From an uncultured Lysobacterales bacterium (lineage in GTDB: Bacteria; Pseudomonadota; Gammaproteobacteria; Xanthomonadales; SZUA-36), in contig CALBDB010000119.1 in the NCBI GenBank assembly GCA_937927755.1, positions 1-49,941 on the forward strand: 49,941 nt of DNA, written 5' to 3'. The translations under genes and the position numbers were made by a program. Shown piece after piece: positions 1 to 49,941 of this stretch. The stretch's first letter is position 1; the number at the start of each line of letters is the position of its first letter. The notes under the pieces were generated by a model. It saw only the letters and a program-made list of their open reading frames with translations. It had not been told where the DNA came from and did no database searches.

Positions 1-1
1 C

Positions 2-70
2 TACGCAAAGCGCAAAAACATCACGCTGGAACAAGCCCGCAGATTACTGGTGGCGAATATTCACCTGTAG
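2..70 (+). CDS. C-terminal end of an unidentified protein (truncated by window start)
   Basis: An open frame runs in from the left edge and stops at TAG 68-70, giving 22 residues that end in LLVANIHL. The short tail is basic then hydrophobic (YAKRKNITLEQARRLL) and could be a C-terminal helix. Too little is visible to assign a family. It faces the DUF2058 gene tail to tail. No clear terminator is seen in the 111 bases between them. Confidence 0.5.
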   Translation, partial: YAKRKNITLEQARRLLVANIHL

Positions 71-181
71 TTAATCCGGTAACCAAAAGTATTGATTCCC
101 AGCAGATTACACAGATTTTTATGTGCTTCTGATTATGCATCTGTGGGGAAATCGTTCTTACCCCTTATCGTGAAACAGGCA

Positions 182-709
182 CTACCAGATCAGGTCATCC
201 GGAACAGGGTTTTCCTCTTCGCCGTCAATTTCGGCACCGCTAAGGTCCGGGATGTGGTCGGGTGCAAACTGGAGGATTTCTTCGATCATTTCGGCCGGCA
301 GCAAATGATAGTTTCCACTTAAATAGACGACGCCGAGAACACCGGTGTTGATCTCTCCGATCTGTTCACGGGTGGCTAAAACGCTGCGGATACGACCCTT
401 GTAGATGAAGTTTCGCTTGATATCCGCCTTTTCATCACGAACCGCATGGTTCTTGACGATCGTCTTGATCTTCTTGTTGGTCTCGCGGCGTTGGCGTTCC
501 TGCTCGCGTTTGAGCGCAACTGCCTGTTCCTTCGTTTGCTTTTCTTCCCTGTTTCGGATTTTGTAGGCTTGATCCAGAGAGATCTCAGCGTTCTTGTCTT
601 TCACCCTTGGCTTTTTGGGTGAACTGTTACGCTTGTTCTGTTGCTTCGGCTCGGTTTTTGCGGGCGCCAGGCCGAGCGCCAATAACTGGTCCTTCAGACT
701 ATTACTCAT
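182..709 (-). CDS. DUF2058 family protein (YaiL-like)
   Basis: This 175-residue protein has the DUF2058/YaiL layout. The N-terminus is MSNSLKDQLLALGLA, followed by a very basic, Lys/Arg/Gln-rich coiled-coil region (about residues 20-85). A compact C-terminal part contains NFIYKGRIRSVLATREQ and an acidic tail ending in DDLIW. Family members are described as nucleoid- or polynucleotide-associated, but their role is poorly defined. The ATG at 709 begins the conserved N-terminal motif, so the start is secure. It is a single-gene unit, with the FKBP gene 177 bases upstream on the same strand. Confidence 0.85.
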   Translation of the reverse strand: MSNSLKDQLLALGLAPAKTEPKQQNKRNSSPKKPRVKDKNAEISLDQAYKIRNREEKQTKEQAVALKREQERQRRETNKKIKTIVKNHAVRDEKADIKRNFIYKGRIRSVLATREQIGEINTGVLGVVYLSGNYHLLPAEMIEEILQFAPDHIPDLSGAEIDGEEENPVPDDLIW

Positions 710-886
710 AATGCATCATCAAGAACTGGAAAATGTTACTTTTGAATTTGCGCAGGGAGAAGGCGGCGCGACCAGAACTGTCGGCATCCCAGGACTGATT
801 GTTAAAACCGACCCCAGAAACAATACCGGCCGCACCATTAACTCTTCCATCGTGACTTGTTGTAACAGTACACGTCTATAACCGAA

Positions 887-1579
887 CTACTCCGCTGTTT
901 CTATATCGAGTAATTCTACTTCAAAAATCAATGTTGAGTTTGGCGGAATCGGACCGCCGCCACCTTCACCGTAGGCCAGTTCTGAGGGGATATAGAACAT
1001 GTACTTGCTACCAACCGGCATCAGTTGCACACCCTCGGTCCAGCCCGGGATAACCCGGTTCAGGGCAAAAGAAATGGGCTCATTGCGGGCATAGGAACTA
1101 TCGAACTCGGTACCGTCCAGCAACTTTCCGCTGTAATGAACCTTTACGGTATCAGTAGCTGTCGGCTTTGCGCCTTCACCCATGGTGACCACATTATACT
1201 GCAACCCCGATTCGGTGGTCACAACACCTTCCTTCGTCTTGTTTTCGGCAAGGAATTTCTGGCCTTCTGCCAAATTGGCCTGGCCAACAGCTGTCGACTG
1301 TGCCTGCTGTTCCGCCTGTCGCTTCTGCACGTATGCCTGTCTGACCGCAGCCGCTTCTTCCGGTGTCATGGCGAGTTCTTCACCGTTGTAAGTGTCACGA
1401 ATGGCTTCTACCAGGGTGTCAAGATCAACGCCGGTTCCCTGCTCACGCAGCGACTTGCCTATATCCATTCCAATGATGTAACCCAGTTTCTGCTCTTCTG
1501 TATTCAATTCAGTAGCCCATGCATTCAGTGAAAATGTTGCAACGGCCAATACCAGTCCGCAGCGCTTGTAAAAGTTCAT
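887..1579 (-). CDS. FKBP-type peptidyl-prolyl cis-trans isomerase (FkpA/Mip-like), periplasmic
   Basis: This catalyses cis-trans isomerisation of prolyl bonds and acts as a chaperone in the periplasm. I start it at the ATG at 1579, giving 230 residues, because an AGGAG lies 10 bases upstream and the protein then opens with a clean signal peptide (MNFYKRCGLVLAVATFSLNAWA). An upstream in-frame start at 1660 would bury that signal. Residues about 24-120 are the helical dimerisation domain (EEQKLGYIIGMDIG). Residues about 135-228 are the FKBP fold, with VKVHYSGKLLDGTEFDSS, VIPGWTEGVQLMPVGSK and LAYGEGG. It is divergent from the symporter gene, with 89 bases between the starts. Confidence 0.92.
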   Translation of the reverse strand: MNFYKRCGLVLAVATFSLNAWATELNTEEQKLGYIIGMDIGKSLREQGTGVDLDTLVEAIRDTYNGEELAMTPEEAAAVRQAYVQKRQAEQQAQSTAVGQANLAEGQKFLAENKTKEGVVTTESGLQYNVVTMGEGAKPTATDTVKVHYSGKLLDGTEFDSSYARNEPISFALNRVIPGWTEGVQLMPVGSKYMFYIPSELAYGEGGGGPIPPNSTLIFEVELLDIETAE

Positions 1580-1668
1580 TCGATCGTTACTCCTGATAAT
1601 TGGATTGTGAATTGTCTCTTTATCCGTCGCTGTGCGCAAACAAAATGTTTCAATAATCAAGACGGGTT

Positions 1669-3081
1669 ATGCTTAACACCATGTCTGTTCTCATTGCCAC
1701 GCTAGTCATCTACCAGGTATTGCTGCTGTCCATCGGTTGGTGGGCAAGCAGGCGAACCTCCGACAATGAAGACTTCTACCTCGGCGGTCGAAAACTGGGT
1801 GCTGCTGTAGCGGCCTTGAGCGCCTCAGCCAGTTCATCCTCGGCATGGAGCCTGCTGGGTGTTTCAGGTGCCGCATATGCCTGGGGCTTGCCGGCAATCT
1901 GGCTGATTCCATCAACCCTGCTTGGCTTTTTTATCAACTGGTACTGGGTTGCACCACGCATGTGGCAACGAAGCCGGGATAACGATGCCTTGACCCTGAC
2001 AGAGTTCCTTGCCGGCCCGCGCGGTGATCCGGCACGCAAAATCATCATGCGGCTTGGTGCGGCGGTCATCCTGTTTTCGTTCACCTTTTATATCGCCGCC
2101 CAATTTCAGGCAGCGGGCCATACCTTCGCCGTAGCACTGAATATTGAACCGACCGCAGCCATCGTGATTGGAGCAACCATCGTCCTTGCGTATGTCATGC
2201 TGGGCGGATTCTGGGCTGCCAGCATCACCGACAGCCTGCAGGGCATCCTGATGGCCTCCAGCGCAGTGATCTTGCCGGTGATCGCACTGGTCGCCGTCGG
2301 TGGCCCCGGTGATTTACTCGCCAGCCTGAACGTGGAAGGCTTGTCTGCTATCACCCTGTGGACACGCCAGGAAAGCCTGGCTGCCGGACTCGGCTTTGTA
2401 ACAGGACTGGCAGGAATCGGGCTCGGCTACCCTGGCCAGCCACATGTCGTGAACCGCTTCATGGCGATGGAAGATCATAATGCCATCCCGAAAGCCCGCC
2501 TGATAGCCATCACCTGGGCAGTACTCATTTACACCGGAATGGTCATACTCGGCTGGTGTGGCCGAACCCTGGTATCCACGCTCGGCGACGGTGAACAGGT
2601 CCTGTTCGCACTTGCCACACTGCTGCTGCCGTCAATACTGGCGGGCATCATGGTTTCCGCCATACTTTCCGCCATCATGTCGACCGCCGACAGTCAATTA
2701 CTGGTCGCAGCATCCAGCGTCAGCCACGACATGCGCAACGGCCAATCTGCGACCCGAAAAAGCCTCAAACAAGCCCGCTGGGTAGTCCTGTTTATAGGCA
2801 TGGCCGCCATAGCCCTGGCGGTATTCTCCCCGGAAGCCATATTCAGCCGCGTCCTGTTCGCCTGGCAAGCCCTCGCAGCCGCCTTCGGCCCCCTGCTGAT
2901 CATCACCCTCTGGCGCGGCCCGGTACACCCCACCTGGCGCATAGCCGCCATGACCTCTGGTTTCGTAATAACCGTATTCCTGAGCTGGACCACCGAAACC
3001 CCAGGCGACATCGCCGAACGCTACATACCAATGCTTATCGCTTTGGGGTTGGCGTGGTACGGGAGTGCGAAGAACAAATAG
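1669..3081 (+). CDS. Sodium:solute symporter family protein (PutP-like)
   Basis: A 470-residue inner-membrane transporter of the SSS family, related to the Na+/proline symporter PutP. About 13 hydrophobic segments run the whole length. Family signatures include the N-terminal [33 protein letters not shown] in TM2-TM3, GYPGQPHVVNRFMAM, and ILSAIMSTADSQLLVAASS in TM8, which carries the Ser/Thr sodium ligands typical of the family. The substrate is not certain: proline is the best guess, but other small solutes are possible. Start is ATG 1669, with GACGGG just upstream. A second ATG at 1681 is possible. Confidence 0.88.
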   Translation: MLNTMSVLIATLVIYQVLLLSIGWWASRRTSDNEDFYLGGRKLGAAVAALSASASSSSAWSLLGVSGAAYAWGLPAIWLIPSTLLGFFINWYWVAPRMWQRSRDNDALTLTEFLAGPRGDPARKIIMRLGAAVILFSFTFYIAAQFQAAGHTFAVALNIEPTAAIVIGATIVLAYVMLGGFWAASITDSLQGILMASSAVILPVIALVAVGGPGDLLASLNVEGLSAITLWTRQESLAAGLGFVTGLAGIGLGYPGQPHVVNRFMAMEDHNAIPKARLIAITWAVLIYTGMVILGWCGRTLVSTLGDGEQVLFALATLLLPSILAGIMVSAILSAIMSTADSQLLVAASSVSHDMRNGQSATRKSLKQARWVVLFIGMAAIALAVFSPEAIFSRVLFAWQALAAAFGPLLIITLWRGPVHPTWRIAAMTSGFVITVFLSWTTETPGDIAERYIPMLIALGLAWYGSAKNK

Positions 3082-3153
3082 TGCGCTCATTCTGGCGGGG
3101 TGCTCTTTCTTTTCGTGTGTATCTTTGTGGGGGCAAATAAAAGTAACTCGCCC

Positions 3154-3180
3154 TTGGGGACGAAACCCCAAACTAAATTT
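3154..3180 (+). terminator. Possible weak terminator after the symporter gene
   Basis: A 6-bp stem TTGGGG/CCCCAA (3154-3159 and 3166-3171) with loop ACGAAA is followed by an A/T-rich run (ACTAAATTT). The tail is a poor U-tract, so this is only a candidate. The preceding stretch, about 3105-3150 (CTTTCTTTT, later AATAAAAGTAAC), looks like a degenerate intergenic repeat. Confidence 0.3.
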
Positions 3181-3186
3181 AAAATG

Positions 3187-3228
3187 TTGCATTTTTAAAT
3201 AGTAGTGTTATACTTCACTACAACACTA
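3187..3228 (+). promoter_or_regulatory. Promoter with overlapping palindromic operator for the GntR/ABC operon
   Basis: TTGCAT (3187-3192) and TATACT (3209-3214), 16 bases apart, form a good sigma-70 promoter. A perfect inverted repeat TAGTGTT (3203-3209) / AACACTA (3222-3228) overlaps the -10 element. A nested GTAGTG/CACTAC pair (3202-3207 and 3216-3221) reinforces the symmetry. The next gene group contains a YtrA-type GntR repressor, and such regulators usually repress their own operon from palindromes over the promoter. The binding partner is inferred. Confidence 0.65.
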
Positions 3229-3259
3229 AAGAATCATCATCACCCAAGTGAGACACAAC

Positions 3260-3499
3260 ATGATGAACTTAATACACCACCACAGAGCCCACATCCCCAA
3301 CGGGTTGGCCGTATTAGCAGCATTTTTACTGCTCGCTGCCGGTATTACCGGCCTCGATAAGGAGTCGGAAGAATATTCTTCTTCCCAGGAGATCACGGTA
3401 GCAGCGAAAGCTGAAGTCAATAATGGGGACAGTCTCAATGATACGGTCGAGAACAAGCGCCGCGGTCTTAATTTTGGTTTGCTGCTGTTTCGCCGATAA
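3260..3499 (+). CDS. Small single-pass membrane protein, first gene of the GntR/ABC operon
   Basis: An unrecognised protein of about 79 residues. The N-terminus is His-rich (MMNLIHHHRAHIPNG). One transmembrane segment (LAVLAAFLLLAAGITGL) follows, then a hydrophilic acidic region and a short basic end (GLLLFRR). I use ATG 3260; GTG 3248 in the same frame would add four residues. It lies directly downstream of the operator-promoter and ends 5 bases before the GntR gene, so it is very likely co-transcribed. A role as a small transporter partner or a leader peptide is possible but unproven. Confidence 0.6.
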   Translation: MMNLIHHHRAHIPNGLAVLAAFLLLAAGITGLDKESEEYSSSQEITVAAKAEVNNGDSLNDTVENKRRGLNFGLLLFRR

Positions 3500-3504
3500 G
3501 TGAT

Positions 3505-3876
3505 ATGGCAACCCAATGGAATGACAGCCAGCCAATTTACTGGCAACTGAAAGAGCGTACCATCGCCATGATTCTGGATGGCACGCTGGCAGAAGGTGAT
3601 GCCCTGCCCTCGGTACGGACAGTGGCATCTGATTTCCAACTGAACCCGATTACAGTCTCAAAATCCTACCAGGCGCTCGTCGATGACCACCTGGTTGAAA
3701 AGCGCCGCGGACTAGGGATGTTTGTCCGTGAAGGTGCGCGGCATAAGCTTACCGAAAGTGAACGGCAGAAGTTCCTCACCGAGGAATGGCCGGCCATGGT
3801 CACCCGTATCCAGCAGTTGGGCCTGGATATCAACAAGCTGCTTAATTCGATGAAAGAACAAGAGGGCAATTCCTGA
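3505..3876 (+). CDS. GntR family transcriptional regulator, YtrA subfamily
   Basis: A 123-residue repressor. The winged helix-turn-helix occupies residues about 10-78: QPIYWQLKERTIAMILDG, then ALPSVRTVASDFQLNPITVS and LVEKRRGLGMFV. The short C-terminal tail of about 45 residues, with no large ligand domain, is diagnostic of the YtrA subfamily. These regulators typically sit at the head of ABC-transporter operons and repress them. The stop codon overlaps the next gene (TGATG at 3874-3878), which indicates translational coupling. The operator at 3202-3228 is the likely target. Confidence 0.9.
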   Translation: MATQWNDSQPIYWQLKERTIAMILDGTLAEGDALPSVRTVASDFQLNPITVSKSYQALVDDHLVEKRRGLGMFVREGARHKLTESERQKFLTEEWPAMVTRIQQLGLDINKLLNSMKEQEGNS

Positions 3877-4733
3877 TGAACAATGTCATTGAAGCGCGGG
3901 GTCTGACCAAACGCTACAGACGTACAGTCGCGGTTGACAATATCGACCTGCAAATTCCTGCTGGACGAATCGTCGGTCTGATCGGCCCTAACGGCGCCGG
4001 AAAAACTTCCGCACTGAAAGCCATCCTCGGTTTGGCAACCTATGAAGGCGACCTGAATGTACTGGGGAAGAGCCCTGCAAGGGACAGGGCAGCCTTGATG
4101 GAGGAAGTTTGTTTTATCGCCGATGTCGCGGTCCTGCCCCGCTGGATACGTGTCTGGCAGCTGATCGAGCTTACGGAACATATTCACCCGAAATTCTCCC
4201 GCGAGAAATGCCTGCAATACCTTTCCAGCACCAAGGTTACGCTGGATCACAGGGTCAAGCAGTTGTCCAAGGGCATGGTTGCGCAGTTACATCTCGCTAT
4301 CGTCATGGCGATTGATGTCAAACTGCTGGTGTTGGACGAACCCACGCTGGGACTGGATATTCTTTACCGAAAGCAGTTCTATACCAACTTGCTCAACGAT
4401 TATTTTGATGAAGAACGCACCATAGTCATCACTACCCACCAGGTTGAAGAAGTCGAACACATTCTCAGCGACCTGATATTCATCAAGGATGGTCGTATCG
4501 CACTCGATTGCAGTATGGATGAAGTCCAGGAGAGCTACATCGAGCTGATGGTCGCGCCGGACAAGGCCGCTGCCGCCCGTGAATACGGGCCTCTATATGA
4601 GCGTGAGTTATTTGGCCGGCACATTTTTCTTTATGAAAACGCAAACCGCGAACAACTTAAAGCCCTGGGCGAATTGCACACACCGAGTGTTGCGGACCTG
4701 TTCGTCGCTACCATGAACGGAGGTGACTCATGA
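3876..4733 (+). CDS. ABC transporter ATP-binding protein
   Basis: A 285-residue ATPase that powers the permease encoded next. Visible motifs are Walker A GPNGAGKTS (residues 37-45), a variant signature QLSKGM in place of LSGGQ, Walker B LLVLDEPTLGLD, and the switch histidine in VITTHQVEEVEH. The C-terminal ~70 residues form the accessory region common in drug or peptide exporter ATPases of the YtrB/CcmA type. It overlaps the GntR gene by one base and the permease gene by four, so the three are one translational unit. The exported substrate is unknown. YtrA-linked systems often respond to cell-wall or membrane stress. Confidence 0.9.
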   Translation: MNNVIEARGLTKRYRRTVAVDNIDLQIPAGRIVGLIGPNGAGKTSALKAILGLATYEGDLNVLGKSPARDRAALMEEVCFIADVAVLPRWIRVWQLIELTEHIHPKFSREKCLQYLSSTKVTLDHRVKQLSKGMVAQLHLAIVMAIDVKLLVLDEPTLGLDILYRKQFYTNLLNDYFDEERTIVITTHQVEEVEHILSDLIFIKDGRIALDCSMDEVQESYIELMVAPDKAAAAREYGPLYERELFGRHIFLYENANREQLKALGELHTPSVADLFVATMNGGDS

Positions 4734-5677
4734 ACCGTTTGCTGGCCCTGGTAAAGCGTGAATTCTGGGAAAACAAGGGAGCCTTCCGCACCACTCCGCT
4801 CGTGTTTGCGGGCGTTCTGCTGGGAGCCCAGGTGATGTTCCTGATCACGTTCAATCATTTTGACAATGAGTTTCAATCACTGAAAGAACTACTTCACTTT
4901 ATTTCAACGCAGGATGTTGCCCTGCGCTCCAAGGTGCTTTACGAAATTAACATGTCGTTGTCAGTGTTGTTCGCAATGATCCTGGCATTCGTTGTGTTTT
5001 TCTACCTGTTGGGTTCACTTTATGATGATCGCAAGGATCGCAGCATCCTATTCTGGAAATCGTTGCCTGCCTCAGACACAATGACGATTGGCTCAAAATT
5101 GCTTTCGGCCATGGTGGTTGCACCCTTGATCTTCTGGGTTGTTTACATCCTGACTCATATCCTAATCATGCTTCTGTTTTCCGTGGTCATCCTGACACTG
5201 GGTGAAAACCCGTGGACACTGTTACTTAGCCTGGGCAGTCCATTTAAAGTATGGAGCCTGGTCCTGGCAAGTTGGTTTGCGCAGGCTATCTGGGCACTGC
5301 CCCTGTATGGCTGGTTGATGTTGGTATCGTCATTCGCACCAAGGATTCCACTGTTATTCGCGATCCTGCCACCAGTGGTACTCGGCGTGCTGGAATTGTG
5401 GATCGATTTTTTGAAGACTTTTACCGTGAACGACAATCTTTTCGGCCTGTTCGGGAAATGGTTTGCCAATAGTCCCCTGATCATGTCTGCAGATAACCAC
5501 GGTGATGAATTCGGAGTTGCTCTGGGGGCACCACTCACAAGTGAATTCGATCATGCGGTTACCATTTCCAACATGCTGGACCGTCTCTTCTCAAGCGATA
5601 TGCTGATCAACCTGGTGATTGCTGCCATATTCCTCGGCGCCGCACTGTGGTTGAGACGCCGCGCTACTGAAAGCTAA
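4730..5677 (+). CDS. ABC-2 type transporter permease
   Basis: A 315-residue integral membrane protein. The N-terminal cytoplasmic stretch (MNRLLALVKREFWENKGAFR) is typical of ABC-2 permeases. Hydrophobic segments lie near residues 23-40, 78-100, 123-160, 175-205 and 290-310. A cytoplasmic DDRKDRSILFWKSLPAS motif follows the second segment, as in exporter permeases. The ATG overlaps the ATPase stop codon (ATGA), and a strong terminator follows, which closes the operon. Confidence 0.88.
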   Translation: MNRLLALVKREFWENKGAFRTTPLVFAGVLLGAQVMFLITFNHFDNEFQSLKELLHFISTQDVALRSKVLYEINMSLSVLFAMILAFVVFFYLLGSLYDDRKDRSILFWKSLPASDTMTIGSKLLSAMVVAPLIFWVVYILTHILIMLLFSVVILTLGENPWTLLLSLGSPFKVWSLVLASWFAQAIWALPLYGWLMLVSSFAPRIPLLFAILPPVVLGVLELWIDFLKTFTVNDNLFGLFGKWFANSPLIMSADNHGDEFGVALGAPLTSEFDHAVTISNMLDRLFSSDMLINLVIAAIFLGAALWLRRRATES

Positions 5678-5681
5678 CACT

Positions 5682-5735
5682 GCCGGGCACTGACCATGCC
5701 CGGCGGGAAGGCTTTAACCCCTGTTTACCGGGGTT
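5682..5735 (+). repeat. Two tandem hairpins between the permease gene and its terminator
   Basis: GCCGGGCA/TGCCCGGC (5682-5689 and 5697-5704) and AACCCC/GGGGTT (5716-5721 and 5730-5735) form two short perfect stems directly upstream of the main terminator. They share the GCCGGG word with it. They may stabilise the 3' end of the transcript, or may be a decayed duplicate of the terminator. Confidence 0.5.
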
Positions 5736-5740
5736 GAGCA

Positions 5741-5790
5741 TGCCGGGTAAAGCACCGAATCAGCCCTCGGTGCTTTACCCGGCACTTTTT
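5741..5790 (+). terminator. Strong rho-independent terminator of the GntR/ABC operon
   Basis: A perfect 18-bp stem (5741-5758 with 5767-5784) encloses an 8-base loop and is followed by TTTTT (5786-5790). It is the clearest intrinsic terminator in the window. It separates the ABC operon from panP. Confidence 0.92.
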
Positions 5791-5830
5791 ATCCCACACA
5801 TGGAACATCCAGCCACTTGCGGTTTAACGA

Positions 5831-5836
5831 TATAAT
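5831..5836 (+). promoter_or_regulatory. Putative -10 element of the panP promoter
   Basis: A perfect TATAAT lies 36 bases before the panP GTG and after the upstream terminator, so a promoter is expected here. No convincing -35 hexamer is seen 16-18 bases upstream. Confidence 0.4.
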
Positions 5837-5872
5837 CACACGCTTTCCCTCAAATAAAGAGTATTCCGGACC

Positions 5873-7516
5873 GTGTCTCAGGATGATCAAAACAAAAAGC
5901 TGGCGCACGCTTCATTAGAGAATCTCTACAAGATTTTTACGGCGGCAGAGGAACCAGGTTCCACGCTCGCGGTTATCGATGAGGAGATTTCCGGTAATTT
6001 GCTGGGATTCCTGCAGGACAATATTGTCGCCAGCGACAAGGAAATTGTTGAGTTGGAACATGATTTCTCTGACCCCGGTATTCCCGAGCAGCCCATATTT
6101 GTTTCCGAGCAGGCGGAGTTTCTTCTGAAGAAACTGGTCGCCGAATCGGTTCACACTTCGTCACCTGCTTTTGTAGGGCACATGACCTCGGTTTTTCCAT
6201 ACTTTATGTTGCCGCTGTCAAAAATCATGATCGCCCTGAACCAGAATGTCGTTAAGACCGAGACCTCGAAAGCATTCACGCCACTGGAGCGCCAGGTTGT
6301 AGCGATGCTGCACCGGCTGGTATATGAGGCAAGCGATGCCTTTTACTCCGAAAACATGCACCAAAGCACCCAGTCACTGGGCGCCTTCTGTTCCGGTGGA
6401 ACACTGGCCAACCTGACGGCTTTGTGGGTAGCGCGCAATAACGCCTTCAAGGCAAAGGGCAGCTTTACCGGAATCAGGCAGCGGGGCCTGGCCGCTGCAC
6501 TGGAATATTACGGTTATAAGGGCGCCGCGATTCTGGTTTCGGAACGGGGGCATTACTCCCTGACCAAGGCCGCCGATGTGCTTGGCATAGGCAGGGACCA
6601 GATTATGCCCATCGCAACCGATAACCGGAACCGGATGGACATCAGGGCACTGGAAACGAAGCTCGAACAATTAAAAGGAGATAAGGTCAAGGTGTTCGCG
6701 GTCGTGGGCATTGCCGGAACCACTGAAACTGGAAATGTCGACCCACTGGACAGGATCGCCGAAATAGCCGCACAGCACGGTTGTCATTACCACGTCGATG
6801 CGGCATGGGGCGGACCCACGTTATTCTCAAATAAATACAGGGGCTTGCTGAAAGGTATTGAGAAAGCAGATTCGGTTACCATAGACGCGCACAAACAGCT
6901 TTACGTACCGATGGGATCGGGTCTGGTCATGTTCAGACAACCGGGAGTGACGCGGGAGATCGTGCAACATGCCAACTATATCGTCCGTGAAGGTTCAAAG
7001 GATTTGGGGTCCCTGACCCTGGAAGGTTCCAGGGCCGGCATGGCCATGCTGGTTCATTCCGGCTTGAGAATCATTGGACGTGAGGGCTACCAGCTCCTTA
7101 TTGACATGGGTATTGAGAAGGCCGCTGACTTTGCAGAAATGATCGAAAAGAACCGGAATTTCGAACTGATGACCCGACCGGAATTGAATATCCTGACATA
7201 CCGGTATGTTCCTGACGGGGTGTCGGACAGGTTGACCTGTTCCGATGCTACGGAATTACGGCGTCTGAACGAATGGCTGAACGGACTGAACCAGTCACTG
7301 CAGAAAATTCAACGGGAGAGAGGCAAGTCTTTTGTTTCCAGGACCATCCTGAAACCAAAACGATATGGCGGACAGGAAATCCACGTGCTGAGGGTTGTTT
7401 TGGCTAACCCGCTGACCACCCGGCAGATACTCGGACAGGTGTTGGCCGAGCAGACCGGGATTGTCAGGGAATATCAACTCGACAAGACAAACAACGCCTA
7501 CATCTCGACGGAATAG
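5873..7516 (+). CDS. panP: Pyridoxal-dependent aspartate 1-decarboxylase (PanP-type)
   Basis: This 547-residue group II PLP decarboxylase matches the PanP (pyridoxal-type aspartate 1-decarboxylase) layout rather than a classical glutamate decarboxylase. PanP makes beta-alanine from aspartate for pantothenate. Visible features are SPAFVGHMTSVFP (residues about 97-109), the substrate/PLP region FCSGGTLANLTALW, GIAGTTETGNVDP, the PLP-ring aspartate in HVDAAWGG (D309) and the Schiff-base lysine in DAHKQ (K341). Start is GTG 5873. No pyruvoyl-type panD is seen in the window, although panB, panC and coaX are, which supports this role. The 3' end overlaps the convergent sulfotransferase gene by 19 bases. 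Confidence 0.85.
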   Translation: MSQDDQNKKLAHASLENLYKIFTAAEEPGSTLAVIDEEISGNLLGFLQDNIVASDKEIVELEHDFSDPGIPEQPIFVSEQAEFLLKKLVAESVHTSSPAFVGHMTSVFPYFMLPLSKIMIALNQNVVKTETSKAFTPLERQVVAMLHRLVYEASDAFYSENMHQSTQSLGAFCSGGTLANLTALWVARNNAFKAKGSFTGIRQRGLAAALEYYGYKGAAILVSERGHYSLTKAADVLGIGRDQIMPIATDNRNRMDIRALETKLEQLKGDKVKVFAVVGIAGTTETGNVDPLDRIAEIAAQHGCHYHVDAAWGGPTLFSNKYRGLLKGIEKADSVTIDAHKQLYVPMGSGLVMFRQPGVTREIVQHANYIVREGSKDLGSLTLEGSRAGMAMLVHSGLRIIGREGYQLLIDMGIEKAADFAEMIEKNRNFELMTRPELNILTYRYVPDGVSDRLTCSDATELRRLNEWLNGLNQSLQKIQRERGKSFVSRTILKPKRYGGQEIHVLRVVLANPLTTRQILGQVLAEQTGIVREYQLDKTNNAYISTE

Positions 7517-9513
7517 CGTTCGCGAACCTCCGGCCCCAGCGCTTCTTTCAGCGGGTCGAGGTGTCTCTCATAATTTCGCCACTGCTCTGTACTTTCCTTG
7601 TAGATCGGCCTGCGCACCTGTTCCGAACTGGGTGTCCGTACGGCCCGGTCAGTCTCGTAAAACCTCAGGCACTGTTCCTCAAAACCCAGTCCGCAATAAT
7701 CCAGTAGCGCGCGGATTTGCGTCTCGGTATCGGCAACCATTTCCTCGTACTGCACACGGTGCACCCGGCCGGGAAGTACGGCGTCCCAGTGGTCCATCAG
7801 CCTGACGTAGTCACGATAGTACTTGCCGATATCTTCAAGACCGTAGGTGAATGTCTGGCCGTTGGCGAACAATTGTTTATACCCCGAAAAACAGCCGCCC
7901 ATGGGGTGGCGTCTCGCGTCAATGATCTTGCTTTTGGGCAATATCAGGTGGATCAAGCCGATATGGCGGAAATTATTCGGCATCTTGTCGATAAAAAACG
8001 GTGTATCGCTGCGCTGAATACGCGTTGTTTCCAGGTAACTCTCACCCAGTTCCCGGAACTGCTCCTCCGTCATCCCAGCAAGACATTCCGGATACTTGCC
8101 CGATGGATTTTGCCGGGATTTTTCACCAAGTTTCCGGGAAATCGCGATGATGTCCTGTAGCTCCGATGTGCCTTCCACCTGTGAGTGGCTGGCTAAAATC
8201 TGTTCAAGCAAGGTTGAGCCGGCACGTGGCAGACCGACGATGAATATCGGATCAGGCGCCTGGCAACCCCCGCCTTCGCGTTGCTCAATAAACTCCTTGT
8301 TGAAGACCCTGACCTGGCGCACGGCCTCGAATACGTTGATCTTGGGGTTATGCCGGTGCTCGATCCGCCGGATCGCATTGCCACGCCGGTAAAACCGGAA
8401 GGACTCATCAAACTCTCCGCGATCTTCCAGTGCTTTGCCCAAGGCGAATGCCAGGTGTGACTGGTCGTCGGCATCACCGCCTTCTGCGGTGACCTGTTTC
8501 CGCATGTCTTCGATGTCATCGTCACTGAACCGAAAAGTCTTCAGATTGGCAAGGCTCCAGTAAGCCTCGCCTACTTCCGGGCTCAATCGGATACATTTCC
8601 TGTAAGCCTCGATGGACTCGTCGAGCCGGCCAACCGTTTTAAGTGTGTGACCGTAGCTCATCTGGGCTCTTGCCTGGCTGGGGTAATTCTTAAGCACTTT
8701 TTCATAAATCTCGAGTGCTTCTGCATGGTCCCCTATCCGGACCAGGATTGAGGCCTTGAGGGTCAGGAAATTGGGGTTGTTTGGCTCATGCCTCAGCAAT
8801 TTTTCAGCTTCCGACATCGCTGCTTCGGGCTTTTGCAGCCGCACCAGCAGTGTTGCATAACTGTGCCTGGCCGCATGGAAATCGGGCGCCAGTTCCAGGC
8901 ACCGCTCCAGCAGGTTGCTGGCATCCTTTAATTGACCCAGCCTGACACCGATATCGGCAAGTACACGGATTGCGGATACATCCACGGGATATTTCTTTAG
9001 CAATTCGCGGACAATTTTTTCTGCCTTGGCCAGTTTATTTTCGCGTAAAAGCTTCACGGCCTCGACCAGTTCCGGATGACGGGTCGAGAGTTCAAAATGC
9101 CGTTCAAAAGCCTGGCGGCTTCCCTCCTCGTCACCGGCTACCTTTAACTGGTGCCCAAGGCTTTGCCACGAAGCAGCGTGCTTCGGATCCAGCTTGACTG
9201 CCCTGCGAAGGGACTTGACCGCCTCGTCACCGCGCCCCACTGCACCAAGGCATTGCGCCATTTCATGTAGAAAGTCCGGTGAGTCACTGTACTCTGCAAA
9301 CAGGGGGGTTAAAACTTCGAGTCCTTTTTGTGGCATTGTCTGCAGGCGGTAAGCAGTGGCCAGTATCCTTTTTGCCTGGGGTGTATCGGGGTAAACCTTC
9401 AGTATTTCACCTACCTGTTCTTCAGCCAGGCGCGGGTCTCGCGAAAGCAGTTCAGCCGCATTCCTGAGCGCTGTTTGAATATCGCCTTTGTCAGATTCTC
9501 TGGGAGTTTTCAT
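7498..9513 (-). CDS. TPR-repeat sulfotransferase family protein
   Basis: A 671-residue protein in two halves. Residues about 15-400 are TPR-like helical repeats (for example HAASWQSLGHQLKVAGDEEG and SYGHTLKTVGRLDES). Residues about 420-660 are a sulfotransferase fold with the PAPS-binding P-loop GLPRAGSTLLEQ (427-438), followed by HSQVEGTSEL, and DKMPNNFRHIGLIHLILP and DARRHPMGGCFSGYKQLF further on. Family members transfer sulfate from PAPS, but the substrate here is unknown. There is no signal peptide or membrane segment, so it is cytoplasmic. It is divergent from the TonB receptor gene, 207 bases away, a pairing that hints at a shared role. Confidence 0.85.
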   Translation of the reverse strand: MKTPRESDKGDIQTALRNAAELLSRDPRLAEEQVGEILKVYPDTPQAKRILATAYRLQTMPQKGLEVLTPLFAEYSDSPDFLHEMAQCLGAVGRGDEAVKSLRRAVKLDPKHAASWQSLGHQLKVAGDEEGSRQAFERHFELSTRHPELVEAVKLLRENKLAKAEKIVRELLKKYPVDVSAIRVLADIGVRLGQLKDASNLLERCLELAPDFHAARHSYATLLVRLQKPEAAMSEAEKLLRHEPNNPNFLTLKASILVRIGDHAEALEIYEKVLKNYPSQARAQMSYGHTLKTVGRLDESIEAYRKCIRLSPEVGEAYWSLANLKTFRFSDDDIEDMRKQVTAEGGDADDQSHLAFALGKALEDRGEFDESFRFYRRGNAIRRIEHRHNPKINVFEAVRQVRVFNKEFIEQREGGGCQAPDPIFIVGLPRAGSTLLEQILASHSQVEGTSELQDIIAISRKLGEKSRQNPSGKYPECLAGMTEEQFRELGESYLETTRIQRSDTPFFIDKMPNNFRHIGLIHLILPKSKIIDARRHPMGGCFSGYKQLFANGQTFTYGLEDIGKYYRDYVRLMDHWDAVLPGRVHRVQYEEMVADTETQIRALLDYCGLGFEEQCLRFYETDRAVRTPSSEQVRRPIYKESTEQWRNYERHLDPLKEALGPEVRERYSVEM

Positions 9514-9710
9514 AAGCTACATTATCCACAAATATGCCGCGGACGGCCGTGATTTAGCGCTTTTTAGCACGGCTAACAAATGTTCGTATTGCATGTTAAA
9601 GGAATTCTCAAAAATAACCTGCTAGTATGTTCTTGAATACGCGTTGAAAAAATAAAAATATACTTTTACAGACCCTCGTCTGAAGAGCAAGCAAACAGCA
9701 ATTTTACGCA

Positions 9711-9715
9711 GGAGG
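9711..9715 (+). promoter_or_regulatory. Ribosome binding site fixing the GTG start of the TonB receptor
   Basis: GGAGG is followed by five bases and then GTG 9721. This is among the strongest Shine-Dalgarno sequences in the window, and it supports a GTG start that also places the signal peptide correctly. Confidence 0.7.
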
Positions 9716-9720
9716 ATCAA

Positions 9721-12153
9721 GTGAGGACGTTCAAAAGAAAACAATTAGCACAGTCAATCTCCATGGCGCTGGTGGGCTCAGTCGTCGCTGCAACGGTCGT
9801 AATGCCAGCACAGGCACAAGACAATACGGCCCAGCTTGAAGAAGTGATCGTTACCGCGCAAAAACGCGAACAAAATATGCAGGATGTAGCCCTTTCAATC
9901 CAGGTCCTGGGTAACCAGCAACTTGAGGAATTGAATGTCCGGTCGTTTGACGACTTCATTAATTTCCTGCCAACTGTTTCATACACTGCCCAGGGCGGAC
10001 CTGGCGGCCCTGGCTTTGGCCAGGTTTACATGCGCGGTATCGCCAGTGGCGGTGATGGAAATCACTCCGCTTCCATGCCCAGTGTCGGCTATTACCTGGA
10101 CGAGCAACCTGTAACCACGATCAACCAGGTCCTGGATATCCATATGTACGATATCGCCCGTGTTGAAACACTGGCCGGCCCGCAAGGCACATTTTACGGC
10201 CAGGGCAGCCAGTCGGGCACTATCCGTATTATCACCAACAAGCCTGAGATCGGTGTATCCTTGGGCGGCTATGACCTGGAAGTCAACACGGTCAAAAGCG
10301 GCGACATGGGCTATGACCTGAATGGCTTCTGGAACTTCCCGATTGGTGAACGCGCCGCGATCAGGCTGGTGGCCTGGCACAAGGAAGTTGGCGGCTATAT
10401 TGACCAGGTGCCCACCACCATGCACTTCCCTGGCCCACAAGCCTATACCGTCGATAATTCGGATTTTACCGGCAAGGACGACAACTCGGTTACGACCAGT
10501 GGTCTGCGTGCATTACTCAAAGTTGACCTGAACGACAACTGGTCCATCACACCGGGCATCATGGCTCAGAATTCTGATCACGATGGCTACTTTCATCACA
10601 ACCCGGAATTCTTTGGCGACCTGGAAACCGGCCACCTCTGGCCAGCTTCCGGCGAAGATGACTGGTACCAGGCCACACTGACACTGAATGGCAGTATCGG
10701 TGATGTCGATATGGTTTATGCGGGTGCATACCTGGACCGGCAACAGGACTACCAGTACGACTACAGTGATTATACCGAGTACTGGGCCTATTACCTTACC
10801 AACCCCGATTACTATGAAGCCCCTGGCTACTGTGTGTACTACAACGACGCAGGTGACTGCGCCGTTGGAACACAATACGTAGACGCCCAGAACGATTTCA
10901 CCCGCCAGAGCCATGAACTGCGCTTCCAATCCGCTGCGGATCAACGCCTGCGCTGGACCGGCGGCCTGTTCTATCAAACCCAGAAGCACTCATTCGACCT
11001 GCAGTACACCGTTCCTGATTCGGCCGTTGCCACATCGGTGGTCGAAGGGGGCAACGTGGTGTGGCAGACCAAGCAGGTCCGCGAAGACCGGGATACGGCC
11101 GCTTTTGGCGAACTGACCTTCGACTTCACTGACAAGTTCTCGGGCACAATTGGCGCCAGGTATTTCGAATACGAAAATTCACTCTATGGTTTCAATGGTT
11201 TCCTGCGGCACTGTACCGGGCAATACATCGACGGTGAATTTGTCGAAATACCTGCCGATGAAGGCGGCGAGATTCAGTATCCCTGCTTCAATACACGGAT
11301 ACTGGATGACGTGGCCAAGGGCGATGACTGGGCCTTCAAGGGCAATCTCGAATATCGTTTTGATACTAACAAGATGATTTATGTCACATGGTCGGAAGGC
11401 TTCAGGGCCGGCGGTGTAAACCGCGCAAGGGTTGAGGGTATTCCCAAGTATGATCCTGATTTTGTCACCAACTACGAGTTCGGCTGGAAGACAGTCCTGG
11501 CCGATGGCGCGGTCCGGTTTAACGGTGCGGTGTATATCCTTGACTGGGATAATTTCCAGTTTGGTTTCCTCGACTTCGAAGTTTCCAACCTGACCATTGT
11601 TCAGAATGTCGGTAACTCACAGACCAAGGGTGTGGAATGGGATCTGGCCTGGGCAGTGAATGACAAAAATACCTTGAGCTTCGCCGGATCCTATAACGAC
11701 GCTGAACTGAAAACCAATTTCTGGCGCACACAGGATCTCGAAGATGCAGGCGAGCCGCCTAACGCACCGAAAGGCACACCCATGCCCTACGTGCCAAAGT
11801 GGCAGTTGACCGGTATCTGGCGTAGTAATTTCGATGTAGGCTCCCTGCCCTCTTTCTTCCAGGCCGCCCTTTCCTACACCGGCGCGCGCTGGAATGACCT
11901 GGATACGCTCAACGTTCCTGCCAGGCGAAAGATGGATGACTATACGTTGTTGAACCTTTCCACCGGTATAGAGAAAGATAACTGGACGCTTTCCCTGTAC
12001 GTCAACAACGTATTCGACGAGCGTGCACAGATAGATATCGAAGACCCGGGTTATGGTGGCCTGCCGAATCTCCAGCGGCCACCGGGACACAAGTGGACCA
12101 CTGTTACCAACCGGCCACGGTCGTTTGGTATTCGTTTCGGCCAGAGGTTCTGA
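9721..12153 (+). CDS. TonB-dependent outer membrane receptor
   Basis: An 810-residue outer-membrane active transporter of the large iron-complex-receptor-like family. The signal peptide covers residues 1-32 (cleavage after PAQA). A TonB-box/plug entry follows (LEEVIVTAQKREQNMQDV), then the plug domain with VYMRGIASGG and VETLAGPQGTFYGQGSQSG. The 22-strand barrel includes SEGFRAGGVNRAR and FDERAQ and ends in the terminal aromatic GQRF. An extracellular stretch around residues 340-385 is very Tyr/Asp-rich and has two cysteines. The substrate is unknown; relatives import siderophores, vitamins, sugars or aromatic and steroid-like compounds. It stands alone between the divergent sulfotransferase and a terminator. 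Confidence 0.93.
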   Translation: MRTFKRKQLAQSISMALVGSVVAATVVMPAQAQDNTAQLEEVIVTAQKREQNMQDVALSIQVLGNQQLEELNVRSFDDFINFLPTVSYTAQGGPGGPGFGQVYMRGIASGGDGNHSASMPSVGYYLDEQPVTTINQVLDIHMYDIARVETLAGPQGTFYGQGSQSGTIRIITNKPEIGVSLGGYDLEVNTVKSGDMGYDLNGFWNFPIGERAAIRLVAWHKEVGGYIDQVPTTMHFPGPQAYTVDNSDFTGKDDNSVTTSGLRALLKVDLNDNWSITPGIMAQNSDHDGYFHHNPEFFGDLETGHLWPASGEDDWYQATLTLNGSIGDVDMVYAGAYLDRQQDYQYDYSDYTEYWAYYLTNPDYYEAPGYCVYYNDAGDCAVGTQYVDAQNDFTRQSHELRFQSAADQRLRWTGGLFYQTQKHSFDLQYTVPDSAVATSVVEGGNVVWQTKQVREDRDTAAFGELTFDFTDKFSGTIGARYFEYENSLYGFNGFLRHCTGQYIDGEFVEIPADEGGEIQYPCFNTRILDDVAKGDDWAFKGNLEYRFDTNKMIYVTWSEGFRAGGVNRARVEGIPKYDPDFVTNYEFGWKTVLADGAVRFNGAVYILDWDNFQFGFLDFEVSNLTIVQNVGNSQTKGVEWDLAWAVNDKNTLSFAGSYNDAELKTNFWRTQDLEDAGEPPNAPKGTPMPYVPKWQLTGIWRSNFDVGSLPSFFQAALSYTGARWNDLDTLNVPARRKMDDYTLLNLSTGIEKDNWTLSLYVNNVFDERAQIDIEDPGYGGLPNLQRPPGHKWTTVTNRPRSFGIRFGQRF

Positions 12154-12167
12154 TCCCGTCATGAAAG

Positions 12168-12201
12168 ACCGCGGCTGGTTTTAGCCGGCCGCGGTTTTTT
12201 T
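12168..12201 (+). terminator. Rho-independent terminator of the TonB receptor gene
   Basis: An 8-bp perfect stem ACCGCGGC (12168-12175) / GCCGCGGT (12188-12195) with a 12-base loop runs directly into seven T residues. It begins 15 bases after the stop codon. Confidence 0.88.
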
Positions 12202-12342
12202 ATGGAAGAACGGTTTCAAGCGGCAGCACTCTGCGCGTGCCTGTAGTTCAAACCCGCTCACGCCCCGTGATACAGTTAACCGGCAAACACTTTTTTATTT
12301 CCATTCTCATGAATGGAGAGCCATTGCTGACAAACTGCTTTC

Positions 12343-13590
12343 ATGGCCACAAATACAGACAATAAGAGATCGCCCCAATGGCTGGCCCTGCACTTTCCAC
12401 AGCCGGCGGACCAGGCCAACCTGGAGCGTCTCGCTGCCTGGTGTTACCAGTACAGCAGCCAGGTCTGTATTGCCGCTCAGCATAATGGCCTGTTGCTGGA
12501 AGTCGCCGCCAGTCGGCGTTTGTTTGGCAATGCCGAAACATTGGCCGGACGCATCTGTACAGAACTTGAACATCTCGGCTACCGTGTCATCAGCGGCAGC
12601 GCACCCACGCCGGAAGCAGCGCACCTCGGGGCCAGGCACGGTTTTCACATACATACGCCCGGCGACATACGCAAAAGCATCGGTGTGCTCCGCATCGACA
12701 GCCTGAACCTCCACAGCACATCCGTACAGGCCTTGCAAAAAACGGGATTTCGCACCGTTGCCGAGGTGCTCCGCTTACCACGCAAGGCTTTGACACGGCG
12801 ACTGGGGGTGGCAACAAGTGATTACCTGGATCGCCTGCTTGGCCAGCGCCCCGACCCCTGCAAGGTATTCCGTCCGCCGGACAGTTTCTCGGCCGGTATT
12901 GATTTGCCGGATACAGCGCACACCCAGGGTCTGCTCTTTCCCCTGAAACGACTGGTGCAGGAACTATGCGGGGTGTTGCGCGCCCGCGACCACGGTATAC
13001 AGACTCTGCAGGTTTGCTTGCAGATGGGTGAAGCCTCGCAAACCATCGGCCTGAACCTGCAGCGGGCGACACGCTCCGAATCCCATCTGGTGATGTTATT
13101 GCGCGAGCGTCTGGAACGTCTGCAACTGCCCTGCCCGGTGCGCCATATCCGTTTGCAGGCACCGCATTTCCTGCCCTGCGCGGCGATCCAGGATGGTTTG
13201 TTAAAAGAAGCAGGCAAGCCCTCTATGGAAATGGACAATACCGTTATCGAACGTCTGCAGGCCAGGTTGGGGAAAGGGTCTGTCAGGGGGATCAGGGGCC
13301 TGCAGGATTACCGCCCCGAGTACAGCTGGTCGTGGCGGGAACCGGATGATCCAGCCACCTGCACCACGCAACCGGGCAGGCCGGCCTGGCTGTTTCCCGA
13401 ACCGCAACACTGCCGGATCGACAACTACCGGATACTGGCTGGTCCCGAGCGTATAGAGTCCGGCTGGTGGGACGGCCGCGACTGCCGCAGGGATTACTTC
13501 GTTGTGCGGGATTCGAGCGGCAGCACCCTGTGGGCTTTTCGTGAATACAAACCCCGCCCCGGTTGGTATTTGCACGGTTTATTCTCATAA
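12343..13590 (+). CDS. imuB: ImuB-like Y-family polymerase homologue (mutasome adaptor)
   Basis: This 415-residue protein resembles ImuB, a catalytically inactive Y-family polymerase that links the error-prone polymerase DnaE2 (ImuC) to the sliding clamp. The N-terminal SPQWLALHFPQ stands where active Y-family enzymes carry catalytic acids, and no such triad is seen. LLLEVAASRRLFG, ISGSAPTPEAAHLGAR, TVAEVLRLPRKALTRRLG, YLDRLLGQRPDP and the C-terminal DYRPEYSW and GRDCRRDYFVV are family features. I see no canonical QLxLF clamp motif. No imuA lies upstream, and no LexA box was found before it; dnaE2 is 5.4 kb away. GC content and style match the neighbours. Confidence 0.82.
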   Translation: MATNTDNKRSPQWLALHFPQPADQANLERLAAWCYQYSSQVCIAAQHNGLLLEVAASRRLFGNAETLAGRICTELEHLGYRVISGSAPTPEAAHLGARHGFHIHTPGDIRKSIGVLRIDSLNLHSTSVQALQKTGFRTVAEVLRLPRKALTRRLGVATSDYLDRLLGQRPDPCKVFRPPDSFSAGIDLPDTAHTQGLLFPLKRLVQELCGVLRARDHGIQTLQVCLQMGEASQTIGLNLQRATRSESHLVMLLRERLERLQLPCPVRHIRLQAPHFLPCAAIQDGLLKEAGKPSMEMDNTVIERLQARLGKGSVRGIRGLQDYRPEYSWSWREPDDPATCTTQPGRPAWLFPEPQHCRIDNYRILAGPERIESGWWDGRDCRRDYFVVRDSSGSTLWAFREYKPRPGWYLHGLFS

Positions 13591-13640
13591 AATGCCTATA
13601 ATGGAGGGGGGCCAATAAACACCATGAAGAAAGAAACACC

Positions 13641-14267
13641 ATGAATGCGCTCGGCAAACTATTCCTGAAGGGTTTGGTGGTTGTTATACCCGTCACACTG
13701 ACGCTCGCAATCTTGTGGTGGGTGGCCGCGAGTGCAGAGCGGTTACTGGGCGTTGTACTGAAATTTATCCTGCCCGCCGGCTGGTATGTGCCGGGCATGG
13801 GGCTGATAGCCGGTCTTGCCCTGATTGTATTGATCGGCCTGCTTTCACATGTCCTGATTTTTCAGAAGCTGTTCAATCTCGGTGAAGCCATCTTCCACCG
13901 CCTGCCGCTGGTCAAGACCATTTACACCGCCATCAAGGATTTTATTGATTATTTGAACCCGGATAAAAAAAATGAAATGGGTAAGGTCGTGATGGTGCAA
14001 CTCCCCGGCCAGGCATTCCAGTTGATCGGATTTGTGACACGCGAGCAATTTGATGACCTGCCATTTACACCAACAGCCGAAGACCCGGTGGCTGTATACA
14101 TGCCAATGAGTTACCAGATCGGCGGCTACACCCTGTTTCTGCCGCGCAATTGCCTGACACCGCTGGATATACCATTCGAGCAGGGAATGAAGCTGGTTTT
14201 GACCGGAGCGGTCACCAAGGACGTAGAAAAAACCGATATAAGCAGCGGCGAAGCCGATAATCCCTGA
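13641..14267 (+). CDS. DUF502 family inner-membrane protein
   Basis: A 208-residue protein. It begins with a transmembrane segment (residues about 8-30, LKGLVVVIPVTLTLAILWWV), has a second near 50-72 (GMGLIAGLALIVLIGLLSHV), then the conserved LPLVKTIYTAIKDFIDYL. A soluble C-terminal part contains VVMVQLPG, IGFVTRE and the YMPMSYQIGGYTLFLPR block. These mark DUF502, a widespread bacterial family of unknown function. Start is ATG 13641, which overlaps the stop of a tiny six-codon frame (13624-13644). It converges on coaX with 16 bases between the stops. Confidence 0.88.
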   Translation: MNALGKLFLKGLVVVIPVTLTLAILWWVAASAERLLGVVLKFILPAGWYVPGMGLIAGLALIVLIGLLSHVLIFQKLFNLGEAIFHRLPLVKTIYTAIKDFIDYLNPDKKNEMGKVVMVQLPGQAFQLIGFVTREQFDDLPFTPTAEDPVAVYMPMSYQIGGYTLFLPRNCLTPLDIPFEQGMKLVLTGAVTKDVEKTDISSGEADNP

Positions 14268-14283
14268 ACCAGGAAATTTCCGG

Positions 14284-15063
14284 CTAAAGCCTGTCGGCGT
14301 TCAACTCCAATACCGCCAACAGGCCACGCAGCACCAGGTCCGGCATGACCTGGTCAAACAGACCGGTCCCGCCGAATAAGGACGCAAACCCACCGGTAGC
14401 AATTACCCGGGGACGCTGCCCACCAAATTCTTCCAGCTGAATCCTGTGGATGATTTCATGCAGGGCTCCGAGGTGACCAAAGAATAGCCCGGACTGGATA
14501 CTGTCAGCAGTGGTGCGGCCGAGACAGATATCCTTGCGGGTAATTTCGACCGAACCGAGCTTCGATGTACCGCTTTCCAGCGCCTGCATCGACATTTTCA
14601 GCCCTGGCAGGATAACGCCACCCTTGTAGGAATGATCCTTGCCGACCGCGCACAGGGTAGTTGCGGTGCCCAGGTCTACGATCACGAGGTTCTCCCCAGG
14701 GTGCAGGGCAATCCCGCCAACGGCATTGGCAATGCGGTCAGCGCCCACTTCCAGCGGGTTTCTGTACTGGATTTTCATGCCGGTTTTAACGCCGGCCTGG
14801 AGGATGAAAGGACGAATAGCAAAATATTTCTGGCAGGCCGCCGAAATTGCATAAACCATCTCCGGCACCACGCTGCACAGGGCAATTTCGGCAACACGGT
14901 TGGGATCGAGATCGTTCTCCCGTAGCACGGAACGGAAAAACAGGCCGTATTCATCCGATGACGAACCCAGTTTCGACGCCTTGCGAAAGGTCAACAGTGC
15001 ACGGCCGGATTCGAACACACCACCGTAAATATGGCTATTACCAACATCCAGGCAAAGTTTCAT
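14284..15063 (-). CDS. coaX: Type III pantothenate kinase
   Basis: This phosphorylates pantothenate with ATP, the first committed step to CoA. The 259-residue protein has the CoaX-type ASKHA fold: the phosphate loop CLDVGNSH near the N-terminus, NPLEVGADRIANAVG with catalytic Asp109, VIVDLGTATTLCAV, and RVIATGGFASLFG. It is the last gene of the pan-coa run; its ATG overlaps the coaBC stop (ATGA). CoaX enzymes are not inhibited by CoA and often require a monovalent cation. Confidence 0.95.
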   Translation of the reverse strand: MKLCLDVGNSHIYGGVFESGRALLTFRKASKLGSSSDEYGLFFRSVLRENDLDPNRVAEIALCSVVPEMVYAISAACQKYFAIRPFILQAGVKTGMKIQYRNPLEVGADRIANAVGGIALHPGENLVIVDLGTATTLCAVGKDHSYKGGVILPGLKMSMQALESGTSKLGSVEITRKDICLGRTTADSIQSGLFFGHLGALHEIIHRIQLEEFGGQRPRVIATGGFASLFGGTGLFDQVMPDLVLRGLLAVLELNADRL

Positions 15064-16304
15064 GGTGCTGTCTCCATCAATTTATTAATTGTTTTTGCCA
15101 ATGCTTCACCATCGGCACAATGTACCGGTTCCCTCATCGGGGCATATAGCTGGAAAGGATGCGCCTCGTGGCCGATTTCCGAAAGATCATTGTGAACCAC
15201 GGCGTCGATTTGCGGGTGATCAAGTTGTTTCCTGACCGCTGCAATACGTTGTTGCAAATCGTCGGTATCGGTCAGCTTGAACCCAATGACCATTAGCGAC
15301 GGGTTTCTGGACCATGATTTCAGCTGGTTCAATAATTTCGGGTTTTTTTTGAGACGCAGTAACAGATCAGACTCCGAGGACAGTTTCCCTCGCAGGTTTT
15401 CCAGCACGTCACCTCGCGATGTTTCAATACTGGCCAGGCTGAAGTCACTGACCGCCGCCGCGTGTATGACTACATCGTAGATACCGGACCCAAGCAATTC
15501 CCGCAAGCGGGCTTCCAGGTCTGCAAAACTGTAATAGGACACCATCCGCTCCACCGAGGCCGGCCTTATTGCGTCTTCGGCGCCCAGCCAGGTCAGCTCA
15601 TGTCCCGCGGCGATCAATTCTTCGGTAAGGCGCGCGGCGGTGCGGCCGCTGCTCATATTGCCAATATATCGAACAGAATCGATAGTTTCCCGGGTACCGC
15701 CGGCAGTCACCAAGACCCGTTTCCCTGTCTTTTTCTGATCAAAAGCCAACAGGCGTTCAACGGTTTCAAGTATTTCAGCTGGTTCCAGCATCCGGCCCTC
15801 ACCGTGTTCCCCGCACGCCAGTTGACCTTTACCCACCGGTAATACATGGATACCCCATCGCTTCAGTCGTCTTACGCTTTCGCGGGTCGCGGGATATCGC
15901 CACATACGCGTATTCATGGCCGGCACGATCACCATGGGTATACCCCGGCCGTAAGCAGCCTGCCACACGGTGCTTACAGCATCATCGGCAATTCCGGCGG
16001 ACAGCTTGTTGATCAGGTTTGAGGTGGCGGGCGCTGCAATGATGATATCCGCCCATTTTCCGAGCGAGATGTGTTCCATCTCGTGGCCGGGGGTGAAGAC
16101 ATTGTCAAAGACCATCCTGGCGCCAAGGTCGGCCAGCTCGGCATGACCGATAAACTCAGCGACGCTGCGGGTGCAGGCTACCCGCACCTCACTACCATGC
16201 TTTGTCCATGCCGAAACCAGGGATGAGGCCTTGCTGCACGCGATGGAACCCGACATCAACAACAGGATATTGGATCCGGAATTTTTACTTTCAGATTTCG
16301 ACAT
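15060..16304 (-). CDS. coaBC: Bifunctional phosphopantothenoylcysteine synthetase/decarboxylase
   Basis: This joins cysteine to 4'-phosphopantothenate and decarboxylates the product to 4'-phosphopantetheine. The N-terminal flavoprotein decarboxylase half (to about residue 185) shows LLLMSGSIACSKASSLV, ISLGKWADIIIAAPATSNLINK and the PAMNTRMW motif. The C-terminal synthetase half has VLVTAGGTRETIDSVRYI followed by NMSSG. I start at ATG 16304 (414 residues) rather than an upstream TTG at 16310. It overlaps the 3' end of panC by 14 bases, in line with coupled translation. Confidence 0.95.
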   Translation of the reverse strand: MSKSESKNSGSNILLLMSGSIACSKASSLVSAWTKHGSEVRVACTRSVAEFIGHAELADLGARMVFDNVFTPGHEMEHISLGKWADIIIAAPATSNLINKLSAGIADDAVSTVWQAAYGRGIPMVIVPAMNTRMWRYPATRESVRRLKRWGIHVLPVGKGQLACGEHGEGRMLEPAEILETVERLLAFDQKKTGKRVLVTAGGTRETIDSVRYIGNMSSGRTAARLTEELIAAGHELTWLGAEDAIRPASVERMVSYYSFADLEARLRELLGSGIYDVVIHAAAVSDFSLASIETSRGDVLENLRGKLSSESDLLLRLKKNPKLLNQLKSWSRNPSLMVIGFKLTDTDDLQQRIAAVRKQLDHPQIDAVVHNDLSEIGHEAHPFQLYAPMREPVHCADGEALAKTINKLMETAP

Positions 16305-17046
16305 TATCAATCAACCTCGTATTTCCAAGTTGTACCGCCGCCAGGCGACGATTGGCAATATCCTCTACGTAATCAACAGAAAAACCCAAATCGGCAAGGG
16401 TTTGGCTGGCCTCGGTTACCGTACGGCTGGATTTTAGCGTTGCGTAGAACCCTGCAGCCAATGCCCTCTGCCGACTGTTCAGACGCTGATTGCGTGAACT
16501 CATTGCCAGGCCATCGGCCTCACGAACCGTTTTGCAGGCAACAATGTTTACCGGCATGAAAAATGCTGACACCATGTCGTGGATCAGTTGCAACTGCTGG
16601 TAGTCCTTTTCGCCAAAGTAGGCGTTGTCGGGCCGGACCAGGTTCAACAGGCGCATCACCACGGTCAGCACACCGTCAAAATGACCCGGGCGATGGGCGC
16701 CGCATAAACGCCGGCTGAATTCAGCCTCACTGACCTTGAAACGATAATCATCGGCATAGATCTGCGCCGTGTCGGGTAACAGAACCGCAGCAACACCCGC
16801 TTTTTCCAGTATCTCGACATCTTTACCATCGTCGGCCGGATACGCTTCAAAATCAGCCTTGTCGTCGAATTGCTTTGGGTTGATGAATACACTGACCACT
16901 GTAACGACGTCCCGCGCAAGGCTTGCTTCGACCAGCGACAGGTGCCCCGGGTGCAAAGCGCCCATGGTCGGCACGAACCCTAACGGGCTTTCCTGCAGGC
17001 CGGCACGGTAAATTTTCCAATCGTCTATCGACTTAAAAATCTTCAT
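16291..17046 (-). CDS. panC: Pantothenate synthetase (pantoate--beta-alanine ligase)
   Basis: This condenses pantoate and beta-alanine using ATP to give pantothenate. The 251-residue protein (typical family length about 280) carries the HxGH-type signature in FVPTMGALHPGHLSLVEAS (H32, H35), FINPKQFDDKADFEAYP, the adenylate-site YFGEKDYQQLQLIHDMV and MSSRNQRL. The C-terminal domain is slightly short. Its start overlaps the panB stop (ATGA). The beta-alanine would come from PanP, encoded at 5873-7516. Confidence 0.95.
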   Translation of the reverse strand: MKIFKSIDDWKIYRAGLQESPLGFVPTMGALHPGHLSLVEASLARDVVTVVSVFINPKQFDDKADFEAYPADDGKDVEILEKAGVAAVLLPDTAQIYADDYRFKVSEAEFSRRLCGAHRPGHFDGVLTVVMRLLNLVRPDNAYFGEKDYQQLQLIHDMVSAFFMPVNIVACKTVREADGLAMSSRNQRLNSRQRALAAGFYATLKSSRTVTEASQTLADLGFSVDYVEDIANRRLAAVQLGNTRLIDNVEI

Positions 17047-17834
17047 TGGCCATAACTCTCATCGGCCGTTGGGAAGTTCCCGCTTTTCACATCGCTGGCA
17101 TATGTATTGAAAGCATTGAGCAGTACAGCGCGGCCATCGAGATACTGGCGTACAAACCGTGGTTTGAAGTCACTGGACAAACCCAACATGTCCTGCATCA
17201 CCAACACCTGTCCGTCGGTATGGACACCGGCGCCAATGCCAATGGTCGGTATGTTCAGCGTTTCCGTGATTTCCGCTGCCAGTTTTTCGGGCACACATTC
17301 AAGCACGAGGGAAAAACACCCGGCCTGCTCGCAGGCCAACGCTTCTCTCAACAGTGTTTCAGCAGCACTTTGACCACGTCCCTGCACACGATAACCACCC
17401 AACTGGTTGATTGATTGCGGCGTCAGACCCAGGTGACCCATCACCGGCACACCTGACTTAACGATATGGGCTATGGTCTCCGCATTGCCTTCGATACCTT
17501 CCAGTTTGACAGCATGGGCGCCAGCCTTCATGACACTGGCGACGGCATGCATATTGTCCGTTCGCGACTGCCGGAAAGACAGGAAGGGCATATCACCGAC
17601 TATGAACTTGTCTTTGGCGCCACGGGCAACGCTCTCGATATGCCGGCACATCATTTCAATATCCGCCGGTATGGTCGTGCCATGGCCGTGCATGACCATC
17701 GCCGCGCTGTCACCAACCAGTATCACGTCCACATCCGACTCCTGAACGATCCGTGCCGAGGTATAGTCGTAGCAGGTCAGCATGACAATCTTTTCCTTGC
17801 GGGTCTTAAACCCCTGAAAATCAAGCACATTCAT
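17043..17834 (-). CDS. panB: 3-methyl-2-oxobutanoate hydroxymethyltransferase (ketopantoate hydroxymethyltransferase)
   Basis: This adds a hydroxymethyl group from methylene-tetrahydrofolate to alpha-ketoisovalerate, making ketopantoate. The 263-residue protein shows the PanB barrel motifs: MLTCYDYTSARIVQES, VILVGDSAAMVMHGH, AHAVKLEGIEG, VMGHLGLTPQSINQLGG and PTIGIGAGVHTDGQVLVMQD. Length is typical. It overlaps panG upstream and panC downstream by four bases each. Confidence 0.96.
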   Translation of the reverse strand: MNVLDFQGFKTRKEKIVMLTCYDYTSARIVQESDVDVILVGDSAAMVMHGHGTTIPADIEMMCRHIESVARGAKDKFIVGDMPFLSFRQSRTDNMHAVASVMKAGAHAVKLEGIEGNAETIAHIVKSGVPVMGHLGLTPQSINQLGGYRVQGRGQSAAETLLREALACEQAGCFSLVLECVPEKLAAEITETLNIPTIGIGAGVHTDGQVLVMQDMLGLSSDFKPRFVRQYLDGRAVLLNAFNTYASDVKSGNFPTADESYGQ

Positions 17835-18601
17835 ACAGCTTTCTCCATTCGGGCCTGTTTGGAAACCGGACGACGGGTTCCGCCGTCCTGGTAAAAAAGA
17901 ATAAACGCACGGTATAGGTCCTGAAGCGGGTCACCATCCAGCGAATCGAGATTGCGTTCAATGGTCTTTTGGTCGCCGCGTGCCAGCGGTCCTGTCAATG
18001 CAGACTCCGGCGTCTGGATGAAATTTTCCGCAACCTGCTTCAGGTAGGGGTGCAATGTTTCAGCAGGCAAGCCCAGGTCCTGCTCAAAACGATCGGCAAT
18101 TCCTTTCCACAATACCTGGGAAAAATTACCGGCCGATACACACATGGCGTGATAACGGGCCCTGTCGCCCGTCTTGATAGAAAAGTGCGGGTTTGGCAAA
18201 TCTGGAAACACATCTGCAAAATCCTGCCCTGCATCCAACATGAACGGGATCGATTGATAGGTATCCAGCTCGTACAGGTGTTCTGCGAATGTCATCAACG
18301 GGTGTGCGCCGGTGACACTGGGCAAATTCAGTGCCCCGCTGCAATGGACCAGTCGCTTGCCGTGCAGAAATGGATATTGCTCCAGCAGGGCCGGAATGGC
18401 CTGATCTGAAACCAGCAACAGGATACATCCGGCCTTATCGATCGATTTTCGCAAACGTGTTTCAGCATCCACATCCTCAAATGTATTGAGTGACGCGTGG
18501 TGATCACGTGCCCAGCGGGTATGGGGGATTTCCAGCAAATGGAAATACCGGGAGAAGTGGCGGGCCAGTCTGCCGCCGCCAAGAATAGCGTAGTTAACCA
18601 T
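17831..18601 (-). CDS. panG: Rossmann/DUF2520 protein, probable ketopantoate reductase of the PanG type
   Basis: A 256-residue protein. It has an N-terminal NAD(P)-binding Rossmann motif, NYAILGGGRLARHFS (about residues 3-17), and then a helical DUF2520-like half with HPLMTFAE and YHAMCVSAGNFSQVLWKGI. It is not a PanE homologue by motif, but it heads the panB-panC-coaBC-coaX run. In Francisella a protein of this kind, PanG, supplies ketopantoate reductase activity. I infer it reduces ketopantoate to pantoate with NADPH. An alternative is a general DUF2520 oxidoreductase with ketopantoate reductase supplied by IlvC. A GGAGG lies about 12 bases before the ATG. Confidence 0.7.
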   Translation of the reverse strand: MVNYAILGGGRLARHFSRYFHLLEIPHTRWARDHHASLNTFEDVDAETRLRKSIDKAGCILLLVSDQAIPALLEQYPFLHGKRLVHCSGALNLPSVTGAHPLMTFAEHLYELDTYQSIPFMLDAGQDFADVFPDLPNPHFSIKTGDRARYHAMCVSAGNFSQVLWKGIADRFEQDLGLPAETLHPYLKQVAENFIQTPESALTGPLARGDQKTIERNLDSLDGDPLQDLYRAFILFYQDGGTRRPVSKQARMEKAV

Positions 18602-19004
18602 ATCGGTACCTGTCCTCCGGGGATCAAGTCCAGTTCATTAGGGGCCTGTCAGGCAGACCCGGCCTCCTGCTTTGCTTTGCCAGATCGGTAACCGCCATTG
18701 CTGGTCGATTCATTGTTTACTGATGCGACAGAGCCAGATGGGGATTTTACCGCAATGTCTGGGGTAGTGCGACTGAGACCGTGATCAGGTAGGTACTCCG
18801 TCGTCGCCAAGGGCATGCCGTACCTTCCTTCAGGACACGCCACAAGTACGTCCATGTAGGCTCGTTCTCGACTCCTGTCTCGCACGGTCCTGAAGGAAGG
18901 TACAACACACCCTCGGCTTTGAAGGTGCCATCCTGATTAGCGCACCACCATAACCCTCCCAACCCAGCACCGCTGATCTAAAAGAAACTTGTTTTCAAGA
19001 CAAA
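18602..19004. other. Non-coding region between divergent panG and dnaE2
   Basis: This gap holds one copy of the structured repeat (18820-18903, minus). The rest shows small self-complementary words, such as GCCTG/AGGC near 18644, but no gene I can support. The panG promoter must lie here but was not pinned down. The open frames within it read through the repeat and are rejected. Confidence 0.6.
18820..18903 (-). repeat. Structured three-way-junction repeat, copy 1
   Basis: Perfect 17-bp outer arms (18820-18836 and 18887-18903) enclose a core read on the minus strand. The core contains ACAGGA, then GAGCC, then TACAT-GG-ACGTA (one A-C mismatch), a 5-base bulge and GGCGTG. The same core words occur in copies 2 and 3 with different flanking stems. 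The inner hairpin around ACAGGA is short here (GAC/GTC). It lies about 220 bases upstream of panG in the same orientation, and on the opposite strand about 100 bases before the dnaE2 LexA box. Confidence 0.8.
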
Positions 19005-19017
19005 TACTGTATATACA
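18989..19017 (+). promoter_or_regulatory. Putative dnaE2 promoter
   Basis: TTGTTT (18989-18994) and TATACA (19012-19017) are 17 bases apart. The -10 lies inside the LexA box. The predicted transcript start, 6-8 bases on, coincides with the ATG at 19024, so the mRNA could be leaderless. Confidence 0.5.
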
Positions 19018-19024
19018 TACAGTA
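19005..19024 (+). promoter_or_regulatory. LexA (SOS) box at dnaE2
   Basis: TACTGTATATACATACAGTA is a 20-base near-perfect palindrome. It contains CTGT-N8-ACAG and differs at a single position from the Escherichia coli LexA consensus TACTGTATATATATACAGTA. Its last base is the A of the dnaE2 start codon. Repression here would block the promoter and could physically cover the start. Confidence 0.93.
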
Positions 19025-22000
19025 TGCGTTTGCCCAGCACATCAAACAGCTACGCTGAACTTGTCTGTACCAGCAATTTCACCTTCCTGAACGGCGCCTC
19101 ACATCCACAGGAACTGGTCGCGCGTGCTGCTGAACTGGGCTATTGCGCCATTGCGGTGACCGATGAATGTTCGCTTGCCGGTATTGTGCGCGCCTTTGAA
19201 GAAGCGCAACGCTGCAGGCAGCAAGGGTATGGCATCGAACTGATATGCGGCAGCCTGTTCAGGCTGGAAAACGGTTCACGGCTGGTGCTGCTGGCTGAAG
19301 ATAAAACCGGTTATGCGCAGTTATGTACCCTCATTACCCGGGGGCGCCGTCATGCACCGAAGGGCAGTTATAAATTGCCCGATGGTGCTTTCGAAAATCA
19401 TCTCGACCACTGTCTGGCGCTATGGTTACCCGAAGCAGAGGATGACCTGTTGACTGCGCACTGGGTCTCTTCGCACTTTCCGGGCCGTAGCTGGCTCGCA
19501 GCCAGCCTCAACCTCGGACCGGATGACCAGTCACGCATGACAAACCTGGCTTATACAGCCAAAGCGGCCGGTCTGCCAATGACGGCCTGCGGTGATGTGC
19601 AGATGCATATCCGTTCACGGCGTATGCTGCACAATGTGTTGGGCGCCATCCGGTATGGTTGCACGGTGCCGGAACTGGGTTACCGCGCCCTGCCCTGCGG
19701 TGAACGGCATTTACGCAGCCGGCCTCGCCTGGCCACGCTATACCGCCGGGAATTATTGGATGAATCCGTGCGCATCGCCCAACGCTGCCGGTTCAGCCTG
19801 GACCAGTTGCGCTATCAATACCCGCGTGAGGTGGTACCACAGGGGATGAGCAGTGCCGCTCACCTGCGTGACCTGACCGAAGCGGGTATCAGGCAGCGAT
19901 GGCCATCCGGTATCAACGGAGAACTGCGGCAACAGATCGAACATGAACTGGAATTGATCTCCGCACTGCATTACGAATCCTATTTCCTGACCGTCCATGA
20001 CATTGTCCAGTTTGCACGCGGCCAGGGAATCCTTTGCCAGGGACGCGGTTCCGCTGCCAATTCTGCCGTCTGTTACTGCCTGGGTATTACCGAGGTCGAC
20101 CCGGCACGCATGAATATGCTGTTCGAGCGTTTTATCTCGCGCGAACGTGATGAACCGCCGGATATTGATGTCGATTTCGAACACGAGCGCCGCGAAGAGG
20201 TTATCCAGTATATCTACCGGAAATATGGGCGTGAACGGGCTGCACTGGCGGCCACCGTCATCAGCTACCGCCCGCGCAGCGCCATCCGTGATGCCGGCAA
20301 GGCCCTGGGTTTCGGTCCAGGTCAAATCGACCGCCTGGCCCGTAACATGTCGTGGTGGGACGAGCCGGACCGCTTTGCCAGCAGGCTAACCGAACAGGGC
20401 TTCAGCGCGGATGACCTGAAGGTGCAGCAGTTACTGTACTTGGTACAAAGCCTGGTTGGTTTTCCCCGTCACCTGTCCCAGCACGTTGGCGGATTCGTGA
20501 TTTCTGAAAATACGCTGGCCTCGCTGGTGCCGGTTGAAAATGCCTCGATGGCAGACCGCACCGTTATCCAGTGGGACAAGGACGACCTCGAAACCCTGGG
20601 GTTATTGAAAGTGGACTGCCTGGCGCTGGGTATGCTGACCGCCATTCACCGTTGCCTGGATATCGTTAACGACTTTCATGGCACCAACATGGGGCTTGCA
20701 GATGTGCCTGCCGAAGATGCTGAAACCTATGGCATGATCCAGAAAGCCGACACCATCGGTGTGTTCCAAATTGAATCACGTGCGCAAATGGCCATGTTGC
20801 CACGTCTGAAGCCCGCCAATTTTTATGACCTGGTCATCGAGGTAGCCATCGTCAGGCCCGGCCCCATACAGGGCAATATGGTGCACCCCTATTTGCAGCG
20901 CCGCCGTGGGCTGGAGCCGGTTGCATATCCGTCAGACGCCCTGCGCAAAGTGCTGCAACGAACACTGGGGGTTCCGATCTTCCAGGAACAGGTCATGCAG
21001 ATCGCCATGGTCGCAGCCGGCTTCAGTGGCTCGGAGGCTGATATTTTGCGCCGATCAATGGCTGCCTGGGCACGGCGCGGCGGCATGGAGCACATGCACC
21101 AGCGCCTGGTCAACGGCATGCTGGAACGGGGCTACCAGCTTGCATTCGCAGAACAGATATTTGAACAGATCAAGGGTTTCGGCGAGTACGGGTTCCCGGA
21201 ATCACACGCCGCCAGCTTTGCTCTGCTGGTCTACGTATCCGCATGGCTGAAATGCCACCATTCCGCAGCCTTTACCTGCGCCCTGCTCAACTCACAGCCC
21301 ATGGGCTTTTACCAACCCTCGCAACTGGTACAGGACGCACGCCGGCACGGTGTCACCGTATTGCCCGCAGATATCCGCTACAGCAACTGGGATTGCGCAC
21401 TTGAGCGCGATGACGGCGATCACCCCCAGCTACGCCTGGGACTGCGTTTAATCAAGGGGCTGGGCCGGCAGGCTGCCGAACGTATCAGCAAGGCCCGCAA
21501 TAACAGACCGTTCAGCGATGCACAGGATCTCTGCACCCGCGCAGAACTGAACCGGCGTGAACTTGCCGCGCTGGCAGAAGCCGCAGCGCTCAGGGGCATC
21601 GCCGGTCACCGCCACCGCGCCCGCTGGGAGACAGCGGCAATAGAGAAACAACCCGCAGACTTACTGCGGGGCATCAACCGCAAGGACGATGCCGCCTCCA
21701 TCCGCCCTGCTTCGGAGACAGATAACCTGCGGGCCGACTATGCCTCCACGGGCCTGACACTGGGGCGGCACCCGCTCGCATTGATACGCAAAACCCTACG
21801 CCAGCGGCGGGTCAGGACAGCGCAACAGTTACTTAAGCTAAAACACGGCACCCACACCCGCGCCTGCGGACTGATCACCATGCGGCAACGCCCCATGACC
21901 GCCAATGGAACCATCTTCCTGACACTCGAGGACGAGACCGGACATGTCAACGTGGTCATCTGGCAACGGCTATGGGAACGTCAGCGCAGCATTATCCTGA

Positions 22001-22131
22001 ATTCATCACTGATCGCCGTGGACGGCGTAATGGAAAGTGACGGCGAGGTGTATCACCTGATCGCAAAGCAGGTGCATAATTTTGACGAACTGGCAAAAGG
22101 CCTGCAGACCCGATCGAGAGATTTCTGCTAA
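19024..22131 (+). CDS. dnaE2: Error-prone DNA polymerase III alpha subunit DnaE2 (ImuC)
   Basis: A 1035-residue C-family polymerase of the damage-inducible mutagenic type. The N-terminal PHP domain starts AELVCTSNFTFLNGASHP; its first motif lacks the metal-binding histidines, as commonly seen in DnaE2. The palm has the catalytic pair in PDIDVDFEHERR (D382, D384), plus GQGILCQGRGSAANSAVCYC and LLKVDCLALGMLTAIH. PxxQEQVMQIAMVAAGFSG and the GFGEYGFPESHAASFALLVY block follow. A C-terminal OB-fold has THTRACGLITMRQRP and FLTLEDETGHVNVVIW. It is somewhat shorter than DnaE1 (about 1160 residues). LexA control is evident upstream; its usual partner ImuB is encoded at 12343. Confidence 0.95.
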   Translation: MRLPSTSNSYAELVCTSNFTFLNGASHPQELVARAAELGYCAIAVTDECSLAGIVRAFEEAQRCRQQGYGIELICGSLFRLENGSRLVLLAEDKTGYAQLCTLITRGRRHAPKGSYKLPDGAFENHLDHCLALWLPEAEDDLLTAHWVSSHFPGRSWLAASLNLGPDDQSRMTNLAYTAKAAGLPMTACGDVQMHIRSRRMLHNVLGAIRYGCTVPELGYRALPCGERHLRSRPRLATLYRRELLDESVRIAQRCRFSLDQLRYQYPREVVPQGMSSAAHLRDLTEAGIRQRWPSGINGELRQQIEHELELISALHYESYFLTVHDIVQFARGQGILCQGRGSAANSAVCYCLGITEVDPARMNMLFERFISRERDEPPDIDVDFEHERREEVIQYIYRKYGRERAALAATVISYRPRSAIRDAGKALGFGPGQIDRLARNMSWWDEPDRFASRLTEQGFSADDLKVQQLLYLVQSLVGFPRHLSQHVGGFVISENTLASLVPVENASMADRTVIQWDKDDLETLGLLKVDCLALGMLTAIHRCLDIVNDFHGTNMGLADVPAEDAETYGMIQKADTIGVFQIESRAQMAMLPRLKPANFYDLVIEVAIVRPGPIQGNMVHPYLQRRRGLEPVAYPSDALRKVLQRTLGVPIFQEQVMQIAMVAAGFSGSEADILRRSMAAWARRGGMEHMHQRLVNGMLERGYQLAFAEQIFEQIKGFGEYGFPESHAASFALLVYVSAWLKCHHSAAFTCALLNSQPMGFYQPSQLVQDARRHGVTVLPADIRYSNWDCALERDDGDHPQLRLGLRLIKGLGRQAAERISKARNNRPFSDAQDLCTRAELNRRELAALAEAAALRGIAGHRHRARWETAAIEKQPADLLRGINRKDDAASIRPASETDNLRADYASTGLTLGRHPLALIRKTLRQRRVRTAQQLLKLKHGTHTRACGLITMRQRPMTANGTIFLTLEDETGHVNVVIWQRLWERQRSIILNSSLIAVDGVMESDGEVYHLIAKQVHNFDELAKGLQTRSRDFC

Positions 22132-22185
22132 ATCGCAACGAAGACAAATCGCCTACAGGAATCCACAGAAGCCAAGCCGGGATAT

Positions 22186-22277
22186 AGGCCCCCTTCACCT
22201 GAGACCTTCAAAAACAGGGACGTTTTTGAAGAGCCTACATGGATGTATTCACGGCGTGTCTCGGGGGAAGGGGGCCT
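22186..22277 (+). repeat. Structured three-way-junction repeat, copy 2
   Basis: The outer stem is 22186-22205 with 22258-22277 (20 bases, one mismatch and one G-T pair). Inside is hairpin A, CTTCAAAAAC/GTTTTTGAAG (22206-22215 and 22222-22231), with loop AGGGAC. Hairpin B is GCC, TACAT, GG, ATGTA, a TTCAC bulge, then GGC (22233-22255). It begins 55 bases after the dnaE2 stop on the same strand, so it would sit in the dnaE2 3' untranslated region. No U-tract follows. Confidence 0.85.
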
Positions 22278-22354
22278 GTGTCGCGGCGCTCAGTTGGCAC
22301 ACTCCTTATAGAATCCCTTGAGGAGCCTAAGGATTCTTTGTGGATTCGCAGGCA

Positions 22355-22448
22355 GTTGGGGGTTACTCCCAAGGCACGCCGTAAACCCATCCATGGGGGC
22401 TCTGCCGCGAACGTCCTGTTCGCGAAGGCCTTGGGAGTAACCCCCAAC
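22355..22448 (-). repeat. Structured three-way-junction repeat, copy 3
   Basis: Perfect 21-bp outer arms lie at 22355-22375 and 22428-22448. On the minus strand hairpin A is CGCGAAC/GTTCGCG (22406-22412 and 22418-22424) with loop AGGAC. Hairpin B is GAGCC, CCCAT, GG, ATGGG, TTTAC, GGCGTG. All three stems differ in sequence from copy 2 while pairing is kept. It faces copy 2, with 77 bases between them. Confidence 0.85.
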
Positions 22449-22556
22449 CCCCTCCGAATTGTGCGAGATCTGATAACTCGACTTCGATGGGCACTGGGTT
22501 TCACCTTCTTTTGAGCATCAAAATTCTGCTATTGGTGTAAAAGCGCAACCTGGGGT

Positions 22557-22562
22557 TATAAT
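22557..22562 (+). promoter_or_regulatory. Putative -10 element for the cytochrome c pair
   Basis: A perfect TATAAT lies 37 bases before ATG 22600. The best -35 candidate, TTGGTG (22532-22537), is 19 bases away, which is longer than ideal. Confidence 0.4.
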
Positions 22563-22599
22563 CGCCCGCTACTAATAATTACCCACTGTGACCTTTCAT

Positions 22600-22932
22600 A
22601 TGCGTATTAAAAACATTCTGCTTACCTCACTGTTGTGCCTTGCATCCGCCAGCGTCTTTGCTGCCGGGGACTACAAGGCAGGAAAAATCAAGGCCTACAC
22701 CTGTACCGGTTGCCATGGAATAGTCAATTACAAGAACACCTATCCGACTTACCATGTCCCGCGCATCGGCGGGCAGAACGCGGAATATATCGTCATCGCA
22801 TTAAAGGCATTCCGGTCCGGTGAGCGCACACACAACAATATGAGTTTGCAGGCTGAAGCACTTTCAGACCAGGATATGGAAGATATTGCGGTCTATCTTG
22901 AAGCTCAAACAAACAACAAGGGGGCTGAATAA
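22600..22932 (+). CDS. Class I cytochrome c, periplasmic (first of a pair)
   Basis: A 110-residue exported monohaem cytochrome. The signal peptide is MRIKNILLTSLLCLASASVFA. The haem site is CTGCH (C35, C38, H39), and Met81 in NNMSL is a likely sixth ligand. I prefer ATG 22600 to GTG 22588 because the signal then starts with a charged n-region. IGGQNAEYIVIALKAFRSGER resembles one half of a dihaem cytochrome c4. Its stop lies 1 base before the second cytochrome gene. A role as a small periplasmic electron carrier is inferred. Confidence 0.88.
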   Translation: MRIKNILLTSLLCLASASVFAAGDYKAGKIKAYTCTGCHGIVNYKNTYPTYHVPRIGGQNAEYIVIALKAFRSGERTHNNMSLQAEALSDQDMEDIAVYLEAQTNNKGAE

Positions 22933-22933
22933 C

Positions 22934-23263
22934 ATGAACATAATCCAACAGTCAGCCGCCATTGCCCTTCTTCTTGCACCCGCAATCGCGTTTTCAGCCG
23001 GTGACGCCGCCAAAGGCCAGAACAAGTCAGCGGTTTGCCATGCCTGCCATGGTCCGACGGGAGTCGCCGTCCAGCCCATTTACCCCAACATTGGCGGGCA
23101 GCATCAGGATTACCTGATCAAGAGCATAAAAGCTTTCCGCGACGGGGAACGGCAGAATGCCATCATGGCCCCAATGGTTGCCAATCTCAGTGATGCGGAT
23201 GTCGAGGATATTGCAGCCTGGTATGCGAGCCAGCAAGGGCTGACCGAAATCAAGGACAAATAA
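22934..23263 (+). CDS. Class I cytochrome c, periplasmic (second of a pair)
   Basis: A 109-residue monohaem cytochrome with a signal peptide (about 1-22, ending AFSA), haem motif CHACH (C35, C38, H39), and methionine candidates M78/M81 in AIMAPM. YPNIGGQHQDYLIKSIKAFRDGER is closely similar to the first cytochrome, so the pair looks like a duplication, or the two c4 domains encoded separately. It starts one base after the upstream stop, with AAGGGG as ribosome site. An electron shuttle towards a terminal oxidase is likely but not shown. Confidence 0.9.
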   Translation: MNIIQQSAAIALLLAPAIAFSAGDAAKGQNKSAVCHACHGPTGVAVQPIYPNIGGQHQDYLIKSIKAFRDGERQNAIMAPMVANLSDADVEDIAAWYASQQGLTEIKDK

Positions 23264-23265
23264 AG

Positions 23266-23332
23266 ATGTAGGAGCGCTCCGCGCAGCTGGTCGCGATGGC
23301 TTTTATCTTATAGCCGCGGGGATGCATCGCAA
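23266..23332. repeat. REP-like palindromic intergenic sequence
   Basis: TGTAGGAGCGCTCCGCGCAG followed by CTGGTCGCGATGGC resembles the GTAGGAGCG...CGCGA repetitive extragenic palindromes of pseudomonads and xanthomonads. A GCGATG word pairs with a distant CATCGC. It sits between convergent genes, as REPs typically do. Only one degenerate copy is in the window. Confidence 0.45.
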
Positions 23333-23337
23333 AGAGG

Positions 23338-23919
23338 TTATTTGTAGTACGGGTTCTCTCCAGTGGCGTGATCGGTGGCATCGATAACGGCGGTAACTTC
23401 GGGGAAGTATTCCTTCAATGTCTTTTCAATGCCATCCTGCAGGGTCACGTTGACCATTCCGCAACCCTGGCAACCGCCGCCAAAACGCAGCACCACTTCA
23501 TTTTTTTCTGTAATCAACTCGAGCTGAACCCTCCCGCCATGGCTCGCAAGGCCCGGATTTATTTCAGCTTCCAGCACCCAGGCAATTTTCTCGGCCAGCT
23601 CGGCAGAATCGGCAGGCCTGTTGCCCTTGATGCCCGGCGCCTTAATGGTCAATTGTGCACCCGCGTCGGTGGTCTCAAAATCAATCTTTGCATCTTCCAG
23701 CCACTGCTCGACGCTGGCCGGAACATACAAATTGAACTGGTCGTATTTAAACTCCAGTTCTTTTTCACCGGACTGGCCAGGTACGTGGAACTGCAGATCA
23801 CAGGAAGCAAGCGGTGTACCGGGTTTCAATACGGTCAGGTGGAGGCCAATATCGTCCATTTCCTGCTGTTCTATCAATCTTCCAAAATAATCCTGCGCGC
23901 TTTTCGTAATTTCAATCAT
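23338..23919 (-). CDS. nfuA: Fe/S biogenesis protein NfuA
   Basis: This carries and delivers 4Fe-4S clusters to apoproteins, with a role under oxidative or iron stress. The 193-residue protein has a degenerate A-type N-terminal domain (MIEITKSAQDYFGRLIEQQ, about 1-100) and a C-terminal Nfu domain. The cluster-binding CxxC is in FGGGCQGCGMVNVTLQDGIE (C150, C153). The tail ENPYYK is typical of gammaproteobacterial NfuA. It is transcribed on its own, convergent with the cytochromes. Confidence 0.95.
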   Translation of the reverse strand: MIEITKSAQDYFGRLIEQQEMDDIGLHLTVLKPGTPLASCDLQFHVPGQSGEKELEFKYDQFNLYVPASVEQWLEDAKIDFETTDAGAQLTIKAPGIKGNRPADSAELAEKIAWVLEAEINPGLASHGGRVQLELITEKNEVVLRFGGGCQGCGMVNVTLQDGIEKTLKEYFPEVTAVIDATDHATGENPYYK

Positions 23920-23969
23920 CTGTGTTCCAATTATTTAAAGACCAATGGTTTATGCGGGCCATCAACCCA

Positions 23970-25001
23970 TCAGTCCAGGTAAAGGGCTTTGGCAAGCAAG
24001 GGTAATGAAACATCCAGCCGCCAGTCCATGCCGGAATGAGTGCCATCGAATTCTTCGTAATGGTGACCAATACCCAGTTTTTCAAGGCGATATACAAAAC
24101 TGCGGGTTCCGTACTGTATGTTGTACTGGTCACGACTGCCAACATCTATGTAAAGCAACTTCAGGGACGCGAGCTGCGCAGCATATGAATCAAGCAGGTT
24201 CAGGGGGTCGTGACGCAACCATTGTTCCCAGCGATCAGCATCGATTTCGCAAGTATGCAAATCAAATGGTAAACGGATAGCTGATTCCGGGCTGCCGCCA
24301 GGGTCATAACTGGCGGCCATGGCCAGTGTCATCAGGGTCGCATAATCGGGAGAACCGGGCGACTTCTTTTTCCAAAAATTCTTCAGAAACCGGTACGGAT
24401 CACCATCCAGTGCAGCAAGAACAGCCGCTGTGCGCGGGAAATCCGGCCGGTAGACCCATTCAAAGCCTATGTCTCCAGCATGGGAAGCCACCCCGCCCCA
24501 GGTCTCCGGGTAATACATAGCATGCACCAATGCGCCGTAGCCGCCTGATGACTTGCCAAACACACCACGGCCTGCCCGGTCATCCCTGACATTGACATGG
24601 CTGGACAGAAACGGGACAAGTTCTTCCACCACGTAATCGGCGTAGCGACCGACCGAAGAAGAATTCACATACTGGTTGCCACCCAGGGAAGTGTAACAAT
24701 CCGGCATGGGTACGACCACCGGCGGCATTTCGCCGCTGCCGATCAACCGATCCAGGCGCTGTGGCAGGTTTTCAGCCTGGTTTTTCCAATTGAGATGACC
24801 GGGACCAGCATTTGTAAATGCCGCAAAGTCCCATAAGGCGACGTAGGCCGGCTGCGACTCGGAATAGCCGGCCGGCAAATAAACATTAAACTTCCTGTTA
24901 GCCGGATCGGACCAGATATTGTCCTGCAACACTTTGGATTGGTGTTTGAAACAGACAACTTCGCCCTTGGGCCAGTCGGGCTGGGACCGAACTTTCAAAA
25001 T
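23970..25001 (-). CDS. Putative esterase, alpha/beta-hydrolase fold (esterase D/enterochelin-esterase type)
   Basis: A hydrolase of about 343 residues with no signal peptide. FNVYLPAGY opens the fold. The nucleophile elbow is GKSSG (Ser about 152) in VFGKSSGGYGALVH, and the catalytic His is in FDGTHSGMDWR near the C-terminus. The substrate is unknown; family members cleave small acyl or peptide esters. The frame lacks an early ATG. TTG codons at 25004 (overlapping the galU stop) and 24998 are both preceded by GAGGTG, and the exact start is uncertain by one or two codons. It is translationally coupled to galU. Confidence 0.78.
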   Translation of the reverse strand: MLKVRSQPDWPKGEVVCFKHQSKVLQDNIWSDPANRKFNVYLPAGYSESQPAYVALWDFAAFTNAGPGHLNWKNQAENLPQRLDRLIGSGEMPPVVVPMPDCYTSLGGNQYVNSSSVGRYADYVVEELVPFLSSHVNVRDDRAGRGVFGKSSGGYGALVHAMYYPETWGGVASHAGDIGFEWVYRPDFPRTAAVLAALDGDPYRFLKNFWKKKSPGSPDYATLMTLAMAASYDPGGSPESAIRLPFDLHTCEIDADRWEQWLRHDPLNLLDSYAAQLASLKLLYIDVGSRDQYNIQYGTRSFVYRLEKLGIGHHYEEFDGTHSGMDWRLDVSLPLLAKALYLD

Positions 25002-25888
25002 CAATTCACCTCGTTGGCATTTTTGAAAAAAGCCAACAGGTCTTCACGCAGTTCATCATGCTCAAGGGCGTAGCTGAGCGTAGCCCTGATAAAGCCCTTG
25101 CGGCTACCGCAATCGTAACGCACACCATCGAAAGCGTGAGCCATCAGCGGCCAGGTGGCAAGCTGGATGGCAATCGCATCGGTCAATTGAATTTCACCAC
25201 CAACACCCGCACGAACCAGTTCAAGTAGCCTGAAAATCTCGCCAGGTAAAATATAACGGCCAACCACACCCAGGTTCGATGGTGCGACTTCCGGCGCGGG
25301 TTTCTCCACAATTGCGCGGATATAATCGCGTCCATCGGAATTTTTCTCAACAGCAACGATCCCGTATTGATCCGTCATGGAAGCAGGTATCTGCTGCACA
25401 CCTATTACACCGGCACCTGTGGCGTAGTATTCATCCACCATTTGTTTCATACATCCGCTTTGCGGGGCTCGAATCAGGTCATCTGCCAGTAACACCGCAA
25501 AGGGTTCATCACCCACCTGCTGCCGCGCGCACCAGACCGCATGCCCCAATCCCAGGGCCTCTTTCTGGATCACATAGTCAGTTGAAACATGTGCCGGCAC
25601 AATCTCCGCAATGCGTTCATACAAATCGTGTTTACCCTGCGCCAACAGGGATGATTGCAATTTAACATCCGAATCAAAATGATCCAGGATTGCTCGTTTT
25701 TTTGGGCTGGTAACAAAAATAATCGTATCGATACCCGCTTCAACAGCCTCTTCTACCGCATACTGGATCAAGGGTTTATCTACAATCGGCAGCATTTCCT
25801 TTGGAATGGACTTGGTGGCTGGCAGGAACCGGGTTCCAAGCCCGGCTACAGGAAATACGGCCTTCCTGATTGGGGGGAATTCAGACAT
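25001..25888 (-). CDS. galU: UTP--glucose-1-phosphate uridylyltransferase
   Basis: This makes UDP-glucose from UTP and glucose-1-phosphate for envelope polysaccharide synthesis. The 295-residue protein has the nucleotidyltransferase signature VFPVAGLGTRFLPATKS, IPKEMLPIVDKPLIQY, FAVLLADDLI, VEKPAPEVAPSNLGVVGRY and the late RYDCGSRKG motif. It begins 6 bases after the WbpM-like gene and is followed by the esterase, so it belongs to the lapB-wbpL-wbpM-galU run. Confidence 0.95.
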   Translation of the reverse strand: MSEFPPIRKAVFPVAGLGTRFLPATKSIPKEMLPIVDKPLIQYAVEEAVEAGIDTIIFVTSPKKRAILDHFDSDVKLQSSLLAQGKHDLYERIAEIVPAHVSTDYVIQKEALGLGHAVWCARQQVGDEPFAVLLADDLIRAPQSGCMKQMVDEYYATGAGVIGVQQIPASMTDQYGIVAVEKNSDGRDYIRAIVEKPAPEVAPSNLGVVGRYILPGEIFRLLELVRAGVGGEIQLTDAIAIQLATWPLMAHAFDGVRYDCGSRKGFIRATLSYALEHDELREDLLAFFKNANEVN

Positions 25889-25894
25889 GAGTAC

Positions 25895-27790
25895 TCAACT
25901 GCTTCGATGGATTGGAATCACCTTTGCAGGCTTGGTATTGAAACCGGATTTGGCAAGTTCCGGCACCAGTCTGACCAATGCCTGCTGAAGGTTTTTTGTG
26001 TCATAACGCCTGACTGCCAGTTCGGCATCTCTGAGTTCAGACCGCAATTCTTCCCAATCACCCGCACGCGGGTGGGCTAGCAGGATTTTTTCATGCGTGG
26101 TCTGTTCATAAGGTTCAAGTTCATGGAACAACTGCTCAAACAGTTTTTCACCGGGGCGCAAACCGGTATAGATAATTTCGATGTCACGCCCGGGTTCCTT
26201 ACCGGCAAGACGTATCAGGTGTTCGGCCAGATAGGTAATATTCACCGGCTCACCCATATCCAGAACGTAAATTTCGCCGCCGCCGCCGAGGACAGCTGCC
26301 TGCATGATCAGTTGGCTGGCTTCAGAGATTGTCATGAAGTAACGGGAAATCTCCGGATGGGTCACTGTGACCGGACCACCCTTGGCTATCTGTTCCTGGA
26401 ACAGCGGCACCACGCTACCATTTGAATTCAGGACATTGCCAAAGCGGACCGTGATGAATCGCGTATTTGACCGGGCATTTATATTCTGGCAATACATTTC
26501 GGCAACACGCTTGGTTGCGCCCATGATATTGGCCGGGTTGACCGCCTTGTCCGTGGAAATCAGCACAAAGGTTCCAACACCATTACGTTCAGCCGCTTCC
26601 GCCACGCGTATGGTGCCAAATACGTTATTCCGGAACGCTTCGCGGACCTGTGTTTGCAGTATCGGCAGGTGTTTGTAGGCTGCTGCGTGGAAAATCACGT
26701 CCGGTTTGTAATCACCGATAACCTTTTCAACCGTGGCAGGATCACAAATATCGCCGAGCACGGAGTAAAACAACAGGTCGTGGTAATCACTGCGCAATTC
26801 ATGATCAATCTTGTATAGCGAGTACTCGCTATGATCAACCACGATCAATTCCACTGGATTCAAACGTGCAATCTGGCGGCACAATTCCGAACCGATTGAA
26901 CCACCGCCGCCGGTGATCATCACTCGCTTGCCTACCAGGCCCTGGCGAATGGACTCCCATTCCAGTGAAACAGGGTCACGTCCAAGCAGATCGTCGATGA
27001 CCACCCGCTTCAAATCTCCGATATTGGTCGCCTGTGAACCCAGGTCCTGCAGGGTTGGCAAGGTCCGGAACTCGATTTCGCTGAGTTCGCAAATCTCAAC
27101 GACACGTTGCATTTGCTGATTGCTCGCCGAAGGCATGGCGATGATGGCCAGGTCAGCATTGTAATCCGCCCCTTTTCTCGGTAGCTGATCGATGGCGCCC
27201 AGCACTGAAACACCATGGACCTGCGCACCACGCAGACGCCTGTCATCATCAAGGAAGCCTACTATATCAAAGCCCCCGCGACGCCTCAGCTCCCTTTCCA
27301 GCATGGCGCCGGAACGCCCTGCGCCAAGGATCAGGACGCGTTTGAGATTCTTGCCGGACTTACGCACTATCATTCGGGAGTCTTTCCAGAAGCGGTAACA
27401 CATTCTCGGCAGGCCCAGTAATACGAACAGCAATACGGGGTAGATCAGGGCGGCGGGTATCCATTGCCGGATCGCCAATCCCTGGAGGACTGTCAATGCG
27501 ACCATGATTGATACCGTACCATAGACACTGGCACGGACTATATTCCACATGTCCTGAAAACTGGCAAAGCGCCACAGGCCCCTGTAAAGCCCTGTCGTCA
27601 AAAACACGCCTCCCTGTATCAGCAGCACGGTCATCAGACTGGTGGTGGCTGTCAAATTGCTGCTGAACGGTGTAACGGATAAGCTTTGTGTCAACCAGAC
27701 CGTTGCAAAACAGGCGACTAAAACCATGCAAAAATCATGGATGATAACCGCTGCGCGTGGGTGGCTGATTGATTCGAAAATCCGCTTCAT
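25895..27790 (-). CDS. Membrane-anchored nucleotide-sugar 4,6-dehydratase (WbpM/CapD-like)
   Basis: A 631-residue protein. The N-terminal third holds about four transmembrane helices. A first Rossmann domain (RVLILGAGRSGAMLERELRR) follows, then a catalytic SDR domain from about residue 290 with VMITGGGGSIGSELCRQI. LISTDKAVNPANIMGATKR shows Met in place of the usual SDR Tyr (MxxxK), a hallmark of the large WbpM-type enzymes. These convert UDP-GlcNAc to a 4-keto-6-deoxy sugar, the precursor of N-acetyl-fucosamine or quinovosamine in O-antigen. It overlaps the upstream transferase gene (ATGA), so the two are co-translated. Confidence 0.9.
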   Translation of the reverse strand: MKRIFESISHPRAAVIIHDFCMVLVACFATVWLTQSLSVTPFSSNLTATTSLMTVLLIQGGVFLTTGLYRGLWRFASFQDMWNIVRASVYGTVSIMVALTVLQGLAIRQWIPAALIYPVLLFVLLGLPRMCYRFWKDSRMIVRKSGKNLKRVLILGAGRSGAMLERELRRRGGFDIVGFLDDDRRLRGAQVHGVSVLGAIDQLPRKGADYNADLAIIAMPSASNQQMQRVVEICELSEIEFRTLPTLQDLGSQATNIGDLKRVVIDDLLGRDPVSLEWESIRQGLVGKRVMITGGGGSIGSELCRQIARLNPVELIVVDHSEYSLYKIDHELRSDYHDLLFYSVLGDICDPATVEKVIGDYKPDVIFHAAAYKHLPILQTQVREAFRNNVFGTIRVAEAAERNGVGTFVLISTDKAVNPANIMGATKRVAEMYCQNINARSNTRFITVRFGNVLNSNGSVVPLFQEQIAKGGPVTVTHPEISRYFMTISEASQLIMQAAVLGGGGEIYVLDMGEPVNITYLAEHLIRLAGKEPGRDIEIIYTGLRPGEKLFEQLFHELEPYEQTTHEKILLAHPRAGDWEELRSELRDAELAVRRYDTKNLQQALVRLVPELAKSGFNTKPAKVIPIHRSS

Positions 27791-28827
27791 CTCAAATATT
27801 CCTCCGCAAACATGCCCAGCCTACGGTTCGCAACATACCAGCATCCCCCGAGCAGTAAAAACATCATAGCCACTATTGCTACGGCGTAGTGAGGGTACGT
27901 CTTCACCAGCACTAAGGCAGGCAACACCAGGATCACGTTGATGGACTGGTAAACCACCAATACCCGCTGATGCGACCATCCCTGGGCAATCAAACGCTGG
28001 TAAACGTGACAGGCGTGCGCAGTATACCACTGCTCCCGGCGGATTACTCTCGAGAGCAAAGTCATTGTTGCGTCGACAATGAACACCGACATGACCAGGA
28101 TTGACAACTGCAAACTCAGGCTGCCGGTTTGTATTCCATACACTGCAAGGGACGCAAATATGAAACCCAACGGCACACTGGCCACGTCACCCATGAAGAC
28201 ACGCGCCGCTGGAAAATTTAACGGTAGAAAACCGGCGCAGGCTGCTGCCACAGCCAGTGCGATGAGGGCCATTTCCGGTTGCCCGCTGTCGTGGAAAAGT
28301 ACCGCGAAAACAAGGCCTGAAAAAACTCCCTGAAAGCCGGCCATACCATTGCTCCCGTCCATGAAATTGTAAAGGTTCATCATCCAGACCGTCGTCAACG
28401 CGGCAATAGAAAACAAACCCATATCACTTAACGATAACTGCAACGGGCCAAAGCCTAACATCCATACACTGACTGCCAACTGAACCAGCAAGCGCACTTT
28501 CCATGGCACGGTGTGCTTGTCATCACGCCATCCGGCAAAGGCGAGCAGCAGGATACCCGGTAACATGTTTTGCCACCAGAATAAAGGCACGTGGTACACG
28601 ATTTGCAATCCGGATACGATCACGACAATGCTGAAAACCAAACCCAGGCCACCACCGGTCGGTGTTGAAACATAATGGCTTTGGCGTTCGCCGGGCTCGG
28701 CTATCATGCCTGATTTTTCTGCCAGCGCAGTTGCCCGCCTGCAAGCCAGGAAGCTCAGTACACCCGAAAAAAAGCCAACAACCAGCCAGCCGTATAATGA
28801 TTGCCAATCAAAGGCAACCAGGTTCAC
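27787..28827 (-). CDS. Undecaprenyl-phosphate sugar-1-phosphate transferase (WecA/WbpL-like)
   Basis: A 346-residue integral membrane enzyme with about 10-11 hydrophobic helices. It belongs to the MraY/WecA family, which moves a sugar-1-phosphate from a UDP-sugar to undecaprenyl phosphate to start O-antigen or related glycans. Visible motifs are GWRDDKHTVPW, NLYNFMDGSNGMAGFQG, VFMGDVASVPLGF and the cytosolic HACHVYQRLI. Start is GTG at 28827, three bases after lapB. Pairing with a WbpM-type enzyme matches wbpL-wbpM of Pseudomonas, suggesting an N-acetyl-6-deoxyhexosamine initiator. Confidence 0.9.
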   Translation of the reverse strand: MNLVAFDWQSLYGWLVVGFFSGVLSFLACRRATALAEKSGMIAEPGERQSHYVSTPTGGGLGLVFSIVVIVSGLQIVYHVPLFWWQNMLPGILLLAFAGWRDDKHTVPWKVRLLVQLAVSVWMLGFGPLQLSLSDMGLFSIAALTTVWMMNLYNFMDGSNGMAGFQGVFSGLVFAVLFHDSGQPEMALIALAVAAACAGFLPLNFPAARVFMGDVASVPLGFIFASLAVYGIQTGSLSLQLSILVMSVFIVDATMTLLSRVIRREQWYTAHACHVYQRLIAQGWSHQRVLVVYQSINVILVLPALVLVKTYPHYAVAIVAMMFLLLGGCWYVANRRLGMFAEEYLR

Positions 28828-28830
28828 GAA

Positions 28831-29997
28831 CTATTCCCCCAAAACACCACGGATGATCCGCGTGGTACTCCAGTTTTTACAACTGGGGCATTGCCAGTGG
28901 TGACTGTGACCTGCGTAACCGCAATGTGTGCAACGGTAGGATGGTTGCCTGACCAGCAATTTTTGCGCAACGGCCCGCAATATCTCATCGCCGGATTCCG
29001 TTTCAGGCCCACCCTCCAGCTTGAGCTCTATCAGGCGGTCGAGGCCCTTGACCGACGGGCGCTGGGTAAGCGCTTCGGCCAGATTGCGTGTCGCTGCATC
29101 CAGCCCCTGCTGCTCGCGGATGATATCCGTCTGCGACAATAACAGGCTTACACCATCATATTTTTCAGCCCAACTGTCTATCTTTGCCAGTGCACGTGGA
29201 TTTTCCGCTGCTTTTTCCGCGCATGCCAGGTACGATTCCAGAATTTCAGGGATATGTTCCACGTCCATTTCTGCAATCTCTTCAAAAACATCCAGGGCTT
29301 CGGAATACATCTCCTGCTGACTGGCGATTTTTGCAAGTATGAACCGGGCACGCACGCACTCCGGAAAGTACCGCCTTGCCTGCCGTAAATGCTTCCTGGC
29401 GGCAACCGGTTTATCGGCTGCAAGGTCAATTTCTGCCAGCTCACAACAAAAATGCGCCATGACCAGGCCCATTTTTTCATCGCTCATGGCTTCTAGCTTT
29501 TGCGCCTGTTGCAAAGCCTTTTCCCAATCTTTTTCCTGCTGGTAGATGTCCAGCAGATGTCTCAGCGCAGAAGGTGCATGTGACTCACGTTCCGTCAGTT
29601 CGCTGAACAGATTTTCTGCGCGGTCAAATAACCCAGCCCGCATATAGTCTTCACCCAGTTCGAGTAAGGCACGGGTTTTCTGGCGTTCCTGCAAACCTGG
29701 CTTTGAGATGATGTTCTGATGGACCCTGATGGCCCGTTCGACTTCGCCCCGACGCCGGAACAGGCTGCCAAGAGCCAAGTGTGTTTCAACGGTGTCGGCG
29801 GTGACTTCCGCCATCTCAATGAATACTGCAATGGCCTTGTCAGGCTGCTCGTCAAGCAGATAATTGAGACCCTGGAAATAGCGACTGCTGAAATGGTGGT
29901 TCCGTTTACGCTCCCCGCGGCTGAATTTGTTCCTTGCCAGTATCCAGCCGGTCCAGGCCGCCGCCGGAATCAAGGCAAACAGCAGGACTTCAATCAT
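28831..29997 (-). CDS. lapB: Lipopolysaccharide assembly protein LapB (YciM)
   Basis: This tunes lipopolysaccharide synthesis by promoting FtsH-mediated turnover of LpxC. The 388-residue protein has an N-terminal membrane anchor (LLFALIPAAAWTGWILAR), tetratricopeptide repeats (about residues 40-330) including YFQGLNYLLDEQPDKAI, and a C-terminal rubredoxin-like zinc site. The site is YRCTHCGYAG followed by WQCPSCKNW (C356, C359, C370, C373). Its start overlaps lapA by eight bases, the usual lapAB arrangement. Confidence 0.95.
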   Translation of the reverse strand: MIEVLLFALIPAAAWTGWILARNKFSRGERKRNHHFSSRYFQGLNYLLDEQPDKAIAVFIEMAEVTADTVETHLALGSLFRRRGEVERAIRVHQNIISKPGLQERQKTRALLELGEDYMRAGLFDRAENLFSELTERESHAPSALRHLLDIYQQEKDWEKALQQAQKLEAMSDEKMGLVMAHFCCELAEIDLAADKPVAARKHLRQARRYFPECVRARFILAKIASQQEMYSEALDVFEEIAEMDVEHIPEILESYLACAEKAAENPRALAKIDSWAEKYDGVSLLLSQTDIIREQQGLDAATRNLAEALTQRPSVKGLDRLIELKLEGGPETESGDEILRAVAQKLLVRQPSYRCTHCGYAGHSHHWQCPSCKNWSTTRIIRGVLGE

Positions 29998-30268
29998 CGG
30001 GCAGAATTGGGTTGGAGGTATCTTGCTTTTTTAGTGCCGCACGCGTCTTGCGAAGCTGATACTGTAATGGCAGGACCCTGGCAAAGTAGACCATGCCCAG
30101 GCCCAACGATATGCCCACCGCAAAACCCAACAGGATAGCAAGACCCAAAGGAAGCTCGAACTGGCCCCAGAGCAGGTCCAGCTGCACCGGCGCGGAGTTC
30201 AGCGTGCCGACCAACAGCCCAACCACGACAGCCAATAAGGCTACCAGGATAAAGCCAAATTTTTTCAC
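29990..30268 (-). CDS. lapA: Lipopolysaccharide assembly protein LapA (DUF1049)
   Basis: A 92-residue inner-membrane protein with two transmembrane helices (about 5-22 and 42-64). LVGTLNSAPVQLDLLWGQFE joins them, and a basic cytoplasmic coiled tail (LPLQYQLRKTRAALKKQ) follows. These features and its place before lapB identify it. It starts at GTG 30268 and lies 19 bases after ihfB. Confidence 0.9.
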   Translation of the reverse strand: MKKFGFILVALLAVVVGLLVGTLNSAPVQLDLLWGQFELPLGLAILLGFAVGISLGLGMVYFARVLPLQYQLRKTRAALKKQDTSNPILPDD

Positions 30269-30287
30269 ACTACCGTCCTGGTCTTGA

Positions 30288-30572
30288 TCAGGAAATATTG
30301 TTTACCCGCTCACGCAATGACTTGCCTGGCTTAAAATGCGGTACGTGCTTGCCGGGCAATGCAACGGCGTCACCGGTCTTGGGATTACGCCCCATTCTGG
30401 GTGCACGGAAATGCAGAGAGAAACTTCCGAAGCCCCTGATTTCAATGCGCTCACCAGACGCAAGCGATCCGCTCATTTGTTCGAGAATAGACTTTACACC
30501 TAGTTCCACATCCAAGTGTGCGAGGTGTTGCTGTACATCTGCTAAACGGTCAATCAGTTCTGATTTGGTCAT
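30288..30572 (-). CDS. ihfB: Integration host factor subunit beta
   Basis: A 94-residue DNA-bending protein of the HU/IHF family that pairs with Ihf[15 protein letters not shown] opens the helical body. The DNA-binding arm motif [20 protein letters not shown] carries the conserved GRNPxT turn, with the intercalating proline. [12 protein letters not shown] closes the protein. Its location after rpsA is conserved in gammaproteobacteria. Confidence 0.96.
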
Positions 30573-30616
30573 TGGATTATCACGTTCCTGTTTTGTAGTT
30601 ATTAGAGTCGGTCAAT

Positions 30617-30647
30617 AAAACGGACGGCTCTGCCTGAACCGTCCGTT
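30617..30647 (-). terminator. Intrinsic terminator between rpsA and ihfB
   Basis: Read on the minus strand, a 9-bp perfect stem AACGGACGG/CCGTCCGTT (30639-30647 with 30619-30627) has an 11-base loop and ends in TTTT. It lies 11 bases after the rpsA stop. The U-run is short, so some read-through into ihfB is plausible. Confidence 0.75.
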
Positions 30648-30657
30648 CTCCGATCAA

Positions 30658-32331
30658 CTAATCCTGGTCAAGCTGCTCCTTGAGCAATTCACCCAGAGAA
30701 GTCGTGCCACTGGAAGCATTCTGCGAATGATACTCTTCCAGCGCATCCGCAAGCTCATCATCTTCAAGCGCACGAATAGACAGCGCCAGGCTTCGGTTCT
30801 TGCGGTCGAGGCTGATAAATTTGGCTTCAACTTCATCACCAACCGTGAGTTCCTTGGTCGCGTCCTCAACACGTTCTTTCTTGATGTCAGAAGCGCGCAG
30901 ATAGCCTTCCACACCGTCGGCGAGTTCGATTACCGCGCCACGTGCATCAACTTCCTTAACGGTACCCTTGACCTGGCTTCCACGGGGATGCTCGGCCATG
31001 AAGGTTGCAAATGGATCCTGATCCAGCTGCTTAAGTCCGAGGGAAATCCGCTCACGCTCAGGATCAACCGCCAAGACAACGGCTTCAACTTCCTCACCCT
31101 TGCTGAAGTTTCGCACCGACTCGTCACCAGGTGTCAGCCAGGAGATGTCTGACAGGTGAACCAGGCCGTCGATACCACCTTCCAGGCCAATGAAGATACC
31201 AAAATCGGTAATGGACTTGATTGCGCCGGAAACCCTATCACCCTTGTTATGGGTGGCTGCGAAAGTCTCCCATGGATTGGATGCGCACTGCTTCATGCCG
31301 AGTGAAATACGGCGGCGTTCTTCGTCGATCTCCAGAACCATGACTTCGGTCTCGTCACCAGTCTGTACAACCTTGGCAGGGTTAACATTCTTGTTGGTCC
31401 AGTCCATTTCGGATACATGCACCAGGCCTTCAACACCGTCTTCAATCTCAACAAAACAACCGTAGTCGGTGATGTTGGAAACATGACCGAACAGGCGTGA
31501 GCCAACCGGGTAACGTCGCGCCAGGTCGCTCCACGGATCATCCCCAAGTTGCTTCAGACCGAGTGAAACACGGTTGCGCTCGCGATCGAAACGCAGCACA
31601 CGCACTTCCAGTTCATCACCTACATTGACAACTTCGCTGGGGTGACGGACACGCTTCCACGCCATATCGGTGATATGCAGCAAGCCGTCGATACCGCCGA
31701 GGTCGATAAATGCACCGTAGTCGGTGAGGTTCTTAACCACGCCCTTAACGATTGCACCTTCTTCAAGATCTTCAAGCAGTTGCTCGCGCTCTGCGCTGAA
31801 CTCGAGTTCAACCACGGCACGGCGTGATACAACCACGTTGTTGCGCTTACGGTCCAGTTTGATGATTTTGAAATCCAAATCCTTGCCTTCAAGATAGACA
31901 GGGTCGCGAACCGGACGCACATCCACCAGGGAACCTGGCAGGAACGCGCGAATATCATTGATATCGACCGTAAAGCCGCCTTTGACTTTTCCGCTGATTT
32001 TGCCCTGCACGGTTTCTTCTTCCTGGAAAGCGTTTTCGAGCTTGTCCCAGACCATTGCGCGCTTGGCTTTTTCACGTGACAGCTTGGTTTCACCGTAACC
32101 GTCTTCAACGGACTCCAGCGAAACTTCTACACTGTCTCCAACTTCTACTTCCAGATCCCCGTCCAGGGAACGGAACTGGTAAATGGGCACGATGCCCTCT
32201 GATTTTAATCCGGCATTGACGACGACAACGTCGTCCCTGATTTCAACTACCGTACCGGTAACGATAGTGCCTGGCTTTAAGCTTTGTGCAGCTAGGCTTT
32301 GTTCAAATAATTCAGCGAAACTCTCAGTCAT
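30658..32331 (-). CDS. rpsA: 30S ribosomal protein S1
   Basis: A 557-residue RNA-binding protein that recruits mRNA to the 30S subunit. It has six S1 (OB-fold) repeats. Typical words recur as [39 protein letters not shown] and [21 protein letters not shown]-terminal [14 protein letters not shown] matches the ribosome-docking helix. Length is as in Escherichia coli. It is separated from cmk by a 143-base leader containing a hairpin, where S1 autoregulation would act. Confidence 0.97.
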
Positions 32332-32415
32332 TGGTTTAATCTCAACAGATATTCCAGTAAAAACAGAATACCCACCTGGTTGTGTGGCACATTATTATGC
32401 CGGTTAAAAATCCCA

Positions 32416-32432
32416 CCATCCAACATGGATGG
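32416..32432 (-). promoter_or_regulatory. rpsA: Hairpin in the rpsA leader
   Basis: A 7-bp perfect stem CCATCCA/TGGATGG with a 3-base loop lies 85 bases before the rpsA ATG on the minus strand, and GGGATTTTT follows it. It could be part of an S1 autoregulatory leader or a weak terminator for cmk. The choice cannot be made from sequence alone. Confidence 0.45.
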
Positions 32433-32474
32433 AGCCATATATCCCTTTTATATTCAGTGGCTTGTAACGCAGAT

Positions 32475-33149
32475 TTAAATCAACGATACGACTTTGTCGA
32501 ACACTTCATCAATGCTCAAACCAGTCGAATCAATGATCACTGCATCTTCAGCTGGTCTCAGCGGCGCGACGCTACGCGACTGGTCGCGTAAATCCCGAGC
32601 TTTGATCTCCCTGAAAAGGCGCGTGAGATTAACACTTTCCCCTTTTTCTTTCAACTGCTTATAACGCCGTTCGGCACGAATTTCGGCACTCGCCGTCAGA
32701 AATATCTTCAGTCCGGCGTCCGGAAAAATCACCGTACCCATGTCGCGGCCATCGGCCACCAGCCCGGGAGGCTGACGAAACCGCCGCTGCCGTTCGGACA
32801 AAGCTGCCCTGACTGCGGGTATCGCTGCTATTTTAGACGCCACCACACCGGTATCCTCAAAGCGCAGACGCTCTGTCACATCCTCACCTTCCAGCAAGGC
32901 CTTGACGGCGCCCCCGTGCGTTTCAAAACGTATGTCCAAATTGGCTGCTACTTCTCCCAACGCAGCCTCATCATCCAGCGGAACCTGCTTCTTCATCACA
33001 GCCAGCGCGGCCAGGCGATATAGCGCCCCGCTATCGAGAAAGTGCCAACCAAGGTATTCGGCAAGGCGTGTGGTGATCGTTCCCTTACCCGAACCGCCGG
33101 GTCCATCCACAGCAATGACCGGCACATCGGATTTGCCCGGCGTGCTCAC
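32475..33149 (-). CDS. cmk: Cytidylate kinase
   Basis: This phosphorylates CMP and dCMP with ATP. The 224-residue protein has the P-loop AVDGPGGSGKGTITTRLAEY, then FLDSGALYRLAAL, GRDMGTVIFPDAGLKIFLTA, and RDQSRSVAPLRPAEDAVIID. The start is GTG 33149, overlapping the aroA stop (GTGA), so it is coupled to aroA as in many gammaproteobacteria. Confidence 0.96.
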   Translation of the reverse strand: MSTPGKSDVPVIAVDGPGGSGKGTITTRLAEYLGWHFLDSGALYRLAALAVMKKQVPLDDEAALGEVAANLDIRFETHGGAVKALLEGEDVTERLRFEDTGVVASKIAAIPAVRAALSERQRRFRQPPGLVADGRDMGTVIFPDAGLKIFLTASAEIRAERRYKQLKEKGESVNLTRLFREIKARDLRDQSRSVAPLRPAEDAVIIDSTGLSIDEVFDKVVSLI

Positions 33150-34447
33150 AATAATGCGCCTGGCTGCATATCCGCGCCCAGCTTGTTCATATCGCTGACA
33201 AACCCGGGGTACGAGGTGGCTATGTATTCTGCCTGCTCAATCTGAACCGGCGCCGATGCAACCAGCCCCAGTACGGAAAATGACATGGCGCACCGGTGAT
33301 CCCCGGCGCTTTCAACTCGTCCACCTGTGACGGGACCGCCTGTTATATCGATCCCATCGGGATATTCCTGCAATTCAACACCCAGTTTTTGCAAGCCTTT
33401 CGCCATTACCGCCAAACGGTCACTCTCCTTGACCCTGAGTTCCGCTGCTCCGCGTATCCTTGTCGTGCCCTGTGCAGTGGCTGCGAACGCCATCAGGATC
33501 GGGATTTCATCGATCATATCCGGGACAAGTGATTCCGGGACATTAATGGCCTTCAGGCCGTCTGTGAACTTTACGCGGATATCACCAACGGGTTCCGCGT
33601 CCTGCGCTGACGAGTTGCCGGTGCTGATATCCGCACCCATCGCCTGCAGGCATTTAAGAAACCCAGTACGCGTGGGGTTCAGGCCGACCTGCTGCACCGT
33701 AACATCCGAACCCGGGGTCATGGCAGCGGCGGCCAGTGAAAATACTGCTGACGAGACGTCAGCGGGCACACTGAATCGTGCGGCTTTCAGTCTTGAGCCG
33801 CCGTTGACTGTACACGGCGCCGGTAACTCAACGCCAAAAATCGGCAACATGCGTTCGGTGTGGTCCCTGCTCAGACGGGGTTCCAGCACGCGCGTGCTGC
33901 CGGATGCGAACAAGCCGGCGAGCAGTACACAGGACTTGATCTGCGCGCTGGCGACCGGGGAAACATATTCGATACCCTTTAAACCACCAGAACTGTAAAT
34001 TGACAATGGCGCGGTACCCTTATTGCTTGCCCTTATGTCAGCCCCCATTAATGTCAGTGGTGTGACTATCCGTCCCATGGGGCGGCTGTTGAGCGACTCA
34101 TCCCCGGTCAGGGTGCATTCTATGCCCTGGCCGCTCAGCACGCCGGCCAGCAGGCGCATCGCCGTTCCCGAATTCCCCAAATCCAAAAGCCCACCCGGCG
34201 GCGGACTGAAAGCCCCTCCGGTGCCGGTGATGAAAACCTTGCCGGCACTCCGCTCTACAACCGCACCAAGTTGCTGGCAAGCTTTCATGGTCGCCAGCGT
34301 GTCTTCGCTCTCAAGCAGGCCGCTCAACCCGGAACGGCCCTCCGCCAGGCTGGAAAAAATCAGTGCCCGGTGGCTGATGGATTTATCACCCGGTGGCGTA
34401 AACTCCCCTTGCAGCCCCGCGTCGGCCGGTTCAACGGTCAGGATCAT
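33146..34447 (-). CDS. aroA: 3-phosphoshikimate 1-carboxyvinyltransferase (EPSP synthase)
   Basis: This joins shikimate-3-phosphate and phosphoenolpyruvate in the shikimate pathway. The 433-residue protein shows GDKSISHRALIFSSLAEG, LDLGNSGTAMRLLAGVLSGQ, the hinge SSAVFSLAAAAMTPG, PDMIDEIPILMAFAATAQGT and RVKESDRLAVMAKGL. The ISHRAL block (rather than TSRA) resembles class II-like enzymes. It overlaps pheA upstream and cmk downstream by four bases each. Confidence 0.96.
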   Translation of the reverse strand: MILTVEPADAGLQGEFTPPGDKSISHRALIFSSLAEGRSGLSGLLESEDTLATMKACQQLGAVVERSAGKVFITGTGGAFSPPPGGLLDLGNSGTAMRLLAGVLSGQGIECTLTGDESLNSRPMGRIVTPLTLMGADIRASNKGTAPLSIYSSGGLKGIEYVSPVASAQIKSCVLLAGLFASGSTRVLEPRLSRDHTERMLPIFGVELPAPCTVNGGSRLKAARFSVPADVSSAVFSLAAAAMTPGSDVTVQQVGLNPTRTGFLKCLQAMGADISTGNSSAQDAEPVGDIRVKFTDGLKAINVPESLVPDMIDEIPILMAFAATAQGTTRIRGAAELRVKESDRLAVMAKGLQKLGVELQEYPDGIDITGGPVTGGRVESAGDHRCAMSFSVLGLVASAPVQIEQAEYIATSYPGFVSDMNKLGADMQPGALL

Positions 34448-35595
34448 GTTTTGCCCGGGAGGTCCAACTCCGGAGCAAACCGGCTTTTGACAGCCTTTGG
34501 GTAAGAGCCGAGCACCCGCGTGAGGCTGGTAAATTTGTGCATCTCTTCCAGAGCAGATTTAAGAGGCTCTGTTTCGGCGTGTCCATCCACGTCGATGAAA
34601 AACACGTAAGACCAGCGGCCGGTATTGGAAGGCCGTGATTCAATGCGATTCATGTTCAAGGAATGACGGGCCAGCGGCGTCAACAGGGAATGAAGTGCTC
34701 CCGGCCCTTCGTCCCCTGCAAGCAGCAAGGATGTCTTATCATCACCCGACGGCGTCAGTATTCGCCTGCCGATCACCAGGAAACGGGTTGCATTATCAAC
34801 CCGGTCTTCGATCTGGGCGAACAATATTGGCACACCATATATGTCCGCTGCGGAACGGCTGGAAATCGCCGCCGCGTCGGGTGAATGCCGCACCCGTCTT
34901 GCCGCCTCGGCATTGCTGCTGACCGCTATGCATTCCACCGAAGGCAGGTGCTGGCGGATCCAGTTCTTGCACTGCGACAGGGATTGTTGATGGGAATAAA
35001 TCCGTTCAATACCCGCCAACCCTTTTGCCTGGCTTAGCAGGTTGTGGTGAATGGGCATTTCGATTTCGCCACAGATTTTCAGGTCAGAGTCCACGAACCT
35101 GTCCAGTGTATGGCTGACAATCCCCTGGTTGGAATTTTCGACCGGCACAACACCAAAATCAGCCTCGGTGGATTCGACCTGCATAAACACATCATCGATA
35201 CCGGTAACACCCAGTGTCTGAACCGAGTGTCCAAAATGCCGGTGAACCGCCTGCTGCGTAAATGTGCCTTCAGGGCCCAGGTAGGCGATTTTTAATGGCT
35301 CCTGCTGAGCCAGGCAGACCGACATGATTTCCCGGAATAACCGCAACATTTCAGCATCGCTGATCGGGCCCTCATTACGCTCACGCACCGCCTTGAGCAC
35401 CTGCGCCTCCCGCTCCGGACGGTAATAATCTACAGCGTTGTCGAGTTCGCCTTTTGATTCGCGTACCGCACACGCAAGGCGGGCACGGTCGCTGATCAGG
35501 GCCTGTATCTGCGCGTCCAGTGAGTCGATTTGCTGCCGAACCTCGTCGAGTGCAATATCACCCTGCCCTGCGCCAGTATTTTTCTTGTCCTTCAT
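34444..35595 (-). CDS. pheA: Bifunctional chorismate mutase/prephenate dehydratase (P-protein)
   Basis: This converts chorismate through prephenate to phenylpyruvate for phenylalanine synthesis. The 383-residue protein has an AroQ-type mutase helix bundle (about 15-95, ALDEVRQQIDSLDAQIQALI), a dehydratase domain from about 108 (AYLGPEGTFTQQAVHRHFG, with NATRFLVIG carrying the TRF motif), and a C-terminal ACT domain with GALHSLLTPLARHSLNM and the phenylalanine-binding ESRPS. Start overlaps the serC stop. Confidence 0.96.
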   Translation of the reverse strand: MKDKKNTGAGQGDIALDEVRQQIDSLDAQIQALISDRARLACAVRESKGELDNAVDYYRPEREAQVLKAVRERNEGPISDAEMLRLFREIMSVCLAQQEPLKIAYLGPEGTFTQQAVHRHFGHSVQTLGVTGIDDVFMQVESTEADFGVVPVENSNQGIVSHTLDRFVDSDLKICGEIEMPIHHNLLSQAKGLAGIERIYSHQQSLSQCKNWIRQHLPSVECIAVSSNAEAARRVRHSPDAAAISSRSAADIYGVPILFAQIEDRVDNATRFLVIGRRILTPSGDDKTSLLLAGDEGPGALHSLLTPLARHSLNMNRIESRPSNTGRWSYVFFIDVDGHAETEPLKSALEEMHKFTSLTRVLGSYPKAVKSRFAPELDLPGKT

Positions 35596-36674
35596 CAGCC
35601 CGCTCTATTCTCGAATTCCTTCATAAAATCGATCAACGCCTCAATCCCTTCAATCGGCATCGCGTTGTAGATACTGGCGCGCATACCACCCACTGAACGA
35701 TGGCCCTTCAAACTGCTCAAACCCGACGCCTCGGCCTCTTCAACAAAGCGCCCGTGCAGGGATTCATCCACGATCTGAAAGGGAATGTTCATATGTGAAC
35801 GGACTTCCGGTGGAATGTCGTTAAGGTAAAAAGAACTCTGGTCCAGGAAACCGTAGAGCCTGTCCGCCTTTTGCTGATTGAGTTCGGCCATCCGCTTCAC
35901 GCCACCCATCGATTCGATCCATTCAAATACCAGGCCCGCCATATACCAGGCATAGGTTGGCGGCGTATTCAGACGTGAACCCTGTTTGTGCTGGACACTC
36001 CAGGATTGCAAATCGGGAACGACGGGCGGGAGATCCCTGAGCAAGTCTTTCCTGACAATAACTATCGCGATACCGGACTGGCCGATGTTTTTCTGGGCGC
36101 CGGCATAAATGACGCCAAACTTCCCAACATCCACCGGGCGCGACAGGATATCCGATGACATATCCGAGACCAGTGGCAAGCTGCTCTCGGGCGGGTGCCT
36201 GAACTGAACGCCGGAAATTGTTTCATTACTGGCATAATGAAGATAGGCCTCGTTGCCAGACAAGTCCCATTCCTCTTTTGCCGGAATGGATTTGAAACCC
36301 GTCGCCTCACTACTGGCCGCCAGGTGGGCCAGACCCAGCCGCTTTGCGATCCCGAAGGCTTTTTTGCTCCAGCTGCCATCGACTATGTAGGCCCCCGGCC
36401 GGTCAGGTGTCGCCAGGTTAAGCGGCACCTGTGCGAACTGCATCGTTGCTCCGCCGGCAAGAAACAGAACGGCATAATCACCCGGTATGGAAAGCAAGCG
36501 CCTCAGGCAGGCCTCCGAACCAGCCGCGACTTCATCAAAAGCAGAACTGCGGTGGGAGATTTCCATCACTGACATACCAAGACCCTGGTAATCCAGCAAT
36601 TCATCACGGGCTTTTTCCAGCACCGGCAGGGGTAACATCGCCGGGCCGGCACAAAAATTGAAAATTCTGCTCAT
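35595..36674 (-). CDS. serC: Phosphoserine aminotransferase
   Basis: A PLP enzyme that makes phosphoserine from 3-phosphohydroxypyruvate and glutamate, and also serves pyridoxine synthesis. The 359-residue protein begins FNFCAGPAMLPLPVLEKA and shows FLAGGATMQFAQVP, HYASNETISGVQF and the PLP lysine in GAQKNIGQSG (K195). RMAELNQQKADRLYGFLDQ and GGMRASIYNAMP close it. It heads the coupled serC-pheA-aroA-cmk unit. In many relatives gyrA precedes serC; here purF does. Confidence 0.96.
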   Translation of the reverse strand: MSRIFNFCAGPAMLPLPVLEKARDELLDYQGLGMSVMEISHRSSAFDEVAAGSEACLRRLLSIPGDYAVLFLAGGATMQFAQVPLNLATPDRPGAYIVDGSWSKKAFGIAKRLGLAHLAASSEATGFKSIPAKEEWDLSGNEAYLHYASNETISGVQFRHPPESSLPLVSDMSSDILSRPVDVGKFGVIYAGAQKNIGQSGIAIVIVRKDLLRDLPPVVPDLQSWSVQHKQGSRLNTPPTYAWYMAGLVFEWIESMGGVKRMAELNQQKADRLYGFLDQSSFYLNDIPPEVRSHMNIPFQIVDESLHGRFVEEAEASGLSSLKGHRSVGGMRASIYNAMPIEGIEALIDFMKEFENRAG

Positions 36675-36760
36675 AGGATTAAACCACTCAAGATAAAAGT
36701 CTATTTAATCCCTGCATGATAAGGCCTGTAGGGCCAGTCTGCCAGAGCGGCAAAAGTAAA

Positions 36761-38257
36761 TCAGCCGGCAAGCTGCACTCTTTCCGCATGGCTGTTCTTG
36801 CGCTTGGCAAGGTCAGATCGCCTGGACTGTAAATCCTCCAGGTATCCGTCTTCAACACCGGTCACATATTCCCCGGAAAAACAGGATGTATCAAACCGGG
36901 TTATTCCGGCATTACCCTCCTGGCAAGCTTCGACCAGGTCATCAAGCGACTGGTAAATGAGCCGGTCTGCACCGAGTTCTTTCTCGATCTCTTTTTCATT
37001 GCGGCCACTGGCAATCAGCTCAGAAGGCGCCGGCATATCGATACCGTAAATATTCGGGTAGCGCACCGGCGGCGACGCCGAGGCAAAGTATACTTTCCTG
37101 GCGCCGGCATCCCTGGCCATCTGGATGATCTGGCGCGAAGTCGTACCCCTGACGATGGAGTCATCAACCAGCAATACATTCTTTTTGCGAAACTCCAGGT
37201 CAATGGCATTGAGTTTTTGTCTGACAGAACGCTTGCGCTCTTCCTGCCCCGGCATGATAAATGTGCGGCCTATATAGCGGTTCTTGATAAAGCCCTCGCG
37301 ATATTTGACCTCCAGATCATAGGCCAGCGGCAAGGCTGATGTCCGGCTGGTATCCGGCACAGGAATGACGACGTCGATATCGTGGTCGGGCCATTCCCTC
37401 AAAATCTTGCGGGCCAGCGCCTGCCCCATTCTCAGGCGGGCCTTGTAAACCGAAATATCATCCAGCATTGAATCCGGGCGGGCAAAATACACGTACTCAA
37501 AAATACATGGGCTGGCGGGCTGGGCATGCGGGCTTTCATGCGTGTGCAGCTTGCCGTCAAGGGTGATAAATACTGCTTCACCGGGTTTCAGGTCACGCAT
37601 CAATGTGAAATCGAGCGCATCCAGGGCCACGCTTTCTGAAGCAATGGCGTACTCCCTGCCCTTATCCGTTTCCTTGAAACCCAGCACTGCGGGGCGAATT
37701 CCATGCGGGTCCCTGAATCCCAGCACACCTTTGCCGGAGATCATCGCAATAACGGAGTAGGCTCCCTTGCAGCGCTGGTGCAATCCGTCAACGGCCTTGA
37801 ATACATCCTTGGGCTGCATACCCGCCGGACCAATACTGTGCAGTTCATGAGCCAGTACATTTAACAATACTTCCGAGTCGGAATCGGTGTTGAGGTGACG
37901 GCGGTCACTGTCGAAAAGCTCTTTTTTCAGGTTAATGGCATTTGTCAGGTTGCCGTTGTGGCCGAGCACGATACCGTAAGGGGAGTTTACGTAAAAGGGT
38001 TGAGACTCATCCTGACGATCGGAACCCGCGGTTGGATACCTGACATGGCCGATGCCGACCAGGCCTTTTAACTTCTCCAACTCCGCTTGCGGAAATACAT
38101 CCCTGATCAGGCCATTGCCCTTGTAAAGGTGAATCCGGTGGCCTTCCAGCGTTGCAATACCCGCTGCGTCCTGCCCCCGGTGCTGCAAAATACCCAGTGC
38201 ATCATACAACGCGGGTGTGACCGCCTGCTTTCCGACTATGCCAATGATCCCACACAT
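36761..38257 (-). CDS. purF: Amidophosphoribosyltransferase
   Basis: The first step of purine synthesis: glutamine amide nitrogen is moved to PRPP. The 498-residue protein starts MCGIIGIVGK with the Cys2 nucleophile exposed, a class II glutaminase domain (ILQHRGQDAAGIAT, GIGHVRYPTAG, GHNGNLTNA). The phosphoribosyltransferase domain has VIPVPDTSRTSALPLAY, RKKNVLLVDDSIVRGTTSRQ and FASASPPVRYPNIYGIDMP. No propeptide or 4Fe-4S cysteines are visible, as in the Escherichia coli-type enzyme. Confidence 0.97.
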   Translation of the reverse strand: MCGIIGIVGKQAVTPALYDALGILQHRGQDAAGIATLEGHRIHLYKGNGLIRDVFPQAELEKLKGLVGIGHVRYPTAGSDRQDESQPFYVNSPYGIVLGHNGNLTNAINLKKELFDSDRRHLNTDSDSEVLLNVLAHELHSIGPAGMQPKDVFKAVDGLHQRCKGAYSVIAMISGKGVLGFRDPHGIRPAVLGFKETDKGREYAIASESVALDALDFTLMRDLKPGEAVFITLDGKLHTHESPHAQPASPCIFEYVYFARPDSMLDDISVYKARLRMGQALARKILREWPDHDIDVVIPVPDTSRTSALPLAYDLEVKYREGFIKNRYIGRTFIMPGQEERKRSVRQKLNAIDLEFRKKNVLLVDDSIVRGTTSRQIIQMARDAGARKVYFASASPPVRYPNIYGIDMPAPSELIASGRNEKEIEKELGADRLIYQSLDDLVEACQEGNAGITRFDTSCFSGEYVTGVEDGYLEDLQSRRSDLAKRKNSHAERVQLAG

Positions 38258-38308
38258 TCAGATTATCCTTGCTCTTATCCAGATGGTCCCCGCGCGAATT
38301 CTATCACG

Positions 38309-38845
38309 CTACAGGTCTGTAACAGCGACTTCTTGTTGCCCTTCCACGTTATCGACATTTAACTCGAGATGTTCGAGGATGTAGTCGGGTAAAAACTGCG
38401 CCGACCACTCTGCCAGTGGCATCAGGCTTTGTATGGCGCGTGACTGCTGCCACCACGGATCCTGCGTCACCGGTGTAAGACCTGCCACTAGCATCAGGAA
38501 CAGCACCAGGACCAATCCCCGCACACCGCCGAAAACCCCGCCCAGCATGCGGTCAGTGCCGCTGAGTCCGGTTTTTTCAACCAGTTTTCCGACCAGGAAT
38601 GTCAATAGGCCGCCCACCAGCAATACGGACAGAAATATGCCGGCAAAAGCCAGCGATGTGCGCGCCGAAGGCAATTCGATATGGCCTTCCAGTTGCAGGG
38701 CTAATGCGCCGGAATACTGAAATGCAACCAGGAACGCGGTGACCCAGACGGCCAGTGAAAATGCCTCTTCTATAAATCCCCTGACCAGACCAACAAGGGC
38801 GGATATGACAATGATCCCTAAAATCACGTAATCGGCATATTCCAT
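38309..38845 (-). CDS. cvpA: CvpA family membrane protein
   Basis: A 178-residue inner-membrane protein with four hydrophobic helices (about 5-22, 30-48, 64-86 and 103-124). The CvpA signatures LVGLVRGFIEEAFSLAVWV and GTDRMLGGVFGGVRGLVLVL are present. It is named for colicin V production; its exact function is unresolved. Its place immediately before purF is the standard cvpA-purF pairing. Confidence 0.93.
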   Translation of the reverse strand: MEYADYVILGIIVISALVGLVRGFIEEAFSLAVWVTAFLVAFQYSGALALQLEGHIELPSARTSLAFAGIFLSVLLVGGLLTFLVGKLVEKTGLSGTDRMLGGVFGGVRGLVLVLFLMLVAGLTPVTQDPWWQQSRAIQSLMPLAEWSAQFLPDYILEHLELNVDNVEGQQEVAVTDL

Positions 38846-38856
38846 TTGGCTCTCCG

Positions 38857-39861
38857 CTAATCCTGGGTGGTCACAAAACCATCCAGCTGGTGGTCTGTCT
38901 TGACCTTGCGAGCCAATTCCACTGCCTTGTCACGGCTGATTTCAGGACCCAAACGCACCTTGTAGACTTCGCCGGCCGATGAGGTCACTTTTTCGGAATA
39001 TGCAGGCAGCCCTGAAAGACGCAACTGTGCGACCAGGTTTGAAGCTCTTTCTGCTTCACTGAAACTGCCGACCTGGACCACCCAACGGACCAACGGGTCG
39101 GATGGTGTCGAAACCGGTGAACTATCGCCTGGCCTCAAATCCAGCACCCGCGGAGTTAGATCCATATCTTTCAATTCAGTGCCAAGCGTACTGACAACAG
39201 CATCTGCCTCAGCGCGTTCGACGTACGGCCCAACACGTACACGGTGCATACGGCCGGCTGTCCGGTCGACCACGTCCATCAGTACCGGCATATTCCGGGC
39301 ACGCAAGGTTTCGGCCAGCGAATTGGCGTTTTTCTCGTTGCTGAAACTGGCCACCTGCACCAGGTATCGTGGCGTATCTCCCGACGTGCCGGCAGGCTGG
39401 GTGATATTGACATCTTTTTCCCGGCCTGACGTCAGGGTAATCGATGTGACCGCCGGTGGTTTGGCCACCGTCCCGGCAGATGAATCCACGCGGGTTTCAG
39501 CCGAGCTGGCGGAGTCGCCATCAGCACTCTTCGTCAGCTGCGGAGAATCTTGCCCGGGATCACTGGTTTCCGTCTCTGCAACATCGCCAGGATCATTAAC
39601 GGCAGCAGGCTGGTCATTGATATCGGCCTGAACCGGCTCCTGTGCCGCCTGCGCGGCTGCCGCTACGGGCTTATCGGGAACCCCCACCGGAAAACGGCGG
39701 GTTTCAATGGATAATTCATCGGGTTTTGCAGGCAACTCTATCTGCCGGGATTCCTGCTTGAGTGTTTCAGAGCGCCCACTAAGCAGCATTGGCAATACGA
39801 TGACAGCAAGAATTATCAGTACGCTTGCGCCAACCAGTCTCCGTTTCAGTGCTTTATCCAT
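38857..39861 (-). CDS. SPOR-domain protein (DedD-like) with two SPOR repeats
   Basis: A 334-residue single-pass protein: a short cytoplasmic start, one membrane helix (about 8-27, GASVLIILAVIVLPMLLSG), a long disordered Ala/Glu/Pro/Ser-rich linker, then two SPOR domains. Both share the VQVxSFSxxxxA pattern (YLVQVASFSNEKNANSLAE at about 169 and WVVQVGSFSEAERASNLVA at about 258). SPOR domains bind denuded septal peptidoglycan. The position between folC and cvpA matches dedD, which usually has a single SPOR domain; the doubling is the distinct feature. Confidence 0.85.
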   Translation of the reverse strand: MDKALKRRLVGASVLIILAVIVLPMLLSGRSETLKQESRQIELPAKPDELSIETRRFPVGVPDKPVAAAAQAAQEPVQADINDQPAAVNDPGDVAETETSDPGQDSPQLTKSADGDSASSAETRVDSSAGTVAKPPAVTSITLTSGREKDVNITQPAGTSGDTPRYLVQVASFSNEKNANSLAETLRARNMPVLMDVVDRTAGRMHRVRVGPYVERAEADAVVSTLGTELKDMDLTPRVLDLRPGDSSPVSTPSDPLVRWVVQVGSFSEAERASNLVAQLRLSGLPAYSEKVTSSAGEVYKVRLGPEISRDKAVELARKVKTDHQLDGFVTTQD

Positions 39862-39871
39862 CTATTTTTTC

Positions 39872-41197
39872 TCAGCGATCAGTGCCAGGTCCACGTTGGG
39901 TGATTTTAGCAGCATCATGACCGTCGTGCTGAATACTGTCACGCACCCAGGCGGCAGCGCCTGACATGGTCAAGAAAGAGCCGAAAACCAGGATGGTTTC
40001 GTTCTGAGCCACGATTGAAACCGCGTGCTGCATCGCTGCTTCCAGGTTCCCAAAAGCACTGATTTCAGCAAGCGGTAGCGCAGACTTTACCCGCTGCGCC
40101 AGGGTATCACCCGATTGCCCCCTGTCTCCCCCTGTCGCGGCGCACAACCAGCGATTGACAACTTTACCAAGCACGGTTGCAACTTCCTCGACGTCTTTAT
40201 CCGCCAGCATGGCCAGTACGCAGGTGACATGGGTTTTACCGCTGCGCATTAGGAAATCTGCAACTACGGTGGCCGCCAGTTCATTATGTCCGACGTCCAG
40301 CAGTATCTCGGGTGAATTGCTGACCGCCTGGAGCCGGCCGGGTACGCTGACACCACGGAGGGAGCCTGCTATGTCATCGCCTTTCAGCAGGCATGCAGGG
40401 TTAAGCAAAGAAAATGCTGCCAGCGCCGCGGCGAGGTTGTCGACCTGGTGGTCTCCGGCCATTGTCGGTTTGGGGATATTCATGGATTGACCGGCCATTG
40501 TGAATCGCAACTGGCCGTCAGCAGGTCCGAAACAGTCCAAGATGTCGTAGTCCAGTCCACGACGGTACAACGGCGCCTGCAATTTATCCGCTTGTTGAAT
40601 AACCGGTATGGGCGGATTTTTCTCGGTACATACTACCGGTGCCCCTGGCCGGATTATCCCTGCTTTCTCGGCCGCAATGGAATCAAGGTCAGGACCAAGA
40701 AAATCCTGGTGGTCCAGGCCGATAGGTGTAATGACCGCACAGTCGGTATCCACCAGGTTGACCGTATCCAGGCGCCCACCCAGACCCACTTCGAGGATTG
40801 CATAGTCAAGATCAGATTGCTGGAGAATTAACAAACCGGCCAGTGTTGTAAACTCAAAATAGGTCAGCGAAACATCACCGCGCGCCTCTTCGACCAGCTC
40901 AAAGGCCCTTTCCAGGCAAGTATCGGTAACCGCCTCACCCATAATGCAGATACGCTCATTAAAACGAAAAATATGCGGTGAGGTATAAGTTCCGTATCTG
41001 CTGCCCATACCAGCGCTGATGGCCGCCAGGTAAGCCACAGTCGAGCCCTTGCCATTGGTGCCAGCCACGGTAAACACCTTTTTTGCAGGACGTGGTGAAC
41101 CCAGCTTGCAGTAGACGGCACCGCAACGCCCGAGGCCGAGATCAATTGCACTCGGATGGCGCCGTTCCAGCAGTTCCAGCCACGCTTCAAGATTCAT
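39872..41197 (-). CDS. folC: Bifunctional folylpolyglutamate synthase/dihydrofolate synthase
   Basis: This adds glutamate to dihydropteroate and to folates. The 441-residue Mur-ligase-type protein has the P-loop FTVAGTNGKGSTVAYLAAI (about 42-60), YTSPHIFRFNERI, LEVGLGGRLDTVNL, ITPIGLDHQDFLG and the C-terminal ILLDVGHNELAA. It sits between accD and the SPOR gene, the conserved order in this cluster. Confidence 0.95.
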   Translation of the reverse strand: MNLEAWLELLERRHPSAIDLGLGRCGAVYCKLGSPRPAKKVFTVAGTNGKGSTVAYLAAISAGMGSRYGTYTSPHIFRFNERICIMGEAVTDTCLERAFELVEEARGDVSLTYFEFTTLAGLLILQQSDLDYAILEVGLGGRLDTVNLVDTDCAVITPIGLDHQDFLGPDLDSIAAEKAGIIRPGAPVVCTEKNPPIPVIQQADKLQAPLYRRGLDYDILDCFGPADGQLRFTMAGQSMNIPKPTMAGDHQVDNLAAALAAFSLLNPACLLKGDDIAGSLRGVSVPGRLQAVSNSPEILLDVGHNELAATVVADFLMRSGKTHVTCVLAMLADKDVEEVATVLGKVVNRWLCAATGGDRGQSGDTLAQRVKSALPLAEISAFGNLEAAMQHAVSIVAQNETILVFGSFLTMSGAAAWVRDSIQHDGHDAAKITQRGPGTDR

Positions 41198-41256
41198 GGG
41201 ATTTGTTACACTGCACTGCGCCGGGCCGGGTACGCCGGCGCGGGCCCCGCTGAAGC

Positions 41257-42147
41257 TCAGTTGCCCAGCAATTCACCGCTGACCGGTTTTGGCTGGTTGC
41301 CCGAGCACATCAGCGCCAGGATCGAGGCCAGTTCATCGCGCATATTGCGCCGGTCCATGATCATGTCGATTGCGCCTTTTTGCAGCAAAAACTCACTACG
41401 CTGAAACCCTTCGGGCAATTTTTCCCTGACGGTTTGTTCTATGACCCGCGGACCGGCGAAGCCTATTTGCGCCAAGGGTTCAGCGACATTGATATCACCC
41501 AGCATACCGAGGCTCGCGGAAACACCGCCGGTAGTCGGGTGGGTCAGGACCGATATAAAAGGAAGTCCTTCCTCACTCATCCTGGCCAGCACGACACTGG
41601 TCTTCGCCATCTGCATCAGGGATAGCACGCCTTCCTGCATGCGCGCGCCGCCACTGGCGGAGAAACACACCATTGGTGTTTTCATTCGCAGGCTTTCCTG
41701 GCCCGCCCGCGCGAATTTCTCGCCAACAACCGAACCCATGGAACCGCCCATAAAACCAAATTCAAATGCACAGGTAACAATATCTGCGCCCTTTAGTTTG
41801 CCTGCCAGCACAACCAACGCATCCGTTTCACCGGTCTTCTTTTGCGCGGCGGTCACACGGTCTTTGTATTTTTTGCTGTCCTTGAACCGCAGTGCGTCGA
41901 TGGACTCCAGCTTCGCCGCGATCTCGCGACGCTCTCCCGGATCCAGGAATTGCTCAAGGCGGGCACGTGCCCCGATACGCATATGGTGGCCGCACTTGGG
42001 GCAAACCTGCAGATTTCTTTCCAGCTCGGGACGATAAAGGACCGCAGTACAAATGTCGCACTTGGTCCACAGACCTTCGGGCACATTACGCTTGTTACCG
42101 CCTTCGGTGCGGATTTTTGACGGTCTTAATTTCTTAAACCAACTCAT
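41257..42147 (-). CDS. accD: Acetyl-CoA carboxylase, carboxyltransferase subunit beta
   Basis: This forms, with AccA, the carboxyltransferase that makes malonyl-CoA for fatty acid synthesis. The 296-residue protein has the N-terminal zinc ribbon CDIC...CPKC (C30, C33, C49, C52) and the crotonase-like core with [33 protein letters not shown] and [19 protein letters not shown]. Length and start are standard. A GC-rich inverted repeat (GCGCCGG/CCGGCGC) lies in the gap before folC, but no U-run follows it. Confidence 0.96.
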
Positions 42148-42193
42148 TTTTGTTTATTTAATCCTTTGCGCGTGAACCGGAAGATTCCTGCTT

Positions 42194-43003
42194 TCAGCCC
42201 ATATTGTCCAATGACTCACGCACCGGCGCAACAAATGCAGTTGCCAGCGCACACGCTTGTGCCGAGGATTCGGCTTCGGCAAGAGCCTCGACCAACGCAC
42301 TGCCAATCACAACGGCATCAGCATGCACGGCCACTTTCACCGCTGTTTCAGCATTCTTGATGCCAAATCCGACCGCGACCGGCAAATCGCTGAATTCCCG
42401 TATCTGCTTCACCGGCTCACTCAGTTCGGGTAGTTCCAACTGTCCTGCACCGGTGATACCTTTCAAGGAAACATAGTATATAAAGCCACGGGCAACCCCG
42501 GCTATGTCCTTCACCCGGTCACGGGTCGTCGTTGGCGCGACCAGGCATATACCATCGAGACCGGCCTCGTCCATTGCCGAACCAAGGTCATCGCGCTCCA
42601 CCGGCGGACAGTCAACCAGCAGCAAACCATCAACACCTGCGTCTGCAGCATCGGCCGGAAACCGGGTCCGGCCATAGCGTTCTACCGGGTTCATGTAACC
42701 CATCAACACCACTGGCGTATCGCTATCCGTCTGCCGGAAGAGCCTGACCATGTCGAGAACTCCGCCGAGTGTGACGTTTTTCTCTATTGCCCTTTCGCTC
42801 GCCAACTGGATTACCGGGCCATCGGCCATCGGATCCGAAAAAGGCACGCCCAACTCGAGCAGGTCAGCACCCGCGGATACCAGCGCATGCATGACCGGCA
42901 CAGTCCATGCCGGATCGGGATCACCGGCAGTAATAAATGGTATCAGCAGCTTGCGGCCGGACTGCCGTGCTGTATCAAAGCGGGCTGAAATTCGCTGGTT
43001 CAT
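42194..43003 (-). CDS. trpA: Tryptophan synthase alpha subunit
   Basis: This cleaves indole-glycerol phosphate, passing indole to TrpB. The 269-residue barrel has [19 protein letters not shown] with the catalytic Glu50 and Asp61, [28 protein letters not shown] and [13 protein letters not shown]. It overlaps trpB by four bases. Being placed directly before accD, it is part of the trpF-trpB-trpA-accD order. Confidence 0.96.
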
Positions 43004-44205
43004 AAGCTGAGGCCCTCGATTTCGGCAACCGTCTGCACGTCTTTGTCTCCCCTGCCGGACAGGTTGATCAGAACCCGTTGGTCAGGGCGCATTGACGCAG
43101 CGAGCTTGAACCCATATGCCAGAGCATGACTACTTTCCAACGCCGGCATGATGCCCTCAAGACGGGTTAGCTGGTGAAAGGCCTGCAACGCCTCTTCATC
43201 GGTCACGCTGACATAATCAGCACGGCCTGAATCTTTCAGCCAGGCGTGTTCAGGGCCTACACCCGGGTAATCGAGTCCGGCTGATACCGAATGCGTATGG
43301 CGGATCTGTCCTGCATTATCATCCAGAAGATAGGTTCGGCACCCGTGTAAAATACCCGGCCGCCCGGCACACAGCGAGGCTGCGTGCTCACCTGTTTCCA
43401 GGCCGCGTCCGGCAGCTTCCACACCGAACATTTTCACATCTTCATCATTCAGGAACGGATGGAACAGACCTATGGCGTTGGACCCGCCACCGACACAGGC
43501 GACCAACGCATCGGGCAGCTGGTCACAGAGCTGCAGCATCTGGCGGCGTGCTTCGCGGCCAACCACGGCGTTGAAATCACGCACCATTTCAGGATAAGGA
43601 TGTGGCCCGGCTACCGTGCCAATGATGTAAAAGGTATCATCGATGTTCGTCACCCAGTCACGCATGGCCTCGTTGAGTGCATCCTTTAGTGTCGCCGAGC
43701 CGGATGAAACACCGCTCACTTCGGCACCCAGCAGGCGCATTCTGAACACATTGATGGCCTGCCGGTGAATATCCACATCACCCATGTAGACACGGCAAGA
43801 CTGGTCCAAACGGGCTGCAACCGTGGCCGTCGCCACGCCGTGTTGTCCGGCACCGGTCTCGGCGATTACGCGCTGCTTACCCATGTAGTGGGCCAGCAGA
43901 CCTTGCCCCATGGTGTTGTTGATCTTGTGTGCGCCGGTGTGATTCAGGTCTTCTCTTTTCAGGTAAATTTTTGCGCCGCCGGCCGCCTCGGAATACCTCT
44001 GCGCGTAATAAATGGGTGAAGGCCGGCCTACATAATGGGCCAGGTCCGTATCCATCCTTTGCACGAACTCGTCATCCAGCCGCCAACGGCCGTAGGCCTC
44101 GCGTAACTCGTCCAGCGCGTGCATTAGTGTTTCGGATACAAATGAACCACCAAACTCACCGAAATGTCCGCGTGAATCCGGTTGGCTTTGCCGCTCGTCA
44201 TTCAT
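43000..44205 (-). CDS. trpB: Tryptophan synthase beta subunit
   Basis: This PLP enzyme condenses indole with serine. The 401-residue protein shows [17 protein letters not shown], the PLP lysine in [15 protein letters not shown] (K94), [31 protein letters not shown] and [16 protein letters not shown]. Its start overlaps the trpF stop (ATGA) and its end overlaps trpA, so trpFBA is one translational unit. Confidence 0.97.
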
Positions 44206-44846
44206 TGTCCATCACCATTGTGTAAATCATTCTCAAATTCTCTGACCGCTTTAATAAAAGCCTTGATCCTGCTCGCATCCTTGATACCCGGTGCAGTTTC
44301 CACGCCACTCGATACATCCACTGCATAGGGCCTCACGGCACGAATAGCCTGCCCTACATTGCCCGCATGCAGCCCGCCGGCAAGCCACACGGGCTTTGAC
44401 AGCCTGCTGGTAAGCGACCAGTCAAACACATGACCACTGCCGCCACGCCGCCCTGGCGCATGGCTGTCGAGCAGTAACCCGAGGGCGCCGGGGTAGTCGA
44501 GTTCGGCCTGCCTCGCTGAACCGGCATTTTCCATTGCCACTGCCTTCAGCCATGGTAAACCGTAAATCTTGCACTCCTGCTCAGTTTCACTGCCATGAAA
44601 TTGCAGCACATCAAGCGGTACAGAATTGACCGCCTTGTCAATTTCAGACCTGCCCTGGTCCAGGAACAAGCCTACACGCAAAACCCCTTCGGGAACATAG
44701 CCACACAATCGAATCGCGGTCTCGATCGAAATCCGCCGCGGGCTTTCGGTGAACACGAAGCCAATGGCATCGGCACCGCTCACAACGGCCACCCTTACGT
44801 CCTCGTCACGCGTCAGACCGCAAATTTTGATCCTGATCCTGCTCAT
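44202..44846 (-). CDS. trpF: Phosphoribosylanthranilate isomerase
   Basis: An Amadori rearrangement in tryptophan synthesis. The 214-residue barrel begins [13 protein letters not shown] with the catalytic Cys9 and shows [40 protein letters not shown] and [17 protein letters not shown], which holds the catalytic Asp. It follows truA by 27 bases, as in most gammaproteobacteria. Confidence 0.96.
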
Positions 44847-44873
44847 TTGGTCCTGTGTACGTTAACCTTCCCG

Positions 44874-45662
44874 TCAAGCCTGGGGGGCAAACGGAAATGA
44901 CTGGGCGATTTCCGGCAGCTTGTATTTCGGGTCGTAGCGGACGCCCATAAAACACAGACCCTCGGCGTCAGCCTTCACACCAGCCAGGTTCCGGTCCCTG
45001 CCCTTGAACACGCTGCTGAACCACTCCACAGACTGCTCGCCCAGGCCGACTGTAAGCAGGCTTCCGACAATGTTTCGCACCATGTGATAAAGGAACGCAT
45101 TGGCCGAGATATCGACTGTCACGATATCCTGCTGGCGTGTCACACTGATTGCAGTAATTTCCCGGATGGCATGTTGCGCCGAGCAGCCAGCCGAGCGGAA
45201 GGCGCTGAAATCGTGTTTGCCGACCAGGCACTGGGCAGCTTCATGCATCAGCTTGGTATCCAGCGGGTCACGGCACCACCCATAGTATGAAACACCGATG
45301 GCCGGACGAACCCAGCGGTTCATGATGCTGTACCTGTAACTCCTCGAATGAGCGCCAAAACGTGCATGGAAACTGTCATCAACTGCGTGTATCCATAAGA
45401 CCCGAACAGTCCGGGGCAGGTTTGAATTGATACCCAGCACCCACTGTCGTTCCGAGCGTTCAGACGGGGTGTCGAAATGCGCCACCTGTCCACGTGCGTG
45501 GACACCTGTATCTGTGCGACCGGCACAAATGATGGTTACAGGGTGATTGGCAACGGTACCCAGCGCGTCTTCGACACATTGCTGTACCGACGGCGCGTGA
45601 CTCTGCCTCTGCCAGCCGAAAAAACCGGCGCCATCGTATTCAATTCCGAGTGCATAACGCAT
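44874..45662 (-). CDS. truA: tRNA pseudouridine(38-40) synthase
   Basis: This modifies uridines 38-40 in the tRNA anticodon arm. The 262-residue protein starts MRYALGIEYDGAGFFGWQRQ and has the catalytic aspartate in CAGRTDTGVHARGQV (Asp51), HDFSAFRSAGC and FLYHMVRNIVGSLLTVG. It sits between fimV and trpF, the conserved arrangement. Confidence 0.97.
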   Translation of the reverse strand: MRYALGIEYDGAGFFGWQRQSHAPSVQQCVEDALGTVANHPVTIICAGRTDTGVHARGQVAHFDTPSERSERQWVLGINSNLPRTVRVLWIHAVDDSFHARFGAHSRSYRYSIMNRWVRPAIGVSYYGWCRDPLDTKLMHEAAQCLVGKHDFSAFRSAGCSAQHAIREITAISVTRQQDIVTVDISANAFLYHMVRNIVGSLLTVGLGEQSVEWFSSVFKGRDRNLAGVKADAEGLCFMGVRYDPKYKLPEIAQSFPFAPQA

Positions 45663-45744
45663 GATTTCAAGCCTGTTCCGTGTTGATAAGGCTTACAGCC
45701 AGGCTCAAATGCCACTCCTGTATTTATCGCGGGCAAGCATCTCT

Positions 45745-47904
45745 TCAGATTTCGTCCAACATTTGCCGTGCTTCCGCTTTCTGCGCCTCGTTACCGTTTT
45801 TCAAAACCTCGTCCAGCATCGATCTGGACGCCTCGATATCACCCAGCGACAAATATGCCCGTGCCAGGTCCAGCTTGATTTCAGGATCAGTGCTTTGCAC
45901 ATCATCTTCATCGCTTTCAGGTTCCTCATCCTCATCAATGCCCGGCTCCGCTTCAGGTTCAGTCTCCGCCACGGGTATGGGTACAGGCTCTATTTCGGGT
46001 TCGGGTTCGGGTTCGGGTTCCGGCTCAGGCTCTGGTTCGGGTTCCGGCTCAGGCTCTGGTTCGGGTTCCGGCTCAGGCTCTGGTTCGGATTCCGGCTCAG
46101 GCTCAGATTCGGGTTCCGGCTCAGGCTCTGGTTCGGGTTCCGGCTCAGGCTCTGGTTCGGGTTCCGGCTCAGGCTCTGGTTCGGGTTCCGGCTCAGGCTC
46201 AGCGACGGCTTGCTGTTCTGTTTCCCCTGTCTCCACTTGGATCTCAACCGCACTCCTGCGGCGCAGACCCCATATAATCAACGCGATAATTATCAGCGCG
46301 ACTCCAACCAACCAGACTGTCTTACCCGCATACCAGGGCTGATCTTCACCGCCCGGGGTCACTGCAACGGGTGGTTCGGGCTCATCCGCTGTGCGCTCCT
46401 GTGCAAGTTTGGATTCCAGGTTTGCAAGGGTCGAATCCTCAACCGCAACAGGCTGGTCCGTCTCGGTATCTGTATCGGACTCCAGTTCCTGGATACGCTC
46501 GGCCAGGTAGGTGTTTTCCTGCTGGGCGTTGACCAGCTCCTCTTCCTTTCGAGCCAATTCTTCCTCGATCGCCCGCGCGGCAGCGGCCTCATCTGAAAGG
46601 GAATCATCAGTTTCATCGGCCGGTGGAACCAGTTCGAGACGCCCGAGGTCCTCCTCGGGTTCAGGTTCAATAAGCGGCTCGCTTGAAGAAGACTGGTAGT
46701 CTCCGCTGTCAGCTACGACCGGGGCGCCAAAATCCGGGGCAACGGTGCGTACACCGGAGCGCAACTCCTCATCCTGCCGCAGGACTTCCAGCATCGCCTC
46801 CCTGGAGTTCAACTCGGCCACTTCGTTGAATGCCGGCATACGCAGAATCGCGCCGCGTTTCAGCCTGTTGATGTTTTCCTGGATAAAGGCTTCCGGGTTT
46901 TTGCGTTGCAGTGCAAGCATGGTCTGGTTAATGGAGTAACCGCTACCCCTGCTGAACTCACGCGCGATGCCCCAAAGCGTTTCACCACGGGCTACCGGGC
47001 CATAAACTTCACCATCAACCGCCTCAGCTTCTATCTGCGTGGTTTCCTCCGCAGACTCCTGCTCATATTCCTGCTCATCTTTCTGCTGGTCTTTCTGCTG
47101 GTCTTTCTGCTGGTCTTCCTGCTGGTCTTCCTGCTGGTCTTCCCGCCCGGAGGAAACCTGTTCCGTTTCAGTATCCAGCGCAGCTTCTGAATCGTCCTCG
47201 GCGATGCCAGCGGATATATCTTCATCCTGGGCGGTCTCTTCAACAACGGCATCTTCCGATGAGGCTTCCTCTTCAACGAGGCCTTCGGCGTTCGTTACTT
47301 CAGTTTCGGTTTCTTTGGCTGTGGCTTCTTCGGCCAGGGGCGCTTCATCAATGGGCTCAGCGGGTGCAGGCACTTCTTCAACAGGTTCAGCAATGGCTTC
47401 CGGCGCCGGAACCGGCGCGCTCACCGCCGGAGCCGGTTCCGATCGGACTGGTTCAGGCAACGGTTGCGGTGCCGGTGCGGGTTCAATGCTTACCGGCGGA
47501 GCCGGCGAGTCAATCGTGGGCGGATCCAGGAATAGCGTGTATTCACGCAACATTCTGCCACTGGCCCAGTTCACCTCGAGCAGTACCTGAACCACCGGTT
47601 CGCTGACATTCACGGTGCTCGTGATGTGGATGTACGGCTTGGCCACATCGGCGACCAGCTCAAATTCCAATGGCACGGTAATCGCGGAACGGCTCAGGCC
47701 GAGCAACGCAAAATCATCCGCAGATGCCAGCCCTGCAGTCACACTTTGAAGTTCTTCATCGGACCGGCTGATTAACTCAACCCTGACATCCAATGGCCGA
47801 TCCAGGTATGAATCAACCGTGGCCCCGCCAAGACCCAGTGCGAACAATGCCGGGCTAAAAAAAACGAGCGTGGCAACTGTTATCCATCGAGCTTTTCTAT
47901 ACAT
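45745..47904 (-). CDS. fimV: FimV/HubP-type polar hub protein with expanded low-complexity repeats
   Basis: An inner-membrane protein that anchors polar structures and supports type IV pilus function through a periplasmic LysM domain. I start at ATG 47904 (719 residues) because AGGG precedes it and the signal sequence then reads [20 protein letters not shown]; a GTG at 47919 is also in frame. In order: FimV N-terminal domain ([20 protein letters not shown]), a Pro/Glu-rich linker, a DQQ/E repeat (about 254-282), LysM ([17 protein letters not shown], about 298-350), a coiled coil, one membrane helix (about 529-547), a Glu-Pro tract (about 569-632) and the C-terminal TPR-like FimV domain ([20 protein letters not shown]). 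Confidence 0.93.
46007..46198. repeat. 24-bp tandem repeat (8 units) coding the FimV Glu-Pro tract
   Basis: Eight consecutive 24-bp units with the pattern TCTGGTTCGGGTTCC followed by GGCTCAGGC span exactly 192 bases; the fourth and fifth differ by point changes that give Ser for Pro. On the coding (minus) strand each unit encodes four Glu-Pro dipeptides. Units are nearly identical, so copy number is likely variable. The length keeps frame. Confidence 0.93.
47059..47142. repeat. 12-bp tandem repeat (7 units) in fimV
   Basis: Seven units of the CTGCTGGTCTTC type, two of them altered, encode on the minus strand the four-residue repeat EDQQ/KDQQ. It lies in the linker before the LysM domain. Because the unit is a multiple of three, expansion or loss would change linker length without a frameshift. 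Confidence 0.92.
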
Positions 47905-47979
47905 GGTTTTCCCTGTCACCCTATGACCACCAATTAGGCAAGTGAAACATCAATCATAACGAGTGTACTTTTGCTGGCA

Positions 47980-49014
47980 TCAGGATTCCACAGGCATTTT
48001 ACCCGTGACGATCATTTTGAGGATCTGGACCGCGTTCAAAGCAGCCCCTTTCCTGACGTTATCCCCCACCACCCACATATCGATTCCACGCGGATGGCTA
48101 AGGTCACGGCGTAGCCTGCTGACAAAGACCGCGTCTTTTCCGGCAGCATGTGTAACTGCCGTCACCTGTGCCTGCGGGTCGTTACTGTCAACCAGCACAA
48201 GGCCTGGCGCCTTCTTCATGACTTCACGCACTGCATCCAGGTCTATATCACGGGACGTCTCCAGGTGAACTGCCTCGGAATGGCCAAAAAACACCGGAAT
48301 CCTGACAGCGGTCGCGTTGACGGCAATGTTGTTATCACGAAGAATTTTTTGTGTTTCCCAATGAAGTTTCATTTCTTCACGGGTGTAATCATTTTCCTGC
48401 ATCGTATCGATGACCGGAATCGCGTTGAAGGCAATCGGCTGAACAAACACCGATGGCGTGACCTCTTTGAAACTTAACCTGTCCATGGTCTGGCGTGCCA
48501 GTTCCTCCATACCCTTGGCGCCCGCACCCGACACGGACTGGTAGGTCGCGACATTGATCCTGTCGATACCGGCGGCTTTGTGAATCGGTGCAATTGCGAT
48601 CAGCATTTGGATGGTTGAACAATTGGGGTTAGAAATGATGCTGCCGGCAGGCAGGTCTTTGAGCAGGTCGCCGTTTATTTCCGGCACAACCAATGGAATA
48701 TTTTCATCGCGCCTGAATGCCGAGGTGTTGTCGATCACCGTGCACCCTGCTGCTGCGGCCCTCGGTGCATGCTCCAGGCTGATACCCGCCCCTGCTGAAA
48801 ACAGGGCAAAATCCGTACCTGCAAAATTAAAATCATCAAGCACTTCAACGGCGAGGCTGCGGTTGCCGAAATCCACGGTTTTACCCAGCGAATTCGCGCT
48901 TGCGAGCGCATGTACATTTTCATCACCGAATCCGTACTCGGCAAGAATTGAAAGCATTGCTTCGCCCACGGCGCCGGTTGCACCAACCACCGCCAGATTC
49001 AATTTTTCACTCAT
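47980..49014 (-). CDS. asd: Aspartate-semialdehyde dehydrogenase
   Basis: This reduces aspartyl phosphate to aspartate semialdehyde for lysine, threonine, methionine and cell-wall synthesis. The 344-residue protein opens LNLAVVGATGAVGEAML (NADP-binding), has the catalytic cysteine in SNPNCSTIQML (C132), YQSVSGAGAKGMEEL, and RIPVFFGHSEAVHLET with the active-site histidine. The sequence resembles the shorter bacterial class found in Vibrio and Pseudomonas. It lies between aroC and fimV. Confidence 0.96.
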   Translation of the reverse strand: MSEKLNLAVVGATGAVGEAMLSILAEYGFGDENVHALASANSLGKTVDFGNRSLAVEVLDDFNFAGTDFALFSAGAGISLEHAPRAAAAGCTVIDNTSAFRRDENIPLVVPEINGDLLKDLPAGSIISNPNCSTIQMLIAIAPIHKAAGIDRINVATYQSVSGAGAKGMEELARQTMDRLSFKEVTPSVFVQPIAFNAIPVIDTMQENDYTREEMKLHWETQKILRDNNIAVNATAVRIPVFFGHSEAVHLETSRDIDLDAVREVMKKAPGLVLVDSNDPQAQVTAVTHAAGKDAVFVSRLRRDLSHPRGIDMWVVGDNVRKGAALNAVQILKMIVTGKMPVES

Positions 49015-49035
49015 AGTTTTTTAACACCCCTGGCC

Positions 49036-49941
49036 TTAGCCATTTTGCGCCCTTTGCCTGAGCACATGATCCATTAATACGAGAGCCAGCATAGCCTCGA
49101 CGATTGGTGTTGCCCTGATACCCACGCACGGGTCATGGCGGCCTTTAGTAACAACTTCAATTGCATTGCCCTCAGTATCCACACTCCGGCATGGAATACG
49201 CAGGCTGGACGTCGGCTTGAAAGCCACGCTGACCAGCACATCCTGCCCACTTGAAATACCGCCGAGGATACCGCCGGCGTGATTACTTAGAAACCCATCC
49301 GGCGTGATTTCATCCCGGTGCTCTGTTCCCAGCTGGTCGACACAGCCAAACCCGGCGCCGATCTCAACCGCCTTGGCCGCATTGATACTCATCATGGCCG
49401 ATGCAAGGTCGGCATCCAGCTTTCCATATACGGGCTCGCCCAGCCCTGCGGGAACATTCCGTGCCACTGCCGAAATCCTGGCGCCACATGAGTTGCCGGC
49501 TTTTCTCAACTGGTCCATGTGTGCTTCCAGCTGCCCGACGACGCTGGCATCAGGGCTGAAAAACGGGTTGCTATCGATATTATCCATATCCATGACACTA
49601 TCTGTCCGGATCGGCCCCAGCTGTGCCAGCCAACCCTGGATTTCGACCCCGAACTGTTCACGCAGGTATTTTTTTGCAATTGCGCCGGCTGCTACCCGCA
49701 TGGCGGTTTCACGTGCAGATGAGCGTCCACCGCCGCGATAATCCCGGAACCCATACTTTTTCCAGTAGGTGTAATCCGCATGACCCGGACGAAATTTTTG
49801 CGAGATGTCGTTGTAATCACCCGAACGTGCATCGGTGTTTTCAATTAAAAGCGCGATCGGGGTCCCGGTTGTACGCCCTTCAAAAACACCGGAGAGCACC
49901 TGTACCAGGTCTTTCTCCTTACGTTGCGAGGTATGCCTGCT
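49036..49941 (-). CDS. aroC: Chorismate synthase, 5' end beyond the window
   Basis: This makes chorismate from EPSP using reduced FMN. The 301 residues visible run in frame to the right edge. By comparison with the usual ~360-residue enzyme, about 50 N-terminal residues are missing. Motifs are [11 protein letters not shown] near the edge, [58 protein letters not shown] and the C-terminal VAFKPTSSL and [18 protein letters not shown]. It is truncated by the window, not broken. Confidence 0.96.

Follow-up and report, generated by a model that had tools for sequence, protein, structure and literature searches.

The window, that is, the whole stretch of 49,941 nucleotides that was analysed, is one entire contig of the 3.44-Mb draft genome of an uncultured Lysobacterales bacterium (191 contigs that total 3,435,190 bases; completeness 97.33%, contamination 0.61%). 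Five genes follow one another on its reverse strand between positions 18601 and 14284. The first, panG (17831-18601), encodes a DUF2520 protein (PF10728, 63.1 bits; cut-off 25) that is predicted to be the ketopantoate reductase; then come panB, for ketopantoate hydroxymethyltransferase (17043-17834; TIGR00222, 323.3 bits; cut-off 207.55), panC, for pantoate--beta-alanine ligase (16291-17046; TIGR00018, 238.8 bits; cut-off 212.75), a bifunctional coaBC (15060-16310; TIGR00521, 265 bits; cut-off 219.7), which carries the one above-cut-off DFP domain of the whole genome, and coaX, for a type III pantothenate kinase (14284-15063; NF009855, 301.8 bits; cut-off 233). Successive genes overlap by 4, 4, 20 and 4 nt, and the five thus form one operon, which the preliminary description does not name as such. 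A sixth gene, panP, stands by itself on the forward strand (5873-7516); its product, a predicted PLP-dependent aspartate 1-decarboxylase, covers positions 2-521 of the 522 of profile TIGR03799 and scores 849.3 bits, the equivalog cut-off being 606.1. Every gene named in the preliminary description of this DNA is an open frame: PanP, PanB, PanC, CoaBC and CoaX each exceed their NCBIfam cut-offs, and the DUF2520 protein exceeds its Pfam cut-off. The search for σ70 promoters found 5 in the operon region, against 4.0 expected by chance, and none for panP (1.3 expected); no RNA family was found in the window. Farther along, at 45745-47919 on the reverse strand, a gene encodes a large protein that contains long, acidic PE repeats; the low-complexity frame opposite it (45661-46596, forward strand) is most likely spurious.

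Between them, the six genes would cover most of the steps that lead from ketoisovalerate and aspartate to 4'-phosphopantetheine. Ketopantoate would be the product of PanB, and PanG would use NAD(P)H to reduce it to pantoate; PanC would join pantoate to beta-alanine, itself made from aspartate by PanP; CoaX would phosphorylate the resulting pantothenate, and CoaBC would add cysteine and then decarboxylate the product. None of the enzymes is of a new kind: PanD/PanP, PanE/PanG and CoaA/CoaX/CoaW are already listed as alternatives in the available text of a survey of gut bacteria (PMC6593275). The account developed below, in which a PanG operon and an acquired panP together feed the pantothenate route, is held with good confidence as a whole.

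What is the evidence that the DUF2520 protein reduces ketopantoate? The known counterpart is Francisella PanG (FTT1388, with E. faecalis EF1861 as a homologue; Miller et al. 2013), which catalyses the reaction in Francisella according to the accessible portion of PMC4572677; the likeness lies in the DUF2520 assignment of that description and not in a comparison of sequences. In Francisella, PanG is listed with locus number 1,388, next to PanC with 1,390. In the window, panG is the first gene of an operon that also includes coaBC and coaX, and the genome has IlvC as well. B. subtilis YkpB, which has likewise been renamed PanG, shares the name and the proposed reaction but belongs to a different protein family, having been placed in the PanE orthologous group (PMC11487621, as excerpted). 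NCBIfam release 20.0 holds no model that matches the window protein. A literature search in which subscription papers were mostly not covered found no publication on the panG-panB-panC-coaBC-coaX operon, for which no novelty is claimed.

The fold is what a reductase would have. An AlphaFold model of PanG computed from 44 sequences (mean pLDDT 94) has a Rossmann-type domain at the N-terminus, with the DUF2520 domain after it, and matches Rossmann-type reductases over its whole length; the best solved structures are 3d1l, a putative NADP oxidoreductase (Z 17.1, rmsd 3.3, 232 residues aligned), and 2i76 (Z 16.1, rmsd 3.0, 224 aligned), with imine reductases, prephenate dehydrogenases, pyrroline-5-carboxylate reductases and ketol-acid reductoisomerases ranking lower. 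The model is compatible with an NAD(P)H reductase, in a fold that is common to many reductases and does not indicate the substrate. PF10728 matches all 44 sequences of the set (A2), the window's included, and 22 aligned columns are invariant, among them G8, G10, H86, H100, Y150, H151, N159, T203, G204, R208 and D210. PanE depends on a catalytic lysine; no lysine is invariant among the 44 aligned PanG sequences.

Further evidence is the company that panG keeps. It directly adjoins panB in all 40 fetched relatives (from two families), of which 34 have all five genes, 5 stop at a contig edge, and 1 breaks inside panC (L054, G156:C274, whose contig continues for another 6 kb beyond the interruption). 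A named scan with PanG confirmed 135 relatives, of which 80 were kept (L164-L243). These come from several phyla (Gammaproteobacteria, Bdellovibrionales, Spirochaetales, Riflebacteria, Melioribacteraceae, Alphaproteobacteria and others), and panB directly follows panG in 79 of the 80. The stretches read also hold panC in 78 cases, coaX in 64, coaBC in 61, panD in 34 and panP in none, counts that are lower bounds because the stretches stop at contig edges. Likeness to the operon-type PanG was how the 80 loci were picked, and several of the 40 fetched genomes are among them; the class-wide Pfam search, on the other hand, was chosen independently of the operon. It located DUF2520 in 54 of 369 genomes, at 55 places. 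Among the 20 places fetched, panB adjoins panG in all 16 of the short type (which overlap with the 80 named loci, as with G383 / L220) and in none of the 4 longer ones; the other 35 are the window itself, 30 long-type places with short loci only, an unclassified fragment (G284) and 3 long-type places that were not fetched. Plasmids yielded 19 records in a search for PanG, all below 60% identity, those listed being at 23-30%; they were left out of the comparison. A viral origin was considered and rejected: none of 54 pattern matches in viral_contigs was confirmed as a relative.

The DUF2520 family thus consists of two branches, short and long. The long branch, with frames of roughly 290-375 aa from the same order and class, shares the Pfam domain with PanG, and panB occurs in 0 of its 13 fetched stretches (5.7-8.0 kb). 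Two further DUF2520 sets have panB in 1/30 (L028, which is the operon-type G147) and 0/30, in stretches of just 1.8-3.4 kb that make these counts weak. Since panB was not found beside the long branch in the 13 stretches, the Pfam label by itself does not mean PanG, and was rejected as sufficient for that name. The preliminary description's designation of the DUF2520 protein as PanG-like accordingly holds for the short branch beside panB and has to be narrowed to it. For that branch, ketopantoate reductase is the likely function, judging from gene context; the linkage points to the pathway and not to the reaction.

Two other enzymes could in principle take this step. PanE is not recognised in the window's genome: at 97.33% completeness, the best ApbA_C match has 13 bits, under the cut-off of 22.7. 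That bears out the earlier claim of a PanG-like protein and no PanE, and likewise one part of a genome check proposed with it, which also named ilvC. IlvC is encoded in the genome: a 494-aa frame matches KARI_C twice (G000:C130:5135-5959), so the absence of PanE is not enough by itself to identify the DUF2520 protein as the reductase. (This two-domain form of KARI is found in the window's genome and in the congener G181; five of seven congeners searched have the one-domain kind only, and G117 has both.) In B. subtilis IlvC acts as a ketopantoate reductase, and in E. coli it does so promiscuously, according to the available text of PMC11487621; it is thus a second possible ketopantoate reductase here. 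Might it be the one that serves, leaving the DUF2520 protein to another role in the pathway, for instance in regulation or a side reaction? The precedents in other bacteria and the presence of the two-domain KARI speak for this, but it seems quite improbable in view of the near-constant attachment of panG to panB across the named loci and of the genomes that have neither alternative: KARI_C is missing from 8 of 35 operon-bearing genomes searched (G064, G071, G088, G098, G103, G112, G118 and G128, 91-99% complete), all 8 also lack ApbA_C, and all still keep panG beside panB. PanG is the only candidate there among the three kinds of reductase considered. Both domains are also absent from 4 of 5 long-branch genomes searched (G009, G020, G037, G065). 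Less telling is a comparison within the order, where operon-type panG lies beside panB in 45 of 220 genomes; ApbA_C is also present in 4 of these 45, as against 78 of the 175 others (Fisher p = 3.9e-6, not a fair probability because the genomes are related). PanG as the predicted reductase of the short branch remains the preferred reading.

The aspartate decarboxylase step has a different history. As the preliminary description held, the enzyme is of the PLP-dependent PanP type and not PanD: a search of the 97.33%-complete genome for the Asp_decarbox domain of PanD gave no match. The reference for this type is PanP of V. fischeri (TIGR03799; Pan et al. 2017, as cited by others), and the window protein matches the profile in full length and above the equivalog cut-off; the window gene is a lone one, without a counterpart above the cut-off in any other sampled genome of the order. 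TIGR03799 reaches E 1e-60 or better in 7 of 220 genomes of the order (a broken PanP weaker than that would escape the absence counts), above the cut-off only in the window's own, and in the class sample it exceeds the cut-off in 11 of 369 genomes, again with the window's own among them. The nearest sampled relative of the window PanP is 60% identical, a named scan that used PanP alone turned up nothing, and in a tree of 20 rows, which points to no donor, the window sequence falls in no starred group. PanP-like domains also occur in three very long frames (7463, 3296 and 1064 aa between stops; G020:C15:486954-488384, G119:C40:2678-4120 and G400:C75:15967-17403), as if built into large synthases.

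How did panP come to lie where it does? In the congener G181 both genes that flank panP are retained, 79% and 83% identical to those of the window and about 150 bp apart. The homology is clear up to about 5791, where a terminator-like hairpin belonging to the upstream ABC genes ends (5741-5784, forward strand; 18 pairs, then CTTTTTAT; present at the panP-free site of G181 as well), and resumes at about 7493. What is here and missing there is thus a segment of about 1.7 kb with approximate ends (5792-7492) and one gene. The GC content of panP is ordinary for the window (0.524 vs 0.543), and neither repeats nor mobile genes were seen at the ends of the segment. The case for a gain accordingly rests on presence and absence and on the one panP-free site. 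Relatives of PanP on plasmids lie near an integrase in one case, an integrase and an NRPS in another and a PKS in a third, which indicates that such genes do move. One could instead suppose that the ancestor of the genus or family already had panP and that nearly every member but this one has lost it; its ordinary GC content, the lack of a mobile gene at the site and the two PanP pieces at contig ends in G010, of the same order, which together resemble a whole gene, would suit that view. It is nevertheless unlikely, given a single genome above the cut-off in the order sample, the 80 operon loci devoid of panP within the stretch read, and the compact, well-aligned panP-free site of G181. That panP arrived near the operon on a segment with just this gene, once the family had mostly lost PanD, is the preferred explanation.

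That PanD was lost is itself the simplest reading of its distribution. It is found in 135 of 220 genomes of the order but in only 2 of 39 of the window's family, and panD follows coaX within the operon of Marinicella-type relatives. Twenty family members bear the operon: 2 have PanD, 1 (the window's own genome) has PanP, and 17 show neither. Eleven of the 17 are at least 92% complete (G056, G063, G070, G107, G196, which has 6% contamination, G007, G035, G082, G087, G112 and G147). In the seven operon-bearing congeners other than G152, neither PanP nor PanD was found. In G152, a contig filed in the same genus (L041, G152:C97) has a divergent operon, with panG 41% identical, split coaB/coaC and panD, which suggests misbinning or transfer.

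Where, then, does the beta-alanine of these relatives come from? The window's genome encodes two further, divergent PF00282 proteins, together with a deoxynucleoside kinase gene (L117 2179-5850, contig C82). The genes of the pair lie at 4399-5850 on the forward strand and 2826-4301 on the reverse strand. Both proteins recur in 7 of the 9 genus members read, in which PanD is absent; these proteins might be makers of beta-alanine. As aspartate decarboxylases they find no support, both lying below every decarboxylase cut-off. Near the panG operon of other genomes, 0 of 96 loci have a deoxynucleoside kinase or PF00282 gene. If one of the pair did make beta-alanine, here and in the relatives, the window PanP would be free to serve another product, a thought encouraged by the co-occurrence of the pair with PanD's absence and by the PanP-like genes that lie near NRPS or PKS genes elsewhere. 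This too has little probability: no synthase gene stands beside the window panP, neither PF00282 protein passes a decarboxylase cut-off, and G018, a genus member with PanD, keeps one of the pair's kind all the same. PanP as the predicted source of beta-alanine for the route is favoured. A more extended scheme, put forward tentatively and on balance with more doubt than belief, would see panG-panB-panC-coaBC-coaX(-panD) as a pantothenate-to-CoA operon that is shared widely and that lost its panD end in the window's family, most members using an unrecognised beta-alanine route, perhaps the paired PF00282 decarboxylases, and the window's genome acquiring panP as a lone gene not far from the operon.

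The operon is also variable in its fourth gene. In Marinicella and other groups coaBC is split, within the same operon, into two overlapping frames, coaC of about 180 aa and coaB of about 225 aa: 15 of the 40 fetched relatives have the split form (L041, L056-L059, L061-L067, L070, L072, L073), as do 24 of the 80 named loci, against 33 with the fused one.

Can the combination of PanP, PanG and CoaX serve as a marker of the lineage, as had been proposed? The distribution says otherwise, and the proposal was rejected: what the lineage shares is the operon, itself common far beyond the lineage, while panP is, within the order sample, nearly private to one genome.

The findings bear on annotation as well as on this family of bacteria. 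They provide strong context evidence for calling short-branch DUF2520 proteins, a group without a matching model in NCBIfam release 20.0, ketopantoate reductases, and they reveal a second DUF2520 branch that exists without a pantothenate context. They also describe a family that has a pantothenate operon and mostly lacks a recognised aspartate decarboxylase; the one member with a single-gene replacement is a natural test of where the others obtain their beta-alanine.
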